From NCBI RefSeq assembly GCF_030816725.1, contig NZ_JAUSYG010000001.1:62001-126000 (forward strand): a DNA stretch of 64,000 nucleotides. Direction: 5' to 3'. The notes below the pieces were generated by a model. It ran no database searches. It was not told the DNA's origin and worked only from the letters and a program-made list of their open reading frames with translations. Positions 1-64,000 of the stretch are shown one piece after another. This DNA comes from Pseudarthrobacter defluvii. GTDB taxonomy: Bacteria; Actinomycetota; Actinomycetes; Actinomycetales; Micrococcaceae. A program made the position numbers and the translations under genes. Numbering within the stretch: position 1 is the first letter of the stretch; every line of letters starts with the position of its first letter.

Positions 1-1
1 A

Positions 2-570
2 GCCGCGGACCTTTACGCTCTGAACCCTGACCGCATACGGGAGCCGACGACACAACAGCCTCTTGACGCCGGTCCTGTGCGCCGTTCCGATGACGGCACC
101 TGGACCGCGCCTTTCATCATGGCTCCGTTCAACACCCGGATAGTGCGCCGCAGCAACGCATTGCAGGGCTGGGCCTACGGCCGCGCCCTTCAGTACGGCG
201 AGGTGATGGCGTTCGCGCCGACCCGGCGTGTGCTCGACCGCTCTCTTCCGGCACCAGGTGCGGGCCCGAGCGCCGGCACGCAGCGCGCGGGCTGGTTTCA
301 CTCCCAGGTGACCGCCCGCACCGAGGACGGGCACCGTTACCAGGCGATTGCTGCTGGCCCCGGTGATCCCGGCTATGCCGCCACCGCCGTCTTGGGCGGG
401 CGAAATCGCACTCGCTCTCGCCCTCGACGGTGACCGGCTGCCGACCGCGACAGGGTCGCTTACACCGGCCACTGCACCGGCAACGTACTCATACAGCGAC
501 TCCGCACGGCCGGCCACACCTACCAGGCAACCAAACTCGCCCGAACCCAGGTCCTGCACTCGACGGCGCA
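2..570 (+). pseudogene. C-terminal remnant of a saccharopine dehydrogenase-like (trans-acting enoyl reductase type) protein
   Basis: This is the decayed 3' end of an oxidoreductase gene that enters from the left edge. From base 2 the frame reads into a block containing MAPFNTRIVRRSNAL and GWAYGR, which I recognise from actinobacterial saccharopine dehydrogenase-like / trans-acting enoyl reductase proteins. Near base 385 the homology moves to another frame (ALALDGDRLPTATGSLTPATA). At about 476 it returns to the first frame (GNVLIQRLRTAGHTYQATKL). At least two indels therefore disrupt it. The 5' part lies outside the window. The family is assigned from remembered motif similarity; that it is broken is directly visible. 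It stops close to the end of the resolvase gene, so it probably marks chromosomal sequence damaged where the mobile region entered. Confidence 0.6.
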
Positions 571-587
571 AGGCAGGGGAACGTGCC

Positions 588-1172
588 TCACTCCACCTTG
601 GCCTGGCGCAGGTATTGGTAAACCGTTTCCCTGCTGATCCCGTAGTCACGGGCAAGTAGGGCCTTCGGTACACCGCTGCCGGCCCGCTGGACGAGTTCAG
701 ACGCTCTTTCCGGCGTAAGGGTCTTTTTCCGCCCCTTGTAGGCCCCGCGCTGTTTGGCCAGGGCAATGCCTTCTCTTTGGCGTTCCCTGATGAGGGAGCG
801 TTCGAATTCGGCGAAGGCGCCCATAACGGAGAGCATGAGGTTGGCCATGGGGGAGTCCTCCCCGGTGAAGACCAGACTCTCTTTGACGAACTCCACCCGC
901 ACGCCTTTGCGGGTCAGTCTCTGGACAAGAGCACGTAAATCATCGAGGTTCCGGGCCAGCCGGTCCATGCTGTGCACAACCACGGTGTCCCCATCTCGCG
1001 CGAACCGCAGCAACTCTGTAAGCTCTGGCCTCGCGGTGTCCCTGCCCGAGGCCTTATCCGTGAAGACCCGGTCCAGAACCTGGCCTTCGAGCTGGCGCTT
1101 CTCGTTCTGGTCAAGCGTGCTCACACGTACGTACCCGATCCGCTGTCCAGTCACCGGTGCCTCCAAGCTCAT
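588..1172 (-). CDS. Serine recombinase, Tn3-resolvase/invertase family
   Basis: This 194-residue protein is a small serine recombinase. The catalytic domain starts with IGYVRVSTLDQN, where Ser18 is the expected nucleophile. It continues with the family blocks DRVFTDKASGRD, DRLARNLDDL and AEFERSLIRERQREGI. The C-terminal 45 residues form a helix-turn-helix DNA-binding domain ending DYGISRETVYQYLRQ. Length and layout match intact Tn3-type resolvases and DNA invertases, so it is probably active. No transposase lies beside it, so it may be a transposon remnant or a solo recombinase. Divergent copies of its last few dozen codons occur at 3598-3657 and 12887-13024, at the edges of other accessory genes. 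The 470 bases upstream could hold a res site, which I could not define. Confidence 0.88.
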   Translation of the reverse strand: MSLEAPVTGQRIGYVRVSTLDQNEKRQLEGQVLDRVFTDKASGRDTARPELTELLRFARDGDTVVVHSMDRLARNLDDLRALVQRLTRKGVRVEFVKESLVFTGEDSPMANLMLSVMGAFAEFERSLIRERQREGIALAKQRGAYKGRKKTLTPERASELVQRAGSGVPKALLARDYGISRETVYQYLRQAKVE

Positions 1173-1642
1173 CCTGTCAGGTTGAGTTCTAGGCCCCTCT
1201 CAGAAGAAAGTCAAGGCATGCTGCCCCGGTTCGTCAGGTTTGATGTGCTCCAACTCCACACTCTGCAAACAGGCGGGCCGGTTCCTTCTGGGCAGCGCGC
1301 AATCCGATGCTCAATGGAAGAGGGCGGCGCCAATCAGCACTCCGCTGAGGCAGGAGCCAGGCTGATGGTGGCGATAGCTCGCACACCGCTTCTTCTACTA
1401 TTCAGCACGGTGAACAGTAGAAATGGTTAAGCAAGACTGGTTTTACGCGTCCGCGACGGCTTCCTCGGCCGAGTGCATTAGAGCACCCGACCACAGAGGG
1501 CGATAGTGGAGATGCCGTCAACCCTCCGCCGCTTCATTCCTCGATCGGCCGATTGGAAGAGGCGGGGGAGTGCGCCCGATATCCTCTTCTCAATGGACCT
1601 CATCGGTCCTGCAATTCTGGGCAGATGGGAACTGATTGAAGC
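1173..1642. other. Non-coding interval with an 11-bp inverted repeat
   Basis: No convincing gene lies in these 470 bases between the divergently oriented resolvase and the HEPN-like gene. An imperfect inverted repeat sits at 1393-1422: TTCTACTATTCA, a short loop, then TGAACAGTAGAA. It could be an operator or a short hairpin for either flanking gene. The interval is the likely place for the resolvase recombination site and for both promoters, but I cannot point to the boxes with confidence. Confidence 0.4.
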
Positions 1643-3597
1643 ATGACGGAAGGCAGCGAAGAACCAAAGCAGGTAAAGTTCTATGGCCCAACTGACTTTG
1701 CGTCGTATTGGCAGTTTGAGCGCATCGGACAGATAATTTCTCAGTTCGATGCCACAGGAGCTCCGCGGACCATAGCTGATGCCATTGAACTGTATAATGT
1801 GCAGTTGTACATCGAGTCCGGGATTCTTCCCGTCGCGTACAGCCCGGTTGAACGAGCGGCCGCGGAGGCACTCGCCCCTAGAATGCGGGCCGTGGCCTAC
1901 AAATTTATTGGCGCAATGGATAACACTAACCTGGTTGCTCACCTCACGGGGTTCCGTACTATTACCAGTCTGATCTTCTGGACCTTCTCGCCCAGACCAA
2001 GGCCTTCGAGCGCTGCGATGCCCGAGTCATGCTCCGGGCACTTGCCCATGCCGGGATAAGCCTCGCCGAAAAGCTTGGTAATAGGAGACTCGTCTCGGCC
2101 TATGACAGTCATATCCGTGATGCGCTGATGGCTGACGTGAGTAACGCGGAGCATCTCGTTCGGAAGTACCTTCAAAAAGATGCGTCTACCAAAATAAACC
2201 TTCCGGATAGCTTCACTCCCTCGGACACCCGAGAATTGCTGGATAAATACCTAGATAGTGCCGATGCAAATCTCAACTATGTTCGATTAGTTGCGACTGC
2301 CCCCACCGACGCCCAAGCAGGAGTGGACGCGAAACTCAAACTCAAGGCTAAACGCCGAAGCGAACGGTTGGTCCAGGAACTTTTCAAGCAAGAATCTGCG
2401 GTGAAGATCAAAACCGGGGTCGAAGTGCAGCTCGTCGACTCCCAGCACGAGCCTGTGAAAGCGGAACTCGATGATATGGTGACGACCTTCGCCTACAGCA
2501 GGAGTTGGTTTGACGAGACCTTGGACAATGCAAGCATCCTGAATAACTTCCAGCACTTGTTCGAATTTGCTGATGATCAAGCCCTACTGACGCTTCCGTC
2601 GTACCCCGCTGAACTGGGCATCTTCGACAGGTTTATGACGACTACGGGGCGCAAGGATTATCAGACTGGTGCCGCGTTCAATGCCAAAGACCTTGGCTCT
2701 CTGCTGCAAACGCGCCTCTACCAGGATTATCTGTCCTCACGGGACATCAGTCTGGAGACCGTAATTGCCTGGTTCTTTGATACCTACTTGGTAGAGGAAT
2801 TTGACGCGCTCAACTTCTCCTTCGCACCGTCCGCAGCGGCGTCTTCCTATCTGGAGAGGGCACGTCACCTGTTCGCCGAGATGGAGGGACTCGTGAACCA
2901 GTTCAGGCATTACGTCCAGGACGGGGAGCTAGACAGGGAGCTCCTCTCAATTACGTCCGATCCCGTGCTCTACAAGCAAATACCCAGCCTGTTGGACGGA
3001 AAGTATGTCTATGCAACTGACCACGAGGAGATCCGTGGTGTTCTCCACACACTCTTCGACGACCAGTCGAGATTGAAGTACATCAATGACACGCTCAAGG
3101 GCGAGAGCACCGCTCAACTTCTAATTCAAAATGAAGTCTCGTACTCAGACTTCCGGGAGCACCAACGGTCCATTGTGGATCAGCTGATCAAGCTGGGCGT
3201 GGTTGAAGACACCGGGGCGCGCATCGAGATTGCGGACACACAACAGTTGATGCTCTTGCACAGGCTCTTTACTAAGCAGGTTGCGGCGTACTACCGTCTC
3301 TCGCCCCATGGGCGTGAGACGGTCGATGCCTTTGAAACCCGCGGATGGGTGCTCCGCAGGTCCTCACTGTTGACCGAAGGGGAAGCCAGCTACTTCAACT
3401 ATTTCCTGAACAAGACCGAGTTCAGCAACGGGCCCGAGCTCCGAAACATGTACCTGCACGGATCGCAACCAACCTCCGCAAGCGAATCCGAACACTTCCG
3501 GACTTACCTCATCGCTCTCAGAATGCTTATAGCTCTTATAATCAAGTTCAACGACGAGTTCTGCCTGGCGTTGACCAGGAAGGAAGTCACTTCCTAG
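1643..3597 (+). pseudogene. Frameshifted 651-residue protein with C-terminal HEPN-like domain, candidate abortive-infection protein
   Basis: I do not recognise the family. Two open segments (1643 to about 1950, and about 1930 to 3597) join into one coherent 651-residue protein if one G is added to the GGGG run at 1948-1951. The join would read NLVAHLTGVPYYYQSDLLDLL. The product is mostly helical with no signal peptide. Near its C terminus, LRNMYLHG (Arg codon 3442-3444, His codon 3457-3459) fits the R-x4-H motif of HEPN ribonuclease domains, including the polar residue after Arg. A long helix follows (HFRTYLIALRMLIALIIKF). HEPN proteins are common in abortive infection and toxin systems, so a defence role is plausible inference. 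Base composition is lower in GC than the core genes, and the gene is bracketed by resolvase 3' ends, both signs of transfer. The frameshift may be real or a homopolymer error. Confidence 0.5.
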
Positions 3598-3657
3598 TCA
3601 ATCTGCCCTGCATGACGAAGGTATTGGTAGACAGGTTCCCGGCTGATGCCATAGTCC
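3598..3657 (-). pseudogene. C-terminal fragment of a serine resolvase
   Basis: On the minus strand this segment encodes DYGISREPVYQYLRHAGQID followed by a stop. It is closely similar to, but not identical with, the last 20 residues of the intact resolvase at 588-1172 (DYGISRETVYQYLRQ). No resolvase similarity continues upstream, so only the end of the DNA-binding helix-turn-helix remains. Its stop codon directly abuts the stop of the preceding plus-strand HEPN-like gene, so the breakpoint lies exactly at the end of that gene. Confidence 0.7.
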
Positions 3658-3753
3658 GGGCATCGAGCGGAATGGGGCAAAACCCTTGAATGGTGTGCAC
3701 AACAGCTCTCTACCCGCGCGGCCCGGAACTTACCAGGAGACGGCCCGCAGGAT

Positions 3754-3897
3754 TCATCCGATGAGATACGCCGGGCACACCTTTGCATAGTCGGCTATCA
3801 GCTCTTGCCATTTAGGCGAAGTCCAATGGGGACAACCACGTTTCGCGGGTGCCGGCTTACCGGGCCGAAGAGAACGCCATTTGAATGACGAGGCGGG
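3754..3897 (-). other. Possible remnant or small protein, unrecognised
   Basis: A minus-strand frame of about 45 codons ends at 3754. It reads smoothly through FKWRSLRPGKP and GCPHWTSPKWQELIADYAK to a final AYLIG. It looks protein-like but has no clear start or ribosome binding site, and I do not recognise a family. It may be the 3' end of a lost gene. The rest of 3658-3915 shows no gene. Confidence 0.25.
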
Positions 3898-3915
3898 CTC
3901 GGCGTGGTGTGAACG

Positions 3916-3947
3916 AAAAAAGCCGGCCAGCATGTGCCGACCAGCTT
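3916..3947 (-). terminator. Rho-independent terminator of cspA
   Basis: Read on the minus strand just after the cold-shock gene, AAGCTGGTCGGC, a four-base ACAT loop and GCTGGCCGGCTT form a 12-bp stem with three G-T pairs. A run of six T follows. Position and form fit an intrinsic terminator. Confidence 0.75.
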
Positions 3948-3959
3948 CTTTACAACCGC

Positions 3960-4163
3960 TTAGAGCGGCTGGATGTTCTCCGCCTGGGGACCCTTAGGGC
4001 CCTGGGTGACGTCGAACTGAACCTTCTGGTTCTCGTCGAGGGAGCGGTAACCGCTGGAGGCGATTGCCGAAAAGTGTGCGAACACGTCAGCGCTTCCGTC
4101 GTCGGGGGCAATGAAACCGAAGCCCTTTTCGGCGTTGAACCACTTGACCGTACCTGTTGCCAT
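3960..4163 (-). CDS. cspA: Cold-shock protein, CspA family
   Basis: This is a 67-residue single-domain nucleic-acid-binding protein. It has the RNP1-type segment KGFGFI and the RNP2-type segment VFAHFSAI, and starts [18 protein letters not shown]. The length is standard for the family. CspA-type proteins bind single-stranded RNA and DNA and melt RNA structure in the cytoplasm. The start at 4163 is chosen because the conserved N terminus begins there and AGAAGG lies about nine bases upstream. A longer open frame to 4223 adds only unrelated residues. It is transcribed alone and ends at the terminator 3916-3947. Such genes are often regulated through the 5' leader, and over 200 bases lie before the next gene, but I could not assign a specific element. 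Confidence 0.93.
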
Positions 4164-4460
4164 GCTTGTTTTCCTTCTCGGGTCGCGGGCCGGATCCGCT
4201 CTTCGGATTGCCGTCCCCGCCACTCACCCCATGAGCCTATGTGCGAGCACTGGGGGCGGGCAAGAGATTGGTCAAAGGCAGGACTCCCGAGGACGACCAC
4301 GAAATTGGCGGCAACCCGACCTCGAGTAACCAGCCGGCGCGCGGGTTTTACTCGACGCATCGATATCGCTGCCTCCTGAGGAACAACCGCGCAACCGTGC
4401 ACGTTACAGTGCTCATCCGGAATGAGCATCAGAGCGACGATTGAAGGAAGAAGCACCAAC

Positions 4461-4763
4461 GTGGCAGCCGACTACGACGAAGTCCGTTCCGACGTCAAGG
4501 AAACCCAGGAGCGTTCCCTGGAGGACTTGCAGACCGTAAACGCCCCTGATGCCCGCAGCGTCGTCACCGAACTGGACGAAGCCGACGCCCTAGACGACGG
4601 GCTGATACCTGGCGGCGAAATCATCTCTGACGAGCTCATCGTGCAGGTGATTCCCCAGGCCGCGGACGAGTTCACCTGCTATTCCTGTTTCCTCGTCCGG
4701 CACCGGTCCCAGCGGGCGCGGGAGAGCAACGGCCATGCCTACTGCGTGGAGCGCGAAGGCTGA
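4461..4763 (+). CDS. DUF4193 family protein
   Basis: This 100-residue acidic protein belongs to the actinobacterial DUF4193 family, of unknown function. The family signature is the C-terminal block ADEFTCYSCFLVRHRSQ, with a CxxC pair and a later Cys in YCVEREG that suggest metal binding. The first half is rich in Asp and Glu and probably flexible. I chose GTG at 4461 because GAAGGAAG lies about ten bases upstream and because the family starts with a MATDYD-like sequence, matched here by VAADYD. A longer frame from 4422 adds a non-conserved segment. It stands alone between the cold-shock gene and the recombinase operon. A housekeeping gene here suggests the mobile pieces on either side entered separately. 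Confidence 0.85.
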   Translation: MAADYDEVRSDVKETQERSLEDLQTVNAPDARSVVTELDEADALDDGLIPGGEIISDELIVQVIPQAADEFTCYSCFLVRHRSQRARESNGHAYCVEREG

Positions 4764-4862
4764 CGCAGCCTGCTCTAAGCGTTAGCCAGCAAACAAGCAT
4801 ATTTAAGGCCTTTTCCGCCCCCTCGGAACGCGTACTGGTAACCAGCATTATTCGATTTGGAA

Positions 4863-5165
4863 CTATTCAGCAGTGCCACGCGAGGGGAAGCGGTCCGGGT
4901 GCTTAGGATCCCGTCCTTTTTCCCGCCAGTACTCGTCCCGCTGCCATAGCGAGAATCTGGTGACTTGGACGCAGAATACGACGGCGGCGATGCCGAAGAG
5001 AATGGTCCGAGTCCAGAACCATGGCTCCGAATCGACACCAACGAGACTTAGGACGGTGGAGATCACCATGATGATCGTTACTGGAAGGAACCAGCGGAGG
5101 ATGCGTTGAAGTCTCCGCTGCAGTTCTTCCTTTGTTGCCACCTTTGCCTCCGTTTGTCGGGCCAT
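4863..5165 (-). CDS. Small membrane protein with two transmembrane segments
   Basis: This 100-residue protein is of unrecognised family. A charged N-terminal helix of about 28 residues (ATKEELQRRLQRI) is followed by two hydrophobic segments at roughly 27-45 and 52-70 (VTIIMVISTVLSLV and LFGIAAVVFCVQV). The tail is hydrophilic and Arg/Asp-rich. The layout predicts a hairpin membrane protein with both ends in the cytoplasm. CAGGA lies four bases before the ATG. It sits downstream of the recombinase operon on the same strand but 42 bases beyond its end, so it could be read through or independent. There is no functional clue. Confidence 0.6.
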   Translation of the reverse strand: MARQTEAKVATKEELQRRLQRILRWFLPVTIIMVISTVLSLVGVDSEPWFWTRTILFGIAAVVFCVQVTRFSLWQRDEYWREKGRDPKHPDRFPSRGTAE

Positions 5166-5207
5166 TGTCCTGAGGCCGGCTCCGCTCCAGAGGAAGTGTA
5201 GGAGCGG

Positions 5208-6746
5208 CTATCGATCCATTCCTATGGTGTTGGTCATTATCCGCGTGGGGTTGATTCTTGGATAGCGGGACCAGGGTTCGGCGGCCGCTGCGGCGTGTTT
5301 CTGGGTGACTTGGTAGCTGTAGCCGAGCATTTCGGCCACGAGCGGGGCGGGCACCTCGGTGACGAGGGCGCGGAGGGATGCGTTGCGCGCGCCTCGGAGG
5401 TCGATGCCGACCTCCCTCAGACGCAGCATGAGCGTGTTGGGGTGGATGTGTTGCCCGGGCCGGTAGCCGGGGAACAGCCATTCGCTGCCCGAGCTGCTTC
5501 CAGTGCGCATGTTCGGGCGTGAGGCAACGTGTTCTGTGAGCAGTGAGGCGAAAGGCTCAGGCACAGGCGCTGGATCTCCTTCCCCTAGTGACAGACGCAG
5601 GCCATTCGGCGTGAGGATCACATCCGTGCTTTTCATCGCGGCGATCTTCACGACTGGCTGGGCGTAGAGCAGCAGGAGTGTGGCGGCGACCCGATAGGAC
5701 AGGGTGTCCACTTCGTCGGTGAGGCAGGCTTTGAGCATGGCGAGTCGTTGGCCCTGGGTGAGTAGGGGAACTGTCTTGGCTTGTCGGAATCCGATGGTGA
5801 TGTTGGTGCAGGTCCGGTTCTTGACCGCCCAGACGAAGAAGGTCCGGATGAGGTGCCTGGTGGTGGGGCCGTCGGCCAGCCATGAGTCGACGTCGCCCTG
5901 GAGGCAGGAGGCGACGGTCCGCCCGTGGGTGAGCTTGAGCCAAGTCAGGAACTTGATGGTTTCGGTGAGTTCCTGCTTCGCGCTATGGACGGGGCCGCGG
6001 GTGGGTTTCCCGTCTGTGGAGAGGCTCCGGATGCGTCGCAGGTGGTGCCACCGGGCGAATGACTCGACGGGCCGTCGGATGTCGGTGTCGTCAACGTCCT
6101 CGAGCTTGATGGTGAGCCATCGTTGAAAGAGAGCGAGGTAGTGGTCCCTGCTCGGGAGTAGCTTGTGATGGATGAGCAGGCTGCGCATGTGTTCCACCCG
6201 CAGGCTGTTTGGTTCCTGATCCAGTGCCTCGTGGCTGAGCTGGATCTCGCCGGTGGCAAGTCGTTGGAGCAGGTCGCGGACGCCGGTTTTGCGGAGCCAG
6301 GTGAGGATGCTTTCGGGGCGCTGGGCTCCGCAGAGGGCGGCGAGCAGTTTCGTCGCCGTCGCTTCCGATCCCCGGACATCGTCGACGCGCAACAGGACGC
6401 TGAGGTCGTCCCGAAGCGAGCAGCGGGCGCACGTGTCCTGGCGGTAGTGCTCGGTTTCCGTGCCGCAGCGTGAGCAGTGGTAGTCCTGGGTGATATGTGC
6501 GCAATCGACACAGACCGGTTGATCGCCGTGGGCAGCAGACCGCCCGGGAAGCATGCGCTCTGTTCTACAGCCGGGACAAGGTCCGTGCGTGCGCATGGCG
6601 ACTGCGAAGCAGGTCCCGCAGATCCTGCCTTCAGGCCAGCTGGCGCGGTGCTTACCGGCTGCCCTGAAGCATCTGGCGCAGATGAACGCGCCGGTCGCGC
6701 GAGGGCGGCCGCGGACTGTGGGGCGCAAGGTTATGTCAGCCGTCAT
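5208..6746 (-). CDS. Zinc-ribbon tyrosine-recombinase-like protein, third gene of the recombinase operon
   Basis: This 512-residue protein has an N-terminal region (about 20-115) with six CxxC pairs (CARC, CGTC, CPGC, CVDC, CSRC, CARC), enough for three zinc ribbons. A helical middle and a C-terminal portion resembling the tyrosine-recombinase catalytic fold follow. The usual catalytic residues look altered. The Arg I region reads LLLYAQPVVKIAAM, with Lys where Arg is expected, and the region before the terminal segment (LGYSYQVTQKHAAAAAEPW) lacks a clean H-x-x-R motif. It may be an accessory DNA-binding partner rather than a strand-transfer enzyme. Its start overlaps the end of the HTH gene by 11 bases, so the two are probably translationally coupled. 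Two recombinases plus a small gene recall Tn554-type transposition modules. Confidence 0.7.
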   Translation of the reverse strand: MTADITLRPTVRGRPRATGAFICARCFRAAGKHRASWPEGRICGTCFAVAMRTHGPCPGCRTERMLPGRSAAHGDQPVCVDCAHITQDYHCSRCGTETEHYRQDTCARCSLRDDLSVLLRVDDVRGSEATATKLLAALCGAQRPESILTWLRKTGVRDLLQRLATGEIQLSHEALDQEPNSLRVEHMRSLLIHHKLLPSRDHYLALFQRWLTIKLEDVDDTDIRRPVESFARWHHLRRIRSLSTDGKPTRGPVHSAKQELTETIKFLTWLKLTHGRTVASCLQGDVDSWLADGPTTRHLIRTFFVWAVKNRTCTNITIGFRQAKTVPLLTQGQRLAMLKACLTDEVDTLSYRVAATLLLLYAQPVVKIAAMKSTDVILTPNGLRLSLGEGDPAPVPEPFASLLTEHVASRPNMRTGSSSGSEWLFPGYRPGQHIHPNTLMLRLREVGIDLRGARNASLRALVTEVPAPLVAEMLGYSYQVTQKHAAAAAEPWSRYPRINPTRIMTNTIGMDR

Positions 6747-7068
6747 CGCGGATCACGCGGGCCCGTTTGGGCCTGACGGTCTTGTTCAGATCGACGACGT
6801 TGGCATCCGAGGCGACCTTGCGGACATTGGCGTCTGCGGCCGTGACGGTGACCAGATCTTGTGGTCCGCAGGCGAAGATGTCACAAAGGGCGGCGACCAT
6901 CATGAGTGAAACCCGTTCCGGACGCTGGGTGACGAGCCGATAGACCTGGGAGGCGGAGAGTTCGATGCCGCGTTCTTTCAGCAGGGGGCTCAGGTCGGTG
7001 CTGTTGTGCATTCCCCGGGCTGCCATGAGTTCTGCAAGCCGCCACCGGTAGTCGATCTCTCGTTTCAT
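6736..7068 (-). CDS. XRE-type helix-turn-helix protein, second gene of the recombinase operon
   Basis: This 110-residue protein has a compact XRE-type helix-turn-helix in its first 75 residues (AELMAARGM, then LSASQVYRLVTQRPERV, then LCDIFACGPQDLV) and a basic C-terminal tail (KRARVIRDDG). It starts five bases after the stop of the tyrosine recombinase gene and overlaps the next gene by 11 bases, so the three form one transcription unit. Likely roles are repression of the operon or help in recombination-complex assembly, judged from position only. Confidence 0.75.
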   Translation of the reverse strand: MKREIDYRWRLAELMAARGMHNSTDLSPLLKERGIELSASQVYRLVTQRPERVSLMMVAALCDIFACGPQDLVTVTAADANVRKVASDANVVDLNKTVRPKRARVIRDDG

Positions 7069-7073
7069 GAGCT

Positions 7074-7796
7074 TCAGTCTTCCATTCCGGCAAGGGCGTC
7101 CCGGACGGTGGAGTCCAGGGCACGGCGCAGTGTCTTGACGCGGTAGTCGCTGGAGACGGAGGTGTAGAGGGCTGTTGTTGACGCGTGTTCGTGCCCGGCC
7201 TGGTGCTGAACGAACAAGGGGTCCATTCCTGATTCGATCAGGTGGGTGACGTAGGAGCGGCGCAGCGAGTGGATGTCCAATCCGGGGGAGAGGCCGAGGT
7301 CTTCGCAGTACCGGTTGAAGCGGCGGTTCAGGGCGGTTTCGGAGACAAGGGTGCCGCGTTCAGAGGGGAACAGGTCCAGACCATCAGTCATGTGTAGGTG
7401 TCCTCGTTCCAGCCAGTCATCGATGATCTCCGCCGACCAGTCGAAAACTGTCAGGACACTGCGGCGTTTCGGGGGAGAACCCCGCATTGCCTTCCCATAT
7501 CGGACCTGCAACGCCCCGTACTTGCCGAACTCCCGGGCGTGCGGGTTTCTGGAGAAATCCACTGTCTGCAGGTGCCTGACCTCGTTACGGCGCAGCCCCC
7601 AGCAGTAGGCCACCTTGAAGAGGACCGCGTCGCGGTAGGCCGGCAGCCAGCCCTTGCGGCCCAGGCCAGCGATGCGGTCCACCTCGTCATCGGCCCGGTC
7701 AAAGAACGCCTGCAGTTCCTGCCGGGTGAAGGGCCGCCGCTTAGGAGCCGATTCGGTCGCCTGGGCATGGACCGCGGTGTTCCAGTCGAAACAGAC
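7074..7796 (-). pseudogene. C-terminal catalytic part of a tyrosine recombinase, separated from its N terminus by an IS21 element
   Basis: About 240 residues carry a well-conserved tyrosine recombinase catalytic domain. Arg I lies in WGLRRNEV, the H-x-x-R motif in DIHSLRRSY, the second His in QAGHEHAST and the nucleophilic Tyr in ALYTS. The reading frame continues upstream into the insertion sequence, so any start there is artificial. Removing the IS and one target copy joins the N-terminal piece at 10387-10779 to this one in frame as THPAQVCFDWNT. The restored protein would be about 370 residues, a normal size. The catalytic residues are intact, so the insertion looks recent. Confidence 0.85.
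7790..7796. repeat. Target-site duplication of the IS21 element, left copy
   Basis: AACAGAC occurs here and at 10380-10386, directly flanking the insertion sequence. An A precedes both copies, so the duplication could be eight bases. Deleting one copy plus the element restores the recombinase frame. Confidence 0.88.
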
Positions 7797-7909
7797 TGAG
7801 TATTTGAAGGCTTGGAGGCCAGTCGATCTTGCCTTTGGGGGCCAGTGATATTGCCGGTGGGGGCCAGCGGCCGCGGGGATGGGGGCCACCGGCTCCCACC
7901 GACGTTTTC

Positions 7910-8656
7910 TTATTGCGTCATGGTGGCGTGTTCACGCATGTTGTGGTTGCCAGTATCGACCCAGATGGTGTTGTGCACGATGCGGTCCATGATCGCATCG
8001 GCGTGGACCCCGGAGCCGAGCCGCTGGTGCCAGTCCTTCTTGGCGTATTGCGTGCAGAACACGGTCGAAGCTGTGTCGTACCTGCGCTCGAGCAGTTCCA
8101 GCAGCATGCTGCGCATGCCCTCGTCGGGGTGGTCGAGGAGCCACTCGTCGATCACCAGCAAAGTGAAGGCCGCGTACTTCTTCAGGAACTTCGTGGCACC
8201 CAAGGGCTTGTCCTTCGCCAGCGCCCAGGCTTCCTCGAGGTCGGGCATTCGAACGTAGTGGGCCCGGATCCGGTGCAGACAGGCCTGCTTGGCCAGAGCG
8301 CACCCGAGGTAGGACTTCCCGGACCCGGTGAATCCCTGAAACACGACGTTCTGCTGCCGTTCAATGAACGAGCACGTGCCGAGCTGGGCGATCAGGCTCC
8401 GGTCGAGGCCGCGTTCGTCCACGAGGTCGAGCCGGCGCAGGTCCGCGCCCGGGTAGCGTAGCCCGGCCCGTCGGATCAGCCCCTCGACCTTGGCGTGATT
8501 GAACCCGGAGTGGGCCTCGTCCACGACCAGGCGGAGCCGTTCCTCGAAGGCCATGCCGAGTACGAGTGCCTCGTCCTGGGCCTCGAGCGCTTCGAGCATC
8601 GGGACGGCACCCATCTCACGGAGCTTGCGCTTGGTTTCAGTATCGATCCCGCTCAT
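7910..8656 (-). CDS. istB: IstB, IS21-family ATPase helper
   Basis: This 248-residue AAA+ ATPase acts with IstA in IS21 transposition and in target DNA remodelling. The Walker A motif is GFTGSGKSYLG at about residue 106-116, and the Walker B motif is LLVIDEW at about 168-174. The end of the protein carries the usual sensor and Arg-rich segments (LLELLERRYDTAS). Length is typical for IstB. Its start overlaps the end of istA by four bases (ATGA), the usual translational coupling in this family. Confidence 0.93.
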   Translation of the reverse strand: MSGIDTETKRKLREMGAVPMLEALEAQDEALVLGMAFEERLRLVVDEAHSGFNHAKVEGLIRRAGLRYPGADLRRLDLVDERGLDRSLIAQLGTCSFIERQQNVVFQGFTGSGKSYLGCALAKQACLHRIRAHYVRMPDLEEAWALAKDKPLGATKFLKKYAAFTLLVIDEWLLDHPDEGMRSMLLELLERRYDTASTVFCTQYAKKDWHQRLGSGVHADAIMDRIVHNTIWVDTGNHNMREHATMTQ

Positions 8657-10215
8657 TTGGCGCCACCTGCGTAGTACTCGGCGCCGCGCACGTAACCGCC
8701 GTGTTCGACTCCTTCATCCCGTGGAGGCCTGAGCCCGGCGGCTTTGTCCTGCTCCGTGGCAAGGATCGGCTGAAGATGGGCATACCGCGGGGACCGCACC
8801 CTGCCTGCCAACGCAAGCCGGCAGGCCGCCTCCACCCGTTCGGCCGAATAACGCCGGCAGAGCCGCAACACGGCCAATGCCGCGTCCAAGCCCTGCTCGT
8901 CGACCGGGACGGACTCGAAGATCCGGTTGACCACGGTCACCGCTGCCGGGCCGATCCGTCCGGCCCATTCCCGCGCCCGGGCCGGGTCCCACTGCCGGTA
9001 TTTCTCGCCGGCGGGAAGGTCCGCGTCATTGGTGCGATACTCGTTGGTCGCGCCCTCGGGCAGCAACAGATGGCTGGTCAGCCGTTCGCTGCCCCGGTAG
9101 GCCTGAAGCACCCGATCGGTGATCCTCAGGTCCACCGACGTGCCAACATGGGCGAACGGCACGGAGTAGTAGTTCCTTTCCCAGACCACGTGCCCGTTCC
9201 GGCCCACCCGGCGCCCGTAGGCCCACCTGCTGATCTCGTAGGCGGCCGCCGGCAACCCCGTGAGCAGCGGCTGCTCTTCAGCTGCGAACACGCTGGTCCT
9301 GGACCCTGGCCGTTTCTGGAACGGCTCCGCGTTATAGGCCGCTACCCGGTCGGTGATGGCGGCGCGAAGCTCCAGCAACGAGGTGAATTGCTGCTGGCGC
9401 AGCCCGGCGATGACCCAGGTAGCCACGTGGGCGACCGTGTTCTCCACGCTCGCCTTGTCCTTCGGTGCCCGGATGCGCCCCGGCAGCACCGCCGCTGAAT
9501 AGTGCGCCGCCATCTCCCGGTAAGCGTCGTTGAGCACGACTTCGCCTTCGCGGGGATGCTTGATCACGCCGGTCTTCAGATTGTCCGGCACGATCCGCGG
9601 CACCGAACCGCTAAAGGCCTCGAACATCGCCACATGGGCCCGCAACCAGGTGTCCTGTTTCATGTCCAGGGCGGGTTCAACGAACGCGTACCGGCTAAAC
9701 GGCAGGCAAGCCACAAACAAATACACCGTCCTCGACTTGCCCGTCACCGGATCTGTCAGCTGCATCGTCGGGCCCGACCAGTCCACCTCCACCGTCTGCG
9801 CCGCCTTGTGCCCGACCCGGGACGCCACCCCAGTGACCAGCACATGCCGCTGATAGGTCCTGCAGAACCGGTCATAACCCATCACCGGCTCACCGGCAGC
9901 CGCGCGTGAATCCGCGTACTCGCCATGCAGCAGCTTTAGCGTCACCCCGACCCGGGCCATCTCCCTATGCACCTGATCCCAGTCCGGCTGCGCGAACACA
10001 CTCTGATGCTCACCCCGCCCAGGAAACAGCCGGGCATAGACCTCGCCCTCTGAACTGTCGGCGATATCGTCCCACGCCACACCGGCCGCGTCAGCAGCCT
10101 CCAGCACCGCCGTGATGCTCTTACGGGACATGCCCTGCGACGCAGCGATCGCCCGGCCTGACAGGCCCTCGGCGCGCAGCTGCAACACGAGCTTCGCTCT
10201 GATCTTCCGTACCAT
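8653..10215 (-). CDS. istA: IstA, IS21-family DDE transposase
   Basis: This 520-residue transposase has an N-terminal helix-turn-helix (LSGRAIAASQGMSRKSI), a central RNase H-like integrase core and a C-terminal beta domain. The DDE residues are visible: Asp in TVEVDWSG, Asp in RIVPDNLKTGV and Glu in DKASVENTV. Length is normal for IstA. It is the first gene of the insertion sequence and overlaps istB by four bases. Nothing suggests inactivation. Confidence 0.93.
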   Translation of the reverse strand: MVRKIRAKLVLQLRAEGLSGRAIAASQGMSRKSITAVLEAADAAGVAWDDIADSSEGEVYARLFPGRGEHQSVFAQPDWDQVHREMARVGVTLKLLHGEYADSRAAAGEPVMGYDRFCRTYQRHVLVTGVASRVGHKAAQTVEVDWSGPTMQLTDPVTGKSRTVYLFVACLPFSRYAFVEPALDMKQDTWLRAHVAMFEAFSGSVPRIVPDNLKTGVIKHPREGEVVLNDAYREMAAHYSAAVLPGRIRAPKDKASVENTVAHVATWVIAGLRQQQFTSLLELRAAITDRVAAYNAEPFQKRPGSRTSVFAAEEQPLLTGLPAAAYEISRWAYGRRVGRNGHVVWERNYYSVPFAHVGTSVDLRITDRVLQAYRGSERLTSHLLLPEGATNEYRTNDADLPAGEKYRQWDPARAREWAGRIGPAAVTVVNRIFESVPVDEQGLDAALAVLRLCRRYSAERVEAACRLALAGRVRSPRYAHLQPILATEQDKAAGLRPPRDEGVEHGGYVRGAEYYAGGAK

Positions 10216-10379
10216 TGATGATTACTCCTTCTGCCGTGCGCCCTATACACACGACGGAAGGAGCCTAAATCGGGGTGGCCCCCAAACACGCCACTACCGG
10301 CACCCAGGACCGCTACTGCGCGCTCTGGCCGTTGGCCCCCGAACACACGACGGATGGACCCCAAAAGCGCGGATATTCA

Positions 10380-10386
10380 AACAGAC
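10380..10386. repeat. Target-site duplication of the IS21 element, right copy
   Basis: Second copy of AACAGAC, matching 7790-7796. It lies at the end of the N-terminal coding piece of the interrupted tyrosine recombinase. Confidence 0.88.
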
Positions 10387-10779
10387 CTGAGCAGGGTGCG
10401 TACCGAAGTACTGTTCGCAGACCCGGTCCCAGCCATACTCAGGCGACGCTGCGTAGGCGCAGAACGCCCTCAGCGCTGCCTGGTAGCTCCGGATGGTGGA
10501 CTGCGCGACGTGCTTCACGCTGCGCAGATCCCCGAAGAACTCGTCCACGTGGGCCGGCGTCCACTGCCATGGATACTCATTCGTGAACTCCTGGAACCGC
10601 GTCACCAGCCGTTCCCGGCCCTCGATGGTGCCAAACGACAGGTTCCGGCTCAACTGCTGGTTGCGCCAGCCGGTAAGCATCTGGGTGAACACGTGGTCCT
10701 CGGGGTGAAGGTAACGCACAGCGCCGAAGTCGAGCACCCGTCCCGCTGAATCGACCGCCACGAAAACCTCCCGATACAT
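10387..10779 (-). pseudogene. N-terminal part of the tyrosine recombinase interrupted by IS21
   Basis: About 130 residues from MYREVFVAVDSAGR to GTHPAQ form the core-binding domain of a site-specific recombinase. The block ERLVTRFQEF and the helix QSTIRSYQAALRAFCAY are typical of the SAM-like DNA-binding fold of integrases. The frame continues into the insertion and is cut off there. Joined across the IS it meets the catalytic piece at 7074-7796 in the same frame. I chose the ATG at 10779 over one at 10851 because the intervening 24 residues look non-coding; no clear ribosome binding site decides it. Confidence 0.8.
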
Positions 10780-11025
10780 TGCATTGGATGCAAGAATCAT
10801 GCAATTAATGCAGAACCGGCGCAAATCTGCGGATCCGAGGGCCATTTCCAACTTGATGCACTCCAGCTTACGAAGGCCGCTTGGTGGACTTACCAGGGGC
10901 CCGACCGGCCGACTGCACGGTGTTTCCGCAAGTCACAGGCACTTTTCTGGTTCAAGTCGCGGGATGCCGCTTGGCAATGGGCGGAGGAGGGGTGATCGTG
11001 CATCGGATGCAATAATCACTATTCA

Positions 11026-11053
11026 GCTTGACATAAGGTCAATTATCGGCGTG
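11026..11053 (-). other. dif-like site (left copy)
   Basis: On the minus strand this 28-bp stretch contains CCGATAAT, a short central region and TTATGTCAAGC. It matches the actinobacterial dif consensus, as I remember it, in about 22 of 28 positions, including nearly all of both XerC and XerD arms. A related site in the same orientation lies at 17655-17682. The site is about 250 bases upstream of the tyrosine recombinase operon, so it could instead be that system's own recombination site. It also contains the palindrome TTGACATAAGGTCAA, which could serve as an operator. Confidence 0.5.
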
Positions 11054-11113
11054 CTAGGGCTTACGAGGGAGTGCCTGCTAAGGGACTGCTCGTGTTTTCG
11101 CGGCGCACCCATT

Positions 11114-11154
11114 AAATTTTGAAGGCTCACCGCCTAGGTGAGCCTTCAAAATTT
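11114..11154. terminator. Bidirectional hairpin terminator
   Basis: A perfect 18-bp inverted repeat with a five-base loop (GCCTA). The arm begins AAATTTTGAAGGCTCACC, so A- and T-runs lie at the stem base in both directions. It follows the end of the minus-strand gene at 11166 by about a dozen bases. The interval 10780-11113 before it holds no gene, only the dif-like site. Confidence 0.85.
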
Positions 11155-11165
11155 CAAAAAGTGAG

Positions 11166-11402
11166 CTAACGTCGTCTCCGTGATGCCCACCGGACCTGAC
11201 GGACCTCGTCTAGTAGGTCAGCGATGGCAGACTCGAAAACGGCGTCATCGGTGTGGGACAGTTTCTTCGACCCAAAAACTGATTCCCCTCCCGAACTGAT
11301 TTCGATGTCCGAGTCAGAGCTGAGGTCTGAAAGCCGTGTTTGTCCTATAACAACGCTGGGCCTCGTTGAACCGGTTCTTCGATGCTCGTGAATCAAGCTC
11401 AT
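11166..11402 (-). CDS. Small Ser/Asp-rich protein paired with the membrane protein
   Basis: This 78-residue protein is of unrecognised family. The middle is rich in Ser, Asp and Glu (SDLSSDSDIEISSGGES), and the C terminus has a short amphipathic helix (DAVFESAIADLLDEVRQVRW) ending in a run of Arg. It has no signal peptide or membrane segment. Its ATG overlaps the stop of the upstream membrane-protein gene (ATGA), so the two are probably made together and may work together. A strong terminator follows. Confidence 0.6.
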   Translation of the reverse strand: MSLIHEHRRTGSTRPSVVIGQTRLSDLSSDSDIEISSGGESVFGSKKLSHTDDAVFESAIADLLDEVRQVRWASRRRR

Positions 11403-12760
11403 TTGAGCCTCCCTTCGATGCTGGAAGAATAGTCTGGACCTACGACTTTCTTGTAGCTAGAAAACACTATTGAAGCATGGATTGCCATCCATGCGGTGGC
11501 GCCATAGATGATGAACCACGAACCCCACCATATCCAGGGAGAGACGGGTACAGCAGCCAGGACCGCCATAGTCAGCAAGATGCCTCCGCTGGCCAGAAGT
11601 ATGCCGCGCAGTGGCGCAAGAAGACGAGCGACGAGTTCGTGCTCCGGTTCCTTGCTCATCCATGATAACAAGAGCGCCGGAGTGACAAGGATGATCGAGG
11701 CTGCAGGCGAGGGAATCAGGGCCTCGGGGCGGAGTACTTCGTTGTTCCATATTCGAACTGGAATTGTAGCCAGAACGATGAAGGTAGTTATGACGGCAGC
11801 CCACTTAGAAAAGGAGAAGACCCCTTGCCTCGCTGGAGCGGCTGCCACCCAAGCATCCGCAGTGTGAAATACGGACTTAGGCGCCAAGACCTCGTGGGCC
11901 GTTCGAGTCGGACTAGTGACAGAATGCCCAGACGATTGGATGGCCAGTAGCTTCCGATCAAAGGCCACGAAGTCGATCGACTGAATACACAAACCCTTCG
12001 GGACCTCGAACTCAACGTGCTGGCTTGCTGCGAACCCATAGTCAGGGATCGAGAGCTTGAAACGAATCTGTTGCGGTCCCCGATCTTCCAACTCCGGAAG
12101 GTCTTCATCGAGGGAGTACTTCAACGTCGTCCGAGTACCAACCAAGTCGGCATCAAGTTCGACCAAGAAGAGGTAATTCTTAGCCAATCGAGCCACAAGC
12201 ATGTCCAGCAGTAAGAGTCTTCGTTTGTGGCTCTCGGTGAAATTTCGGCTGTCTAGCGACGATGCTTTCCAGTCTTCATATGCGTCCACTTTGGTTGAGG
12301 AATCAGCAGCATCAGACTCCACTACAGCAGCGAAAACCGTGCCGTCGTCGGGTTCATTCGCGGAGGAGAGGCGCGGCAAGTTGCGCGCAGCGTCATGCAA
12401 CATTTTGATAGCCAACCTAGAATTGTCCACCCGACCAAGTACGGCGACGCCTTTGCCGTCGTGCTTTGCATCCAAGCGTTGCTTAGCGCCCTTTACCAGC
12501 ATCCCGAGCGGCACTACGACTCTATTCTTGGAGCTGGCGGGTATGGCCATGTCTTCTGGAACCGTTATGTCTACGGACGTACTCTGTCGAGTCGTACCTT
12601 CAGCGTCGAGGCGGAGGGCAGTGACGCGACGGTGCACCCACTTCCTCGAAGTTGCCAAGAGTGCAAGTAGCTGCAGGCCCGAAAGGTCATCAGTTGCCGC
12701 TTGGTTAGAAATGCCAGGGACCCTTACCCGCCCCATCCACTTAGGGATCCGCTTAGCCAT
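11399..12760 (-). CDS. Unknown protein with a soluble N-terminal half and four C-terminal transmembrane segments
   Basis: I do not recognise this 453-residue protein. The first 300 residues are soluble, with a mixed N-terminal region and a probable beta-rich domain (QIRFKLSIPDYGFAASQHVEFEVP). Four hydrophobic segments follow near the C terminus, around WAAVITTFIVLATIPV, ASIILVTPALLLSW, GILLASGGILLTMAVLAAV and WFIIYGATAWMAIHASIV. I chose ATG at 12760, with a GGAAGG about ten bases upstream; a GTG at 12793 would add 11 residues. It is co-transcribed with the small gene at 11166. Codon use is poorer in G/C third positions than in core genes. Its position next to a resolvase fragment and a SIR2-STAND gene suggests a passenger, possibly defence-related, but that is only context. 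Confidence 0.6.
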   Translation of the reverse strand: MAKRIPKWMGRVRVPGISNQAATDDLSGLQLLALLATSRKWVHRRVTALRLDAEGTTRQSTSVDITVPEDMAIPASSKNRVVVPLGMLVKGAKQRLDAKHDGKGVAVLGRVDNSRLAIKMLHDAARNLPRLSSANEPDDGTVFAAVVESDAADSSTKVDAYEDWKASSLDSRNFTESHKRRLLLLDMLVARLAKNYLFLVELDADLVGTRTTLKYSLDEDLPELEDRGPQQIRFKLSIPDYGFAASQHVEFEVPKGLCIQSIDFVAFDRKLLAIQSSGHSVTSPTRTAHEVLAPKSVFHTADAWVAAAPARQGVFSFSKWAAVITTFIVLATIPVRIWNNEVLRPEALIPSPAASIILVTPALLLSWMSKEPEHELVARLLAPLRGILLASGGILLTMAVLAAVPVSPWIWWGSWFIIYGATAWMAIHASIVFSSYKKVVGPDYSSSIEGRLK

Positions 12761-12886
12761 CCGTCCAGCCTTCCACAACTTACGGTTTGACACTAAAGGG
12801 TTACTTGAAGTTCGAGGTGTGGCTGCAAGCGGGCACGTGCAGATGAATCCTCCAATTGCATCCCCGTTTCACGTTTCTGTGTGCAA

Positions 12887-13024
12887 GAGAATCCTCACGC
12901 CGGAACGTGCGGCCGAACTGGTCCATGGCGCCGGCAGCGGTGTCTCTAAAGTTGCCCTCGTCCGTGATTAAGGCATCAGCCGGGAAACGGTCTACCAAGA
13001 CGTGCGTCGGGCCATGTTGGAGTG
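12887..13024 (+). pseudogene. C-terminal fragment of a serine resolvase with an in-frame stop
   Basis: In one plus-strand frame the segment reads ILTPERAAELVHGAGSGV, then KVALVRD, a TAA stop, then GISRETVYQDVRRAMLE and TGA. It matches the last 45 residues of the resolvase at 588-1172, and the stop replaces the Tyr codon of RDYGIS. The catalytic domain is missing. Sequence differences show that it is not a recent copy of the intact gene. It separates the membrane-protein module from the SIR2 gene. Confidence 0.75.
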
Positions 13025-13279
13025 ACCTTCTCCTCCCTTGGGCTGCACGATGGCACCAGGAGAAAACTGGGCCAGCTTTACAGAATCTTCATTATCGGCG
13101 TTTCCAAATGGCCGGGGAGCGGTGCTCAAGAGACTGTAAGTGGACGTGCGCCTACTGTAGAAAGCCACGACCACAGTGACGATCGTCCTCCTGCCCAGAG
13201 CGCCCCGACTACGGACTGTTAGAGGCTCTGCACGTCGTGTATTTGTAAGGGCACACCAGTTGGACAATCAATAACTAAA

Positions 13280-16200
13280 CTATTCCAGCATCGGTCTTGC
13301 CTTGGATGCTCGCATGGCCCGCTGTTGAGATTTTTTAGATTTGAGCACTTGCTCAATCCTGGCCACACTGACCTTCCGATGAGATTCGTCCCTGAATCTA
13401 TAACTGGCCACTGACAATTCCGCAATATAGCGAGCCAAAGCATTCTCATCGGCAGCGGGCATTGACGCCTCAAAGAATTGATACGAACAAAAGTCGTGAA
13501 AGAACCCGGCAATGACCTCAAGCGTAACGTGCTCTTCGGTGATGCCGCTAAGCTTGCTCGCCCAACCTTCTTCATGGATGTCAAGAACCATGAAAGCTGC
13601 AGAAATAGCGCCTTCTCCATCAGTTGCAAAGGCTTTATCATCAATAGCTTTATCCAGCGCCTTTAATAGCTTCCTCGAAGAGAGAGAGGCCGAAATCCCC
13701 GACATGGTGAAGATGGCCGGGAACATCTCCGCTGCACGATCGATGAACTCCTGCCGCCGATCCTCCTGGATCTCCAAAGCGTGAGCAGTTGTTTCGGCTA
13801 CCTTCCGTAGGGCCTCGGTGAGATCGGGGTCATCAGAGAACATCGCAAAGAAGCGGCCCCAACCGGTTAGAACCTTCCGAAGAAGCCGGGACTTAAGAGC
13901 CGGGTCTGGGACCTGGTCACAGTCGCGTAGAACTGTAGAAACAACGTCTACAACAATTGAGTACCTGTACGCTGCGGGAAGATTTTCGGGTACTGTCAGC
14001 GGGAAGGCTTCTGCTTCCTGGTAGGGCACAAGGTGGTCTTCGGGAAGCTGCACATCGTCGTCCTCCGAGACCGTGTCGTCGTCCGGGTCGTCGTCTCCGT
14101 ACTCAGCGAGCTCATACTCATCATCAAAATCCTCGGGTGCTTCGACAAGTTCCACTTTGCGAAGCGGACTTCTTTCTTCGGCGAGGATGTGGGATGCCTC
14201 CAGGTAGGCTTCCATTCGTACCAGCAGGTCGGTGTCTTGCCTCTTCAGCGAGGCATAGTGCCGAATAATCGGTGCAAAAAGCGTTGGATCCGTGAGAATT
14301 GTCTGACGGAATTCGGCATCTTCAGCAGCTGCCTTGGCGGCAAAGAGATATAGATAGCTGTGATGGCTGAATCGAACAAGATTCCGGTCGGATCTGAGGA
14401 CGCGTTGAGCACGGAAGTATTCAAGAATTTCTAAGGCAGACTCGGAAATATCGCGTTTTTCAAAATAAGTCTCCACCCTGGACGTCACTACCGATCCGGG
14501 AAGCGAACCGGCCCTTTGCTCAACGAACAACATTGCCAAATCTGCCAATACTGCTTCGCGAAGACCCGAGTCAATCGACCAGCGCGCATCTTCATCCACG
14601 TTGCCGCGGCCCAAGAGCTGGCTCAGGTACTGGTCCAAGAGGGTGGTGGGAGAACTGTTCGCCGCTATGGAGGTTCCCGCAAGAAGTATCGAAGCTAGAA
14701 GAGAGACGATGAATGGTGTTCTCGGAAGGTTTTGCTGATTCAGCACAGACATCACTCGGGTAGCGACGGACTCTGGCCGAACTGGCGTAGCCAAGCGGAC
14801 AAGCTTGACTACATCCTGCGTGTTGAAGGGACCGACGTACCGTACCTCCGGCGTGAGGTTAGCTGCGAGTAGCCTCTCCACTAGTTCGGCTTCATTTTCT
14901 GTCCGGCAGCCTATGAACACTTGGCGAAGGTTCAGACTAAGCAGATCCGCGATCATCTGGTCACAAAGGCGTCCAGCGTAAGGAGTTACGTTGTCGATGG
15001 CAATGACCGAATCTGGTACGTCATTTCTGTTGGCCGGAAGAATGCCAAGGGATCTTCCTTCGGCCCTAAGTTGAACTAGCAAGGGCTTGCCGCCTTTGGT
15101 GAACCTGTTGAAGTCAACGAGGATTGGCGGCTTTCCAGAGGCCGCTGCTGCCTCCGACAGGATCCATTGGAGGGCGGTAGTTAGGCCTGAGTTTTCGTCT
15201 CCTACAATCACTGTCACCCCGTTATATCGACTGATCTCATGAGGATCAGAACGGGTGACCTTCTTCTGGTCGCTCATCTGTTCTGCCGCTTGTATACGGT
15301 CGCTTGCAACCGGGAAAAGAACGGGCGGGATCAATAGTTCGTCCACTCTCCTGGCATCTCGATCAGGAGTGTTTTCGCAAACTATGGATTGCATTCTGAC
15401 CCGGTCAGCTAAGGCATCAACCGCCAGCTGCACGGGGCTAAGCAAAAGTCCCGTTTCTGACAGAACTACATGATTTTCCGGGCGAGGGGACAACGAGCCC
15501 AAGAACGCCGGAAAATCTGAGTACTGCTCCCCGTAAACGACGGGCCGGATGTGATCCGAACGGTGCTCTGCTTGGAGAGCCTCGAGCTCAGAAGTTCTGC
15601 AAAGCCGGAAATGCTGGAGATCGGAATTTTTGAAGGTCGATCGATGCCATTCGATCAATCGGCTGAAGTTTGGATCAGTTAATCCGGAGCCTACGCCGAC
15701 ATAAACGATAGATTTCAAGGCAGAAGCAGCCCTTTGAAGCTCTTGGGCACTACTGCTGCTGAGCAGACGAGTGTAGTCAGCATGACTGAAAACTATGGAA
15801 TCTGGTTCTTCCCAGTATCCGTGAAGGTGGCCGATCTTAGTCGAATTATTGGCGAGCATCTTTTGGATTTCCGCACTATTTTCCCACGTGACAGTTTCCC
15901 GACCGGTAGCTCGCTCTATCAAGGAATCGTAGTTGGTCGTCAGAATAGGACTTCCAACACTCGTCAGAGCACGGGGCCAGCTGTCATCGACTAGCGGTAG
16001 TTTACCGATAGTCTCTGACAGCCAGTTGTTTGGTGCCATTCCGCCAGCTTCTGCAATTTTATGTTGTATGAGTCCGGCAACTGATATCAAGGCATCCGTG
16101 TCGTTGTTGTTATCGGCATACTCGAAGGTTGAGTTAATCATGCTGTACCACGCGTCCGGTGCCATCTGTCGAGCTCGCATGTAGCTCAGACTTTCAGCTA

Positions 16201-16351
16201 TAAACCCGTTCCAACTTGCACAGGTAGCCCGGTCGGCAGCAGAAATAGACAAGCCGGTCCCTACTATGAAAATGCAGCGGCCTTTGGCGATTGCCTCTTG
16301 TAACTCTTCCAAACCGGGTCCTTCGCTTCTCCATTGCCAGCCAAATAGCAT
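13280..16351 (-). CDS. SIR2-STAND-type protein, candidate anti-phage NADase
   Basis: This 1023-residue protein has an N-terminal SIR2 domain (about 1-290): IFIVGTGLSIS at 27-37, TTNYD at 138-142, HLHGY with the expected catalytic His177, and YVGVGSGLTDPNFSRLI. A P-loop-NTPase-like region begins near 375-395, where VIVGDENSGLTTAL aligns with a Walker A motif but has Leu in place of the invariant Lys. An AVIDN-like Walker B equivalent reads VIAIDNV. A long helical C-terminal half follows, interrupted by an acidic stretch near 737-770 (EYGDDDPDDDTVSEDDD). SIR2-STAND proteins sense phage components and deplete NAD. The architecture fits, but phage defence here is inference. It is a single gene with AT-richer composition and an IS5 element about 180 bases upstream, which could affect its promoter. 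Confidence 0.8.
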   Translation of the reverse strand: MLFGWQWRSEGPGLEELQEAIAKGRCIFIVGTGLSISAADRATCASWNGFIAESLSYMRARQMAPDAWYSMINSTFEYADNNNDTDALISVAGLIQHKIAEAGGMAPNNWLSETIGKLPLVDDSWPRALTSVGSPILTTNYDSLIERATGRETVTWENSAEIQKMLANNSTKIGHLHGYWEEPDSIVFSHADYTRLLSSSSAQELQRAASALKSIVYVGVGSGLTDPNFSRLIEWHRSTFKNSDLQHFRLCRTSELEALQAEHRSDHIRPVVYGEQYSDFPAFLGSLSPRPENHVVLSETGLLLSPVQLAVDALADRVRMQSIVCENTPDRDARRVDELLIPPVLFPVASDRIQAAEQMSDQKKVTRSDPHEISRYNGVTVIVGDENSGLTTALQWILSEAAAASGKPPILVDFNRFTKGGKPLLVQLRAEGRSLGILPANRNDVPDSVIAIDNVTPYAGRLCDQMIADLLSLNLRQVFIGCRTENEAELVERLLAANLTPEVRYVGPFNTQDVVKLVRLATPVRPESVATRVMSVLNQQNLPRTPFIVSLLASILLAGTSIAANSSPTTLLDQYLSQLLGRGNVDEDARWSIDSGLREAVLADLAMLFVEQRAGSLPGSVVTSRVETYFEKRDISESALEILEYFRAQRVLRSDRNLVRFSHHSYLYLFAAKAAAEDAEFRQTILTDPTLFAPIIRHYASLKRQDTDLLVRMEAYLEASHILAEERSPLRKVELVEAPEDFDDEYELAEYGDDDPDDDTVSEDDDVQLPEDHLVPYQEAEAFPLTVPENLPAAYRYSIVVDVVSTVLRDCDQVPDPALKSRLLRKVLTGWGRFFAMFSDDPDLTEALRKVAETTAHALEIQEDRRQEFIDRAAEMFPAIFTMSGISASLSSRKLLKALDKAIDDKAFATDGEGAISAAFMVLDIHEEGWASKLSGITEEHVTLEVIAGFFHDFCSYQFFEASMPAADENALARYIAELSVASYRFRDESHRKVSVARIEQVLKSKKSQQRAMRASKARPMLE

Positions 16352-16524
16352 GGCAACCTCCAGCCCCTATTGTTGCAGCGAAAGGCGGAGGCTTTGACTT
16401 TCAAGGACTCGTGTCTTGGATGCTGTTTCTCTGGTGCACCCATCAGACGGAGGACACCGTTGATCTAAGTCCCAACCTGTTCCGGTTTCTAGTCCCGACG
16501 GCTAACGTTAGCGTGCTAGGTTCG

Positions 16525-17109
16525 CTAGGGCGTGTCTCCTAAAGCTGTCAGCCAGATGCTGATCGCGCGGAGGACTGCTCCGCCGCGGTAGGTGAGGGCC
16601 AGTTTGTCGTAGCGGGTCGCCAGGGCCCGCCACTGCTTGAAGATGTTGAAGTTGCGTTCGACGACGTTGCGGCCTTTGTAGTCCTCCTTGTCGAAGGCCG
16701 GGGGTCGGCCGCCGGTGGATCCGCGTCGTTTCCGGTGGCCGATCTGGTCGGATGGTTGCGGGATAACAGCGGCGATGCCGCGGTCGCGAAGGTGGGTCCT
16801 GATCGCTCTGGACGAGTATGCCTTGTCACCGCGAACACGGTCCGGGCGGGTGCGCGGCCTGCCCGGACCCGTCCGGTTGATCTTCAACTGGTTCATCAAA
16901 TGAGTGAACATGGGCGCATCCCCGCCCTGGCCGGGGGCAACGAGCAGCACCAGGGGTCTGCCTTTACCATCGACCAAGGCGTGGATCTTGGTGCTTAATC
17001 CGCCGCGGGAACGCCCAATCGCGTGATCGGTGGGCTCAGCAAACAGATTCATGTAATTCGAGCAGGCCCCCTGTGGTGCGCGGAAGGTTGGTGCCGTGCT
17101 GGTGGGCAC
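16525..17109 (-). CDS. IS5-family transposase, downstream frame (OrfB)
   Basis: This frame carries the catalytic core of the transposase: the block GLSTKIHALVDGKGRPL, Asp in VRGDKAYSS, and Glu in GRNVVERNFNIFKQWRALATRYDK. Real homology starts around residue 20 (NLFAEPTDHAIGRSRGG). The preceding residues overlap the upstream frame, and the full enzyme is expected from a programmed frameshift near 17050-17090. The stop codon TAG is completed by the flanking target sequence, with CTA at 16525-16527 read on the minus strand. Confidence 0.85.
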   Translation of the reverse strand: MPTSTAPTFRAPQGACSNYMNLFAEPTDHAIGRSRGGLSTKIHALVDGKGRPLVLLVAPGQGGDAPMFTHLMNQLKINRTGPGRPRTRPDRVRGDKAYSSRAIRTHLRDRGIAAVIPQPSDQIGHRKRRGSTGGRPPAFDKEDYKGRNVVERNFNIFKQWRALATRYDKLALTYRGGAVLRAISIWLTALGDTP

Positions 17110-17469
17110 GATTCACCGTCGAGTCCACTGAAACCGACCAATCCACCTCACCGCGGGCATCCGCGGTCGTCAGCAGGGCCGCCAGGATCCTGTCCCAGGT
17201 CCCGTCACCGCTATAGCGGCGGTGACGCTTCCAGATGGTCTGCCAGGGACCAAACTCCGCCGGCACATCCCGCCAGGCGATCCCGCACCGATACCGGTAG
17301 ATGATGCCCTCGACTACACGGCGATCATCCCGGAAAGGACGACCCCGGCGGCCAACAGAAGACGGCAGCAACGACTGAATCCGGGCCCACTGCCCGTCAG
17401 TCAAAACAGAAGTACGAGACACACATCAAGCATCCCGGGTAAGAGGTTCCGGATTTAGGAGACACGCCC
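16528..17469 (-). mobile_element. IS5-family (IS427-group-like) insertion sequence
   Basis: A 942-bp element with perfect 16-bp terminal inverted repeats (GGGCGTGTCTCCTAAA on the left and its complement on the right). It is flanked by TA on each side (16526-16527 and 17470-17471), the usual target duplication of this group. It encodes a two-frame transposase on the minus strand. It sits just upstream of the SIR2-STAND gene in the same orientation. Confidence 0.92.
17036..17422 (-). CDS. IS5-family transposase, upstream frame (OrfA)
   Basis: This 128-residue frame has the N-terminal IS5 domain: LTDGQWARIQSLLP, then RRVVEGIIYRYRCGIAWRDV and GPWQTIWKRHRRYSGDGTWD. The first catalytic Asp lies in SVDSTVNRAHQHG. 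The frame ends soon after, and the rest of the enzyme is encoded in the next frame (16525-17109), the usual two-frame arrangement of this IS group. The start follows the inverted repeat by about 30 bases. Confidence 0.85.
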   Translation of the reverse strand: MSRTSVLTDGQWARIQSLLPSSVGRRGRPFRDDRRVVEGIIYRYRCGIAWRDVPAEFGPWQTIWKRHRRYSGDGTWDRILAALLTTADARGEVDWSVSVDSTVNRAHQHGTNLPRTTGGLLELHESVC

Positions 17470-17654
17470 TAGCCCGTCAGCGGGCCGTATCTCCTATGCC
17501 ACAAGGCGGACGATACTGCCGTATCAGGCCCTCGAGCAACCAAAGCCTGACGCGAAAGCCTCAATGTGTGAAGTTCAACTGCCAGGGGACATGGCAAGAG
17601 AGCTGCGCATAAACCCCTACCGACGCAGTCGGCCTTCCCAACCGAGCTGGGCTG

Positions 17655-17682
17655 AACTGACGTAAGCTAAATTATCGGTTTC
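17655..17682 (-). other. dif-like site (right copy)
   Basis: The minus strand contains ACCGATAAT, a short central region and TTACGTCAG. The XerC-type arm and central spacing match the site at 11026-11053, while the XerD-type arm is less perfect. Seventeen of 22 core positions agree between the two copies, which lie in the same orientation. It sits within the gene-free stretch 17473-17788 just upstream of metH. I see nothing else in that stretch, including no B12 box or SAM-riboswitch core. Confidence 0.42.
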
Positions 17683-17788
17683 GGCAGGTGTCCGGCCGGC
17701 TCCGAACCTGGCCAGCTTAGGACCACCCGCCCCCGTAGCATCCAGACACACAGCGCAGTGCAGGCGCGGCCGCCCGTAACCTGTTTAA

Positions 17789-20700
17789 ATGCCTCGTTTC
17801 GCACTGGACATCGAGTCCGTCCCCCGCCCCGCCCGCGCCCAGGCACTCCTGGACGCCGTTAACCACAGCGTGGTCATCGCCGACGGCGCCATGGGCACCA
17901 TGCTGCAGGGCCGCGACCTCCAGCTGGACACGGACTTCCAGAACCTTGAGGGCTGCAACGAGATCCTCAACGACACCCGCCCGGACGTCATCGCAGACAT
18001 CCACGACGCCTACTTCGCCACCGGCATCGATGCCGTCGAAACCAACACGTTCGGCGCCAACTGGTCCAACCTCTCCGACTATGGCATCGACGACCGAATT
18101 GGGGAGCTCGCCCGCAAAGGCGCCAGAATCGCCCGCGAACGTGCCGAGGCTGCAGAGGAAACAGACGGCCGCATGCGCTGGGTCCTCGGCTCCATGGGCC
18201 CCGGCACCAAGCTCCCCAGCCTGGGCCACACCAGCTACGACTGGCTCAAGCAGACCTTCGCTCTCCAGGCAGAAGGCCTCATCGACGGCGGCGCGGACGC
18301 GTTCCTCATCGAAACCAGCCAGGACCTCCTGCAGACCAAGGCCGCGGTCAACGGTTGCAAGCAGGCCATCGTCTCCAAAGGCATCCGCCTGCCCATTTTC
18401 GTCGAGGTGACGGTCGAAACCACAGGAACCATGCTCATGGGCTCCGAAATCGGCGCCGCGCTCACCGCCCTGGAACCGCTCGGCGTCGACGCCATCGGCC
18501 TGAACTGCGCTACCGGCCCGGACGAGATGAGCGAGCACCTCCGCCACCTCTCCAAGCAGTCCTCCGTCGCCATCGCCTGCATGCCCAATGCCGGCCTGCC
18601 CGTCCTTGGCGCCAACGGCGCGCACTACCCGCTGTCACCCGCCGAACTCGCCACCGCGCACGAACAGTTCGTCCGCGAATTCGGCGTGGGCCTGGTGGGC
18701 GGCTGCTGCGGTACGACGCCGGAACACATGGCCGCCGTCGTCGAACGTCTGGCTCCCTTCCGCAACAAAGCCGTGGCCACCGAAGATAAAACAGCGCCGG
18801 CGAGGATCCCCGAAGAACGCGAAGCCGGCGTCGCCTCCCTCTACCAGCACGTGAACTTCGACCAGGAGTCCGCCTACCTGGCCATCGGTGAGCGCACCAA
18901 CGCCAACGGCTCCAAGGCCTTCCGCCAGGCCATGCTCGAAGAACGCTGGGACGACTGCGTAGACATCGCCCGCGAACAGATCCGCGTCGGCGCCCACCTC
19001 TTGGACGTCTGCGTGGACTACGTGGGGCGCGACGGCGTGGCCGACGTCAAGGAGATCGTCTCCCGGTTCGCGTCCGCCTCCACCCTCCCGCTGGTCATCG
19101 ACTCCACCGAACCTCCCGTGCTGCAGGCCGGCCTGGAACTCATCGGCGGCCGCCCGGTGGTCAACTCGGTCAACTACGAGGACGGCGACGGCCCCAACAG
19201 CCGCTTCGCCCGCATTATGCCGCTGGTCAAGGAACACGGCACCGCCGTGATCGCCCTGACCATCGACGAACAGGGCCAGGCCCGGACCACCGAGGGCAAG
19301 GTGGCCATCGCCTCCCGCCTGGTCGACTCCCTGGTGGGCGAGTGGGGCATGCGCGTCGAGGACATCATCGTGGACTGCCTCACCTTCCCCGTCGCCACCG
19401 GCCAGGAGGAAACCCGCCGGGACGGCATCGAAACCATCGAGGCCATCCGCCAGATCACCGCGAAGTACCCGGGCATCAACACCACCCTCGGCGTCTCCAA
19501 CGTCTCCTTCGGCCTCAACCCGGCTGCGCGCATCGTCCTGAACTCCGTGTTCCTGCACGAAGCCGTCCAGGCCGGTCTGACGAGCGGCATCATTGACGCC
19601 GCCAAGATCGTCCCGCTCGCCTCGCTCCCGGAGGAGCAGCGCAAGGTGGCCCTGGATCTGGTCTGGGACCGCCGCGAATACGACGCCGACGGCAACACCA
19701 CCTACGATCCCCTGGCCCGCATGCTGGACATGTTCGCCGGCGTCGACACCGCAGCGCTCAAGGACCAGCGCGCCGCCGAACTCGCCGCCCTCCCCACGGG
19801 CGCCCGCCTGGAACGGCGCATCATCGACGGCGAAGGCAAGGGCCTCGAAGCAGACCTGGACCTGGCCCGCAGTGAAGGCATGACCCCGCTGGGCATCATC
19901 AACGACCACCTGCTCGAAGGCATGAAGGTGGTGGGCGAGCGCTTCGGCGCCGGCGAGATGCAGTTGCCGTTCGTGCTGCAGTCCGCCGAGGTGATGAAGA
20001 ATGCCGTCGCCCTGCTCGAGCCGCACATGGAGAAGTCGGACTCCTCCGGCAAGGGCACCATGGTGATCGCCACCGTGCGCGGCGACGTGCACGACATCGG
20101 CAAGAACCTGGTGGACATCATCCTCACCAACAACGGCTACAAGGTCATCAACATCGGCATCAAGCAGGGCATCGCAGAGATCATGGCCGCGGCGGAGGAA
20201 CACAACGCGGACGTGATCGGCATGTCCGGGCTGCTGGTGAAGTCCACCGTGGTGATGAAGGAGAACCTCGCCGAGCTGCAGTCCCGCGGCCTGGCCAAGA
20301 AGTGGCCCGTGATCCTCGGCGGCGCAGCCCTCACCCGCGCCTACGTGGAGCAGGACCTGGCCGAGCAGTTCGACGGCGTGGTCCGGTACGCCAAGGACGC
20401 CTTCGAGGGCCTTGCCCTCATGGAACCGCTGGTCCGCGTGGCCCGCGGTGAATCACCGGACGACGTCGGCCTGCCGCCGTTGAAGAAGCGCATCCACAAG
20501 GGCGGGGCAAAGTTCACCGTGACCGAGCCGGAAGCCATGCCCGGCCGCTCCGACGTCGCCAGCGACAATCCCCTGCCGGTGCCGCCGTTCTGGGGCACGC
20601 GCATCGTCCGCGGCGTTTCGCTCCACGACTACTCCGCGTTCCTCGACGAGCGCGCCACCTTCATGGGGCAGTGGGGCCTCAAGCCCGGCCGCGGCGAGGA

Positions 20701-21433
20701 CGGCGCCTCCTACGAGGAACTCGTGGAACGCGAAGGCCGGCCGCGCCTGCGCTACTGGCTGGACCGCATCCTGGGCGAGGGGATGCTGGACGCGTCCGTT
20801 GCCTACGGCTACTTCCCGGTGGTTTCCGAGGGGGAACAGGTGGTGGTGCTGCACCACGGTGAGGATCCCGACGGCGTCCTGGGCCAGGCAGGTCTGCTCG
20901 CCCCGGATGGTGGGTCAGGCGGCCCGATCGGCACCGACCGCCTGCGGTTCGATTTCCCGCGCCAGCGCCGTGACCGGCACCTCTGCCTGGCCGACTTCGT
21001 GAAGTCCCGCGAATCAGGGCAGATCGACGTACTGCCGGTGCAGCTGGTCACCGCCGGCTCCAAGATCGAAGAGTTCACGTCCAAGATGTTCGCGGCCAAC
21101 CAGTACCGCGACTACTACGAGCTCAACGGCCTGGTCATGCAGCTTACCGAGGCGCTGGCCGAGTTCTGGCACGCCCGGATCCGCAAGGAGCTCGGCTTCG
21201 CGGCCGAGGAGCCCAAGGACAAGGCCGGACTGTTCAAGCTCGACTACCGCGGCGCGCGCTTCTCGCTGGGCTACCCCGCCTGCCCGGACATGGAGGACCG
21301 CCGCAAGGTGACCGAGCTGCTGAAGCCCGAGCGCATGGGCGTCATCCTGAGCGACGAGCTCATGCTGCACCCCGAACAGTCCACCGACGCGTTCGTGTTC
21401 CACCACCCGGAGGCGAAGTACTTCAAGGTGTGA
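17789..21433 (+). CDS. metH: Cobalamin-dependent methionine synthase
   Basis: This 1214-residue cytoplasmic enzyme transfers a methyl group from methyl-tetrahydrofolate to homocysteine via cobalamin. The homocysteine domain (about 20-325) has IADGAMGTM and the zinc cysteines in GLNCATGP and GGCCGTTPEH. The folate domain (about 350-630) has AIGERTNANGSKAF. The cap and B12 domains (about 660-900) carry the cobalamin-ligand motif DVHDIGKNLV near residue 768. The C-terminal activation domain (about 930-1214) contains NQYRDYYELNG. All modules are present and the length is normal. It is monocistronic. The ECF transporter about 900 bases downstream on the other strand could supply the cofactor, but that link is only inference. 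The upstream region holds a dif-like site but no riboswitch I could see. Confidence 0.96.
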   Translation: MPRFALDIESVPRPARAQALLDAVNHSVVIADGAMGTMLQGRDLQLDTDFQNLEGCNEILNDTRPDVIADIHDAYFATGIDAVETNTFGANWSNLSDYGIDDRIGELARKGARIARERAEAAEETDGRMRWVLGSMGPGTKLPSLGHTSYDWLKQTFALQAEGLIDGGADAFLIETSQDLLQTKAAVNGCKQAIVSKGIRLPIFVEVTVETTGTMLMGSEIGAALTALEPLGVDAIGLNCATGPDEMSEHLRHLSKQSSVAIACMPNAGLPVLGANGAHYPLSPAELATAHEQFVREFGVGLVGGCCGTTPEHMAAVVERLAPFRNKAVATEDKTAPARIPEEREAGVASLYQHVNFDQESAYLAIGERTNANGSKAFRQAMLEERWDDCVDIAREQIRVGAHLLDVCVDYVGRDGVADVKEIVSRFASASTLPLVIDSTEPPVLQAGLELIGGRPVVNSVNYEDGDGPNSRFARIMPLVKEHGTAVIALTIDEQGQARTTEGKVAIASRLVDSLVGEWGMRVEDIIVDCLTFPVATGQEETRRDGIETIEAIRQITAKYPGINTTLGVSNVSFGLNPAARIVLNSVFLHEAVQAGLTSGIIDAAKIVPLASLPEEQRKVALDLVWDRREYDADGNTTYDPLARMLDMFAGVDTAALKDQRAAELAALPTGARLERRIIDGEGKGLEADLDLARSEGMTPLGIINDHLLEGMKVVGERFGAGEMQLPFVLQSAEVMKNAVALLEPHMEKSDSSGKGTMVIATVRGDVHDIGKNLVDIILTNNGYKVINIGIKQGIAEIMAAAEEHNADVIGMSGLLVKSTVVMKENLAELQSRGLAKKWPVILGGAALTRAYVEQDLAEQFDGVVRYAKDAFEGLALMEPLVRVARGESPDDVGLPPLKKRIHKGGAKFTVTEPEAMPGRSDVASDNPLPVPPFWGTRIVRGVSLHDYSAFLDERATFMGQWGLKPGRGEDGASYEELVEREGRPRLRYWLDRILGEGMLDASVAYGYFPVVSEGEQVVVLHHGEDPDGVLGQAGLLAPDGGSGGPIGTDRLRFDFPRQRRDRHLCLADFVKSRESGQIDVLPVQLVTAGSKIEEFTSKMFAANQYRDYYELNGLVMQLTEALAEFWHARIRKELGFAAEEPKDKAGLFKLDYRGARFSLGYPACPDMEDRRKVTELLKPERMGVILSDELMLHPEQSTDAFVFHHPEAKYFKV

Positions 21434-21503
21434 GCCTGTACTTCGAGGTGTAACTTGGGCCCAGAGCCTCCAAAATGTCTTGAGCTGCGCATACACTCCC
21501 ACC

Positions 21504-22298
21504 ATGCGCGTTTTCGATACCTCATTCGACTACATGACCGACGAGTCCCGGAAGGCCAAGCGGGGCAAGGGCGTCCAAGAGCTGGGCGACCCGGATGCGA
21601 ACAGCGGGAGGCTCCGGGCAGACCACGAGCTGCTGTGGACGAAGGAACTTTGCTCCGGCGATGTCTTTTCCCCGAGCGCCTCCTCTGCCGGCCGGAACGA
21701 GTACCTGATTTACACTGACGCTTCCGGGGCGAGGTTTTGCTACGGCAGCGACGCCATCACCGCTTCCTACACGACATATATGCGTCCAAAGGCTTTGGTC
21801 GACGCCATTGCCGGTCTGACCGAGGAGCAGCGGGCCCGCTACCTCAATCCGCCGTACACCGTCGGCAGTGCGATGATTTGGCCCGTCAGGTCCAAGGACC
21901 GACCCACCATGAACCAGGCACGAGGGATCAGGTCGCTGATCTCTGACCGCATGGACCTCACCCTTGAGTGCATCAGGCGTCACTACGCAGGAGAACCGGA
22001 GAGTCCGCTTGCCGATGTCATCAGAGCCTACGCGGACTTCTTCGCGCTCTTCGGTGTGCGGGAGGAGGGGTTCAGGTGTTTTGTGGACTTCTTCCACTTC
22101 CAGGACCTGATTACGACCGACTACAACGAGGTACGGTTCTTCCTGCCGTTCGACAACTTCCAGCGTCGCGGGACACCGGCCACGACTGCGGAGTACGTGG
22201 AGTACCGGGAGAACGTACTGGATTTCATCAACAAGCGGGCGCAGCGCATGGCTAAATGGGTCGAGGAGAACCACCCGGACATCGAGGTTCGCGAGTAG
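21504..22298 (+). CDS. DUF6994-like protein of unknown function
   Basis: This 264-residue soluble protein resembles the DUF6994 family from memory. The N terminus MRVFDTSFDYMTDESR, the segment DPDANSGRLRADHELLW and the phrase YCYGSD-like FCYGSDAITASY are typical. The function is unknown. Aromatic-rich blocks occur in the middle (FRCFVDFFHFQDLI) and near the C terminus. I chose ATG at 21504 because the conserved part begins there; a start at 21480 adds eight weakly supported residues. No strong ribosome binding site is visible. It is a single gene between metH and the convergent ECF transporter gene. Confidence 0.7.
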   Translation: MRVFDTSFDYMTDESRKAKRGKGVQELGDPDANSGRLRADHELLWTKELCSGDVFSPSASSAGRNEYLIYTDASGARFCYGSDAITASYTTYMRPKALVDAIAGLTEEQRARYLNPPYTVGSAMIWPVRSKDRPTMNQARGIRSLISDRMDLTLECIRRHYAGEPESPLADVIRAYADFFALFGVREEGFRCFVDFFHFQDLITTDYNEVRFFLPFDNFQRRGTPATTAEYVEYRENVLDFINKRAQRMAKWVEENHPDIEVRE

Positions 22299-22318
22299 TT
22301 ACTTGAGGTTCCGAAGCG

Positions 22319-25174
22319 TCAAACCCTGAGTTGTAGCCGGTCCCGGGCCTGAGCGGAGCGCGCCTGCCCGTCGGGGCCGGGAACGCTGCCGGACACCGGC
22401 TTCACCCGCCGCAGCGAGGCGAGCACTGCCCGGCCCACCACGGCGATCCCGATCACCGTGGTGACGGCGCGCAGGGTGTCCCAGCCCGCCGTCGACGTCA
22501 ACAGCGAATACAGCAGGAAGCTGCTGAGGTTGGTGCCCAGAGGCGCGCCCGGAACGTAGGAGATTCCGGTGCCGCCCCCCACCGCGAAGGGCCAGAACCA
22601 GAGGTTCAGCAGCAGCCCGAACACATAGGACGCCACCACGCCATAGGCCGCCAGCATCCACAGTTCGGCCCTGCCGCGCACCCGGCGGGGGAGCAACCCG
22701 GCTCCCGCGCCCACCCACGCGCAGGCGAAGACCTGGAACGGCGTCCACGGCCCGATCCCGCCCCACAGTGCACCGGAGACGGCAATCGTGGCGGCACCGA
22801 GCAGCAGGCCGAACCGGGCACCGAACGCGCGGCCCGCCAGGATCAGCAGGATAAACACCGCCTCCACGCCGCCGACGCCGGTGCTCGCCACCCGCACGGC
22901 GGAACCGACGGCAGCCAGCACGCCGAGCAGCGCCACCGTGTGTGCCGAGCGGACGGACCCGTCCAGGGAAAGCACGACGGCGACCGCGGCCACGGGTGCG
23001 ATGGCCAGGGCCGCGTACGGGGTAGCGGCGGCAGCGTCCTGGGGGAGTGCCGCGGCAAGCAGGGGCCAGCAGAACGCCGCCAGGGCGGCCAGGTTGGCGG
23101 CAGCCAGGACAGCAAGCTCGGCGCCCCGCGGCGTCCGGACCCGGTGGGGTCTATGGGTGGCCGGTACGTCTGCCTGTTCAGCGGGTGACGTCCCCGCCTG
23201 CGCTCCGGCAAGAGCGGGCCCGGATGTTTGGATGCGGGGTGCCGGGACGTACGGTTCCGGGTCAGGCGCAGGTTCCAGGGATGGTGCCACGCCGTTCCGC
23301 ATCGGAAGGATCCGGGCGCCCAGGCCGTGGGCGAAGTCGATGTCGTGCGTGGCAATCAGGACCGCGGCGCCGTCATCCGCCGCCATGCGCAGGGCCGCCG
23401 CCACCGCTGCGCGTGCGGCCGGATCGAGCCCGCGGGTGGGTTCGTCAATCAGCAGCACCCCGGGGCTGTCCATCGTCTGCAGAGTGATGGCCAGGATTCT
23501 GCGCTCGCCGGCGGAGAGGTCTCGTGGATGCTCGTTCCCGATGGGAATGTGGACGTCTCCCCGCAGCCGGGTAAGGCGGGCCGCCGCAACTGCCGTGCTG
23601 TTCTTCCTGCGTGCCAGCCGCCGCTCCGCCGACCGCAGCTCTCCCGCGACCGTGTCCCTGGTGAAAAGGTCGTCCGAGGCGTCCGGCACCAGGGCGACCC
23701 TGCCGCCGTCGTCCATTTCCAAGCGGCGCGTTCCCTCAGCGCCCGTACCTTCGTCGAGGGCCAGCGCCACCAGCAGGGAAGACTTTCCGGCCCCGTTAGG
23801 CCCCACCAACGCCACGATCTCGCCGCGGTGCAGGGCCAGGGAGGCGTCGCGGACCAGCGGCGTGCCCTTCCGTTGCACCTCGAGGTGGGTTGCCGTCAGC
23901 ACGGGGGCACGGCCGTGATCCGGACCGGGTAGTGTCCGGGCAACGGCCGGAGCGGAGGGGGAGGGAGCGGTGCCCGGCACCAGCGCGCCGCCCTCGATGG
24001 TCCACCAGGAGTCAGCCACCGGAACCAGGGCCGCAGCCCGGTGTTCGGCCACAATGACGCACACGCCGTGTTCGCGGGCCAGGGTGCTGAGCACGGTGAT
24101 GACGCGGCTGCGTGCCGTGGCGTCGAGGTCGGCCAGGGGCTCGTCCACCAGCAGCAGCCGGGGCTGGTCCACGACGGCGGCGGCGATGGCCACGAGCGTT
24201 GCCTCACCTGCCGAGAGGGTGCTGACGTCCCGGTCCAGCAGCGCGGAAACCCCGACCCGATCCGCCACTTCCAGTACCCGGGCCTTCGCGGCGGCGGACG
24301 GCACGCCACGGAGTTCGAGGGCCAGGGCGATGTCATCCCGGACCCGGGTGGTCGCAAAGGCGGCGCGCGGATTCTGGAGGACGACGCCCACCAACCCCGC
24401 GTTATCGCGCGGCGGGGCGCCGGCGCGGTCAGTTCGGGCAACCTGCACGGTACCGGACAGCTCGCCGCCGTCCACATGGGAAAGGAGGCCTGCGAGGCCG
24501 CGCAGGATGGTGGACTTGCCGGAGCCCGTGGGCCCGGTGATCACCGCAACGGACCCGGCCGGCGCTGCAAACGAATCAACCCTGATGCATGTGTCAGCGA
24601 TGCGGAACTGCGCGTCCCGCACCAGAAGAGGCGCGCCGTCGTCGTGACGTCCTTCGCAGGACGCGCGGCTGCCGAAGCCGCGCAGCTCCAAGGCTGCAGC
24701 AATGCGGGCGGCGTGCTCCAGGGTCCGTTCGAGCACGGGGACCAGGGCGCGCGGGCCGAAGCGTTCGCCGCGGAGCCGGAAGGCCAGGCGAACGGAGGCC
24801 ACGGCGTCGGACAGCGCGGGGAGCGCCGCCCACGCCACCACCAGCATGCGGGCCACGCCCTGCAGCGGGCCGCCGCGGGCCAGGCGGACAAAGCCGCGGG
24901 ACACATCCACCCAGGAATTGAGTAGGCCGAAGCCGAGGATGGTCGCGGCGATTGGCAGCGCGGACAGCACCGCCGTCCACAGCCCCGGGGCCGTGATCGG
25001 GCCCAGGAACACCACATGGGCGTACGGGGCGGGAAGCCGCAGCGGCGGCAGGTCCAGCAGGACCGGGGTGCCAGTGGCCACCCCGTTGAAAAGGACCCGG
25101 TAGGCGACCCGCGCCGCGATGAACACAGCAGCGAGAACCGCCGCTGCGCGCAACGGCGCGGGCCGGAAGGTCAT
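22319..25174 (-). CDS. Single-chain ECF transporter: EcfT, two ATPase domains and S component fused
   Basis: This 951-residue protein is a complete vitamin-type importer in one chain. Residues 1-200 form the membrane T component (LRAAAVLAAVFIAARVAYRV, then AVLSALPIAATILGFGLL). The first ABC ATPase (about 205-420) has GPTGSGKST, LSAGEATLVAIAAAVV and LLLVDEPLADLD. The second (about 440-660) has VGPNGAGKSSLL, LSAGERRILAITLQ and LLIDEPTRGLD. Residues about 690-930 form a multi-span S component with GGIGPWTPFQVFACAWVGAG. The start at 25174 overlaps the stop of the lipoprotein gene (ATGA), so the two are coupled. The substrate is not shown by sequence. Cobalamin is suggested by the DUF4430-like partner and nearby metH, but thiamine-type or other vitamins are possible. 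Confidence 0.85.
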   Translation of the reverse strand: MTFRPAPLRAAAVLAAVFIAARVAYRVLFNGVATGTPVLLDLPPLRLPAPYAHVVFLGPITAPGLWTAVLSALPIAATILGFGLLNSWVDVSRGFVRLARGGPLQGVARMLVVAWAALPALSDAVASVRLAFRLRGERFGPRALVPVLERTLEHAARIAAALELRGFGSRASCEGRHDDGAPLLVRDAQFRIADTCIRVDSFAAPAGSVAVITGPTGSGKSTILRGLAGLLSHVDGGELSGTVQVARTDRAGAPPRDNAGLVGVVLQNPRAAFATTRVRDDIALALELRGVPSAAAKARVLEVADRVGVSALLDRDVSTLSAGEATLVAIAAAVVDQPRLLLVDEPLADLDATARSRVITVLSTLAREHGVCVIVAEHRAAALVPVADSWWTIEGGALVPGTAPSPSAPAVARTLPGPDHGRAPVLTATHLEVQRKGTPLVRDASLALHRGEIVALVGPNGAGKSSLLVALALDEGTGAEGTRRLEMDDGGRVALVPDASDDLFTRDTVAGELRSAERRLARRKNSTAVAAARLTRLRGDVHIPIGNEHPRDLSAGERRILAITLQTMDSPGVLLIDEPTRGLDPAARAAVAAALRMAADDGAAVLIATHDIDFAHGLGARILPMRNGVAPSLEPAPDPEPYVPAPRIQTSGPALAGAQAGTSPAEQADVPATHRPHRVRTPRGAELAVLAAANLAALAAFCWPLLAAALPQDAAAATPYAALAIAPVAAVAVVLSLDGSVRSAHTVALLGVLAAVGSAVRVASTGVGGVEAVFILLILAGRAFGARFGLLLGAATIAVSGALWGGIGPWTPFQVFACAWVGAGAGLLPRRVRGRAELWMLAAYGVVASYVFGLLLNLWFWPFAVGGGTGISYVPGAPLGTNLSSFLLYSLLTSTAGWDTLRAVTTVIGIAVVGRAVLASLRRVKPVSGSVPGPDGQARSAQARDRLQLRV

Positions 25175-25743
25175 GACGCGGGTGCCGCCGGAGCGCCGTC
25201 CACCTGGAAGAGCAGTTCCAGGCTCTCGCCGGGCTTGACCTGCTGGGTTGCCGCGCCTTCCTGTGCGTAAGCCCAGTCGCCGGAGGCAGGCTTGACCCAC
25301 AGCGACCAGTACGCGAACGCCGCGGGCATGCCCTTGCACTCTTCGCGGTAAGTGCCGTCCTTGTGCTTGATGTCGAAGTCGGCGGCGGGCACACCGTTCA
25401 CCCGGCAGACGAGTTCATTGGGGTACTGCGTGGTGCCCTCGGTCTTGACCTTGGCCTCTTCGAGGACCTTTGCGGCCACGGTGGGCCCGTCCACGGACAC
25501 GCAGGTGGAGGTGTCGGCGGCGGACTGCTTCAGGGCGCCGGAATCGACGATGACCTTCACGCCCGCGCAGGGGCCGTCAGAGGTTGAAGCGGCGCTGGCG
25601 CTCGACGAAGCAGCTGCAGATGAGGCAGGGGCCGAGGAGCTTGGCTGGGTGGAGGCCGGCGTGGAACAGGCGGCGAGGGTAAGCAGGAGGCCTGCGGCGG
25701 CGAGGGAGCCCGCGGACGCGGTGCGGAGTTTAGTCAATGTCAC
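25171..25743 (-). CDS. Secreted lipoprotein with DUF4430-like domain
   Basis: This 190-residue protein has a lipoprotein signal peptide (hydrophobic LAAAGLLLTLAACS, with Cys26 as the lipidated residue). A Ser/Ala/Pro-rich linker (about 27-55) and a C-terminal domain of about 130 residues follow. That domain contains LVCRVNGVPAADFD and YREECKGMPAAFAYWSLWVK, which resembles DUF4430/transcobalamin-C-terminal-like domains. It would be anchored on the outer face of the membrane. It precedes and overlaps the ECF transporter gene by four bases, so it may feed substrate to that importer. The domain assignment is from remembered similarity and is moderately sure. Confidence 0.7.
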   Translation of the reverse strand: MTLTKLRTASAGSLAAAGLLLTLAACSTPASTQPSSSAPASSAAASSSASAASTSDGPCAGVKVIVDSGALKQSAADTSTCVSVDGPTVAAKVLEEAKVKTEGTTQYPNELVCRVNGVPAADFDIKHKDGTYREECKGMPAAFAYWSLWVKPASGDWAYAQEGAATQQVKPGESLELLFQVDGAPAAPAS

Positions 25744-25855
25744 CTGTCAAGGGTAGGGCGTTGCCCGCCCGGAGCAGGAGGCCCTCCCCTTGTATGACGC
25801 CAAGTCTCCATTTGAACCACTGACAGTCCCGCTGTTTCACCGCTACTCTCGAGAC

Positions 25856-27127
25856 ATGCGCCCAGCGACACAACGGCTGGCCCCTGCCGATGAGGCGAAC
25901 CTGGTGCTCGACCACGCCGGCCAGGTCAACGTGTTCCTCGTCGCTGCGCTGCTCGCACCCGGCGGCTTCCTGGCACCGGACGGCACCGCGGACATCGCAG
26001 CGCTGAGGGCGGTCCTCCGTGAACGGATTGCGGAGTTGCCGGCACTCCGTAAAAGCGCCGTCCAGGCAGGCCGTCGACACCACTGGATTGAAGCCATTCC
26101 CGACCTTGAGCACCACATCCGCGCCGTAGAGCCCGTGGATGGCCTCACAGGACTCGGGGACAGGTGCGCCGAACTTATGGGGCAGCCGCTGGCAGGGGAG
26201 GGTCCCTTGTGGGAAATCCTGGTGGTACCGGGCGCCACCGCGGGAGGACTCGGCGTCGTGCTGCGTATCCATCACGCGGTGGCCGACGGGATGACGGCAG
26301 CCATCATCGTACAGCGGCTTTTTGACCCCGGTGAACCGGGGGAGAGCCCATTGAACCAGCCGCCTGTGCGCCGGCCGGCGGAGACTCCGCGACGCCATCC
26401 TCGGAACGATCCGCGCAGCACACTTCGTCGACTTGGGACGGGGCTTAACCGCATCCGCAAAACTTTATGGGGCCAGGGCGTGGGCCGCACGGTGCTGCTC
26501 GGTGAGCGCAGCGCCCACCATGGCGTCGCTTTTGAGATCGAAGCCCTTGAGACGGCGGTGCGCCCGCGGGGTGCCACCGTCAACGATGCACTGCTGGCTG
26601 CGTCCGCGGCTGGGTTCCGGGCAGCTTTGTTGGCGGCTGGTGAACCGGTTCCGGCTTGGTTGCCGGTCTCGGAACCGGTGGCTTTGAGGCGCCGCGGCAC
26701 TGCGGGCAACCAGGTGGGAGTCATGCTGGTGCGGCTGCCACTCGGCGAGCCGGACCCAGATGAGCGCTTGCGGCTCATCGCAGCCCAGACGCGTGACGAG
26801 AAGCTCCGGGCGAGGGACCAGGGCACCCTGGAGTTCATGCGCGGCCCGATTGGCGCGCGCGTCATGGACCACCTCGCCAGAAGGCAACATCTGGTGGGCG
26901 GGTTCGTCACCAATGTGCCGGGTCCGAAAGGAGCTTTTCTCCTCGCGGGGGCTCCGGTCACCGCGCTCTGGCCGGTTGCGGTGCTTGCCGGCAACGTGCG
27001 GCTCGGCGTCGCTGCGGTCTCCTACGCCGGCAACCTGTGTTGCGGCATCCACTTCGATGCCTCGAATGTCCCAGGCGATGTGTTTGCGCGGGCCATGGGG
27101 GAGGAGCTGGCACGCCTGGGCAGGTGA
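25856..27127 (+). CDS. Wax ester synthase/diacylglycerol acyltransferase-family protein
   Basis: This 423-residue protein is of the WS/DGAT acyltransferase family. It has the N-terminal family motif RLAPADEANLVLDHAGQ and the catalytic HHxxxDG motif in RIHHAVADGMTAA (about residue 136-142). The C-terminal block GFVTNVPGPKGAFLLAGAPV corresponds to the conserved NVPGP motif. Family members make wax esters or triacylglycerol from acyl-CoA at the membrane or lipid-body surface; the natural substrate here is unknown. I chose ATG at 25856 because the family motif starts close to it. An ATG at 25790 with AGGAGG about twelve bases upstream would add 22 residues and is a real alternative. Confidence 0.8.
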   Translation: MRPATQRLAPADEANLVLDHAGQVNVFLVAALLAPGGFLAPDGTADIAALRAVLRERIAELPALRKSAVQAGRRHHWIEAIPDLEHHIRAVEPVDGLTGLGDRCAELMGQPLAGEGPLWEILVVPGATAGGLGVVLRIHHAVADGMTAAIIVQRLFDPGEPGESPLNQPPVRRPAETPRRHPRNDPRSTLRRLGTGLNRIRKTLWGQGVGRTVLLGERSAHHGVAFEIEALETAVRPRGATVNDALLAASAAGFRAALLAAGEPVPAWLPVSEPVALRRRGTAGNQVGVMLVRLPLGEPDPDERLRLIAAQTRDEKLRARDQGTLEFMRGPIGARVMDHLARRQHLVGGFVTNVPGPKGAFLLAGAPVTALWPVAVLAGNVRLGVAAVSYAGNLCCGIHFDASNVPGDVFARAMGEELARLGR

Positions 27128-27159
27128 GCGTTGTGCTTGGAACAGTGTCTTCAGACGCA

Positions 27160-27205
27160 AAGGGGCCGACGGCGGCACTCGGGTGAGTGCCGCCGTCGGC
27201 CCCTT
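27160..27205. terminator. Bidirectional terminator between convergent genes
   Basis: A perfect 21-bp stem (arm starts AAGGGGCCGACGGCGGCACT) with a four-base loop lies between the ends of the acyltransferase gene and the permease gene. A/T pairs at the stem base suit termination in both directions. Confidence 0.85.
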
Positions 27206-27215
27206 ACGGAAGGTG

Positions 27216-28826
27216 TTACGCGGATTCTGTTGCCAGGGCCCCGTCCGTGACCAGGGCATCCTCCGTCGTCACGTGCCGTTCGGCACGTGACGACGGGTGG
27301 GCGGCCACTGCCGCGGCGTGCTCGGCCAGCACCCCGGTCTGATGGCGGATCTTCAGGCGGTAGAGCATGGCCCCGCCAATCACCACGGCGGCCACGAAGA
27401 ACACCCCGCCCCACTGCAGGTACCACTCGAACGGCGGCACCGAGTTGTAGATTTCCGGACGGGGCCAGACCAGGTTCACGGTCATCGCCGCGCCCCACAG
27501 GACGGCGAGGATGTTCACGGGAAGCCCCCACTTGCCCATGCAGAATCCGGGCTCGGATCCGTCGTCCAGGATGGGCCACTTCCTGGCGAGCCGCTTGCGG
27601 AGCAGGGGGACCGTGACCAGGAGGTAGGACAGGTAGATCAGCACGATGCTGATGCTGGACAGGATGGTGAAGATGGCCGGCTGCATCACGTTGACCAGCA
27701 GCGGGATGACGGCGATGACGCCGATGACGATGGCCGCCACCGTGGGCGTCCGGCGGACCGGATCCACTTTGCTGAGCTGCCGGCTGAAGGGCAGGTTGTT
27801 GTCGCGGGCCATGGCGAACATCATCCGGATGGCGGCGGCGTGCACGGCCAGGGTGCAGACCACTACGGCCACCACGATGCAGGCCAGGAAGGCCTTGCCG
27901 AACGGGCCGCCCAGGACGGAGAGCACGATGTGCTGCAGACCGCCGTCGGGAGAACCCACTGCCGGGTCGGTGAGGTCCGGTGCGGCCAGGATCCCGAACA
28001 GCAGGATCAGCCCGCCCAGCACAAAGGACGCCGTGACGGCCCGCAGGATGGCCTTGGGTGCGGTGCGCTTGGGGTCCTTGGTCTCCTCGCCCAGCGAGCT
28101 GGCGGTGTCGAAGCCGTACATGACGTACCCGGAGGCCATGGCGCCGATCAGGAAGACACCGAAGAAGCCAAGGTCGGTGCCTTCGCCGAAGCCGTTCGTC
28201 TGGAAGAAGACCTCCGGCCCGCGCACCACGTGCCAGCCAAGGGCCAGGATCAGCAGCACGGCGGCGACCAGCTCCACGAAGACGCCGATGCTGTTGATCC
28301 TGGTCATCAGCTTCACGCCGAACGCGTTGATGAGGGTGGAGATGGTGATCATGATGGTGGCCAGCACCACGCCGTTCATGGCGAAGTCGTAGGGGCCGGT
28401 GCCGTCACCGACGAACTGGAAGCCCTCCCAGAGTTGGGGGAGGGTGATCTGCAGGGCCAGTGCCACCGAGCCCAGCGCCATGATGGAGGACAGCAGCAGC
28501 AGCCAGCCGGCCAGCCAGGACGAGGTCCCAGAGGACAGCCGCTTGGCCCAGTTGTAGACCGAGCCCGCAACGGGATAGCGGCCGGCCAGTTCGGCAAAAC
28601 ACAGGGCCACCATCAGCTGGCCGACGAACACGATGGGCCAGGACCAGGCATACGCCGGTCCGGCCATGGAAAAGCCGAAGTAGAACAGTTGGAAGACACC
28701 GGTGAGGATGGAGATGTAGCTGACACCTGCGGCGAAGCTGGCAAATTTGCCGATGCTCCGGTCGAGGGTCTGGGTGTAGCCAAATTCATCCATGCCGCTT
28801 GAATCAATACTCTTGCTGGGTTCCAA
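27216..28826 (-). CDS. APC-family permease of the choline/betaine operon
   Basis: This 536-residue integral membrane protein has about twelve hydrophobic segments and belongs to the amino acid/polyamine/organocation superfamily. The N-terminal block FGYTQTLDRSIGKFASFAAGVSY and the helix GYVMYGFDTASSLGEETKDPKRTAP are typical of APC amino acid permeases. The start is TTG at 28826, supported by AGGAGT seven bases upstream; the in-frame ATG at 28793 has no comparable signal. It is the last gene of the unit betB-betA-permease, 116 bases after betA, so choline or a related quaternary amine is the likely substrate by context. The C-terminal tail of about 50 residues is hydrophilic. Confidence 0.82.
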   Translation of the reverse strand: MEPSKSIDSSGMDEFGYTQTLDRSIGKFASFAAGVSYISILTGVFQLFYFGFSMAGPAYAWSWPIVFVGQLMVALCFAELAGRYPVAGSVYNWAKRLSSGTSSWLAGWLLLLSSIMALGSVALALQITLPQLWEGFQFVGDGTGPYDFAMNGVVLATIMITISTLINAFGVKLMTRINSIGVFVELVAAVLLILALGWHVVRGPEVFFQTNGFGEGTDLGFFGVFLIGAMASGYVMYGFDTASSLGEETKDPKRTAPKAILRAVTASFVLGGLILLFGILAAPDLTDPAVGSPDGGLQHIVLSVLGGPFGKAFLACIVVAVVVCTLAVHAAAIRMMFAMARDNNLPFSRQLSKVDPVRRTPTVAAIVIGVIAVIPLLVNVMQPAIFTILSSISIVLIYLSYLLVTVPLLRKRLARKWPILDDGSEPGFCMGKWGLPVNILAVLWGAAMTVNLVWPRPEIYNSVPPFEWYLQWGGVFFVAAVVIGGAMLYRLKIRHQTGVLAEHAAAVAAHPSSRAERHVTTEDALVTDGALATESA

Positions 28827-28942
28827 TATGGACTCCTAGTTCAGAAAAGCACGATGGGACCGGCCGCCCTGGGGTGCGGCGAGATAACGTTCTGCGGGGG
28901 CCGCCATTGTTGGGGAATGCGGCCCCCTTGATGACCCGCCGC

Positions 28943-30583
28943 TCAGGCGAGGGACGTGGTGAGCTCCTTCTCTTCCAGGGCGTCGGCGCCGGCATAGTCC
29001 GCCTTGATGAGATCGGCACAGTGCTCGCCGATCATCATGACGGTGATGTTGGGGTTGACTGTGACGTGTTCGGGCATGACGGACGCATCGGCGACGCGGA
29101 GGCCGGTGACGCCCTTGACCCGCAGCTGGGGGTCCAGGGGCGACATGTCGTCGTCGGCCGGGCCCAGGCGGACGGTGCCCACCGGGTGGTAGACGGTGTT
29201 GTGTGTCTTGCGGATGTAGTCCTGCAGTTCCTCGTCGGTCTGCGCCCCGATCCCGGGCGTGAGCTCCCGGCCGGTCCATTCGGCCATGGCGGGCTGGGCG
29301 GCGATTTCGCGGGCCTTGCGGATGCCGGCCACCATGACGCGCATGTCGTGTCCGTCCGGGTCGGTGAAGTAGCGGGGGTCCACCATCGGCTTGTCGCGGA
29401 AATCGCGGCTGCGCAGCTTCACCGTCCCGCGGGACCGGGCGTGGGTGACGTTGGGGGTGAGGCTGAAGCCGTTCTCCGTGGTGGGGTAGCCGTGGCGCAG
29501 CGTGTTCATGTCGAACGGCACGGAGCCGTAGTGCATCATCAGGTCGGGGCGGTCCAGGCCGTCCTCGGTGGGGGTGAAGATGCCGATTTCCCACCACTGG
29601 GTGGAGGTCTGCACCATGGGCTGCTTGGCCTCGAACTGCACCACGCCTTCCGGGTGGTCCTGCAGGTTCTCGCCCACTCCGGGGGAGTCCACCAGCACCT
29701 CGATGCCGTGCTGGGCCAGGTGCGCCGCCGGGCCGATGCCGGAGAGCATGAGCAGCTTGGGGGAGTCGATGGCGCCGGTAGACACGATGACTTCCCGGTG
29801 CGCGGTGAGCCGGTGGGTGCGGCCGAAGGCCCCGTCCACCACATCCACGCCGGTGCAGCGCTTGTCCGCGTCGATCACCAGCTGGCGGGCCCGCAGGCCG
29901 GTCAGCAGGGTGAAGTTGGGGCGGTCCACGATGGGGTGGATGTAGGACACGGAACTGGAGGAGCGGGTACCGTCTGTGCGGCGGTTGATCTGGAAGAAGT
30001 TGGCGCCGTTGACCACGGTGGTGCCGGTGTTGAACTTCGCGCGGGGGATGCCCGCCTGTTCACAGGCGTCCAAAAGGGCGACGCCGGCAGGATCCGCCGG
30101 GGGCACGTTCATCAGGTGCACGGGGCCGGAGTCCCCGTGGTGCGGAGCGTCAGGCCCGGCGTCCTGGTTGGTTTCCAGCCGCTTGTACAGCGGCCAGGCG
30201 GCATCGGCGTTCCAGCCGGTGGCGCCGTACTTGGACTCCCATTCGTCCAGGTCCTCGCGCGGGGCCCAGAAGGCGATGCAGGAGTTGTGGCTGGAGCAGC
30301 CGCCCATCACCTTGGCGCGGGCGTGGCGCATGAAGGAGTTGCCGTTCTCCTGCGGCTCGATGGGGTAGTCCCAGTCGTAGCCGGATTCGAGCAGCTCCAT
30401 CCAGCGGTCCAGCTGCAGGATCTCGGGGATATTGCGGTCGTCCGGGCCCGCCTCGACGAGGGCCACGGTGACGTCCGGATCCTCGCTCAGCCGTGCTGCC
30501 ACGGCTGCGCCGGCGGACCCGCCGCCGATGACGACGTAGTCGAACCCGCGTTCGGTCACGTCCTCGATGTTGTCGTAGTGCAT
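28943..30583 (-). CDS. betA: Choline dehydrogenase (GMC flavoprotein oxidoreductase)
   Basis: This 546-residue FAD enzyme of the GMC family oxidises choline to betaine aldehyde. The ADP-binding motif is YVVIGGGSAGAAVAARLSE (about residue 16-34). The GMC signature block KVMGGCSSHNSCIAFW and the C-terminal active-site region NTVYHPVGTVRLG with its His are present, as is VTVNPNITVMMIGE. Length is typical of BetA. Its ATG directly follows the stop of betB with no spacing, so translation is coupled. The pairing with a betaine aldehyde dehydrogenase, permease and TetR regulator supports a choline-to-glycine-betaine role. Confidence 0.88.
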   Translation of the reverse strand: MHYDNIEDVTERGFDYVVIGGGSAGAAVAARLSEDPDVTVALVEAGPDDRNIPEILQLDRWMELLESGYDWDYPIEPQENGNSFMRHARAKVMGGCSSHNSCIAFWAPREDLDEWESKYGATGWNADAAWPLYKRLETNQDAGPDAPHHGDSGPVHLMNVPPADPAGVALLDACEQAGIPRAKFNTGTTVVNGANFFQINRRTDGTRSSSSVSYIHPIVDRPNFTLLTGLRARQLVIDADKRCTGVDVVDGAFGRTHRLTAHREVIVSTGAIDSPKLLMLSGIGPAAHLAQHGIEVLVDSPGVGENLQDHPEGVVQFEAKQPMVQTSTQWWEIGIFTPTEDGLDRPDLMMHYGSVPFDMNTLRHGYPTTENGFSLTPNVTHARSRGTVKLRSRDFRDKPMVDPRYFTDPDGHDMRVMVAGIRKAREIAAQPAMAEWTGRELTPGIGAQTDEELQDYIRKTHNTVYHPVGTVRLGPADDDMSPLDPQLRVKGVTGLRVADASVMPEHVTVNPNITVMMIGEHCADLIKADYAGADALEEKELTTSLA

Positions 30584-32122
30584 CTAGTTCTCCTTGCCGT
30601 GGTCAGCAAACCAGCCGGTGACCTGGGGGCTGGTGTTCTGGTAGATGTGCTTGGCTTCCTGGTATTCGGCCAGGCCGGTGGGGCCCAGCTCGCGGCCGAC
30701 GCCGGACTGGCCGAAGCCGCCCCACTCGGCCTGGGGGAGGTAAGGGTGGTAGTCGTTGATCCAGATGGTGCCGTGGCGCAGCCGGGACGCCACGCGCTGC
30801 GCCTTGCCCGCGTCCTGGGTCCAGACGGCGCCGGCCAGCCCGTAGATGGTGTCATTGGCGGTGGCCACGGCCTCGTCCTCGGTGCGGAAGGTTTCCACCG
30901 TCACCACCGGGCCGAACGCCTCGTCGGTGACCACGGACATACCGCGTTGCACCTGGTCCAGGATGGTCGGCTGGTAGTAGAACCCGGCGTCGTACATTTC
31001 TCCCTGCGGCGCCGAACCGCCGGTGCGCAGCCGCGCGCCCTCCTGGATGCCGCGCTGGACGTAGGCGTGGACCTTGTCACGGTGCGCGGCGGAGATCAGG
31101 GGCCCGGTTTCTGCGGTGTCATCAAAAGGCCCCCCGATCCGAATGCTTTCGGCCCTGCGGACCAGCTCGTCCACGAAGCGTTCGGCGATGGATTCCTCCA
31201 CCAGCAGCCGGGCGCCGGCGGAGCAGACCTGCCCGGAGTGGACGAATGCGCCGTTCAGGGCGTTGTCGACGGCGGCGTCGAAGTCCGCGTCCGCGAACAC
31301 CACGTTGGGGTTCTTGCCGCCGAGTTCCAGCGCCACCTTCTTGACGGTGGCGGCGGCGGCCGCGGCGATGCGCTTGCCGGTTTCCAGGCCGCCGGTGAAG
31401 GAGACGAGGTCGACGTCGGGATGTTCCGAGAGCGGGGCGCCCGCCTGTGCGCCGGCACCGGTGACGAGGTTTGCCACGCCGTCGGGCAGGCCGAGGTCCT
31501 GCAGCAGCTGCATGGCCAGGATGCTGGTGGAGGGCGTCAGTTCGGAGGGCTTGAGGACGAAGGTGCAGCCGGCGGCCAGGGCGGGGGCGATTTTCCAAGC
31601 CGCTTGGAGCAGGGGGTAGTTCCACGGTGTGATGAGGCCGCAGACGCCGACGGGTTCGTAGACGATCCTGCTGACGACGTCGGGATTTCCGGCGTCCACG
31701 ACGCGGCCTGCCTGCTGCCCGGCGAGCCTGCCGAAGTACTCGAAGCAGGCGGCAATGTCGTCCATGTCGATGCGGCTTTCCGCGATCCGCTTGCCCGTAT
31801 CAAGCGACTCGGCTCGGGCAAACTCTTCCCGGCGTTCGCGGAGGCCGGCGGCCACCTTGAGGAGAAACGCGCCGCGCTCCGGTGCCGGGACGCTCGACCA
31901 GACGCCGGAATCAAAGGCGGCGCGGGCGGCAGCGATGGCCCGTTCGGCGTCTTCCTTTTTGGCTTCGGACACCGTGGCCACCAGCTCGCCGTCCGCCGGG
32001 TTCCGGATCTCCCGCACCGCCCCGGAGGCCGCGGGCTCCCACCTGCCGTTGATGAACAGGGAGGATGCTGTCCTGGTTTCCGCGTTCTGGGCGACGTCCT
32101 GTGTTGCTGTGGCGTAAGTCAT
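30584..32122 (-). CDS. betB: Betaine aldehyde dehydrogenase
   Basis: This 512-residue NAD-dependent aldehyde dehydrogenase carries the family motifs: ITPWNYPLLQAAWKIAPALAAG, FTGGLETGKRI, catalytic Glu in LELGGKNPNVV and catalytic Cys in HSGQVCSAGARLLVE. The C-terminal region has GPVVTVETF and NDYHPYLPQAEWGG. In this operon it would turn betaine aldehyde into glycine betaine. I chose ATG at 32122. An upstream ATG at 32185 would translate the operator repeats into an unlikely Cys-rich leader, although neither start has a clear ribosome binding site. It is the first gene of the betB-betA-permease unit. Confidence 0.88.
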   Translation of the reverse strand: MTYATATQDVAQNAETRTASSLFINGRWEPAASGAVREIRNPADGELVATVSEAKKEDAERAIAAARAAFDSGVWSSVPAPERGAFLLKVAAGLRERREEFARAESLDTGKRIAESRIDMDDIAACFEYFGRLAGQQAGRVVDAGNPDVVSRIVYEPVGVCGLITPWNYPLLQAAWKIAPALAAGCTFVLKPSELTPSTSILAMQLLQDLGLPDGVANLVTGAGAQAGAPLSEHPDVDLVSFTGGLETGKRIAAAAAATVKKVALELGGKNPNVVFADADFDAAVDNALNGAFVHSGQVCSAGARLLVEESIAERFVDELVRRAESIRIGGPFDDTAETGPLISAAHRDKVHAYVQRGIQEGARLRTGGSAPQGEMYDAGFYYQPTILDQVQRGMSVVTDEAFGPVVTVETFRTEDEAVATANDTIYGLAGAVWTQDAGKAQRVASRLRHGTIWINDYHPYLPQAEWGGFGQSGVGRELGPTGLAEYQEAKHIYQNTSPQVTGWFADHGKEN

Positions 32123-32142
32123 AGGAAGGACAGTAATGCAGC

Positions 32143-32182
32143 TTGAACAAGTGTTCAATAGTTTTCTTGAACACTTGTTCAA
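32143..32182. promoter_or_regulatory. Symmetrical double operator for the TetR regulator of the bet operon
   Basis: Two 16-bp boxes, TTGAACAAGTGTTCAA (32143-32158) and its exact reverse complement (32167-32182), are separated by eight bases. Each box is itself a near-perfect palindrome (TTGAACA, two bases, TGTTCAA). They lie about 20 bases upstream of betB and about 75 bases below the TetR gene. The arrangement fits binding of two TetR dimers over the betB promoter. Confidence 0.8.
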
Positions 32183-32254
32183 CATTACTTTTGGGGCTAG
32201 CGTTGCCTTGCGGCGGGTACTTCAGCGGTATTCGGCGGCTGGGCGCCGGCGCTG

Positions 32255-32851
32255 TTACTGTCCCGGCCCGGGTGCGAAGGCGATGTCCTCCGTGCGCTGG
32301 ATGCTCCGCTCGATGGAGGCCTTGTCCACTCCGAGCAGCGCCGTCAGCCACATGCCGTTCTGGATGACCACGATGTCGGACGCCCGCTCCCTGCACGCCT
32401 TCCAGGACAGTCCGGGCCTGGCGCTGGACACCAGCGCCGCGAGCCCGTCGATGTACCGGTCGAAGGCGGCGGCGTTGATCTGTGCGTAGTCCTCGTCCGC
32501 CTGGGCCAGGGCCCACAGGTGGAGGCGCAGGGACAGGTAGCGCGTGGTCAAAAGGTCAGCGCCGGCAACGCGCCGGAGCGCGCGGCGCAGCTGTTCATCG
32601 GGCGCCACGGACGGGTCCGGGGCGACGAGTAAAAGGTCATGCTCATCGACGCGGCGCAGGGCAGCGCGGATCAGGGTGGTCTTGTCGTCGTAGTAGTAGT
32701 TGACCAGGCCCAGCGCCACGCCGGCTTCCCGCGCCACGGCGCGCATGCTCACGCCCGAAATCCCGTGGCGGGACAGCAGGTCCATCGCCGCTTCGAGAAT
32801 CCGGGTCTGCCTGTCCACTTGTTCGCCGGAATTCACGGCACTGGTCCCCAT
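32255..32851 (-). CDS. TetR-family regulator, BetI-like
   Basis: This 198-residue regulator has an N-terminal TetR helix-turn-helix (RILEAAMDLLSRHGISGVSMRAVAREAGVALGLVNYYYDDK, about residue 16-55) and a helical ligand domain. The tyrosine-rich recognition helix is typical of BetI-type choline sensors. It lies upstream of betB in the same orientation, with a 132-base gap holding two inverted operator boxes. It probably represses the bet operon until choline or its aldehyde binds. Its own promoter is upstream of 32851, so autoregulation is not obvious. Confidence 0.82.
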   Translation of the reverse strand: MGTSAVNSGEQVDRQTRILEAAMDLLSRHGISGVSMRAVAREAGVALGLVNYYYDDKTTLIRAALRRVDEHDLLLVAPDPSVAPDEQLRRALRRVAGADLLTTRYLSLRLHLWALAQADEDYAQINAAAFDRYIDGLAALVSSARPGLSWKACRERASDIVVIQNGMWLTALLGVDKASIERSIQRTEDIAFAPGPGQ

Positions 32852-33003
32852 CTGGCCAGACTATTGCCTAACACTGCACGTGCATAACGCGGTACCGCCA
32901 CGCCCTCCCCGCAATCCGACGGGGCCGCTGATGATGTTTGAAGCCTTCTTCCGCAGGGCACGGTGGTTGTACACCGGGATTGACCAGTACATCTTGGAGA
33001 ACG

Positions 33004-33192
33004 ATGGAAAGCGCAAGCCTTCTTGCCCTCTTATTCGCCGGCCCCATCCGCGCGGGCGAAAGCGCGCAGCCCAACGCCCCGCAAGTCATCACGAAGTCCG
33101 GGTGGGCATCGGTTGCCTGGCTGGCCTTCAGGAGCAGGACCGCGACTCTCCTGCACCGGCTGGCATGGGCGCTGGAACCGGACCTGAGCTGA
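33004..33192 (+). CDS. Possible small protein, unrecognised
   Basis: This is a 62-codon frame starting MESASLLALLFAGPIRAGES, with GGAG five bases before the ATG. It has a hydrophobic start and no recognisable family. It lies alone in the 400-base gap between the TetR gene and benE. A second frame at about 32933-33040 (MFEAFFRRARWLYTGID) also looks protein-like, so this gap may instead hold the remains of an older gene. Confidence is low. Confidence 0.2.
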   Translation: MESASLLALLFAGPIRAGESAQPNAPQVITKSGWASVAWLAFRSRTATLLHRLAWALEPDLS

Positions 33193-33252
33193 CGCAGAAG
33201 GATCCCTGCCGGGCACCAGGGCACCAGGGCACGCATAAACGCCCGGTCCGGC

Positions 33253-34536
33253 TCACGGCTGGGCGTGGTCCGCCCGCTCCAGCAGGCGGGACACTCCGTA
33301 GCCAATCACCAGGCCCCAGAACGCTGCGTGGATGTTGAAGAGGTTCATGCCGGAGATGGTCACCACGAACGTCACCAGCGAACCCAGGGTGAAGCTGGTG
33401 GCGAAGGCCGTGACGAAGGCCTGCTGAAGGGCCCGCAGCATCGCGATGCCGCCCAGTGCCAGGACGAACTCCTTGGGCGCGGCCAGCATCAGCCGGGTCA
33501 GCGTGGGGGCAAACGCTGCGAACACCAGGGCCAGCAGCCCGTACGCCACGGCCGCCGTGTACTGGCGCTCCCTCTTCCCGGACGAGGTCAACAGGGCGTT
33601 GGTGGGGCCCGTAACGCATGCCGAAACGGCCCCGAAACCGGCGTTCAGCACCGAAAACGCGCCGGAGGCAATGGCGAAGGCATTCACGGGCGGACGGTGG
33701 CCGGCGGCGCGGAGGACGGCGATGCCCTGGCCGTTCTGGACGAACAGCACGGTGAGGGCCAGCGGAACCACCAGCTCCAGCTGGGCAGCCCACGTGAATG
33801 CAGGGGCGGTGAAAACCGGGGTGGCCAGGAGCGGTCCGCCGGGCGGCAGCCTGAACTGCCCGCTGGCGGCCACGGCAATGCAGCCTGCCACCAGCGTGCC
33901 CAGGACCGGCGGCAGAAACCTGCCAAGGCTGGGAACTGCGGTGAGGACCAAGAACGCGGCCACCATCGGAGCAGCCACCGCCGGGTTGTCCTGGGTGGAG
34001 GCAACGATGTCTGTGCCGAACTTCAGGAATACCGCGGCCACCATGGCCATCACGAGCGGCATGGGCACCAGCGCCATGGCTTTGCGCACCACCCCGGTGG
34101 CGCCCAGGGCGAGGATCAGCACGCCGGAGGTGAAGAAGGCCCCGACGACTTCGGGGAAGGCCAGGTGCTGAAGGGACGGTCCCAGGAGCACCGTGCCGGG
34201 GATGGACCATGCGAAGCCCAGGGGCTGCCGGTAGATCAGCGACATCAGCAGCGTGGCCGCCCCGCCGGAAAACAAAATGCCAAAAACCCAGGACGACAGC
34301 TGGCCCTCGGTCAGGCCGCCGGCCGTTCCGACCGCCAGGGTGACGGCGATAGGCCCGGACGCCGCGAAAATGAGCCCGATGGCCCCGTTGGAGACATAGG
34401 ACAAGCCCAGGTCGCGAAGAACCCGGCGCGGGCCTGCGGGCCGGACCCCCGGGCGTTCCAGCAGGGGTTTAGGCGCCGGGGCCGGCGGGGCTGACCCGAC
34501 GGATGTGGCGGCCGGGTCGGGGCGGGGATGGCTCAT
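33253..34536 (-). CDS. benE: Benzoate/proton symporter
   Basis: This 427-residue membrane protein has about twelve transmembrane segments and belongs to the BenE family. Typical blocks are GLSYVSNGAIGLIFAASGPIAVTL, QPLGFAWSIPGTVLLGP and the Gly/Ala-rich helix near FGAVSACVTGPTNALLTSSG. BenE imports benzoate with protons. AGGAG lies seven bases before the ATG at 34536. The gene follows catA on the same strand with a hairpin between them. A second, MFS-type benzoate carrier gene (benK) is found at 44758. The short Pro-rich N-terminal tail is unlike the rest of the protein but is not disruptive. Confidence 0.88.
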   Translation of the reverse strand: MSHPRPDPAATSVGSAPPAPAPKPLLERPGVRPAGPRRVLRDLGLSYVSNGAIGLIFAASGPIAVTLAVGTAGGLTEGQLSSWVFGILFSGGAATLLMSLIYRQPLGFAWSIPGTVLLGPSLQHLAFPEVVGAFFTSGVLILALGATGVVRKAMALVPMPLVMAMVAAVFLKFGTDIVASTQDNPAVAAPMVAAFLVLTAVPSLGRFLPPVLGTLVAGCIAVAASGQFRLPPGGPLLATPVFTAPAFTWAAQLELVVPLALTVLFVQNGQGIAVLRAAGHRPPVNAFAIASGAFSVLNAGFGAVSACVTGPTNALLTSSGKRERQYTAAVAYGLLALVFAAFAPTLTRLMLAAPKEFVLALGGIAMLRALQQAFVTAFATSFTLGSLVTFVVTISGMNLFNIHAAFWGLVIGYGVSRLLERADHAQP

Positions 34537-34563
34537 CGGAACTCCTGGCTGGCGCGGAAAAAC

Positions 34564-34601
34564 CGGAGGCGCTCCGAAGCATCAGCTCCGGAGCGCCTCC
34601 G
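34564..34601 (-). terminator. Hairpin between catA and benE
   Basis: A perfect 13-bp stem (CGGAGGCGCTCCG and its complement) with a 12-base loop lies 28 bases after catA. There is no strong T-run, so it may be a partial terminator or an RNA-stabilising hairpin that sets catA above benE. Confidence 0.55.
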
Positions 34602-34629
34602 TGCGGGGGGGTGTCTCCCAGTTTGCGTG

Positions 34630-35511
34630 CTACTTCTTCTGGCCCTGCTTTGCCAGGACGTAGTCATAAACTACTTCCTCGCCCTTCCCGTCGGTACGGG
34701 GGCGGGGGTCCAGCATCAGTTCAGGCTTCACGGCCGAGGCGATGTCGTCCGCGTTGTGGGGGTCGCCGGGGAAGTACAGCTGCTGCGTGACCGGTTCGTA
34801 GCCCGGTGCGGACACCTTGATGTGGATGTGCGCCGGACGCCAGGCGTGCCAGCCCGCGGCGCTGATCAGCTGCCCGCAGGCCCCGTCCGTGGGGATCTGG
34901 TAGGGCGCCGGACGCATCGTGTTGATTTCGAACCGGCCGTCGTCGGAGGCCTTGACGGTGGCACGGAAGAGCCACTCGGGCAGGCCCGGGGCGTATTGGG
35001 AGTAGAAGCCGGCGGCATCGGCGTGCCAGATCTCCACCTGGGCGCCCTGGATGGGGCTGCCGTTGGTGTCGGTGAACTGGCCGGTGAAGCGCAGCGGGGT
35101 GCCCTCTTCGTCGTCGCGCATTTCCACGGTGGCGGGCGTCTGGAGTTCCGGAGAGCCGGGAACGTAGTAGGGACCCTCGATGGTGCCCACGGTGCCGGGA
35201 CGGTCCTGGGAGTTCACGTCCTCCACGGTGTGTTCAAGCCAGACGTCGAGGAACAGCGGCCATTCACCGTCCGTGCCCACCTTGATCAGCCATGCTTTGA
35301 GGGCGTTGTATTCCTCGTAGGTGACCTGGTGCTCGACGACGATGTCGTTGGCGGCCTTGATCAGTGCGCCGGCCAGCAGGCTCAGCCGTTCCTTGGATAC
35401 ATCCACGCGGGAGAGCTTTCCTGACGCGGCGAACCGTTCGGTTGCCTTGGAGCCTGCTTCGACGGCGGTGCCTTCGTTTTCCGTGCGGCTGTCCGTTGGG
35501 GTTTGGGTCAT
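34630..35511 (-). CDS. catA: Catechol 1,2-dioxygenase
   Basis: This 293-residue intradiol dioxygenase opens catechol to cis,cis-muconate with non-haem Fe(III). The iron ligands can be placed as Tyr in [12 protein letters not shown], Tyr in [10 protein letters not shown], and two His in [13 protein letters not shown]. The N-terminal helical dimerisation region (about 20-110) contains [17 protein letters not shown]. Length is normal. I chose ATG at 35511 because the frame upstream runs into the divergent gene region. It is divergent from the truncated benA, only about 60 bases away, where a promoter region would be expected. Its product feeds CatB and CatC encoded at 42-44 kb. Confidence 0.93.
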
Positions 35512-35579
35512 GACGATGTCCACCTTCTTCGTTGAATGGGACAGGAAGGGCTCCTGCTCCCCACGCTGCCTGCGGGGCG

Positions 35580-36349
35580 GCGGCAACTGGAAGGTCCAGG
35601 CCGAGAACGGGGCGGACGGCTACCACGTCACCGCCGTGCACTGGAACTACGCAGCCACCACGGCCCGCCGCAGCGCCGGAGACTCCGCCAACAAGACCAA
35701 GGCCATGGACGCCGGCAAATGGGGCAAGGTCAAGGGCGGGTTCTACTCCTACGACCACGGCCACCTGCTGCTGTGGCAGGAATGGACCAACCCCGAGGAC
35801 CGCCCGCTCTGGGACCGCCGCGACGAGCTTGTAGCCAAGTACGGCGAGGAGATGGCCAACTTCATGATCAACATCTCCCGCAACCTCTGCCTGTACCCGA
35901 ACGTCTACATCATGGACCAGTTCTCCTCGCAGATCCGCCACTTCCGGCCGATCTCCGCGGACCAGACCGAGGTGACCATCTACTGCATCGCCCCCAAGGG
36001 CGAGTCCCAGGAGAACCGCTCCAAGCGCATCCGCCAGTACGAGGACTTCTTCAACGCCACGGGCATGGCCACGCCGGACGACCTGGAGGAATTCCGCTCC
36101 TGCAACAAGACCTACTGGGCCACCAGCGCACCGTGGAACGACATGACCCGCGGCTCCACACACGAGATCGCCGGCCCGGATGAGCAGGCGCAGGCCCTGG
36201 GCATGACCAGGGTGATCGCCTCCGGCGTGCGCACCGAAGACGAGGGGCTCTACCCCATCCAGCACGGCTACTGGAAGGAAGTCATGGACCGGGCCCTGGC
36301 GGAGGAAGAGGAGTGTTCCGCCCTGGAATCCGTTCCCGTCATCGCCTGA
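35580..36349 (+). pseudogene. benA: benA 3' fragment: benzoate 1,2-dioxygenase large subunit lacking the Rieske domain
   Basis: The last 255 or so residues of BenA are present, beginning [20 protein letters not shown], which contains the two His ligands of the mononuclear iron site, and ending in a normal C terminus. The N-terminal 180 or more residues with the Rieske CxH and CxxH motifs are missing. Upstream of about 35580 the sequence is the promoter side of catA and does not resemble BenA. A frame starting inside catA on the other strand is open but unrelated. The fragment cannot pass electrons from BenC to the active site. Benzoate dioxygenase from this cluster should be inactive unless an intact copy exists elsewhere or the assembly has lost sequence here. 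Confidence 0.85.
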
Positions 36350-36384
36350 GAGAGCCCGCCGGAACCAGAGAGAGCGCAGAACCC

Positions 36385-36921
36385 ATGACCAACCTGACCC
36401 ACACCGCCCCGGTCCTGAAGACCGCGGAGGAGATCGCAACCCTCGAAACCGTCCGGGCGTTCCTCTACCGGGAAGCCCGCCTGCTGGATGACCGCCAGTT
36501 CGATGAATGGCTGGAGTGCTACCACCCGGACTCCGAATTCTGGATGCCGGCCTGGGACGTGGACGACCAGCTGACGCAGGATCCCCAGAATGAGATCTCC
36601 CTGATCTACTACGACAACCGCGGCGGCATCGAGGACCGGGTGTTCCGGATCAAGACCGACAGGTCTTCGGCCACCTCCCTCCCGGAGCCGCGCACGGGCC
36701 ACAACATCACGGACGTCGAGGTGTTGGCGAACGACGTCGGCAAGGTGGAGGTGCGCTTCAACTGGTTCACCCTCTACTTCCGCTACAACACGACGGACAC
36801 CTACTTCGGCACCAGCTACTACACGCTGGACCTTTCCGGTCCGCAGCCGGTGATCCTGAAGAAGAGAGTGGTCCTGAAGAACGACTACATCCACCACGTG
36901 GTGGACGTCTACATGATCTGA
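36385..36921 (+). CDS. benB: Benzoate 1,2-dioxygenase small subunit
   Basis: This 178-residue beta subunit of a ring-hydroxylating dioxygenase has a SnoaL/NTF2-like fold. Conserved blocks are FLYREARLLDDRQFDEWLE, YHPDSEFWMPAW and EISLIYYDNRGGIEDRVFRI. It has a structural role in the alpha-beta hexamer. ATG at 36385 is chosen because an upstream frame start at 36313 lies inside benA. It follows benA by 35 bases and precedes benC by 124 bases. The gene itself looks intact. Confidence 0.92.
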   Translation: MTNLTHTAPVLKTAEEIATLETVRAFLYREARLLDDRQFDEWLECYHPDSEFWMPAWDVDDQLTQDPQNEISLIYYDNRGGIEDRVFRIKTDRSSATSLPEPRTGHNITDVEVLANDVGKVEVRFNWFTLYFRYNTTDTYFGTSYYTLDLSGPQPVILKKRVVLKNDYIHHVVDVYMI

Positions 36922-37045
36922 CCCGCCTGCAGCCGGCGCCCGGGACGTACGGGCGCCGCACGGCAGCTTCCACCACTGTGCCCGCCGGGCACGCCATAAC
37001 TTTTTCCGGGCCGCGATGGCGCGCCCGGCCAGTCAGGAGGACCCC

Positions 37046-38617
37046 ATGGGCCACAAAGTAGCCCTCAGCTTCGAAGATGGCGTTACCAAAGTCATCAAGG
37101 TCGGCGACTATGAGACCGTCATGGATGCCGCCTATAAGGCGCGCATCAACATTCCCTCGGACTGCCGGGACGGCGCCTGCGGCACCTGCAAGGCCTTCTG
37201 TGATTCCGGTTCCTTCGACCCGGGCGATTTCATCGACGATGCCATGACGGAGGAGGAACTCGAAAAGGGCTACCTGCTCACCTGCCAGGCAGTGCCGGAG
37301 TCCGACCTGGCCATCCAGATCCCGGCCACGTCCGAATCGGCGAAGACGGCAGCCGCGTCCTTCACCTCCACCATCAAGGAGCTCAACCGGCACACCGACA
37401 CCACGGTGTCCTTCACCCTCGAGGTGGAGAACCGTGACGCGCTGGCCTTCCTCCCCGGGCAGTACGTCAACGTCAAGGTCCCCGGCACCGATGCCGAGCG
37501 CTCCTACTCCTTCAGCAGCGGCCCCGAGGTGGACGATGCGTCCTTCATGGTCCGCGTGACCCCGCAGGGCGCCATGTCCGAGTACCTGCGCGACCGCGCC
37601 GCAGTAGGCGACGCCATCGAATTCACCGGCCCCTACGGATCCTTCTTCCTGCGCGAACCGAAGCGGCCCCTGCTGCTCCTGGCCGGCGGCACCGGGCTGG
37701 CCCCACTGCTGTCCATCCTGGAAAAGCTCTCCGAAAACCCGCCGTCCACCCCGGTCCACCTCATTTACGGGCTCACCCGAGAGGCCGACATCGTGGGCCT
37801 TGACTGGCTCCGCGCCTACGAGGCGAAACTGCCCGGCTTCACCTGGGACTACATCGCCTCGGAGCCCGGCACCTCCGCCCCGCACACCGGCTACGTCACC
37901 CAGATCATCGAACCGAAGCACCTCAACGACGGCGACGTGGACATCTACCTCTGCGGGCCGCCCCCCATGGTCAACGCCGTCTCCAAGTGGCTGGATGCCG
38001 AAGGCATCAAGCCCGCCAACTTCTACTTCGAACGTTTCGCGCCGAAGGAGACCACCGGGGGCGACGCCGAAACCGGCGCCCCGGCACCGGCCGGGAAGAT
38101 CCAGGCCGAAGGCGACACCATGAGCCGCGGCGAGGCCGTGTCCTCGCTGGAAACAGGGCGCCTCGACTTCCGGAAAGAGGACAGCTTCGCCCAGCTGGAC
38201 GCCCGCATGGGCCTGGAGCTTGCGGTCAGCGAACTGCTGCTGGGAAGGCTCAGCGAACAGCAACTTCGCCAGTTCCGCCGGCTCGCGGAAGCCACCACCG
38301 GCTCGGTGCGGGGCGGGAACATCACGGACCCCGAGGAGTTCGCGCGCACCAACGAGGAATTCCACGAGTACCTCTTCATGGTCTGCGACAACCCGATGCT
38401 CCTCGAGTCCTACCGGCGCCTGGACGTCCACGCCCAGATGGCCGCGGCCTTCGAAGCCGGCACGCCGATCTTCGAGCGCGTCACGCAGGACCACCTTGAC
38501 GTCGTCGACGCCTTTGAACGCGGGGACAAAGCCAGGCTGCGCGAAGTCATCATGGCCCACGCCCAGGATGCCAAGGGGACCATGGTCGGGGCCATCGACG
38601 CCAAGGTTGCCCACTGA
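37046..38617 (+). CDS. benC: Benzoate dioxygenase reductase fused to an FCD ligand-sensing domain
   Basis: This 523-residue protein starts as a normal BenC reductase. A plant-type [2Fe-2S] ferredoxin has CRDGACGTCKAFC (Cys40, 45, 48) and a fourth Cys near 79. An FAD domain has RSYSFSSGP, and an NAD domain has LLLAGGTGLAPLLS and CGPPPMV, up to about residue 340. After a Gly/Ala/Pro linker, residues about 385-523 form an FCD domain as found in FadR/GntR regulators: MGLELAVSELLLGRLSEQQL, FARTNEEFHEYLFMV and QDHLDVVDAFERGDKARLRE, with likely metal ligands Asp/Asn, His and His. The GntR DNA-binding domain is absent. AGGAGG lies six bases before ATG 37046. The FCD part may sense an aromatic acid or stabilise the enzyme. 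Confidence 0.9.
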   Translation: MGHKVALSFEDGVTKVIKVGDYETVMDAAYKARINIPSDCRDGACGTCKAFCDSGSFDPGDFIDDAMTEEELEKGYLLTCQAVPESDLAIQIPATSESAKTAAASFTSTIKELNRHTDTTVSFTLEVENRDALAFLPGQYVNVKVPGTDAERSYSFSSGPEVDDASFMVRVTPQGAMSEYLRDRAAVGDAIEFTGPYGSFFLREPKRPLLLLAGGTGLAPLLSILEKLSENPPSTPVHLIYGLTREADIVGLDWLRAYEAKLPGFTWDYIASEPGTSAPHTGYVTQIIEPKHLNDGDVDIYLCGPPPMVNAVSKWLDAEGIKPANFYFERFAPKETTGGDAETGAPAPAGKIQAEGDTMSRGEAVSSLETGRLDFRKEDSFAQLDARMGLELAVSELLLGRLSEQQLRQFRRLAEATTGSVRGGNITDPEEFARTNEEFHEYLFMVCDNPMLLESYRRLDVHAQMAAAFEAGTPIFERVTQDHLDVVDAFERGDKARLREVIMAHAQDAKGTMVGAIDAKVAH

Positions 38618-39444
38618 TGGCTGCGCCGTACGCCGGGCAATACGTGACCCCGGGCAGGTTCGGCGGCAAGGTCGCCGTCGTCACCGGTGCCGCCCAGGGA
38701 ATCGGCCAGAAGGTGGCCGAGCGCATCGGCGCCGAAGGCGGTGCCGTGGTCCTGGTGGACCGCGCGGACCTGGTCCACGACGTTGCCCGCGGCATCGGGG
38801 AAGCCGCCAAGGTGTCGGGTTCGGGCGGGTCGGCCACGGCGGTCACCGCGGACCTGGAGACCTTCGCCGGCGCCACCCAGGCCATCAAGGCCGCGCTCGC
38901 GGCCCACGGACGGGTGGACGTCCTGGTCAACAACGTGGGCGGCACCATTTGGGCCCGCCCCTACCAGGAGTACGACGAGGAGAAGATCGAGAAGGAGATC
39001 CGCCGCTCGCTCTTTCCCACGCTGTGGACCTGCCGGGCAGTCCTGCCGGCCATGATGGAGCAGGGCTCCGGCACAATCGTGAACGTCTCCTCGGTGGCCA
39101 CCCGCGGAATGCACCGGGTGCCCTACGCCGCGGCGAAAGGTGGCGTGAACGCCCTGACCCAGTCGCTGGCCATGGAGGTGGCCGGGCACGGCATCCGCGT
39201 GGTGGCCACCGCCCCGGGCGGCACGGAAGCCCCGCCGCGGAAGGTCAAGCGCGGGCCGGACGCCGAATCCGCCACCGAGAAGGACTGGTACCAGACCATC
39301 GTTGACCAGACGGTGGACTCCTCATTCATGAAGCGCTACGGCACCCTGGACGAGCAGGCGGCGCCCATCGTGTTCCTTGCCTCGGACGAGGCGTCCTACC
39401 TGACCGGCAGCATCCTCCCGGTGGCCGGCGGCGACCTGGGGTAG
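38617..39444 (+). CDS. benD: Benzoate cis-diol dehydrogenase
   Basis: This 275-residue short-chain dehydrogenase has the NAD-binding motif VVTGAAQGIGQKVAERIG, the NNVGG motif, catalytic Ser in VNVSSVATRG and the YxxxK motif in PYAAAKGGVNAL. It converts 1,6-dihydroxycyclohexa-2,4-diene-1-carboxylate to catechol with NAD. It overlaps the end of benC in a TGATG arrangement, so translation is coupled. The product would be used by CatA. Nothing is unusual in the sequence. Confidence 0.92.
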   Translation: MAAPYAGQYVTPGRFGGKVAVVTGAAQGIGQKVAERIGAEGGAVVLVDRADLVHDVARGIGEAAKVSGSGGSATAVTADLETFAGATQAIKAALAAHGRVDVLVNNVGGTIWARPYQEYDEEKIEKEIRRSLFPTLWTCRAVLPAMMEQGSGTIVNVSSVATRGMHRVPYAAAKGGVNALTQSLAMEVAGHGIRVVATAPGGTEAPPRKVKRGPDAESATEKDWYQTIVDQTVDSSFMKRYGTLDEQAAPIVFLASDEASYLTGSILPVAGGDLG

Positions 39445-39504
39445 GGGCCGGTGCTGGACGCGCGGCACCAGGGGCGCCCGGGCCGCTCCGGTAGGATTGC
39501 GGCC

Positions 39505-42334
39505 ATGACAGCGGGCTCCACCCAGGGCGAGATGGCGGAGGACTTCCCGCTGGCGGGCCGGGCCGCGGCGTTCGAGCAGCTGCTGGAAATCCTCCGAAGT
39601 GTCCGCAAAGGCAAGGTGGGAACTGTTGTCCTGTCCGGCCCCTCGGGCTCCGGCAAAACCGCGCTTCTGGAACTCTTCCTGGACCACTGCCGCACGGCCG
39701 CCCGCGGCGTCCGCGTGCTGTCCGCGATGGGGGACGACTGGGAGGCGCAGTTCGCCCTGGCAGGCTACTCCCAGCTCATGCGGACCCTGCCGCTCCGGAC
39801 GGCGAAGGATTACGACGGCGGCCCGGCCCTGGCGCCGGGGCCCGTCGCCTCCCTGACCCCTGACCAGGTGGTCAACTACGCCTCCACGCTCAGCACCCAT
39901 CTTGAAGGCCTGCAGACGCACGGCAGTGTGGTGGTCGCCGTCGACGACGTCCACAAGCTCGACGAGGAGAGCCTGCGCATCCTCACTTTCGTCATGCGCA
40001 GGCTGCACGACAAGCGGGTCCTGTTCCTGCTGACCCTCAACCCTGTTGACGCGCCCCGCGTCCCCGCCGGCGTGCTCGACTTCCTCACCGGCCATCAGGT
40101 GGCCCGTATTCCGCTGGAGCCCCTCTCGCCGCAGCAGGTCCAGGACCTGGCCCGGAGCCTGTTCGGCCTGGACCTCAGCGCGACGGCGGCCCATGGCCTG
40201 GTGACGCACACCGGCGGGATTGCCCAGTCCATCGTGGAGCTGCTCCGTGAGCTGCCCCCGGAAACGTGGCAGTCGTGGTTCCCTTCCCTGCCGCCCACCT
40301 CCCGGGTGCGCGCCAGGGTCCGCAGCGTCCTGGCCGCAGCGTCCCCCGCCCTGGCCGCCGCCGCGGAAGCCGCAGCGGTGCTCGGCCCCGGCGCGGGCCT
40401 GGCCGAGGTGGCCAGGGTGGGCGGCCTGGAATCCGTCATGCCGGCGCTCGACGAGGGGCACCGTGCGGGGCTGCTGGGGCTGTCCGTGGACCAGTCCCGC
40501 TCCGCCGTCGCCTTCCTCGAACCCGGCACCGCGGAAGCCGTCTACGAACAAATCGTCCCCAGCCGGCGCATTTCCCTGCACCGGAAGGCGGCCGAGGTTG
40601 TCCAGTCCGAGGGCGAACAGCTGGGCCACCGCTTTGCGGCCACCCCGGCCGCAGACGAAGCCCTGGCCACGGAACTGGAAGAGTTCGCGCGGCGGCAGGC
40701 GATGGTCGGCGCATGGCAGGATGCCTCCACCGCGCTGTTCTCCGCCTCGCGGCTGTCTCCTGATATCCGCGCCCGGAACCTTCGGCTCCTGAAAGCCGTC
40801 GACGCCCTGGTGGGCTCCGGCAACGTGGCCCAGGCGCAGGCATGGGCCGGGGCAGTGGATGCCCTGCCGCCGTCGCCCCTGCGCTCCTCGGTGCTGGGGT
40901 ACCTGTCCACGGTGTCCGGCCAGAATGACAGCGCCCAAAGCCAACTGGAGATGGCCTGGCGCACCAGCAATCCGCAGCGTGAACCCGCCGCGGCAGCACA
41001 GGTGGCCCAGCGGTTCGTCCTCCACGGGGTGGCCTCCTGGGACGGTCCGATGATTACCGGCTGGGCCGAACGCGCCATGGCTCTCACGGAGGCCGGAACT
41101 CCGGCGCACATCGAGTCGGAGGCCATCTACGGACTGGGCCTCTATGCCCAGGGCCGGATAGCGGACGCCGAGGCCTCCTACCAGCGGGCCTCTGCCCAGG
41201 CGGCCGAGAATGCCCAGAAGCAGCGGGTGCAGATGGGTGCCGGCTGGCTGGCCCTGCGCCTGGACAACGCCGAGTCCGCGCTGGTGAATTTTGAGTCGGC
41301 CGCCCCTACCGATCCCCGGGGGATCGCTGCGGATCTCCCTGTGGGCCGAGGCCTGGCTGGCCCGCACCCACCTTGTGCTGGGCAACTGGGACGCGGCCGC
41401 CGCCACCATCTCCCGGGCAAGCGTCCGGCTGGAGACCTCGCGGATGCCGCTGATCCGGCCGCTGCTGTACTGGACGGCCGCCGAGCTGTGGTCCATGCGG
41501 GGCGACTGGGACCGGGCCCGCTACTACGTGTCACAGGCCGCGGTGCAGCCGGGAACCTACCGGGCCATGCAGGTCCCGGCCAGCCTGGCGCGTGCCCGCT
41601 TCCACGAGGCACGGGCGGATTACGAAAGTGCACTGGCTGCCCTGCAGCCGCTGGCGGAACTGGACCCCTGGACCGATCAACGGGTGTCCTTCTGGCCGTG
41701 GCAGGACACCTACGTCAACGCGCTGGTCATGACCGACAAGCTCGATGCCGCAGAGACGTTCCTCACCGCGTTCGAAGGAGTGCATCGCGAGCGGGAAGTG
41801 CCTTCGGACCTGGCCCGCGTGGCGTGGGCGCGGGGGCGGCTGCTGGCCGCGCAGGGGGACCCGGACACGGCCAGGGAGTACTTCGAGGCGGCGCTGGGGC
41901 ACCTTCGCGGGCTCAACCGCCCCTATCTGCGGGCACGGATCAGTTTTGCGTTCGGGCAAAGCATGCGCCGGGCCGGAAAGCGCCGTCTGGCGTCATCGGT
42001 GCTGCGGGCGGCCCGGGACCTGTATGACACCCTCGGCGCGGCAACGTACGTGGAACGGTGCGACCGTGAGCTGAAGGCCACGGGCCTGGACGTGGGGAAC
42101 CTGCCGGACCCGGCGGATCCGGTGCTTTCTTCGGTGGGCGGCCACCATCAACAGCTCACGGCCCAGGAACAGGCCGTGGCCGAGCTGGTGGCTGCCGGGG
42201 CAACCAACAAGGAGGCGGCCCGGGCCCTGTTCCTGGCCGAAAAGACGGTGCAGTACCACCTGACGCGGCTGTACCGGAAGATGGGAATCCGGTCACGCAG
42301 CGAACTGGCGGCCGCGTTTCGGGCCAAGGACTGA
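39505..42334 (+). pseudogene. Frameshifted LAL-type LuxR regulator of the ben/cat cluster
   Basis: Two frames join into a 942-residue protein if one G is removed from the GGGGG run at 41318-41322, giving ESAAPTDPRGSLRISLWAEAW across the joint. The N-terminal AAA-type ATPase has VVLSGPSGSGKTALLELF and VVVAVDDVHKLDEESL. A long helical, TPR-like middle follows, and the C terminus carries a LuxR helix-turn-helix (LTAQEQAVAELVAAGATNKEAARALFLAEKTVQYHLTRLYRKMG). Large ATP-dependent LuxR regulators (BenR type) activate ben genes in related actinobacteria, so control of this cluster is likely. As written, the DNA-binding domain is cut off. This may be a mutation or a homopolymer error. I chose the start at 39505, with TAGGA about nine bases upstream. 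Confidence 0.82.
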
Positions 42335-42362
42335 CCCGCAACGCCGCAGCGCTAACCGGTAG

Positions 42363-42641
42363 CTACTTCACGTCCGAAGGGTGCTTGGCCAGCGGAACAA
42401 CAGTGATGTCCATGTACGGGAACAGGGGAAGGTCCTGCAGGATGCCGTGCAGTTCGTCGTTCGAGTCGACGTCGAAGATGGAGTAGTTGGCGTATTCGCC
42501 CACCACGCGCCAGATCTCGGGCCACTTCCCTGAGCGCTGCAGTTCCTGGGAGTAGGCCTTCTCCGTGGCCTTGATTGCGGCGGCTTCTTCGGCAGGCATG
42601 CCGGCGGGCAGGTTTACGTCCATATGGACCAGGTACTTCAT
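42363..42641 (-). CDS. catC: Muconolactone delta-isomerase
   Basis: This 92-residue small enzyme moves the double bond of muconolactone to give beta-ketoadipate enol-lactone. The start MKYLVHMDVNLPAGM and the segments SGKWPEIWRVVGEYANYSIFDV and LQDLPLFPYMDITVVPL are characteristic. Length is normal; the active form is a decamer in the family. It follows catB by 29 bases in the catR-catB-catC unit. Confidence 0.95.
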   Translation of the reverse strand: MKYLVHMDVNLPAGMPAEEAAAIKATEKAYSQELQRSGKWPEIWRVVGEYANYSIFDVDSNDELHGILQDLPLFPYMDITVVPLAKHPSDVK

Positions 42642-42670
42642 GGATGACCTCTCGGTGCTAGGGGTGGGTG

Positions 42671-43771
42671 TCAGTCTGTGCGGTAGTGGGCGAGCTTGTC
42701 GTCATCCACGTCAGTGCCCGCACCGGCACCTTCAGGAACGCGGATCCGGCCGCCGGTGATCGCCAGCGGCCGGGCCAGCAGGTCATCGGTCATGTCGAGG
42801 TAGTTGGACAGCTCCGCCGCGCGCTTGGCGGTGTGGGCGAAGGCTGCGCCGAACACCACCGAGGCCACCGTGCCCACCTGCGTGTCGATCTGGTTGCCGA
42901 TGTAGACGTCGATGCCCATGCCCTCGGCCATGCCAACGATCTTGGCGGCTTCGGTGAAGCCGGACCGGGCGGTCTTGACGGACAGGAGGTTGGCCCCGCC
43001 AGTGAGGATTTCGCGGGCAGCCTCGCCCAGGTTGGCGGCGGACTCGTCCGCGGCAATGGGGATGGGGGAGTTGGTGACCAGGCGGCGGCGGCCCAGGACT
43101 TCGCGGGCATCGTCCGGCTCCTCCAGGAACTGCAGGCCGAGGTCGGCGGTGCGGCGCAGTACCTCGGCGGCCTCGTTGGCTGTCCAGCCGCGGTTGGCGT
43201 CCATGTACAGCTCGGCGTCCTCGCCCAGGCCTTCCCGCAGCACCCTGGCGGCCTCGATGTCCAGGTTCAGCGGACGGCGGCCTGTCTTCAGCTTGAAAGT
43301 GTTGATGCCGTACGTTTCCCGGAACTCCAGGGCCAGTGCCAGGAGTTCCTCGGCGGGTTTGAAGCCAAGCATGTGGGAGACGCGCAGCGAGTCGGTGTAG
43401 CCGCCCAGCAGCTTGGTCACAGGCTGCCCCAGGGTCTTGCCGATGACGTCCCACACGGCGATGTCCACCGCGCCCTTGGCCGTCTGGTTGTGGATGGTCC
43501 GGGCCAGGACGGCCTGGATCTTTTCCCGGTCAAAGACATCAATGCCCACCAACTGCGGGGCGAAGACATCCTGCACCACCGCGACGATGGACTTCTGCGT
43601 CTCACCGTAGGTGTACGGGCGGGGAGGGGTGTCTGCGGTTCCCACCACGCCGTCATCGGTGTGGACACGGACCAGGACATGGTCGGCCTCGTGCACGGAG
43701 CCGGAGGCGAAATGGAGCGGGTGGCGGTACGGGATCGAGTAGGGGATCGCCTCGATGGCTGCGATCTTCAT
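42671..43771 (-). CDS. catB: Muconate cycloisomerase
   Basis: This 366-residue enolase-superfamily enzyme turns cis,cis-muconate into muconolactone using Mn2+. The catalytic K-x-K motif is in INTFKLKTGRRP. Metal ligands are in ELYMDANRGW (Asp), LQFLEEPDD (Glu) and IAADESAANL (Asp), and the opposite Lys is in LLSVKTARSGF. Length is normal. Its start overlaps the stop of the LysR gene by four bases, so the regulator is made from the same transcript, which suggests autoregulation. catC follows. Confidence 0.94.
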   Translation of the reverse strand: MKIAAIEAIPYSIPYRHPLHFASGSVHEADHVLVRVHTDDGVVGTADTPPRPYTYGETQKSIVAVVQDVFAPQLVGIDVFDREKIQAVLARTIHNQTAKGAVDIAVWDVIGKTLGQPVTKLLGGYTDSLRVSHMLGFKPAEELLALALEFRETYGINTFKLKTGRRPLNLDIEAARVLREGLGEDAELYMDANRGWTANEAAEVLRRTADLGLQFLEEPDDAREVLGRRRLVTNSPIPIAADESAANLGEAAREILTGGANLLSVKTARSGFTEAAKIVGMAEGMGIDVYIGNQIDTQVGTVASVVFGAAFAHTAKRAAELSNYLDMTDDLLARPLAITGGRIRVPEGAGAGTDVDDDKLAHYRTD

Positions 43772-44682
43772 GATGGGAGGTGCCTTTCATCAGCGGGAGC
43801 GGAGGCGTCAGCGGTTGCCGTGGCCACAACGTCCAGGAAGTTTTGCAGGAGGGCGGACCGGTGGCCGCGCAGCCAGGCGACGGCGAGTTCCACCGGCGGA
43901 GCATTGTCGATCTCCCGGTAAGCGACGCCTTCGAGTTGGAAGGCACGCACGCTGGACGGCATGACGGCGATCCCACCGCCCGCGGCCACGAACGCCAGCA
44001 TTGTGGAGGTCTCACCAACCACTTGCGTGATCCGCGGCTGGAAGCCTGCCTGGCGGCAGAGGTCCGAGGTAATGCGGTTCAGCACGGACTCCGGAGCGTA
44101 GGCGATGAAGTCCTGGTCCTGCAGTTCGTGCATGGCCACGGGCCGGTCCACCGCCAGGGCGCTGAAGGAGGGAAGCGCGACGACGAGTGGCTCCTGGGTG
44201 ACGACGCGGTAGTCGATCTCCTCGGACGCAACGGGGGGACGCAGCAGCGCCGCGTCCAGGGTCCCGTTCCGCAGCCCCGCTTCCATGGACGGCGTCAGCA
44301 TCTCGCCGTTCAGCGCCAGCGACAGGCCGGGAAGGACCTGCTTGGTGAGCCGCGCGATCCGGGGCATGACGCCGTAGGTTGCCGAGCCGGAGAACCCCAC
44401 CCGGAGGACGCCGGTGGCGCCCTTGCCCACCTGGTAGACATCCGCCCGGAGCGTCTCGACGTCGTTGACGATCTGGCGGCCGCGGTCCAGCAGGAGCTGG
44501 CCCGCCGCCGTCAGGTCCACCCGCCGGGTGGTGCGGTTGAGGAGCTGGACGCCCAGCTGGTCTTCCAGCTGGCGGATCTGCTGGGACAGGGGCGGCTGGG
44601 CCATGTGCAGGCGCTTGGCCGCCCTGCCGAAGTGCCGTTCCTCCGCGACCGCGATGAAGTAGTTCAGCTGGCGGATTTCCAT
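43768..44682 (-). CDS. catR: LysR-family regulator of the catechol branch
   Basis: This 304-residue regulator has an N-terminal winged helix-turn-helix (MEIRQLNYFIAVAEERHFGRAAKRLHMAQPPLSQQIRQLE, about residue 1-40) and a C-terminal effector-binding domain with RVGFSGSATYGVMPRI. It resembles CatR/CatM/BenM-type proteins, whose inducers are muconate or benzoate. I chose ATG at 44682 because the family starts at this point; a longer frame to 44730 adds unrelated residues. It is encoded first in a catR-catB-catC unit. In Proteobacteria the regulator is usually divergent from catB, so this co-linear, overlapping order is worth noting. Confidence 0.83.
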   Translation of the reverse strand: MEIRQLNYFIAVAEERHFGRAAKRLHMAQPPLSQQIRQLEDQLGVQLLNRTTRRVDLTAAGQLLLDRGRQIVNDVETLRADVYQVGKGATGVLRVGFSGSATYGVMPRIARLTKQVLPGLSLALNGEMLTPSMEAGLRNGTLDAALLRPPVASEEIDYRVVTQEPLVVALPSFSALAVDRPVAMHELQDQDFIAYAPESVLNRITSDLCRQAGFQPRITQVVGETSTMLAFVAAGGGIAVMPSSVRAFQLEGVAYREIDNAPPVELAVAWLRGHRSALLQNFLDVVATATADASAPADERHLPS

Positions 44683-44757
44683 CCGGTGCCACCTTTCTAA
44701 CGGGTCGGGGGAGGCGCGACGCTGCCTCATTGATTCATAGAGTAACCATAAAGAGCC

Positions 44758-46131
44758 TTACTTAGATACTTTTTCGACGTAATCTTGCTTCTCTTCAACT
44801 ACGGGCAAAGCTTCCTCCACCTTGTGCTGGCGCGGTACCAGGACGGTGACGGCGCCGCCGAGCAGGGCCACCGCCCCGTAAATGTAGAAGGCTGTTGCCC
44901 CGCCGATCCCCGCCGCTGCCAGCCAGCCGCCGATGATCGGTCCCAGGACCCCGCCCAGCCGGCCCACGCTGGCGCACCAGGCGACGCCGGCGGCCCGGGC
45001 ATTGGTGGTGAAGTAGTTGGACTGAAAACCGTAGACCAGCACCTGGGTGCCCAGGGTTCCCACCCCTGCGGTGGCGATGAAGGTGAAGAGCAGCGGCAGG
45101 GGAAAGCTGAACGTCATCAGTCCCAGGGAAATGGTGGCGAGGGCAAACGTGGCAGCGATAACCCGCTGCGGTCCGTTCCGGTCGGCCATCCGGGAAGCGA
45201 CCAGTCCGCCCACCACGGCACCGAGGTTCAGGGCCAGCGGGAAGAACAGGGCATAGGTCCGGCCGTAGCCGTAGCCCTCCATGATCTTTGGAAGCCAGGT
45301 GTTGAGCCCGTACGTCAGCAGGAGCCCGCAGAAGGACATCAGGCCCAGCAGGATGGATGCCACGGCGAACTGGCGGGAAAAGACGGCGGCGAACCCGGAT
45401 TTCCGCGGGACGGCGCCGGCCTCCCGGATCACCTGCTCTTCGGCGAGCGGCACCCCGGTGCGCCATGCAGCGGCCAGCGCTTCCTCTTCCCGGCCCCGGG
45501 CCAGCAGCCACCGCGGGGATTCCGGAAGCTTCCGCCAGGCAATGGGCAGGATGACCAGGAGGGGCAGGGATCCAATGATGAAGAGACCGCGCCAGCCGAT
45601 GCTGTCCAGGAACGCGATGCCCAGGACGGATGCCAGCACGCCGCCCGCGGGGACCCCGGAGTAGACGATCGCGTTGTAGAACTGCCGCCGTCCCGCGGGT
45701 GCGAACTCGGCCATCGTGGCGCCGGCGCTGGCGATGACGACGCCCAGGCCCAGCCCGGTGGCAAACCGGAGGGCACCGAAGGCGGTGACATCCGTGGCCA
45801 GGGCGGTAGCGAACATGCCCAGGGAGAACCACGCGATGCCCGCGAGCATCAGCCGGCGGCGGCCGAAGAAGTCACCGACCGCCCCGCATGCCAGCGACCC
45901 CACCAGCACCCCGATCAGGGCCCAGGATCCCAGGAGCCCGGCGGTGGCCGCATCAAAATGACCGATTTGGCCCGCGTCTGCGAGCAGTCCCGGAAGGACA
46001 GTGCCGTAGACCACCAGGTCGTAGCCATCAAACAGGAGGGCGGCGCAGATGACGAAAGCCACCCAGTTGGCTGTCCGGGTCTCCTTTCCCGGGTTTCCGG
46101 AGATCGTGGATGGGGGGTGCGGCAGCGTCAT
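44758..46131 (-). CDS. benK: MFS aromatic acid (benzoate) transporter
   Basis: This 457-residue, twelve-span carrier is of the aromatic acid/proton symporter branch of the major facilitator superfamily. The family motifs are ICAALLFDGYDLVVYGTVLP near the N terminus, GDFFGRRRLMLAG between helices 2 and 3, and LARG-containing PESPRWLLARGREEEAL after helix 6. I chose ATG at 46131, the first start before the conserved segment; the open frame reaches 46485 but the extra part has no homology. It is the second benzoate carrier in the cluster besides benE. It follows 75 bases upstream of catR on the same strand but probably has its own promoter in 46132-46461. Confidence 0.86.
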   Translation of the reverse strand: MTLPHPPSTISGNPGKETRTANWVAFVICAALLFDGYDLVVYGTVLPGLLADAGQIGHFDAATAGLLGSWALIGVLVGSLACGAVGDFFGRRRLMLAGIAWFSLGMFATALATDVTAFGALRFATGLGLGVVIASAGATMAEFAPAGRRQFYNAIVYSGVPAGGVLASVLGIAFLDSIGWRGLFIIGSLPLLVILPIAWRKLPESPRWLLARGREEEALAAAWRTGVPLAEEQVIREAGAVPRKSGFAAVFSRQFAVASILLGLMSFCGLLLTYGLNTWLPKIMEGYGYGRTYALFFPLALNLGAVVGGLVASRMADRNGPQRVIAATFALATISLGLMTFSFPLPLLFTFIATAGVGTLGTQVLVYGFQSNYFTTNARAAGVAWCASVGRLGGVLGPIIGGWLAAAGIGGATAFYIYGAVALLGGAVTVLVPRQHKVEEALPVVEEKQDYVEKVSK

Positions 46132-46461
46132 GGCGCATGTCCTTTCAGGGGGGCGGGTGGGGAGGCGTCGCGGGATTCGGATGGATCCGCGCCGGGGCCT
46201 CGGCAACCCAGCCTGACAGGCAATGTGACGCACGGCATATGAGGGGAATACCCGGTTTCCCGCCGGGGGTGCATTGTGCCGTTTCCGCATATCAAAGGGG
46301 TAGTTTTTGTGATGGATCCCGCGGGAACAGGCCAAACGCACCCGGCGGCAGCGGCTTTCTGGCGGTGGTGGGAGGACCAGTCTTAGTCCATACGCGGCCG
46401 GTATGAACCAGGCGGCCCGTAACCATGGCCGGGGGCCTGGCGCCGCGGTTAGGCTGGCGGA
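46132..46461. promoter_or_regulatory. Divergent promoter region between benK and the isomerase gene
   Basis: No gene is seen in these 330 bases. Two similar boxes, GCATATGAGGGGAATA (about 46235-46250) and GCATATCAAAGGGGTA (about 46287-46302), lie about 52 bases apart in the same direction. They could be binding sites for the LAL or LysR regulator of the cluster. This is inference from repetition only. Confidence 0.35.
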
Positions 46462-47161
46462 ATGAACAATCCAGCACGGCTGCACTCAGACCTGTCCCGC
46501 CTGGGCCGGGAGACGGACATGTTCCTTGCCACGGTCTCCTCCTTGTCCGATGAAGAACTGGCTGCTCCTTCGCTGTGTGAAGGCTGGACCCGTGCCGAAG
46601 TTATTGCGCACGTCGCATCCAGCGGACGCGCCCTGGTCGGGCTGATCGACTGGGCCACGTCCGGGGAGGAACGCCAGCTGTACGCGTCCCCTGAAGCGCG
46701 CGCGGAGGCTATCGCAGCCCTTGCTGCCATGCCGCGGGAGGAGCTCCTGGCTGAAGTGCGGGACTCGGCCACCGCTTTCGCCGGTGAAGCCCAGCGGTTG
46801 ACCGGAGAGCTTGCGGTACCGGAAGTAAAGGTGGGCGGCCGGGAGCTGCCGGCCACGTCCATTGTGGCGCTGCGGATTGCCGAGGTGGTGGTGCACCACC
46901 ATGACCTGGAAACCGCCTGGACCATCGAGGAAGCCGACCCCGATTCGCTGCTGAACGCCATCGAGGCCGTGGTACGGGCCATGCGCGCCAAGGGGGCGCC
47001 GGGGGATGACGCTGGTAACCGAGGAACGGGATGAATGGGTCATCGGTGACGGCGCCCTGCGGGTTGAGTCGGACCGGGAGGGCCTCCTGAAATGGTTGGC
47101 ACGCGGCGCCGCCGATGATGTTGAGGCGGCAGGCCCGGTGCCCGCGCTGCCGGCCTGGTAA
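46462..47161 (+). pseudogene. Frameshifted maleylpyruvate isomerase-family (mycothiol-dependent) protein
   Basis: The first 180 residues show a DinB-like mycothiol-dependent isomerase domain: LCEGWTRAEVIAHVASSGRAL with its metal-binding His, then AEVVVHHHDLETAW with the second His pair. The frame then ends early in unrelated residues. One G fewer in the run at 47001-47005 would restore the usual C-terminal domain (MTLVTEERDEWVIGDGALRV ... ALPAW) and a total of 232 residues. Proteins of this family use mycothiol to isomerise maleylpyruvate or detoxify electrophiles. The specific substrate is unknown, and it is not a dedicated benzoate/catechol enzyme. The frameshift may be an artefact, and an N-terminal-only protein might still fold. 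Confidence 0.75.
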
Positions 47162-47174
47162 AGCCATAGAAAGA

Positions 47175-47215
47175 CCCCGCCGGGCACCAGCGGATTGCTG
47201 ACACACCCGGCGGGG
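47175..47215. terminator. Hairpin after the isomerase gene
   Basis: CCCCGCCGGG and its exact complement form a 10-bp stem around a 21-base loop, 14 bases after the stop of the isomerase gene. There is only a weak T-run. It separates that gene from the decayed binding-protein gene on the other strand. Confidence 0.6.
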
Positions 47216-47224
47216 ATTCCTTCG

Positions 47225-47830
47225 TCGGCGACCGCCGGCCCGTTGCCCTTCTTCGTGGTGAAGGCGAGATCGACCTTCAGCGGCCAGCCGCCCTCCAGCG
47301 TGCCCAACCGCTTTGGCCAGGCTCGAGGCTGAATCGTCGTCGTAATACTGGAACTGGATGGAAGCCAGGCCGTTCTTCCTGTTCTCCTCGTCCCAGCGCA
47401 CCAGGATGGCTTCCTGGTTGGTGCCGGAGCCCACGACGATCCTCTTGCCGGCCACGTACTTGGCTTCCTTGATCTCGCCGCTGCCGGAATAACTCTTGGC
47501 GTAGAAGCCCAGGAGGTCGTTGCGGTAGGTGGCGAAGTCGAATTTTTCCTTGCGCGCCTCGGTGACGGTGACGTTGGAGAGCACGGCCTCGTACTTGGAC
47601 GATTCGATGCCCAGCGGCCAGTCCGCCCACGCCACCGGCAGGACCTCGACCTCGAGGCCCAACGCGCCGCCCACTGCATAGGCGATGTCCACCTCGCTGC
47701 CGATCAGGGTCTTGTTGTCCGTCGCGAACAGGCTGAGCGGTGCCGCGCCTCCGGTGGTCACCACGGTGAGCTTGCCGTCGGCATTGACGGCCTCCGGGAC
47801 GAGCGCCGCCGCCGCGGGGTCTGCATAGCA
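47225..47830 (-). pseudogene. Decayed amino acid ABC transporter substrate-binding protein
   Basis: The minus strand encodes the middle of a family-3 solute-binding protein: DGKLTVVTTGGAAPLSLFAT, VAWADWPLGIESSKYEAVLS, NVTVTEARKEKFDFATYRND and VAGKRIVVGSGTNQEA. The signal peptide is missing; the upstream frame to 47947 starts with unrelated residues. After YYDDDSASSLA an internal deletion and frameshift join directly to RLGTLEGGWPLKVDLAFTTKKGNG in another frame, and the last part is lost. No permease or ATPase genes lie next to it. It appears to be a solitary dead remnant. Confidence 0.8.
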
Positions 47831-48045
47831 GTTAACCGGACGACCGGGGCGGTCAAATTTGGGGGCGGTTCGTCCGTCACCTGCCCGGCAGCCGAGTAGG
47901 CCCGTCACGGATTCAGCAGAAAGCGAGTACTCGGGGAAAAAAGACAAGTGGTGATTACGCGTGTTCTACCCCTATGCCGGACCCTACGGTGGGCTATGTA
48001 AAGCGGCCAGAGTGGGCCGCTGCAATGGCCTCAACAGGAGCTCGC

Positions 48046-50379
48046 ATGCGCACTTCCCCGTCCCCCTCTGCCCGCACCCGCCGACTGGCAGCCGCTATTG
48101 TCCTGCCAGGGCTGCTCGCCACGAGCATGGTGCTGGTCCAGCCGGCAAACGCAGCTACGACGTCCACCACCGGCATGTGCAACGGCGTGGTCAACCAGCT
48201 GTCGCACCGCGGCGCCGTGCAGGAGAATCTGCTGAAGGCCGCGGCCAAGAAAAACGCCGACGCGATTGCCGCGTTGCAGGCAGAAAAGGCGAAGCTTCAA
48301 ACCTCCGCAGACTCGCTCACGGCGCAGGTTGCGGCAGCGCAGCAGGCGCTGGTCGATCTTGGGGCGCAGGAGACTCAGCTGGACAGCGAGGTAGAAGCAG
48401 CGCAGGCGGAGGTGGACAAGCTGACCTTCGAGCAGGAGGGTCTAACGACTGCGGTGAAGACTGCGGAGACTGACATTGCAAACCTGAAGAGCCAGCAGGC
48501 AGGCGTTGCCAGCGAACTGGCGCCGCTGCAGCAGGAACTGGAAACCGCCCAGGCTGCCTCCGCCGACCTCAAGGCCAAGGCTTCCGATCTGGCCGCACAG
48601 CAGACCGCCAACACCCAAGCAATCGTCGCCGCTGAGGCCGTGCTGGACTCGCTGAAGCAGGACGCCGCCAAGGCCGCCGCGGACGTCGCGGCCAAGGGAG
48701 CCCAGATCGAGCAGGCCCAGGCGGACCTGGCAGCCCTAATCACTCAGGCGCAGCAGGCCGCCGACGCTGTGACCGCAGCAGAGACGGAAGTGAGCGGGGC
48801 TGAGGCCCAGCTGAAGGAGCTTGAGGCTGCAGGAACAGCTGCCGCGGACGCACTGAAGACCCAGCAAGACAAGGTGGAGGCGGCCAAGGCGACGCTGGCC
48901 AGGGTTCAGGATGCTGCTGCAACCGCCGACGTAGCCGTCACCGCGAAGAAGGACCAGATCGCCGCGGCAGAGGCGGAGCTCACCGTTCTGAAATCCACGG
49001 CGTCCGCGGCCAAGGCAGCCCTCGACGCCAAGAACGCATTGATCACAGCAGCACAGGCCGGCCTGGCAACGCTCCAGGCCGACGCGGCGGCAGCCGCCAA
49101 GGCCGTCACCGACAACAACGACAAGATCTCCACCGTGAACGCCGAGATCACCAGCCTCCAGAACCAGATCACGACGCTGACCAGCCAGATTGCCGCCAAG
49201 CAGGCCCAAATCGCCCAGGCCCAGAAGGACCTCGCCGCCCTGCAGGCACAAAAGACCAGCCTGGAGACGCAGATCGCTGACCTGAACAAACAGATCGATG
49301 CAATCAACGGCAACTCAAAGGAAAAGCGTGACCTGATCGCCAAGCGCGACGCCGTCGCCGCGCAGCTCGCCACTGTGAACACGCAGATCACGGACAAGAA
49401 CACACAAATCTCAGGGCTTCAGGGTGACCTGAAGACTCTGCAGGCACAGGTGGACAGCCTGAATTCCCAGTTGCTGTCCAAACAGCAGGAAAGCAGCACC
49501 CTGCAAAAGAACGCTGCACCGCTGCAGGCATCTCTTGAAGCCGCCAACCTCGCAGTCACCACCAAGCAGGGTGAAATCGAAGTCCTGAAGTCGCAGGTTT
49601 CCTCGCTGCAGTCAGCGGCCAAAGATGCATACGCCGCAGTTGAGGGCAAGCAGACCGACCTCAGGATCCTGCAGAACCAGCTTCCGGATTTGGAACAGAC
49701 AGCGAAGGACGCGGCAAGCGCCGTAACAGCCCAGGAGCAGATCCTGGCGGACCTCGAAGCGCCCCTGGCAGGCATGGCCGATGACGTGGAGCAGGCCCAG
49801 CAGGCCATCACGGACCAGAAGGCGGTGCTGGAAGCGAAGAAGGCTGCACTGACCCAGGCGCAGGATGCACTGGCCAAGGCCAACACCGCGGTGGAGGACA
49901 AACAATCGGAAATCTCCACCCTGCAGGACCAGCTCAAGGGCCTGCAGGCAACGCTGGATGCAGCCAACCAGGCGGTTACGGAGAAGACGGGGCAGATTGC
50001 GCAGCTGAACCTCCTGGGCGACAGCCTGTCGACGAAGCTCAACGACCTCAATAAGCTGATCGCCGCCGCGGAGGCAGATGTGCTTAGCCTGCAGGGTCGG
50101 GTAGCACCGCTGCTGGACCAGCTCAACCAACTCACCGGCCAGATCAGCGCGGCACAGGCCAATCTCGCTTCCCTGCAATCGCAGCTGACCGCAGTGGACG
50201 ACCAACTGACCGCTGCACAGAAAACACTGCGGGATCTGCAGGCCAAGAAGGGCAACAATACTGCGGCGATCAAGACGCAGAAGGACGTTGTTGACCAGCT
50301 CACGGCCCGACTTGGAAGCATCCAGGACCAGATCAAGGCCATCGACGGAACCATCGCGAACGGAGGCTGCGCCGCCTGA
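48046..50379 (+). CDS. Secreted long coiled-coil protein
   Basis: This 778-residue protein has a clear Sec signal peptide (basic SPSARTRRLAAAIVL, hydrophobic core, cleavage after PANA at about residue 36). Almost all of the rest is predicted coiled coil, with heptad patterns rich in Ala, Gln, Lys, Glu and Asp, such as LQAEKAKLQTSADSLTAQV and LTSQIAAKQAQIAQAQKDL. Near residue 430 the sequence NGNSKEKRDLIAKRDAV may form a break or turn. There are two Cys in the mature protein, one near each end (CNGVV and GGCAA), which could close a long hairpin or link subunits. No LPXTG or membrane anchor is seen. AGGAG lies five bases before ATG 48046. I know no function; a surface-associated spacer or peptidoglycan-linked scaffold is speculation. 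Confidence 0.8.
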   Translation: MRTSPSPSARTRRLAAAIVLPGLLATSMVLVQPANAATTSTTGMCNGVVNQLSHRGAVQENLLKAAAKKNADAIAALQAEKAKLQTSADSLTAQVAAAQQALVDLGAQETQLDSEVEAAQAEVDKLTFEQEGLTTAVKTAETDIANLKSQQAGVASELAPLQQELETAQAASADLKAKASDLAAQQTANTQAIVAAEAVLDSLKQDAAKAAADVAAKGAQIEQAQADLAALITQAQQAADAVTAAETEVSGAEAQLKELEAAGTAAADALKTQQDKVEAAKATLARVQDAAATADVAVTAKKDQIAAAEAELTVLKSTASAAKAALDAKNALITAAQAGLATLQADAAAAAKAVTDNNDKISTVNAEITSLQNQITTLTSQIAAKQAQIAQAQKDLAALQAQKTSLETQIADLNKQIDAINGNSKEKRDLIAKRDAVAAQLATVNTQITDKNTQISGLQGDLKTLQAQVDSLNSQLLSKQQESSTLQKNAAPLQASLEAANLAVTTKQGEIEVLKSQVSSLQSAAKDAYAAVEGKQTDLRILQNQLPDLEQTAKDAASAVTAQEQILADLEAPLAGMADDVEQAQQAITDQKAVLEAKKAALTQAQDALAKANTAVEDKQSEISTLQDQLKGLQATLDAANQAVTEKTGQIAQLNLLGDSLSTKLNDLNKLIAAAEADVLSLQGRVAPLLDQLNQLTGQISAAQANLASLQSQLTAVDDQLTAAQKTLRDLQAKKGNNTAAIKTQKDVVDQLTARLGSIQDQIKAIDGTIANGGCAA

Positions 50380-50423
50380 TGCACAAGGCATAGAGACCGG
50401 CGCTCAACGACGCGCGCCGCAAA

Positions 50424-50455
50424 GAAGGGACCAGTTCAGCCGAACTGGTCCCTTC
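50424..50455. terminator. Terminator of the coiled-coil gene
   Basis: A perfect 14-bp stem (GAAGGGACCAGTTC and its complement) with a four-base AGCC loop lies 45 bases after the coiled-coil gene and 32 bases before the end of the convergent DJ-1 gene. It can serve both. Confidence 0.8.
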
Positions 50456-50486
50456 TGGATGTGGGGCTTGGAGGTAAGCCCAGCGC

Positions 50487-51182
50487 TTAGCCCAGCGCCG
50501 CGAGTACTTCCTTGGCCACGTCCTCGCTGGACTGCGGGTTCTGCCCGGTGATGAGGTTGCCGTCCCGGACCACGTTGGAGGTCCAGGCCGCGGCGTTCTC
50601 AATCACCGCGCCCTTCTCCTTGAGCGCGTCCTCCACCAGCCAGGGCGTGTTCTCCCCGGTGCCGCCGCCAAGTTCTTCCTCGTTGGTGAAGACCGTGAGG
50701 CGCCGTCCCTTGAAAGCGAACGCGCCGTCTTCCGTAGCGCTCAGCAGACCGGCGGGGCCGTGGCAGAACGGCGCAATGATCTTGCCACTCCGGTCCGCTG
50801 CCACCAGGATGCGGCCCAGGTCGGCGTCCTTGTACAGGTCTGCCATGGGCCCGTGGCCGCCGGGCATCACCACGGCGTCGTAGGCGGCAATGTCGACGTC
50901 GGCCAGGACCAGCGGGTGCGCAAGCTCGCCGTCGATCTTGGCCAGGTAGTCGCGGAAACCCTGCGCCCGGTCCTCGCCACCGGCCGACTCAGCGGCCAGG
51001 CTCACCTGGTCCACGGTGGGCTTCCTGCCGCCGGGCGTGGCGATGTGGACTGTGTTGCCGGCTTCGATCAGGGTCTGGTGGGACACCACCAGTTCCTCCG
51101 CCCAGTAGCCGGTGGGGTGTTCGTTGCCGTCCTTCATGGTGAGGGAATCCGCGGCCGAGACGACCATCAGGATGTTTGCCAT
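50487..51182 (-). CDS. DJ-1/PfpI superfamily protein
   Basis: This 231-residue protein has a class I glutamine amidotransferase-like fold. The nucleophile elbow is IAPFCHGPAGLLS with the reactive Cys near residue 138. MPGGHGPMADLYKD and the start MANILMVVSAADSLTM are typical of the HchA/glyoxalase-III-like and stress-protein branches. AGGAG lies about eight bases before ATG 51182. Members handle methylglyoxal or protect against oxidative and carbonyl stress; the exact activity is not decided by sequence. The neighbouring aldo/keto reductase on the same strand fits carbonyl detoxification. Confidence 0.85.
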   Translation of the reverse strand: MANILMVVSAADSLTMKDGNEHPTGYWAEELVVSHQTLIEAGNTVHIATPGGRKPTVDQVSLAAESAGGEDRAQGFRDYLAKIDGELAHPLVLADVDIAAYDAVVMPGGHGPMADLYKDADLGRILVAADRSGKIIAPFCHGPAGLLSATEDGAFAFKGRRLTVFTNEEELGGGTGENTPWLVEDALKEKGAVIENAAAWTSNVVRDGNLITGQNPQSSEDVAKEVLAALG

Positions 51183-51246
51183 GCTGTTTCTCCTGTCCTT
51201 GCTGACGTGAGTGTCTTTGCTGACGTAAGTGGCTGAAGCCGCGTTC

Positions 51247-52119
51247 TTACTTGCCAGCTGCTTCAAGCTCAGCGTACGTGTCGTCGTCGAGCGTGATGCC
51301 GGCGGCGGCCATATTCTCTTCCAGGTGCTGCACGGAGCCGGTGCCCGGGATGGGCATCATCACGGGGGAGCGGCGCAGCAGCCAGGCAAGGGCCACCTGC
51401 GAGGTGGTGGCGCCCAGGCGCTTGGCGGCCTCGTCCAGCGGGCCGCCCGGCTGAGCGAGTTCACCCGCGGAAATGGGCGCCCAGGGGATGAAGCCGATCC
51501 CGTTCTCCTCCGAGTAGCGCAGCACGTCCTCCGATGACCGGTCAGTCAGGTTGTACCGGTTCTGCACGGTGGAGACCGTGAAGTGCCTGCTGGCCGCCTC
51601 CAGGTCCTCAACGCTCACCTGGGACAGGCCCAGGGCGCGGACCTTGCCCTCGTCCTGGAGCTCGCGAAGCACGCCGAACTGCTCCTCGGCGTCCACCTTG
51701 GGATCGATCCGGTGCAGCTGCAGCAGGTCCAGGGTGTCCACCTTCAGCTTGCGCAGGCTCAGCTCGGTCTGCTGGCGCAGGTATTCCGGCCGGCCAACGG
51801 GAATCCACTTGTTGGGCCCGGTCCGGGTGAAGCCCACCTTGGTGGCGATCTTCAGCCCCTCCTTGTACGGGTGCAGCGCCTCGGCGATGATTTCCTCGCT
51901 GATGTTGGGGCCGTAGGAGTCGGCGGTGTCAATGAAGTCCACCCCGAGTTCGACGGCGCGGCGCACCACGGCCACGGCGGCTTGGCGGTCCTTGGGCTCA
52001 CCCCAGACACCGTCACCCACGATGCGCATGGCACCAAAACCGAGCCGGTGCACGGTTCCCAGGTCCTTGAGGTCGATGGTTGCGGACAGTTCCAGCTGGT
52101 TCGTTGAATCTTGGCTCAT
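51247..52119 (-). CDS. Aldo/keto reductase
   Basis: This 290-residue NADPH-dependent TIM-barrel reductase has the catalytic tetrad visible: Asp and Tyr in [11 protein letters not shown], Lys in IATKVGFTR, and His in DLLQLHRID. The C-terminal cofactor region [19 protein letters not shown] is typical. It lies 64 bases upstream of the DJ-1 gene and could be co-transcribed. The substrate is unknown. It is divergent from the luciferase-like monooxygenase gene. Confidence 0.9.
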
Positions 52120-52259
52120 AGGGGCGGCAACATCATCAGTATGCTGAGTATTCCCCGGATCACAGAAATAAGCGGGGCTCCGCCGTCGTTATGCGTGAAG
52201 TGCCCGCCGCAATCCGGCCGGCGACTCATACGAAACGCTCCTGAAAGGCCGCACCCGAC

Positions 52260-53252
52260 GTGACTCTTCCCCTCTCCATCCTTGACCTGGCAACCATCGG
52301 CAAAGGCCAGACGGCGGCGGAGAGCTTCGCAGGCAGCGTGGCCATGGCGCAAAGCGCCGAGAAGCTGGGCTACCGGCGCATCTGGTACGCCGAGCACCAC
52401 AACATGTCCTCCATCGCTTCCTCGGCCACCAGCGTGCTGATCGCCCACGTTGCCGCGCACACCGAAAGCATCCGGCTGGGCGCTGGCGGCATCATGCTGC
52501 CCAACCATTCCCCGCTGACCATCGCCGAGCAGTTCGGCACCCTGGAAACCCTCCACCCGGGCCGGATCGACCTGGGCCTGGGCCGGGCCCCGGGCAGCGA
52601 CCAGAACACCATGCGCGCGCTGCGCCGCGATCCCATGTCCGCGGACAGCTTTCCGCAGGACGTCCTCGAGCTGCAGGGCTACCTGACCGGCCCCACCCGC
52701 ATCCAGGGCGTCGAAGCCACCCCGGGCAAGGGCACCAACGTCCCGCTCTACATCCTGGGCTCATCCCTGTTCGGCGCCCGCCTGGCCGCGCAGCTGGGCC
52801 TGCCGTATGCCTTCGCATCCCACTTTGCCCCGGCCGCCCTGCAGGACGCGGTGGCCATCTACCGCCGCGAGTTCAAGCCGTCCGCGCAGCTGGATGCCCC
52901 GCACGTGATCGCCGGCGTCAACGTGATCGCCGCCGACTCCGCTTCCGGAGCGCAGGCAATGTTCCAAGCCACCAAGCGTGCCCGCGTCTCCCTGTTCTTC
53001 GGCGGCGGCACCCGGGAGTTCACCGACGACGAGGCGGACATGATCCTGGACTCGCCGCAGGGACGGCACATGGCACAAATGATGACGTACTCGGCAGTGG
53101 GGACGCCCGACGTCGTCATCGACTACCTGGACAGCTTCGGCAAGCACGCGGACGCCGACGAACTCATCGTGGCGCACCAGAGCAACGGCACCCAGGAGCG
53201 CTTGCGGTCCGTCGAGCTGCTGGCCCAGGCCGCAGGGCTGGTGGCTGTCTAG
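52260..53252 (+). CDS. LLM-class flavin-dependent oxidoreductase
   Basis: This 330-residue luciferase-like TIM-barrel protein belongs to the group-1 family with [47 protein letters not shown] and [21 protein letters not shown]. These enzymes use reduced flavin and oxygen or act on F420; no substrate is evident. The start is GTG at 52260, matching the usual family N terminus. The next gene, an exporter, begins one base after its stop, so they form an operon. Confidence 0.88.
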
Positions 53253-53253
53253 G

Positions 53254-54771
53254 ATGGCCGACGCAAAAGACGGCGTAGGGTTCCGGTCCGAGCGCGGGCC
53301 CATCCTCATTGCCCTGATGCTGTCCACGGGACTCGTGGCCATCGACTCCACCATCGTGGCCACGGCGGTTCCGTCGATCGTCCGCGACATCGGGGGGTTC
53401 TCCTCCTTCCCCTGGCTGTTCTCCGCCTACCTGCTGGCGCAGGCGGTGTCAGTGCCCATCTACGGCAAGCTTTCGGATATGGCCGGCCGCAAGCCCATCA
53501 TCCTCACCGGCATTGGCCTGTTCCTGTTCGGCTCCGTCCTGTGCGGCGTGGCCTGGAGCATGCCCTCGCTGATCGCCTTCCGCGCACTGCAGGGACTCGG
53601 TGCCGGCGCGGTACTGCCGGTCGCCGTCACCATCGCGGGTGACATTTACACCCTGCAGGAGCGCGCCAAGGTCCAGGGCTACCTGGCCAGCGTCTGGGCC
53701 ATCTCCTCCGTGGTGGGCCCCAGCCTGGGCGGCGTCTTCTCCGCGCTGGGCATCTGGCGCGGGATCTTCCTGGTCAACGTCCCGCTCTGCCTGCTGGCCG
53801 GGTGGATGCTGGTCCGCACCCTGCACGAGAACGTGGAACGCGCCACCCACAAGGTGGACTACGCCGGCGCCGTCCTGCTGGCCGGATCGCTCGGCCTGCT
53901 CATCCTCGGTGCCCTCCAGGGCGGGCAGGCCTGGGCCTGGAACTCGCCCATCAGCATCGGCGTGTTTGCGGTCGGCGCAGTCCTGCTGGTGGCATTCCTC
54001 CTGGTGGAACGCCGGGCCGCGGAGCCCATCCTTCCGGCCTGGGTGGTGTCCCGGCGCCTGCTGGCCACCACCGCGCTGGTCTCCTTCGGCGTTGGCGCAG
54101 TAATGATCGGCCTGACCTCCTACGTGCCCACCTTCCTGGAAGGCGCGCTGTCCTCCTCGCCGCTGGTGGCAGGCCTGGCGCTCGCCGCCCTGACGCTCGG
54201 CTGGCCGCTGAGCGCCTCGCAGGCCGGGAAGTTCTACCTGCGGATCGGCTTCAAGCCCACCGCGCTGATCGGCATCGCCATCTCGGTGGCGGGACTGCTG
54301 ATCCTGTCGCTGACCGCCTTCACGCCCAACGTGGCGCTGATCGCCGTCAGCTGCTTCGTCGTCGGGCTCGGCCTGGGCCTGCTGGCCACACCCACGCTGA
54401 TCGCCGCGCAGTCCAGCGTGCCCTGGCACGAACGCGGCGTGGTGACGAGCACCAACATGTTTGCCCGGTCCATCGGCAGCGCCCTGGGCGTGGCAGTGTT
54501 TGGTGCCGTGGCCAACTCCATCTACGGCGGCAGCAGCGGTGGCGACGCCGATCCCGCCACCGTGATCAGCGCCTCCGCTGCCGTTTTCCTCGCTGCGCTG
54601 GTGGCCGGGCTGCTGACCGTTGCCGCCGTGCTGGCCATGCCCGCCGTCAAGGCTGACAAGGTGGAAAAGGCAGGCGAGGAGGCAGCTGCCGGGGACTCCA
54701 CGGAAAGTCCGGCCGCCGCGGAACCGCGTGACGAGCAGGTTTCCGGTACTGCCGAGCGCCACAACAGCTAG
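53254..54771 (+). CDS. MFS transporter, DHA2 (EmrB/QacA) family
   Basis: This 505-residue drug/proton antiporter-type protein has about fourteen transmembrane segments. The DHA2 motifs are LSTGLVAIDSTIVATAVPSIVRDIGG in helix 1, YGKLSDMAGRKPIILTG between helices 2 and 3, and AVTIAGDIYTLQERAKVQGYLA around helix 5. The hydrophilic C-terminal tail of 50 residues is acidic and Ala-rich. It directly follows the flavin oxidoreductase gene and overlaps the end of the convergent flavoenzyme gene by four bases. The substrate is unknown. Confidence 0.88.
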   Translation: MADAKDGVGFRSERGPILIALMLSTGLVAIDSTIVATAVPSIVRDIGGFSSFPWLFSAYLLAQAVSVPIYGKLSDMAGRKPIILTGIGLFLFGSVLCGVAWSMPSLIAFRALQGLGAGAVLPVAVTIAGDIYTLQERAKVQGYLASVWAISSVVGPSLGGVFSALGIWRGIFLVNVPLCLLAGWMLVRTLHENVERATHKVDYAGAVLLAGSLGLLILGALQGGQAWAWNSPISIGVFAVGAVLLVAFLLVERRAAEPILPAWVVSRRLLATTALVSFGVGAVMIGLTSYVPTFLEGALSSSPLVAGLALAALTLGWPLSASQAGKFYLRIGFKPTALIGIAISVAGLLILSLTAFTPNVALIAVSCFVVGLGLGLLATPTLIAAQSSVPWHERGVVTSTNMFARSIGSALGVAVFGAVANSIYGGSSGGDADPATVISASAAVFLAALVAGLLTVAAVLAMPAVKADKVEKAGEEAAAGDSTESPAAAEPRDEQVSGTAERHNS

Positions 54772-55895
54772 CGGGACGCCCTGAAGATCGCCGGTGCGGG
54801 CCGGGTCCCGGTGGCAAGGTCGGCCAGGATCCGCCCGATTACCGGCGTGAATTTAAAGCCGTGCCCGGAGAAACCCGCACCGATCACCACCGGACCGATG
54901 CGGTCCAGGATGAAGTCCTCGTCCGGCGTGGTGGTGTACGTGCAGCTGATGGCCTCGAACGAATCGGCGTCAACGCCGGGCAGCCATTGCCGGGCGTACT
55001 CCTGCAGGGCGGCGAGCTGCGTTGGCTCCGGCAGGTAGTCCCGGTGATCAGGATCCACCACCGGGCCCACCCCGTGCCAGCCTGCCTTGATGCCCTCGCC
55101 GGGGGTCTGCATGCCGTAGACCGGCGAGTACCAGCCTTGGTAGTCCGGGCCGGGGTAGTGGTTGAAGCCGGGCCACACCGCGCCGGCGTCCGCCACCCGG
55201 AAATGCGCCGGCTGCTCCTGGGTGACCCTGAGCTTCGGGATGCGGATGCCCGCTGGCCCGGCAACCTTGCCCAGCAGTTTCTCCGTCCAGCCGCCTGTCG
55301 TCACCACGGCCTGGGCTGCGGTGACCACCTCGGTTCCCGTAGCTGACTCGAGCGTCAGCCGCACGCCGTCGTCAAACACCTCGAAGTCCACCACCCTGGT
55401 GTGGTGCCTGATCTCGGCGCCCCGGGCGGAAGCGAGCCGCTGGAAGGCGGGGAGTGCGGCTTCGGGGTTAAGCTGGCCGCCGTCGGGCATGTGCAGGACC
55501 GGCTGGTCGAAGCGGATGCCGCGCCAGCGTTCGCCGGCCTCAGCGGGGTTCAGGAACTCGGCGCGGATCCCGGCAGCGGTGAGGGCCGCAGAAACTTTGT
55601 CCAGGTCGCCGCCGGGGCCGTGGGTGACGACGCCGGTGCGCGCCAGCAGCTGCCCGCCGCTCTCCTGCTCCAGCTCCTCCCACAGGGCCAGTCCCTCGGC
55701 CAGCATGGCAACATAGTCCGGCTGGTGGTAGCCCAGGTTCAGGTTCCGGGTGGCCCCGTGGGACGCGCCGATCCTGTGCCCGGGGCCGAACTGTTCCACC
55801 AGCATCACCTGCCTGCCGCGCCGGGACAGGGCCCACGCGGCGGCTGATCCCATGGCGCCGCCGCCGATCACCACGGTATCCAGCACAGTATTCAT
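54768..55895 (-). CDS. Monomeric sarcosine oxidase / N-methyl amino acid oxidase-type flavoenzyme
   Basis: This 375-residue FAD enzyme is of the DAO family. The FAD-binding motif is TVVIGGGAMGSAAAWALSRRGR (about residue 7-28), followed by EQFGPGHRIGASHGATRNLNLGYH, the region of flavin contact in monomeric sarcosine oxidase and N-methyltryptophan oxidase. The C-terminal block CTYTTTPDEDFILDRI contains the Cys that in MSOX carries covalent flavin, and HGFKFTPVIGRILADLATG follows. Sarcosine is a product of betaine breakdown, so a link to the choline cluster is possible, but it is 22 kb away. The exact substrate is unknown. Confidence 0.85.
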   Translation of the reverse strand: MNTVLDTVVIGGGAMGSAAAWALSRRGRQVMLVEQFGPGHRIGASHGATRNLNLGYHQPDYVAMLAEGLALWEELEQESGGQLLARTGVVTHGPGGDLDKVSAALTAAGIRAEFLNPAEAGERWRGIRFDQPVLHMPDGGQLNPEAALPAFQRLASARGAEIRHHTRVVDFEVFDDGVRLTLESATGTEVVTAAQAVVTTGGWTEKLLGKVAGPAGIRIPKLRVTQEQPAHFRVADAGAVWPGFNHYPGPDYQGWYSPVYGMQTPGEGIKAGWHGVGPVVDPDHRDYLPEPTQLAALQEYARQWLPGVDADSFEAISCTYTTTPDEDFILDRIGPVVIGAGFSGHGFKFTPVIGRILADLATGTRPAPAIFRASR

Positions 55896-55930
55896 CAGCC
55901 CTCCAAGCTGCGGTTATGCCTGTTCAGTGC

Positions 55931-56857
55931 TTAGGCCAGAAGCAGGGCGACGCCGATCATCGCCGGCACCGCCACCACGGTGGTGATCAGCACGGTGTCT
56001 TTTGCTACGGTAAGCCCCGTCTGGTAGCGGCTGGCGGCCACGAACACATTCTGCGCCGTGGGCAGTGCCGAGGTGACCACCACGGCGAACAGGGCGTGCC
56101 CGTCCATCCCCAGCGCGAAGCGGGCAAAAACGTAGGCAAGGGCCGGCTGGACAACCAGCTTGAAGCCGCTCGCCAGGAGGGTATCCATACGCCTGCCTGC
56201 AGCTGCCTGGAGCGGCCGGGTACCGTTCAGGCTCATCCCGAACGCGATCAGCATGGCAGGAATCGCCGCGCCGCCGATCAGGTGGATGGGCTCCATCACC
56301 AGCGGCGGGACCTGGAAACCCGTGCCCGCAACCAACAGCCCCAGGCCGGAACCCACGATCATGGGGTTGCGCAGGATCATCAGGAAGAACCCCAGGACGG
56401 TGGTGCGGTGCGTGCTGGTACTCGAGTCCAGGATCATCAGGAACACCGGGGTGAAGAACGCCAGCTGGAAGATCAGCAGCGGCGCCACGTAACTGGCGTC
56501 CCCCAAAACATATACCGCGATGGGAATACCTAGGTTTGCTGAGTTCGCGAGGGAGGCAGACATGGCGGACATCAGCGATTCGGGCAGTTCACGCTTCAGC
56601 CAGAACTTGGCAATGGCAAAGAAGATGGCGGCCGTGACAATCGCCCCCACCGCCGTAACCAGCAGCGGCTCGGCGAAGACTTCCTGCAGGCGGGCCTTGC
56701 TGAGGGTTTCGAAAAGCAGGGCCGGGCTGGCCACGAAGAACGTCAGGCCGCTGAGGACCGGGCGGGCGTTGTCCCCCAATATCCTCTGCCGGCCCACGAA
56801 CCATCCCACCAGGATGATGCACCAGACCACGAAGAACCCGGCCAGCACCCCTAACAA
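55931..56857 (-). CDS. AEC-family transporter
   Basis: This 308-residue membrane protein has about ten transmembrane segments and belongs to the auxin efflux carrier/AEC family. It has the N-terminal segment VWCIILVGWFVGRQRIL and the polar break NSANLGIPIAVYVLGD in the middle, which matches the conserved N-x-G-x-P region. AEC proteins export organic acids or act as malate/malonate carriers. It lies 52 bases after panD on the same strand and could be co-transcribed. The substrate is unknown. Confidence 0.84.
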   Translation of the reverse strand: MLGVLAGFFVVWCIILVGWFVGRQRILGDNARPVLSGLTFFVASPALLFETLSKARLQEVFAEPLLVTAVGAIVTAAIFFAIAKFWLKRELPESLMSAMSASLANSANLGIPIAVYVLGDASYVAPLLIFQLAFFTPVFLMILDSSTSTHRTTVLGFFLMILRNPMIVGSGLGLLVAGTGFQVPPLVMEPIHLIGGAAIPAMLIAFGMSLNGTRPLQAAAGRRMDTLLASGFKLVVQPALAYVFARFALGMDGHALFAVVVTSALPTAQNVFVAASRYQTGLTVAKDTVLITTVVAVPAMIGVALLLA

Positions 56858-56908
56858 AGGATGCCTTTGGGCGCATGGAAGTAGGGTCTGCCGGAGCTCA
56901 CTCTCCGG

Positions 56909-57334
56909 TTACAGGGTGGCGTTGTTGAGCGCGAAAGGGGGGCGCATCATGCCGGGCGTGAGGCCTTCGGCGGGATCGTTGCCCAGCTGGATTACCCGGT
57001 TGTTTTCGTCCACGTGGACCACACGGGGCTGGTAGGACTTGGCCTCTTCGGTGGTCATCTCCGCGTAGGTGATCAGGATGACGACGTCGTTCTCGTGCAT
57101 CAGGTGCGCCGCTGCACCGTTGATGCCGATCACGCCGGAACCGCGTTCACCCGCGATGGTGTAGGTTTCAAGCCGCGCGCCGTTGGTGACGTCCACGATG
57201 GACACCAGCTCGCCGGGCAGGATGTCGGCGGCCTCGAGCAGGTCGAGGTCAACGGTGACCGAGCCGACGTAGTGCAGGTCGGCGTGCGTGACGGTGGCCC
57301 GGTGGATTTTGGACTTGAACATTGTTCGATTCAT
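56909..57334 (-). CDS. panD: Aspartate 1-decarboxylase proenzyme
   Basis: This 141-residue pyruvoyl-dependent enzyme makes beta-alanine from aspartate for pantothenate and coenzyme A. The self-cleavage site is YVGSVTVD (Gly24-Ser25), and the Ser becomes the pyruvoyl group. The catalytic Tyr and Arg regions are in [10 protein letters not shown] and GINGAAAHL. The start [16 protein letters not shown] is typical. Length is normal. It stands next to an AEC carrier rather than panB or panC. Confidence 0.95.
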
Positions 57335-57488
57335 AACGGCTCCAGTCTAGACCTGCGGCCTCCTGCCTGCAGTGACGCAGGGAACAGGGTTACGCACAGT
57401 GACAGGCAGTCTCGTTGTGCAGGGGACGCACCTGCGCAACGACCCGCCGCCTGAAGGCGCAGGGAAGGACACGTACGACGGCGGCTGC

Positions 57489-58403
57489 TCACCGGGCGTC
57501 GTCCGTTGCCACTGCGGCGGCAGCGGCAGCAAGCGTTTCCCGGGCGGCGAGGATGGCAGGGCGCTGGGCGCTGGACCGGCGGACCGACGTGAAGATGGTG
57601 CGGTGCGGCTTGCCCGGAAGCTCCAGCAGCCGGGCTGTGGTGCCGCGGCCGGTCCACACCAGGTCCGGCATCAGGGCCACCGCGTTGCCGGACTCGATCA
57701 GGCGGGCCTGTGCCTGCAGGTCGGCCGTCTCAAAGCGGACGTCCGGCTCGAAGCCCGCGCTGCGGCACGCCTGTTCCGCCCAATGGCGGGACGCCGCACC
57801 CCGCGGCTCCATGACCCAGGCAAGCTCCGCGGTGTCCTCCAGCGTATGGATGGCGGGCGCGCCGTCGGACGCCGGAGGAACCGCCAGCCGGATGGCATCA
57901 GTTGTCAGCTTCACCCGGTCCAGCTCCGGGTAGCGGGGGGCGGCGTGCCCGGGGTACTGCTCCGCGATCACCAGGTCGAAGTCACGTGCCCACGTCTCAT
58001 GCAGGGCGGTCTCGGGCTCGCGCTGGATCATCTCGATCCGCACCTCGGGGTAGGTGGCGGCCATGCGCGTCAGGGTGCCCGGCATCAGGGCCAGCGCCGC
58101 GGACTGGAAGACGGCCATCCGCACCGTGCCCGTGACCGTGGTCAGCGAGGCCGCCAGGTCAGCCTCCGCCTGCTCCATTGTTTCCAGCAGCTGCGCGGTG
58201 TGCGCCACCAGCACTTCCGCCTGCGGCGTCAGCTGCACCCGCCGCCCCGTCTTCCGGAGCAGCTCCACGCCCACTTCCTTCTCCAGGAGGGCAAGCTGTT
58301 GCGACACCGACGACGGGCTGTACTGCAGTGCCTCCGCCACCTCCGCAAGCGTCCCCCGGATGCTTAACTCACGGAGCAGCCTCAGCCTGCGGACATCGAG
58401 CAT
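57489..58403 (-). CDS. LysR-family regulator divergent from an amino acid permease
   Basis: This 304-residue regulator has an N-terminal winged helix-turn-helix (LRLLRELSIRGTLAEVAEALQYSPSSVSQQLALLEKEVG, about residue 7-45) and a C-terminal substrate-binding-like domain (VRMAVFQSAALALMPGTLTRM). It is divergently arranged with the APC permease gene. The 155-base gap contains four CTAAC-type boxes, one pair inverted, consistent with LysR control of both genes. The inducer is probably the transported amino acid or a product of it, by context. Its own 3' end is 150 bases from panD. Confidence 0.87.
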   Translation of the reverse strand: MLDVRRLRLLRELSIRGTLAEVAEALQYSPSSVSQQLALLEKEVGVELLRKTGRRVQLTPQAEVLVAHTAQLLETMEQAEADLAASLTTVTGTVRMAVFQSAALALMPGTLTRMAATYPEVRIEMIQREPETALHETWARDFDLVIAEQYPGHAAPRYPELDRVKLTTDAIRLAVPPASDGAPAIHTLEDTAELAWVMEPRGAASRHWAEQACRSAGFEPDVRFETADLQAQARLIESGNAVALMPDLVWTGRGTTARLLELPGKPHRTIFTSVRRSSAQRPAILAARETLAAAAAAVATDDAR

Positions 58404-58410
58404 GGCGGAT

Positions 58411-58458
58411 TCCTAACTGGAACTAACGAATATAGGTTAGAAGTAGCCACTTTATCTA
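58411..58458. promoter_or_regulatory. Candidate LysR operator boxes
   Basis: Between the LysR and permease starts lie CCTAAC, then CTAAC and GTTAG in inverse order (58423-58427 and 58436-58440, eight bases apart), then another CTAAC near 58457. The inverted pair has T-N-A symmetry as LysR sites do. Assignment to this regulator is inference from position. Confidence 0.5.
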
Positions 58459-58558
58459 ACGCAATTGCGCACGCATACTGTTGAAACCGAGTTACCCCCG
58501 TCACAGCCAGGTTTCTTGGCGTGCCGCGGCGGGGTCGCACCCCAAGCAGGAGTTTCGG

Positions 58559-60022
58559 ATGAGCACTAAAGATTTGAGCCAATCCATCATGCGGCGAAAG
58601 CCCATCGATGACATCGAGGAAGAGAGCAAGCACAGCGGACTGTTCAAGTCCCTTGGGCTGTGGCAGCTCACCGCCATTGGCGTTGGCGGCATTATCGGCG
58701 TCGGCATCTTCTCCCTTGCGGGACTGGTGGCCGCCGGCAGCGAAGGAAACCCGGGAGTGGGGCCCGCGGTGCTGATTTCCTTCCTGATTGCGGGCCTGGC
58801 CTCTGCGGCCGCGGCCCTGTCCTACGCGGAATTCGCGGGCATGATTCCCCGCGCCGGTTCCGCCTACACCTACGGCTATGTGGCACTTGGCGAGGTGATC
58901 GGCTGGTTCATCGGCTGGGACCTGCTGCTGGAATACATCGCCATCGTGGCGGTGGTGGCCATCGGCATTTCCGGCTACCTTGATGCGTTCCTGTCCGGCA
59001 TTGGCATCCACCTGCCGGTGTGGATGACTTCCACCGCCGACGAGGGCAAGGGCGGCATCGTCAACCTTCCCGCCATCCTGGTATGCCTCCTTGTCACCTG
59101 GATCCTTTCGCGGGGCACCAAGGCGTTCGGCCGGTTCGAACTCGTGGCCGTGGCCATCAAGGTGGTCCTGATCCTCTTCATCATCGGCCTCGGCGTGTTC
59201 TACATCGACACCAACAACTACAACCCGTTCATGCCCAGCGGCTTCGGCCCTGTGGTTGCAGGCTCCGCCACCGTCTTCTTCGCCGTCTTCGGGTACGACG
59301 CCATGAGCACCGCGGCCGAGGAAGCCAAGGACGGCAAGAAGCACATGCCCAAGGCCATCGTCCTCTCGCTCATCATCGCCATGCTCCTTTACGTGGCCGC
59401 CACCCTGGTCCTGACCGGCATGCAGAACTACAAGGAGATCGACCCCAAGGCCGGCTTCGCCTCCGCCTTCACCTCGGTGGGCCTGCCGGTGATCGCCACC
59501 ATCATCTCGGTCTTCGCTGTGCTCTCCATCCTGACCGTGATGCTCACCTTCCTGCTCGGCGTGACCCGCGTGTGGTTCTCGATGAGCCGCGACGGCCTGC
59601 TCCCCGGCTGGTTCGCCAAGACCGACCGCCACGGCACCCCCCAGCGCGTCACCTGGATCGGCGGCATCGCCTCCGCCTTCCTGGCCGGCGTCTTCCCCAT
59701 CAAGGAGGTCGCGGACCTGACCAACATCGGCATCCTGGCCGCGTTCGTCGTCGTCTGCCTGTCCGTGATCATCTTCCGCTACAAGCGCCCGGACGCTCCC
59801 CGCACGTTCCGCCTGCCACTGATGCCCCTGGTTCCGGCCTTCGGCGTCCTGGCCTCGGGCTTCCTGATGCTTCAGTTGCACTGGGAAACGTGGGTACGGT
59901 TTGTGGTCTGGTTGATCATCGGCCTGGTCATCTACTTCGGCTACGGCCGCAAGCATTCTCTGATGAACCCCAACAGCCCGCGGCACCAGGAAATTGTGGA
60001 GATGCACCGGCCGGTCGGCTAA
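58559..60022 (+). CDS. APC-family amino acid permease
   Basis: This 487-residue membrane protein has about twelve transmembrane segments and belongs to the cationic amino acid transporter-like branch of the APC superfamily. It has GLWQLTAIGVGGIIGVGIFSLAG in helix 1, EFAGMIPRAGSAYTYGYVALGEVIGWFIGWDLLLEY and the block FFAVFGYDAMSTAAEEAKDGKKHMP. CAGGAG lies six bases before ATG 58559. It is divergent from a LysR regulator. The proline catabolic gene putA follows about 300 bases downstream on the same strand, separated by a long palindrome, so a proline or related substrate is possible but unproven. Confidence 0.87.
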   Translation: MSTKDLSQSIMRRKPIDDIEEESKHSGLFKSLGLWQLTAIGVGGIIGVGIFSLAGLVAAGSEGNPGVGPAVLISFLIAGLASAAAALSYAEFAGMIPRAGSAYTYGYVALGEVIGWFIGWDLLLEYIAIVAVVAIGISGYLDAFLSGIGIHLPVWMTSTADEGKGGIVNLPAILVCLLVTWILSRGTKAFGRFELVAVAIKVVLILFIIGLGVFYIDTNNYNPFMPSGFGPVVAGSATVFFAVFGYDAMSTAAEEAKDGKKHMPKAIVLSLIIAMLLYVAATLVLTGMQNYKEIDPKAGFASAFTSVGLPVIATIISVFAVLSILTVMLTFLLGVTRVWFSMSRDGLLPGWFAKTDRHGTPQRVTWIGGIASAFLAGVFPIKEVADLTNIGILAAFVVVCLSVIIFRYKRPDAPRTFRLPLMPLVPAFGVLASGFLMLQLHWETWVRFVVWLIIGLVIYFGYGRKHSLMNPNSPRHQEIVEMHRPVG

Positions 60023-60070
60023 CCCTCCCTCTGGACGCCCGCCCACTTTTGGCGGTTTGTCCCGGGACGC

Positions 60071-60178
60071 GCGGCAAGCCCTGCCCCTCAACACAAGTTC
60101 CTCTATCACTTTTGGTCCCTAAACAGCCGTTTTAGGGACCAAAAGTGATGGAGCAACGGGAGGGGCCGGGCTTGCCGC
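60071..60178. repeat. 108-bp nested palindrome between permease and putA
   Basis: Perfect 19-bp inner arms (60105-60123 and 60131-60149, beginning ATCACTTTTGGTCCCTAAA) surround a seven-base loop. Outer arms of 19 bp (60071-60089 and 60160-60178, beginning GCGGCAAGCCCTGCCCC) match with one mismatch. The stretches between are also partly complementary. The whole could fold into one hairpin of about 50 bp. It could act as a terminator, but it is far longer than needed and resembles a palindromic intergenic or MITE-like element. Confidence 0.75.
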
Positions 60179-60221
60179 TTGGAGTTTAAGGGCGCATGGG
60201 AGGCCCGACAAATGCATCGGT

Positions 60222-60247
60222 TTTCCTAACCTGTATTGGTTGGGAAA
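60222..60247. promoter_or_regulatory. Candidate operator upstream of putA
   Basis: TTTCCTAACC and GGTTGGGAAA form a 10-bp inverted repeat with one mismatch and a six-base centre, about 78 bases before the putA start. It could bind a regulator of proline use. No regulator gene is adjacent. Confidence 0.45.
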
Positions 60248-60324
60248 GATCGCTTTATCTTATGTGAGCAGAAGCTCATACTGGTGGAAAGACCTCCCAG
60301 AACACCAGAAAGATCGGGAAAACC

Positions 60325-63300
60325 ATGACCCACGTTGCAATGGAACCGGCAGTCACCAAGGCGGCCACCCCGCAGACGGTCGACGTCGACGTCCCCCAGG
60401 CCAAGGCCCTCGCCGATGACGCGGTCGCCCTGGTCCGACGCTGGCTGACGGAAGCCGCCAAGGTTCCGGTGGACGCCTCCGCCGAGCAGCTGGCCGGCGT
60501 CCTGAAGGACCCCAACGGCCTGGACTTCACGGTCGGGTTCGTGGACGGCGTGGTCCGCCCCGAGGACCTGAACGTCGCCGCCCGCAACCTCGCCAAGCTG
60601 GCCCCGAAGGTTCCCGCCTTCCTGCCCTGGTACATGCGCAGCGCCGTGGCACTCGGCGGCACCATGGCCCCGGTGATGCCGCAGGTGGTCATCCCCATCG
60701 CCCGCAAGGTCCTGCGTGAAATGGTGGGCCACCTGATAGTCGACGCGACCGAAACCAAGCTGGGCCCTGCCATCGCCAAGATCAAAAAGGACGGCATCAA
60801 GCTCAACGTCAATCTCCTCGGCGAGGCGGTCCTGGGCGAGCACGAGGCCTCCCGCCGCTTGGAAGGCACACACACGCTGCTGGCGCGCCCCGACGTCGAC
60901 TACGTCTCCATCAAGGTTTCCTCCACCGTGGCCCCGCACTCCGCCTGGGCCTTCGACGAAGCCGTGGAACACGTCGTCGAAAAGCTCACCCCGCTCTTCC
61001 AGCGCGCCAACTCCTTCGCCGCGGGCGGCCGCAAGGCCAAGTTCATCAACCTGGACATGGAGGAGTACAAGGACCTGGACATGACCATTGCGGTCTTCAC
61101 CCGGATCCTGGACAAGCCCGAATTCAAGAACCTCGAAGCCGGCATTGTGCTCCAGGCCTATCTACCGGACGCACTGTCCGCCATGATCCGCCTGCAGGAC
61201 TGGGCCGCCGGGCGCCGCGCCAACGGCGGTGCCGGAATCAAGGTCCGCGTGGTCAAGGGCGCCAACCTGCCCATGGAACAGGTGGAAGCCTCGCTCCACG
61301 ACTGGCCGCTGGCCACCTGGGGCACCAAGCAGGACTCCGACACCAGCTACAAGCGGGTCATCAACTACGCGCTGCACCCGGACCGGATCAGGAACGTCCG
61401 TATCGGCGTGGCCGGCCACAACCTCTTCGACATTGCCTTCGCCTGGCTCCTGGCCAAGCAGCGCGGCATCGCGGATACCGCACAGCAGAGTATCGAGTTC
61501 GAAATGCTGCTGGGCATGGCGCAGGGGCAGGCCGAGGCCGTTAAGAAGGACGTCGGCTCCCTGCTCCTGTACACCCCCGTGGTGCATCCGGCCGAGTTCG
61601 ACGTCGCCATCGCCTACCTGATCCGCCGCCTGGAAGAGGGCGCCAGCCAGGAAAACTTCATGTCCGCAGTCTTCGAGCTCAGCGAAAACGAGGGCCTGTT
61701 CGAACGTGAAAAGCAGCGGTTCCTCTCCTCGTTGGAGGCCCTGGACAACACCGTGCCGCTGCCCAACCGCCGCCAGGACCGTAACCTTCCGCCCGAGCCG
61801 ATGCCGCACACCGGTTTCGGGAACACCCCTGACACGGATCCGGCACTGCCGGCCAACCGCACCTGGGGCAGGGCCATCCTGGAGCGCGTCGAGTCCTCCA
61901 CCCTGGGCAACGCCGCCGTCAAGGCCGCGTTCATCAACGACGAGGAAACTCTGAACGCGGCCATTACCAACGCTGTGGACAAAGGCAAGGCCTGGGGCGA
62001 GCTGTCCGGCAACGAACGCGCCGAGATCCTGCACCGGGCCGGGGAAATCCTTGAAGCCCGCCGCGCCGACCTGCTCGAGGTCATGGCCAGCGAGACCGGC
62101 AAGACCATCGACCAGGGCGATCCCGAGGTCAGCGAGGCCGTGGACTTCGCGCACTACTACGCGGAGTCCGCGCGCAAGCTGGACACGGTCGACGGCGCCA
62201 CGTTCGTTCCAGCCAAGCTCACCGTTGTCACCCCGCCCTGGAACTTCCCGGTCGCCATCCCGGCAGGGTCCACCCTTGCGGCACTCGCCGCCGGTTCCGC
62301 CGTCGTCATCAAGCCTGCCAAGCAGGCCGCCCGCAGCGGTGCCGTCATGGTGGAGGCGCTGTGGGAAGCCGGCGTGCCCAAGGGCGTGCTGACCATGGTG
62401 CAGCTGGGGGAGCGGGAGCTGGGCACGCAGCTCATCAGCCACCCTGCCGTGGACCGCGTAATCCTCACGGGCGGCTACGAAACCGCCGAGCTGTTCAGGT
62501 CCTTCCGCAAGGACCTGCCGCTGCTGGCCGAAACCAGCGGCAAAAACGCCATCATCGTCAGCCCCAGCGCCGACCTGGATCTGGCAGCGAAGGACGTTGC
62601 CTACTCCGCGTTCGGCCATGCCGGCCAGAAGTGCTCCGCCGCCTCGCTGGTGATCCTGGTGGGCTCGGTGGCCAAGTCCAAGCGGTTCCACAACCAGCTG
62701 ATCGATGCCGTGACCTCCCTCAAGGTGGGCTACCCGCAGGATCCCACCAGCCAGATGGGCCCCATCATCGAGCCCGCCAACGGCAAGCTCCTCAACGCCC
62801 TCACCACCCTGGGCGACGGCGAGAACTGGGCCGTTGAGCCCAAGCAGCTCGATGACACAGGCCGGCTGTGGAGCCCGGGGGTGCGCTACGGCGTCAAGCG
62901 CGGTTCCTACTTCCACCTAACCGAGTTCTTCGGCCCCGTCCTCGGCGTGATGACCGCCGATACGCTGGAAGAGGCCATCGCCATCCAGAACCAGATCGAG
63001 TACGGCCTCACCGCGGGCCTGCACTCGCTGAACTCCGAGGAGCTGGGCATCTGGCTGGACGGCATCCAGGCCGGCAACCTGTACGTGAACCGCGGGATCA
63101 CGGGAGCGATCGTGCAGCGCCAGCCCTTCGGAGGCTGGAAGAAATCAGCGGTCGGCGCCGGCACTAAGGCGGGCGGACCGAACTACCTCGCCGGCCTGGG
63201 CGACTGGACTCCTGCAACGAGCACCGCCACCGCTCCGGTAACCCATGCGGGTGTCCGCCGGATCCTTAACGCCGCAGGTCCCGCTTTGCAGCCGGCCGAG

Positions 63301-63843
63301 CTTGAGTCCGTCCAGCGCGCCCTGGCGTCCGACGCCGAGGCCTGGGCTTCGGAGTTCGGCACGGCCAAGGATGTGTCGGGGCTGAGTGCGGAACGCAACA
63401 TCTTCCGCTACCGCCACCTGCCGGTCACCATCCGCCTCTCCGAAGGCGCGCCCGTGGCGCACCTTGTCCGGACCGTGGCGGCCGGTGTGCTGGCGGGTTC
63501 GGCACTCACGGTTTCCACCGCCGTCGAACTTCCCGCCCAGCTGCGTTCCGTGCTCACCGCACAGGACATTGACGTGACGGTGGATTCCGACGCCGGCTGG
63601 CTGGCTTCCGCGGGACACCTCGCCGCGGCGGGCAAGCTGTCCGGCGCCCGGATCCGCCTGATCGGGGGCGACGCGTCGGCGCTCGCCGAGGCGACGGGCG
63701 GGCGACCCGACCTGGCCGTCTACGCCCATGCCGTCACTGAGGCCGGCCGCGTGGAACTGCTGCCGTTCCTCCACGAGCAGGCTGTCAGCATCACCGCCCA
63801 CCGGTTCGGCACCCCGAACCACCTGTCGGAGCCCTTGATCTAG
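60325..63843 (+). CDS. putA: Bifunctional proline dehydrogenase / glutamate-semialdehyde dehydrogenase
   Basis: This 1172-residue enzyme oxidises proline to glutamate in two steps. The FAD proline dehydrogenase domain (about 30-460) has the barrel motifs VDYVSIKVSS, FINLDMEEYKDLDMT and GAGIKVRVVKGANLP. The NAD aldehyde dehydrogenase domain (about 510-1000) has VTPPWNFPVAIPAGS, LAETSGKNAIIVS and catalytic Cys in FGHAGQKCSAASLV. The C-terminal 170 residues are a less conserved domain typical of this long actinobacterial form. There is no N-terminal ribbon-helix-helix, so this PutA is not itself a repressor. The start at 60325 is followed by a normal N terminus. A terminator lies 35 bases after the stop. 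Confidence 0.95.
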   Translation: MTHVAMEPAVTKAATPQTVDVDVPQAKALADDAVALVRRWLTEAAKVPVDASAEQLAGVLKDPNGLDFTVGFVDGVVRPEDLNVAARNLAKLAPKVPAFLPWYMRSAVALGGTMAPVMPQVVIPIARKVLREMVGHLIVDATETKLGPAIAKIKKDGIKLNVNLLGEAVLGEHEASRRLEGTHTLLARPDVDYVSIKVSSTVAPHSAWAFDEAVEHVVEKLTPLFQRANSFAAGGRKAKFINLDMEEYKDLDMTIAVFTRILDKPEFKNLEAGIVLQAYLPDALSAMIRLQDWAAGRRANGGAGIKVRVVKGANLPMEQVEASLHDWPLATWGTKQDSDTSYKRVINYALHPDRIRNVRIGVAGHNLFDIAFAWLLAKQRGIADTAQQSIEFEMLLGMAQGQAEAVKKDVGSLLLYTPVVHPAEFDVAIAYLIRRLEEGASQENFMSAVFELSENEGLFEREKQRFLSSLEALDNTVPLPNRRQDRNLPPEPMPHTGFGNTPDTDPALPANRTWGRAILERVESSTLGNAAVKAAFINDEETLNAAITNAVDKGKAWGELSGNERAEILHRAGEILEARRADLLEVMASETGKTIDQGDPEVSEAVDFAHYYAESARKLDTVDGATFVPAKLTVVTPPWNFPVAIPAGSTLAALAAGSAVVIKPAKQAARSGAVMVEALWEAGVPKGVLTMVQLGERELGTQLISHPAVDRVILTGGYETAELFRSFRKDLPLLAETSGKNAIIVSPSADLDLAAKDVAYSAFGHAGQKCSAASLVILVGSVAKSKRFHNQLIDAVTSLKVGYPQDPTSQMGPIIEPANGKLLNALTTLGDGENWAVEPKQLDDTGRLWSPGVRYGVKRGSYFHLTEFFGPVLGVMTADTLEEAIAIQNQIEYGLTAGLHSLNSEELGIWLDGIQAGNLYVNRGITGAIVQRQPFGGWKKSAVGAGTKAGGPNYLAGLGDWTPATSTATAPVTHAGVRRILNAAGPALQPAELESVQRALASDAEAWASEFGTAKDVSGLSAERNIFRYRHLPVTIRLSEGAPVAHLVRTVAAGVLAGSALTVSTAVELPAQLRSVLTAQDIDVTVDSDAGWLASAGHLAAAGKLSGARIRLIGGDASALAEATGGRPDLAVYAHAVTEAGRVELLPFLHEQAVSITAHRFGTPNHLSEPLI

Positions 63844-63878
63844 TGCGGAGGCGCTGACCAGGGTTACACGGGCAAAAG

Positions 63879-63918
63879 AAGGCCGGGCAGCCACCTGCTG
63901 GTGGTTGCCCGGCCTTAT
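63879..63918. terminator. Terminator after putA
   Basis: GGCCGGGCAGCCAC and GTGGTTGCCCGGCC form a 14-bp stem with one G-T pair around a short loop, with AA before and TT-rich sequence after. It probably serves putA and the minus-strand gene that seems to enter from the right edge. Confidence 0.85.
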
Positions 63919-63966
63919 TGCTGTGGTGTCCGCGCCTGTTGCGCAGGGATGAGACCTCGCCGGTTC

Positions 63967-63999
63967 CTAGCCCAAGTACCAGCCGGGCGGTGTCCATGT
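63967..63999 (-). CDS. Possible C-terminal end of a gene entering from the right edge
   Basis: The minus strand reads TWTPPGWYLG and a TAG stop in one frame, a plausible protein C terminus just past a bidirectional terminator. Too little is inside the window to name it. An alternative frame in the same place has no stop here. Confidence 0.3.
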   Translation of the reverse strand, partial: TWTPPGWYLG

Positions 64000-64000
64000 G

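Follow-up and report, generated by a model that had tools for sequence, protein, structure and literature searches.

A SIR2-STAND protein from Pseudarthrobacter defluvii lacks the Walker A lysine, as does its clade, and shares its switch module with the DS-8/PDC-S60 family

Immune proteins of the STAND and NLR kinds are commonly regarded as switches operated by nucleotide. Published accounts of the bacterial systems Avs5 (PMC12931631) and DS-8 (PMC13092281) report as essential either the P-loop or a residue likely to act in ATP hydrolysis, and the latter describes DS-8 as protective against phage. For PaAvs5-1, Walker A residues Gly362 and Lys363 are reported to be needed for immunity, while the Walker B substitution Glu410Gln still protects, which the authors interpret in terms of binding, not hydrolysis (PMC12931631). 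SAMD9 proteins, described as present in actinomycetes too, carry a P-loop of the form GGT/S, for which their authors propose either binding without hydrolysis or compensation by an upstream His (PMC5445408).

We analysed a 64,000-nucleotide stretch of DNA from the soil bacterium P. defluvii, referred to here as the window, in which a reverse-strand gene encodes a protein with the SIR2-STAND domain order of Avs5. Its features are as follows, with fractions referring to the set of 66 SIR2-STAND proteins defined below:

13280..16351, reverse strand: SIR2-STAND gene, 1023 residues from ATG, with 58 database proteins at E <= 0.001
15470..16312, reverse strand: SIR2 NADase-type domain, residues 14-294 (PF13289)
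14180..15451, reverse strand: STAND/NACHT-like NOD, about residues 301-724
15176..15202, reverse strand: P-loop GDENSGLTT, residues 384-392
15182-15184, reverse strand: codon CTA for Leu390
14990..15007, reverse strand: Walker B-like strand VIAIDN, residues 449-454 (Asp453 in 66/66)
14903..14905, reverse strand: Arg483, sensor-1-like position (Arg or Lys in 55/66)
14714..14728, reverse strand: LPRTP, GxP-like, residues 542-546 (Leu542 in 66/66, Pro546 in 65/66)
14339..14476, reverse strand: winged-helix part of the NOD, residues 626-671 (PF24406 nSTAND_NTPase4, E 5.1e-05)
14003..14149, reverse strand: acidic linker, residues 735-783 (22 of 49 residues Asp or Glu, no Lys or Arg)
13286..13984, reverse strand: C-terminal helical region, putative sensor, residues 790-1022, homologous to DS-8/PDC-S60 proteins

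Arg483 and LPRTP occupy what we take to be the sensor-1 and GxP positions, placed by motif order rather than by residue-level structural alignment. The PF24406 match to the winged-helix part scores 23.7 bits, under the cut-off of 27. Structure prediction without ligand gave a NOD fold, with a P-loop NTPase core and a winged helix, in region 300-720, and fold comparison of the C-terminal region (790-1022) gave no clear known fold. We prefer the 1023-residue form of the protein to the 953-residue database gene call at this locus (P0001), because the NAD-binding motif would lose Gly31 and Gly33 in the shorter call, two residues kept in 60/60 proteins with letters there. A Shine-Dalgarno-like GGAGG lies at 16361-16357, five bases 5' of the ATG.

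The SIR2 domain contains the motifs GTGLS, TTNYD, LHGY and VGSGLTDPN, and Asn140, Asp142, His177 and Gly178 are present in 66/66 SIR2-STAND proteins, which bears out a preliminary description of this DNA that the NAD-binding and catalytic motifs are kept. Catalytic-type residues are thus intact, and, judging from these residues and from homologues, the domain would hydrolyse NAD+ on activation. Sequence matches to Thoeris ThsA, DSR1/DSR2 and human FAM118B are limited to the N-terminal SIR2 part.

The same description had noted Leu in place of the invariant P-loop lysine, and GDENSGLTT is indeed read at residues 384-392. Alignment of the window protein with P0002-P0051 (A1, 51 rows) has Leu in 41 rows, Val in 7, Arg in 3 and Lys in none at position 390. 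With P0059-P0068 and proteins from loci L004, L029, L085, L086 and L124 added, the set comes to 66 SIR2-STAND proteins, the window protein counted, with Leu in 53, Val in 9, Arg in 3, Ile in 1 and Lys in 0/66; the searches scored candidates sharing short words (7994, 7994 and 7997 candidates), and Lys-bearing SIR2 members could lie beyond their reach. Left out before counting were P0001, which is the shorter database call for the window gene itself, P0069 and P0070, a pair of short proteins sharing a contig, and P0052-P0058, whose kinship hardly extends past the SIR2 part (query coverage 42% for P0056 and 24-27% for the rest); among these last seven, six show an ordinary GKS P-loop (P0052, P0054-P0058) and P0053 shows none. 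The Walker A pattern GxxxxGK[ST] is therefore absent throughout the set, and the remainder of the site is strongly conserved in a changed form. Gly389, Thr/Ser391 and the Walker B acidic residue of STAND/NACHT NTPases, Asp453, are each found in 66/66 proteins, as is Leu542, with Pro546 in 65/66, Trp396 in 64/66 and Arg or Lys at 483 in 55/66. Position 390 is hydrophobic in 63/66, and an acidic pair occupies 385 and 386 in 54/66. The residue after Asp453 is Asn in 39 and Asp in 27, so that the second acidic residue usual in Walker B is often gone too, and winged-helix position 663 is Arg in 26, Gln in 20 and His in 15. With Lys found in none of the 66, its absence is inherited rather than a local mutation, and it holds across NODs of the Lys-less clade that diverge down to about 21% identity. 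Neither of the two outcomes that the preliminary description named as refuting its proposed subclass has occurred: an NTPase fold is predicted in this region, and the Leu is common to a large clade instead of being a lone change among Lys-bearing homologues. The loss of hydrolysis that it raised as a possibility is consistent with these data.

That description had also singled out an acidic insert. The run is real, with 22 Asp/Glu in 735-783 and 18 in the 30 residues 737-766, but the claim that it is unusual for the family is not supported: across the 63 of 66 SIR2-STAND rows with 15 or more residues there, the linker is 19-89 residues long with a median net charge of -12, and the window protein has the lowest charge, -22. 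Residues 752-776 have pLDDT < 50 in the predicted model. The acidic run marks the far end of a trait common to the family, a variable linker that is acidic and predicted to be disordered.

A search against PADLOC matched PDC-S60 to the NOD at 356-711 (E 8.8e-11). By following this profile we reached metallophosphatase-NOD proteins, of which six sampled relatives outside the Lys-less clade have Lys in four cases, Arg in one and Ser in one at the Walker A position, with P-loops GVKEAGKT (Klebsiella grimontii plasmid), GNRESGKT (Sphingomonas), SPQEYGRT (Sinorhizobium meliloti), APMDAGST (Paracoccus), GNKESGKT (Bizionia) and GNENFGKT (Paenisporosarcina). The Paenisporosarcina protein is DS-8 by NCBIfam NF053861 (1101 bits, cut-off 790), and the other five score 120-190 bits, under that cut-off. 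Profile comparison of A1 with these six proteins by hhalign gave a probability of 99.9 and an E of 4.3e-33, and the printed alignment spans the NOD and linker and runs into the C-terminal region, where an eight-row alignment with DS-8/PDC-S60 proteins shows a common but weak pattern. Furthermore, a protein of genome G681 (loci L087/L131; same class as the window) joins a metallophosphatase N-terminus (PF00149, E 4.4e-12) to a NOD with the Lys-less P-loop GEASSGLTS, and matches PDC-S60 at E 1.3e-67. Together, the profile match through the NOD into the C-terminal region and this Lys-less metallophosphatase protein show that NOD and C-terminus form one module joined to different effectors. In the window protein, this module is a Lys-less sister of that of DS-8/PDC-S60, with SIR2 replacing the metallophosphatase, and the Lys-less NOD serves both effectors. 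New here is the finding that both regions, NOD and C-terminal, are homologous to those of DS-8/PDC-S60, an anti-phage family of metallophosphatase-NACHT proteins.

The Arg or Ser at the Walker A lysine position belongs to the metallophosphatase-NOD proteins at L126:2932-6156 and L128:2914-6072 and possibly reflects a change separate from that of the Lys-less clade. A related NOD with the P-loop GESGSGKR and a sub-threshold Mrr_cat match at the N-terminus is encoded on a Deinococcus plasmid (L148:1811-4297), adjoining an IS21-type pair.

In a maximum-likelihood tree of 75 NODs with a midpoint root, the 67 Lys-less rows (66 SIR2 proteins and L087) are separated from all the others by a branch with support 100/100; those others are six Lys rows, the Arg row and the Ser row. 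This split stays when the P-loop columns and four long-branch rows are removed (66 versus 5 rows, support 100). The fewest Lys/not-Lys changes on the tree number two, which would most simply be a basal loss for the clade plus a separate one in the Sinorhizobium/Paracoccus pair. A single loss for the whole clade is the simplest reading suggested by the tree, short of proof because several rows have long branches, no more than eight stand outside the clade and the root is a midpoint. L087 may lie either inside or beside the SIR2 rows (p-AU 0.469).

The SIR2-STAND gene sits in a low-GC island with transposases (GC 0.525, versus 0.672 in the window from 17.8 kb on). An IS4/5-type element at 16524-17473, with perfect 20-base inverted repeats at 16524-16543 and 17454-17473 and a transposase that domain matches place in two overlapping ORFs, ends 172 bases upstream of the start codon and could influence the promoter. 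An IS21-type istA/istB pair (7910-10215, reverse strand) is flanked by a tyrosine-recombinase catalytic part (7074-7889, reverse strand) and a SAM-like N-terminal part (10294-10851, reverse strand), as if the element lay inside an integrase gene. The island is bordered by metH, encoding cobalamin-dependent methionine synthase (17789-21433, forward strand); a metH 70% identical to it (L132:12089-15691, reverse strand) adjoins the SIR2-STAND gene of genome G436 on the opposite side, an arrangement that may be coincidental or may mark a hotspot for insertion. A 464-residue ORF (11399-12793, reverse strand), which lies downstream of the SIR2-STAND gene in the same orientation, matched nothing in PADLOC, Pfam, NCBIfam or PHROGs and may not be a gene. 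No cluster of validated defence genes was found nearby, the sole close PADLOC candidate being PDC-S56, split over two frames (1643-2059, forward strand, profile 4-111; 2029-3597, forward strand, profile 128-643). A 1006-residue protein with two ABC-type ATPase stretches is encoded at 22319-25339 (reverse strand), and its PADLOC matches look like generic ATPase matches.

Comparison of 873 ORFs of at least 80 residues, taken from the first 24 kb of the window and from twelve further gene neighbourhoods, showed no partner gene recurring beside the relatives; the recurring items are members of the family, metH in the window and at L132, recombinases and transposases common to the window and L125, L127 and L148, and stray frames. 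At L133 the gap to a 750-residue ORF is 34 bases, and the short intergenic gaps there make an operon possible at that locus. The family is sporadic: within the genus, 2/101 genomes have any match, namely the window's own and one SIR2-only match, and within the order 3/396 genomes, own included, have one at E <= 1e-30.

We consider the protein to be, with somewhat better than even probability, a single-gene abortive-infection NADase whose Lys-less NOD acts as a binding-only or structural switch without hydrolysis. According to this model, the C-terminal helical region would recognise a phage product, upon which the STAND NOD, by analogy with homologues, would open and assemble; the SIR2 domains brought together by assembly would then, given their conserved residues and homologues, destroy NAD+ and stop the infected cell. 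A NOD that switches by binding or structure, with no nucleotide hydrolysis, is the form suggested by a site that keeps Gly and Thr/Ser in the P-loop, Asp in Walker B, a sensor-1-like Arg/Lys and a GxP-like Pro but has no Lys. The protection given by DS-8 itself, the absence of a recurring partner gene beside the relatives examined and the low-GC island with transposases also favour the overall model. Against it stand the Arg found at position 390 in three clade proteins, the enrichment of basic residues in the clade, which could compensate for the lysine, and the lack of a cluster of validated defence genes near the gene. These same kept residues (with Arg/Lys483 and Pro546 among them) would also suit a NOD that still hydrolyses nucleotide, another basic residue of the same chain or a neighbouring subunit replacing the lysine, and several basic residues are enriched in the Lys-less rows relative to the six Lys rows: Arg367 (50/67 versus 0/6), Arg/Lys483 (55/67 versus 2/6), Arg/Lys508 (57/67 versus 0/6), Arg/Lys544 (61/67 versus 2/6) and Arg/Lys650 (55/65 versus 1/6). 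However, none of these is both exclusive and fixed, the window protein itself having Pro508, and the acidic residues at both 385 and 386 in 54/66, together with Asn454 in 39/66, make hydrolysis rather unlikely. That the NOD is instead nucleotide-free, its P-loop structural only and the switch driven by ligand binding and contacts alone, is an unlikely alternative that draws on the lost lysine, the acidic pair 385/386 (54/66), the hydrophobic residue at 390 (63/66) and Trp396 (64/66), a Trp missing from the six Lys rows; yet the strict conservation of Gly389, Thr/Ser391 and Asp453 is easier to account for if the protein uses a phosphate and Mg site.

Two further readings concern the gene rather than its NOD. 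The position among transposases and broken mobile genes might suggest a decaying gene or a sequencing slip in one copy, but the ORF is intact, the SIR2 residues are invariant, and an 87% identical Paenarthrobacter ureafaciens protein and other relatives are also without Lys; with Lys in 0/66 SIR2-STAND proteins, this reading is refuted and retains a negligible probability. A role other than anti-phage defence, as some other NAD+-consuming or signalling STAND protein, we regard as improbable: the residue pattern gives only the likely chemistry and no phage challenge is known for the Lys-less clade, but the NOD-sensor module is kin to DS-8, the SIR2 domain is kin to ThsA and DSR2, and presence is sporadic (3/396 genomes of the order at E <= 1e-30). 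A broader and more tentative proposal, which we hold as a possibility with the balance against it, is that the clade comprises bacterial NLR-like receptors with a nucleotide-independent NOD, in which Lys was lost once, the P-loop became acidic and hydrophobic (Asp/Glu385-386, Leu390, Trp396) and the module passed between the unrelated effectors SIR2 and metallophosphatase, the sister DS-8 staying dependent on its NTPase site.

To judge from the sequence pattern, the immune sensors of this bacterial branch are probably activated in an unusual manner, and the occurrence of the same module with and without Lys, on two effectors, makes a direct test of the role of the lysine possible. A Lys-less member that works would show that an NLR-like protein of bacteria can do without hydrolysis, or even without nucleotide, and would serve as a simple model for SAMD9, which likewise has no Lys in its P-loop.

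Compared with DS-8 (NF053861)/PDC-S60, the window protein has a homologous NOD and C-terminal region but no Walker A Lys, and its N-terminus is SIR2 in place of the DS-8 metallophosphatase domain; NF053861 gives 25.1 bits over 530-679 only, below the cut-off of 790. Avs5 has the same domain order, but PaAvs5-1 has Walker A GPAGSGKT and NG in its SIR2 domain, whereas the window protein has GDENSGLTT and HG; the Avs5 match is structural only, and the PADLOC families at E <= 0.01 include no Avs5 model, of which the library may hold none. The SAMD9 family, as here, has a STAND-like NTPase behind a SIR2-like domain and no Lys in its P-loop, and so sets a precedent for a SIR2-STAND-like architecture without the lysine. 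SAMD9 has Gly at the Lys position, and in place of its GGT/S P-loop the present clade has Leu, Val, Arg or Ile at position 390. SAMD9 also carries AlbA_2, a TPR array and an OB fold; in the window protein these three have no Pfam match at E <= 1, and fold comparison of its C-terminus favoured no known fold clearly. The Lys-less clade is thus a bacterial case with Leu or Val at this position, apparently with other domains than those of SAMD9 and with a Lys-bearing sister for side-by-side comparison.
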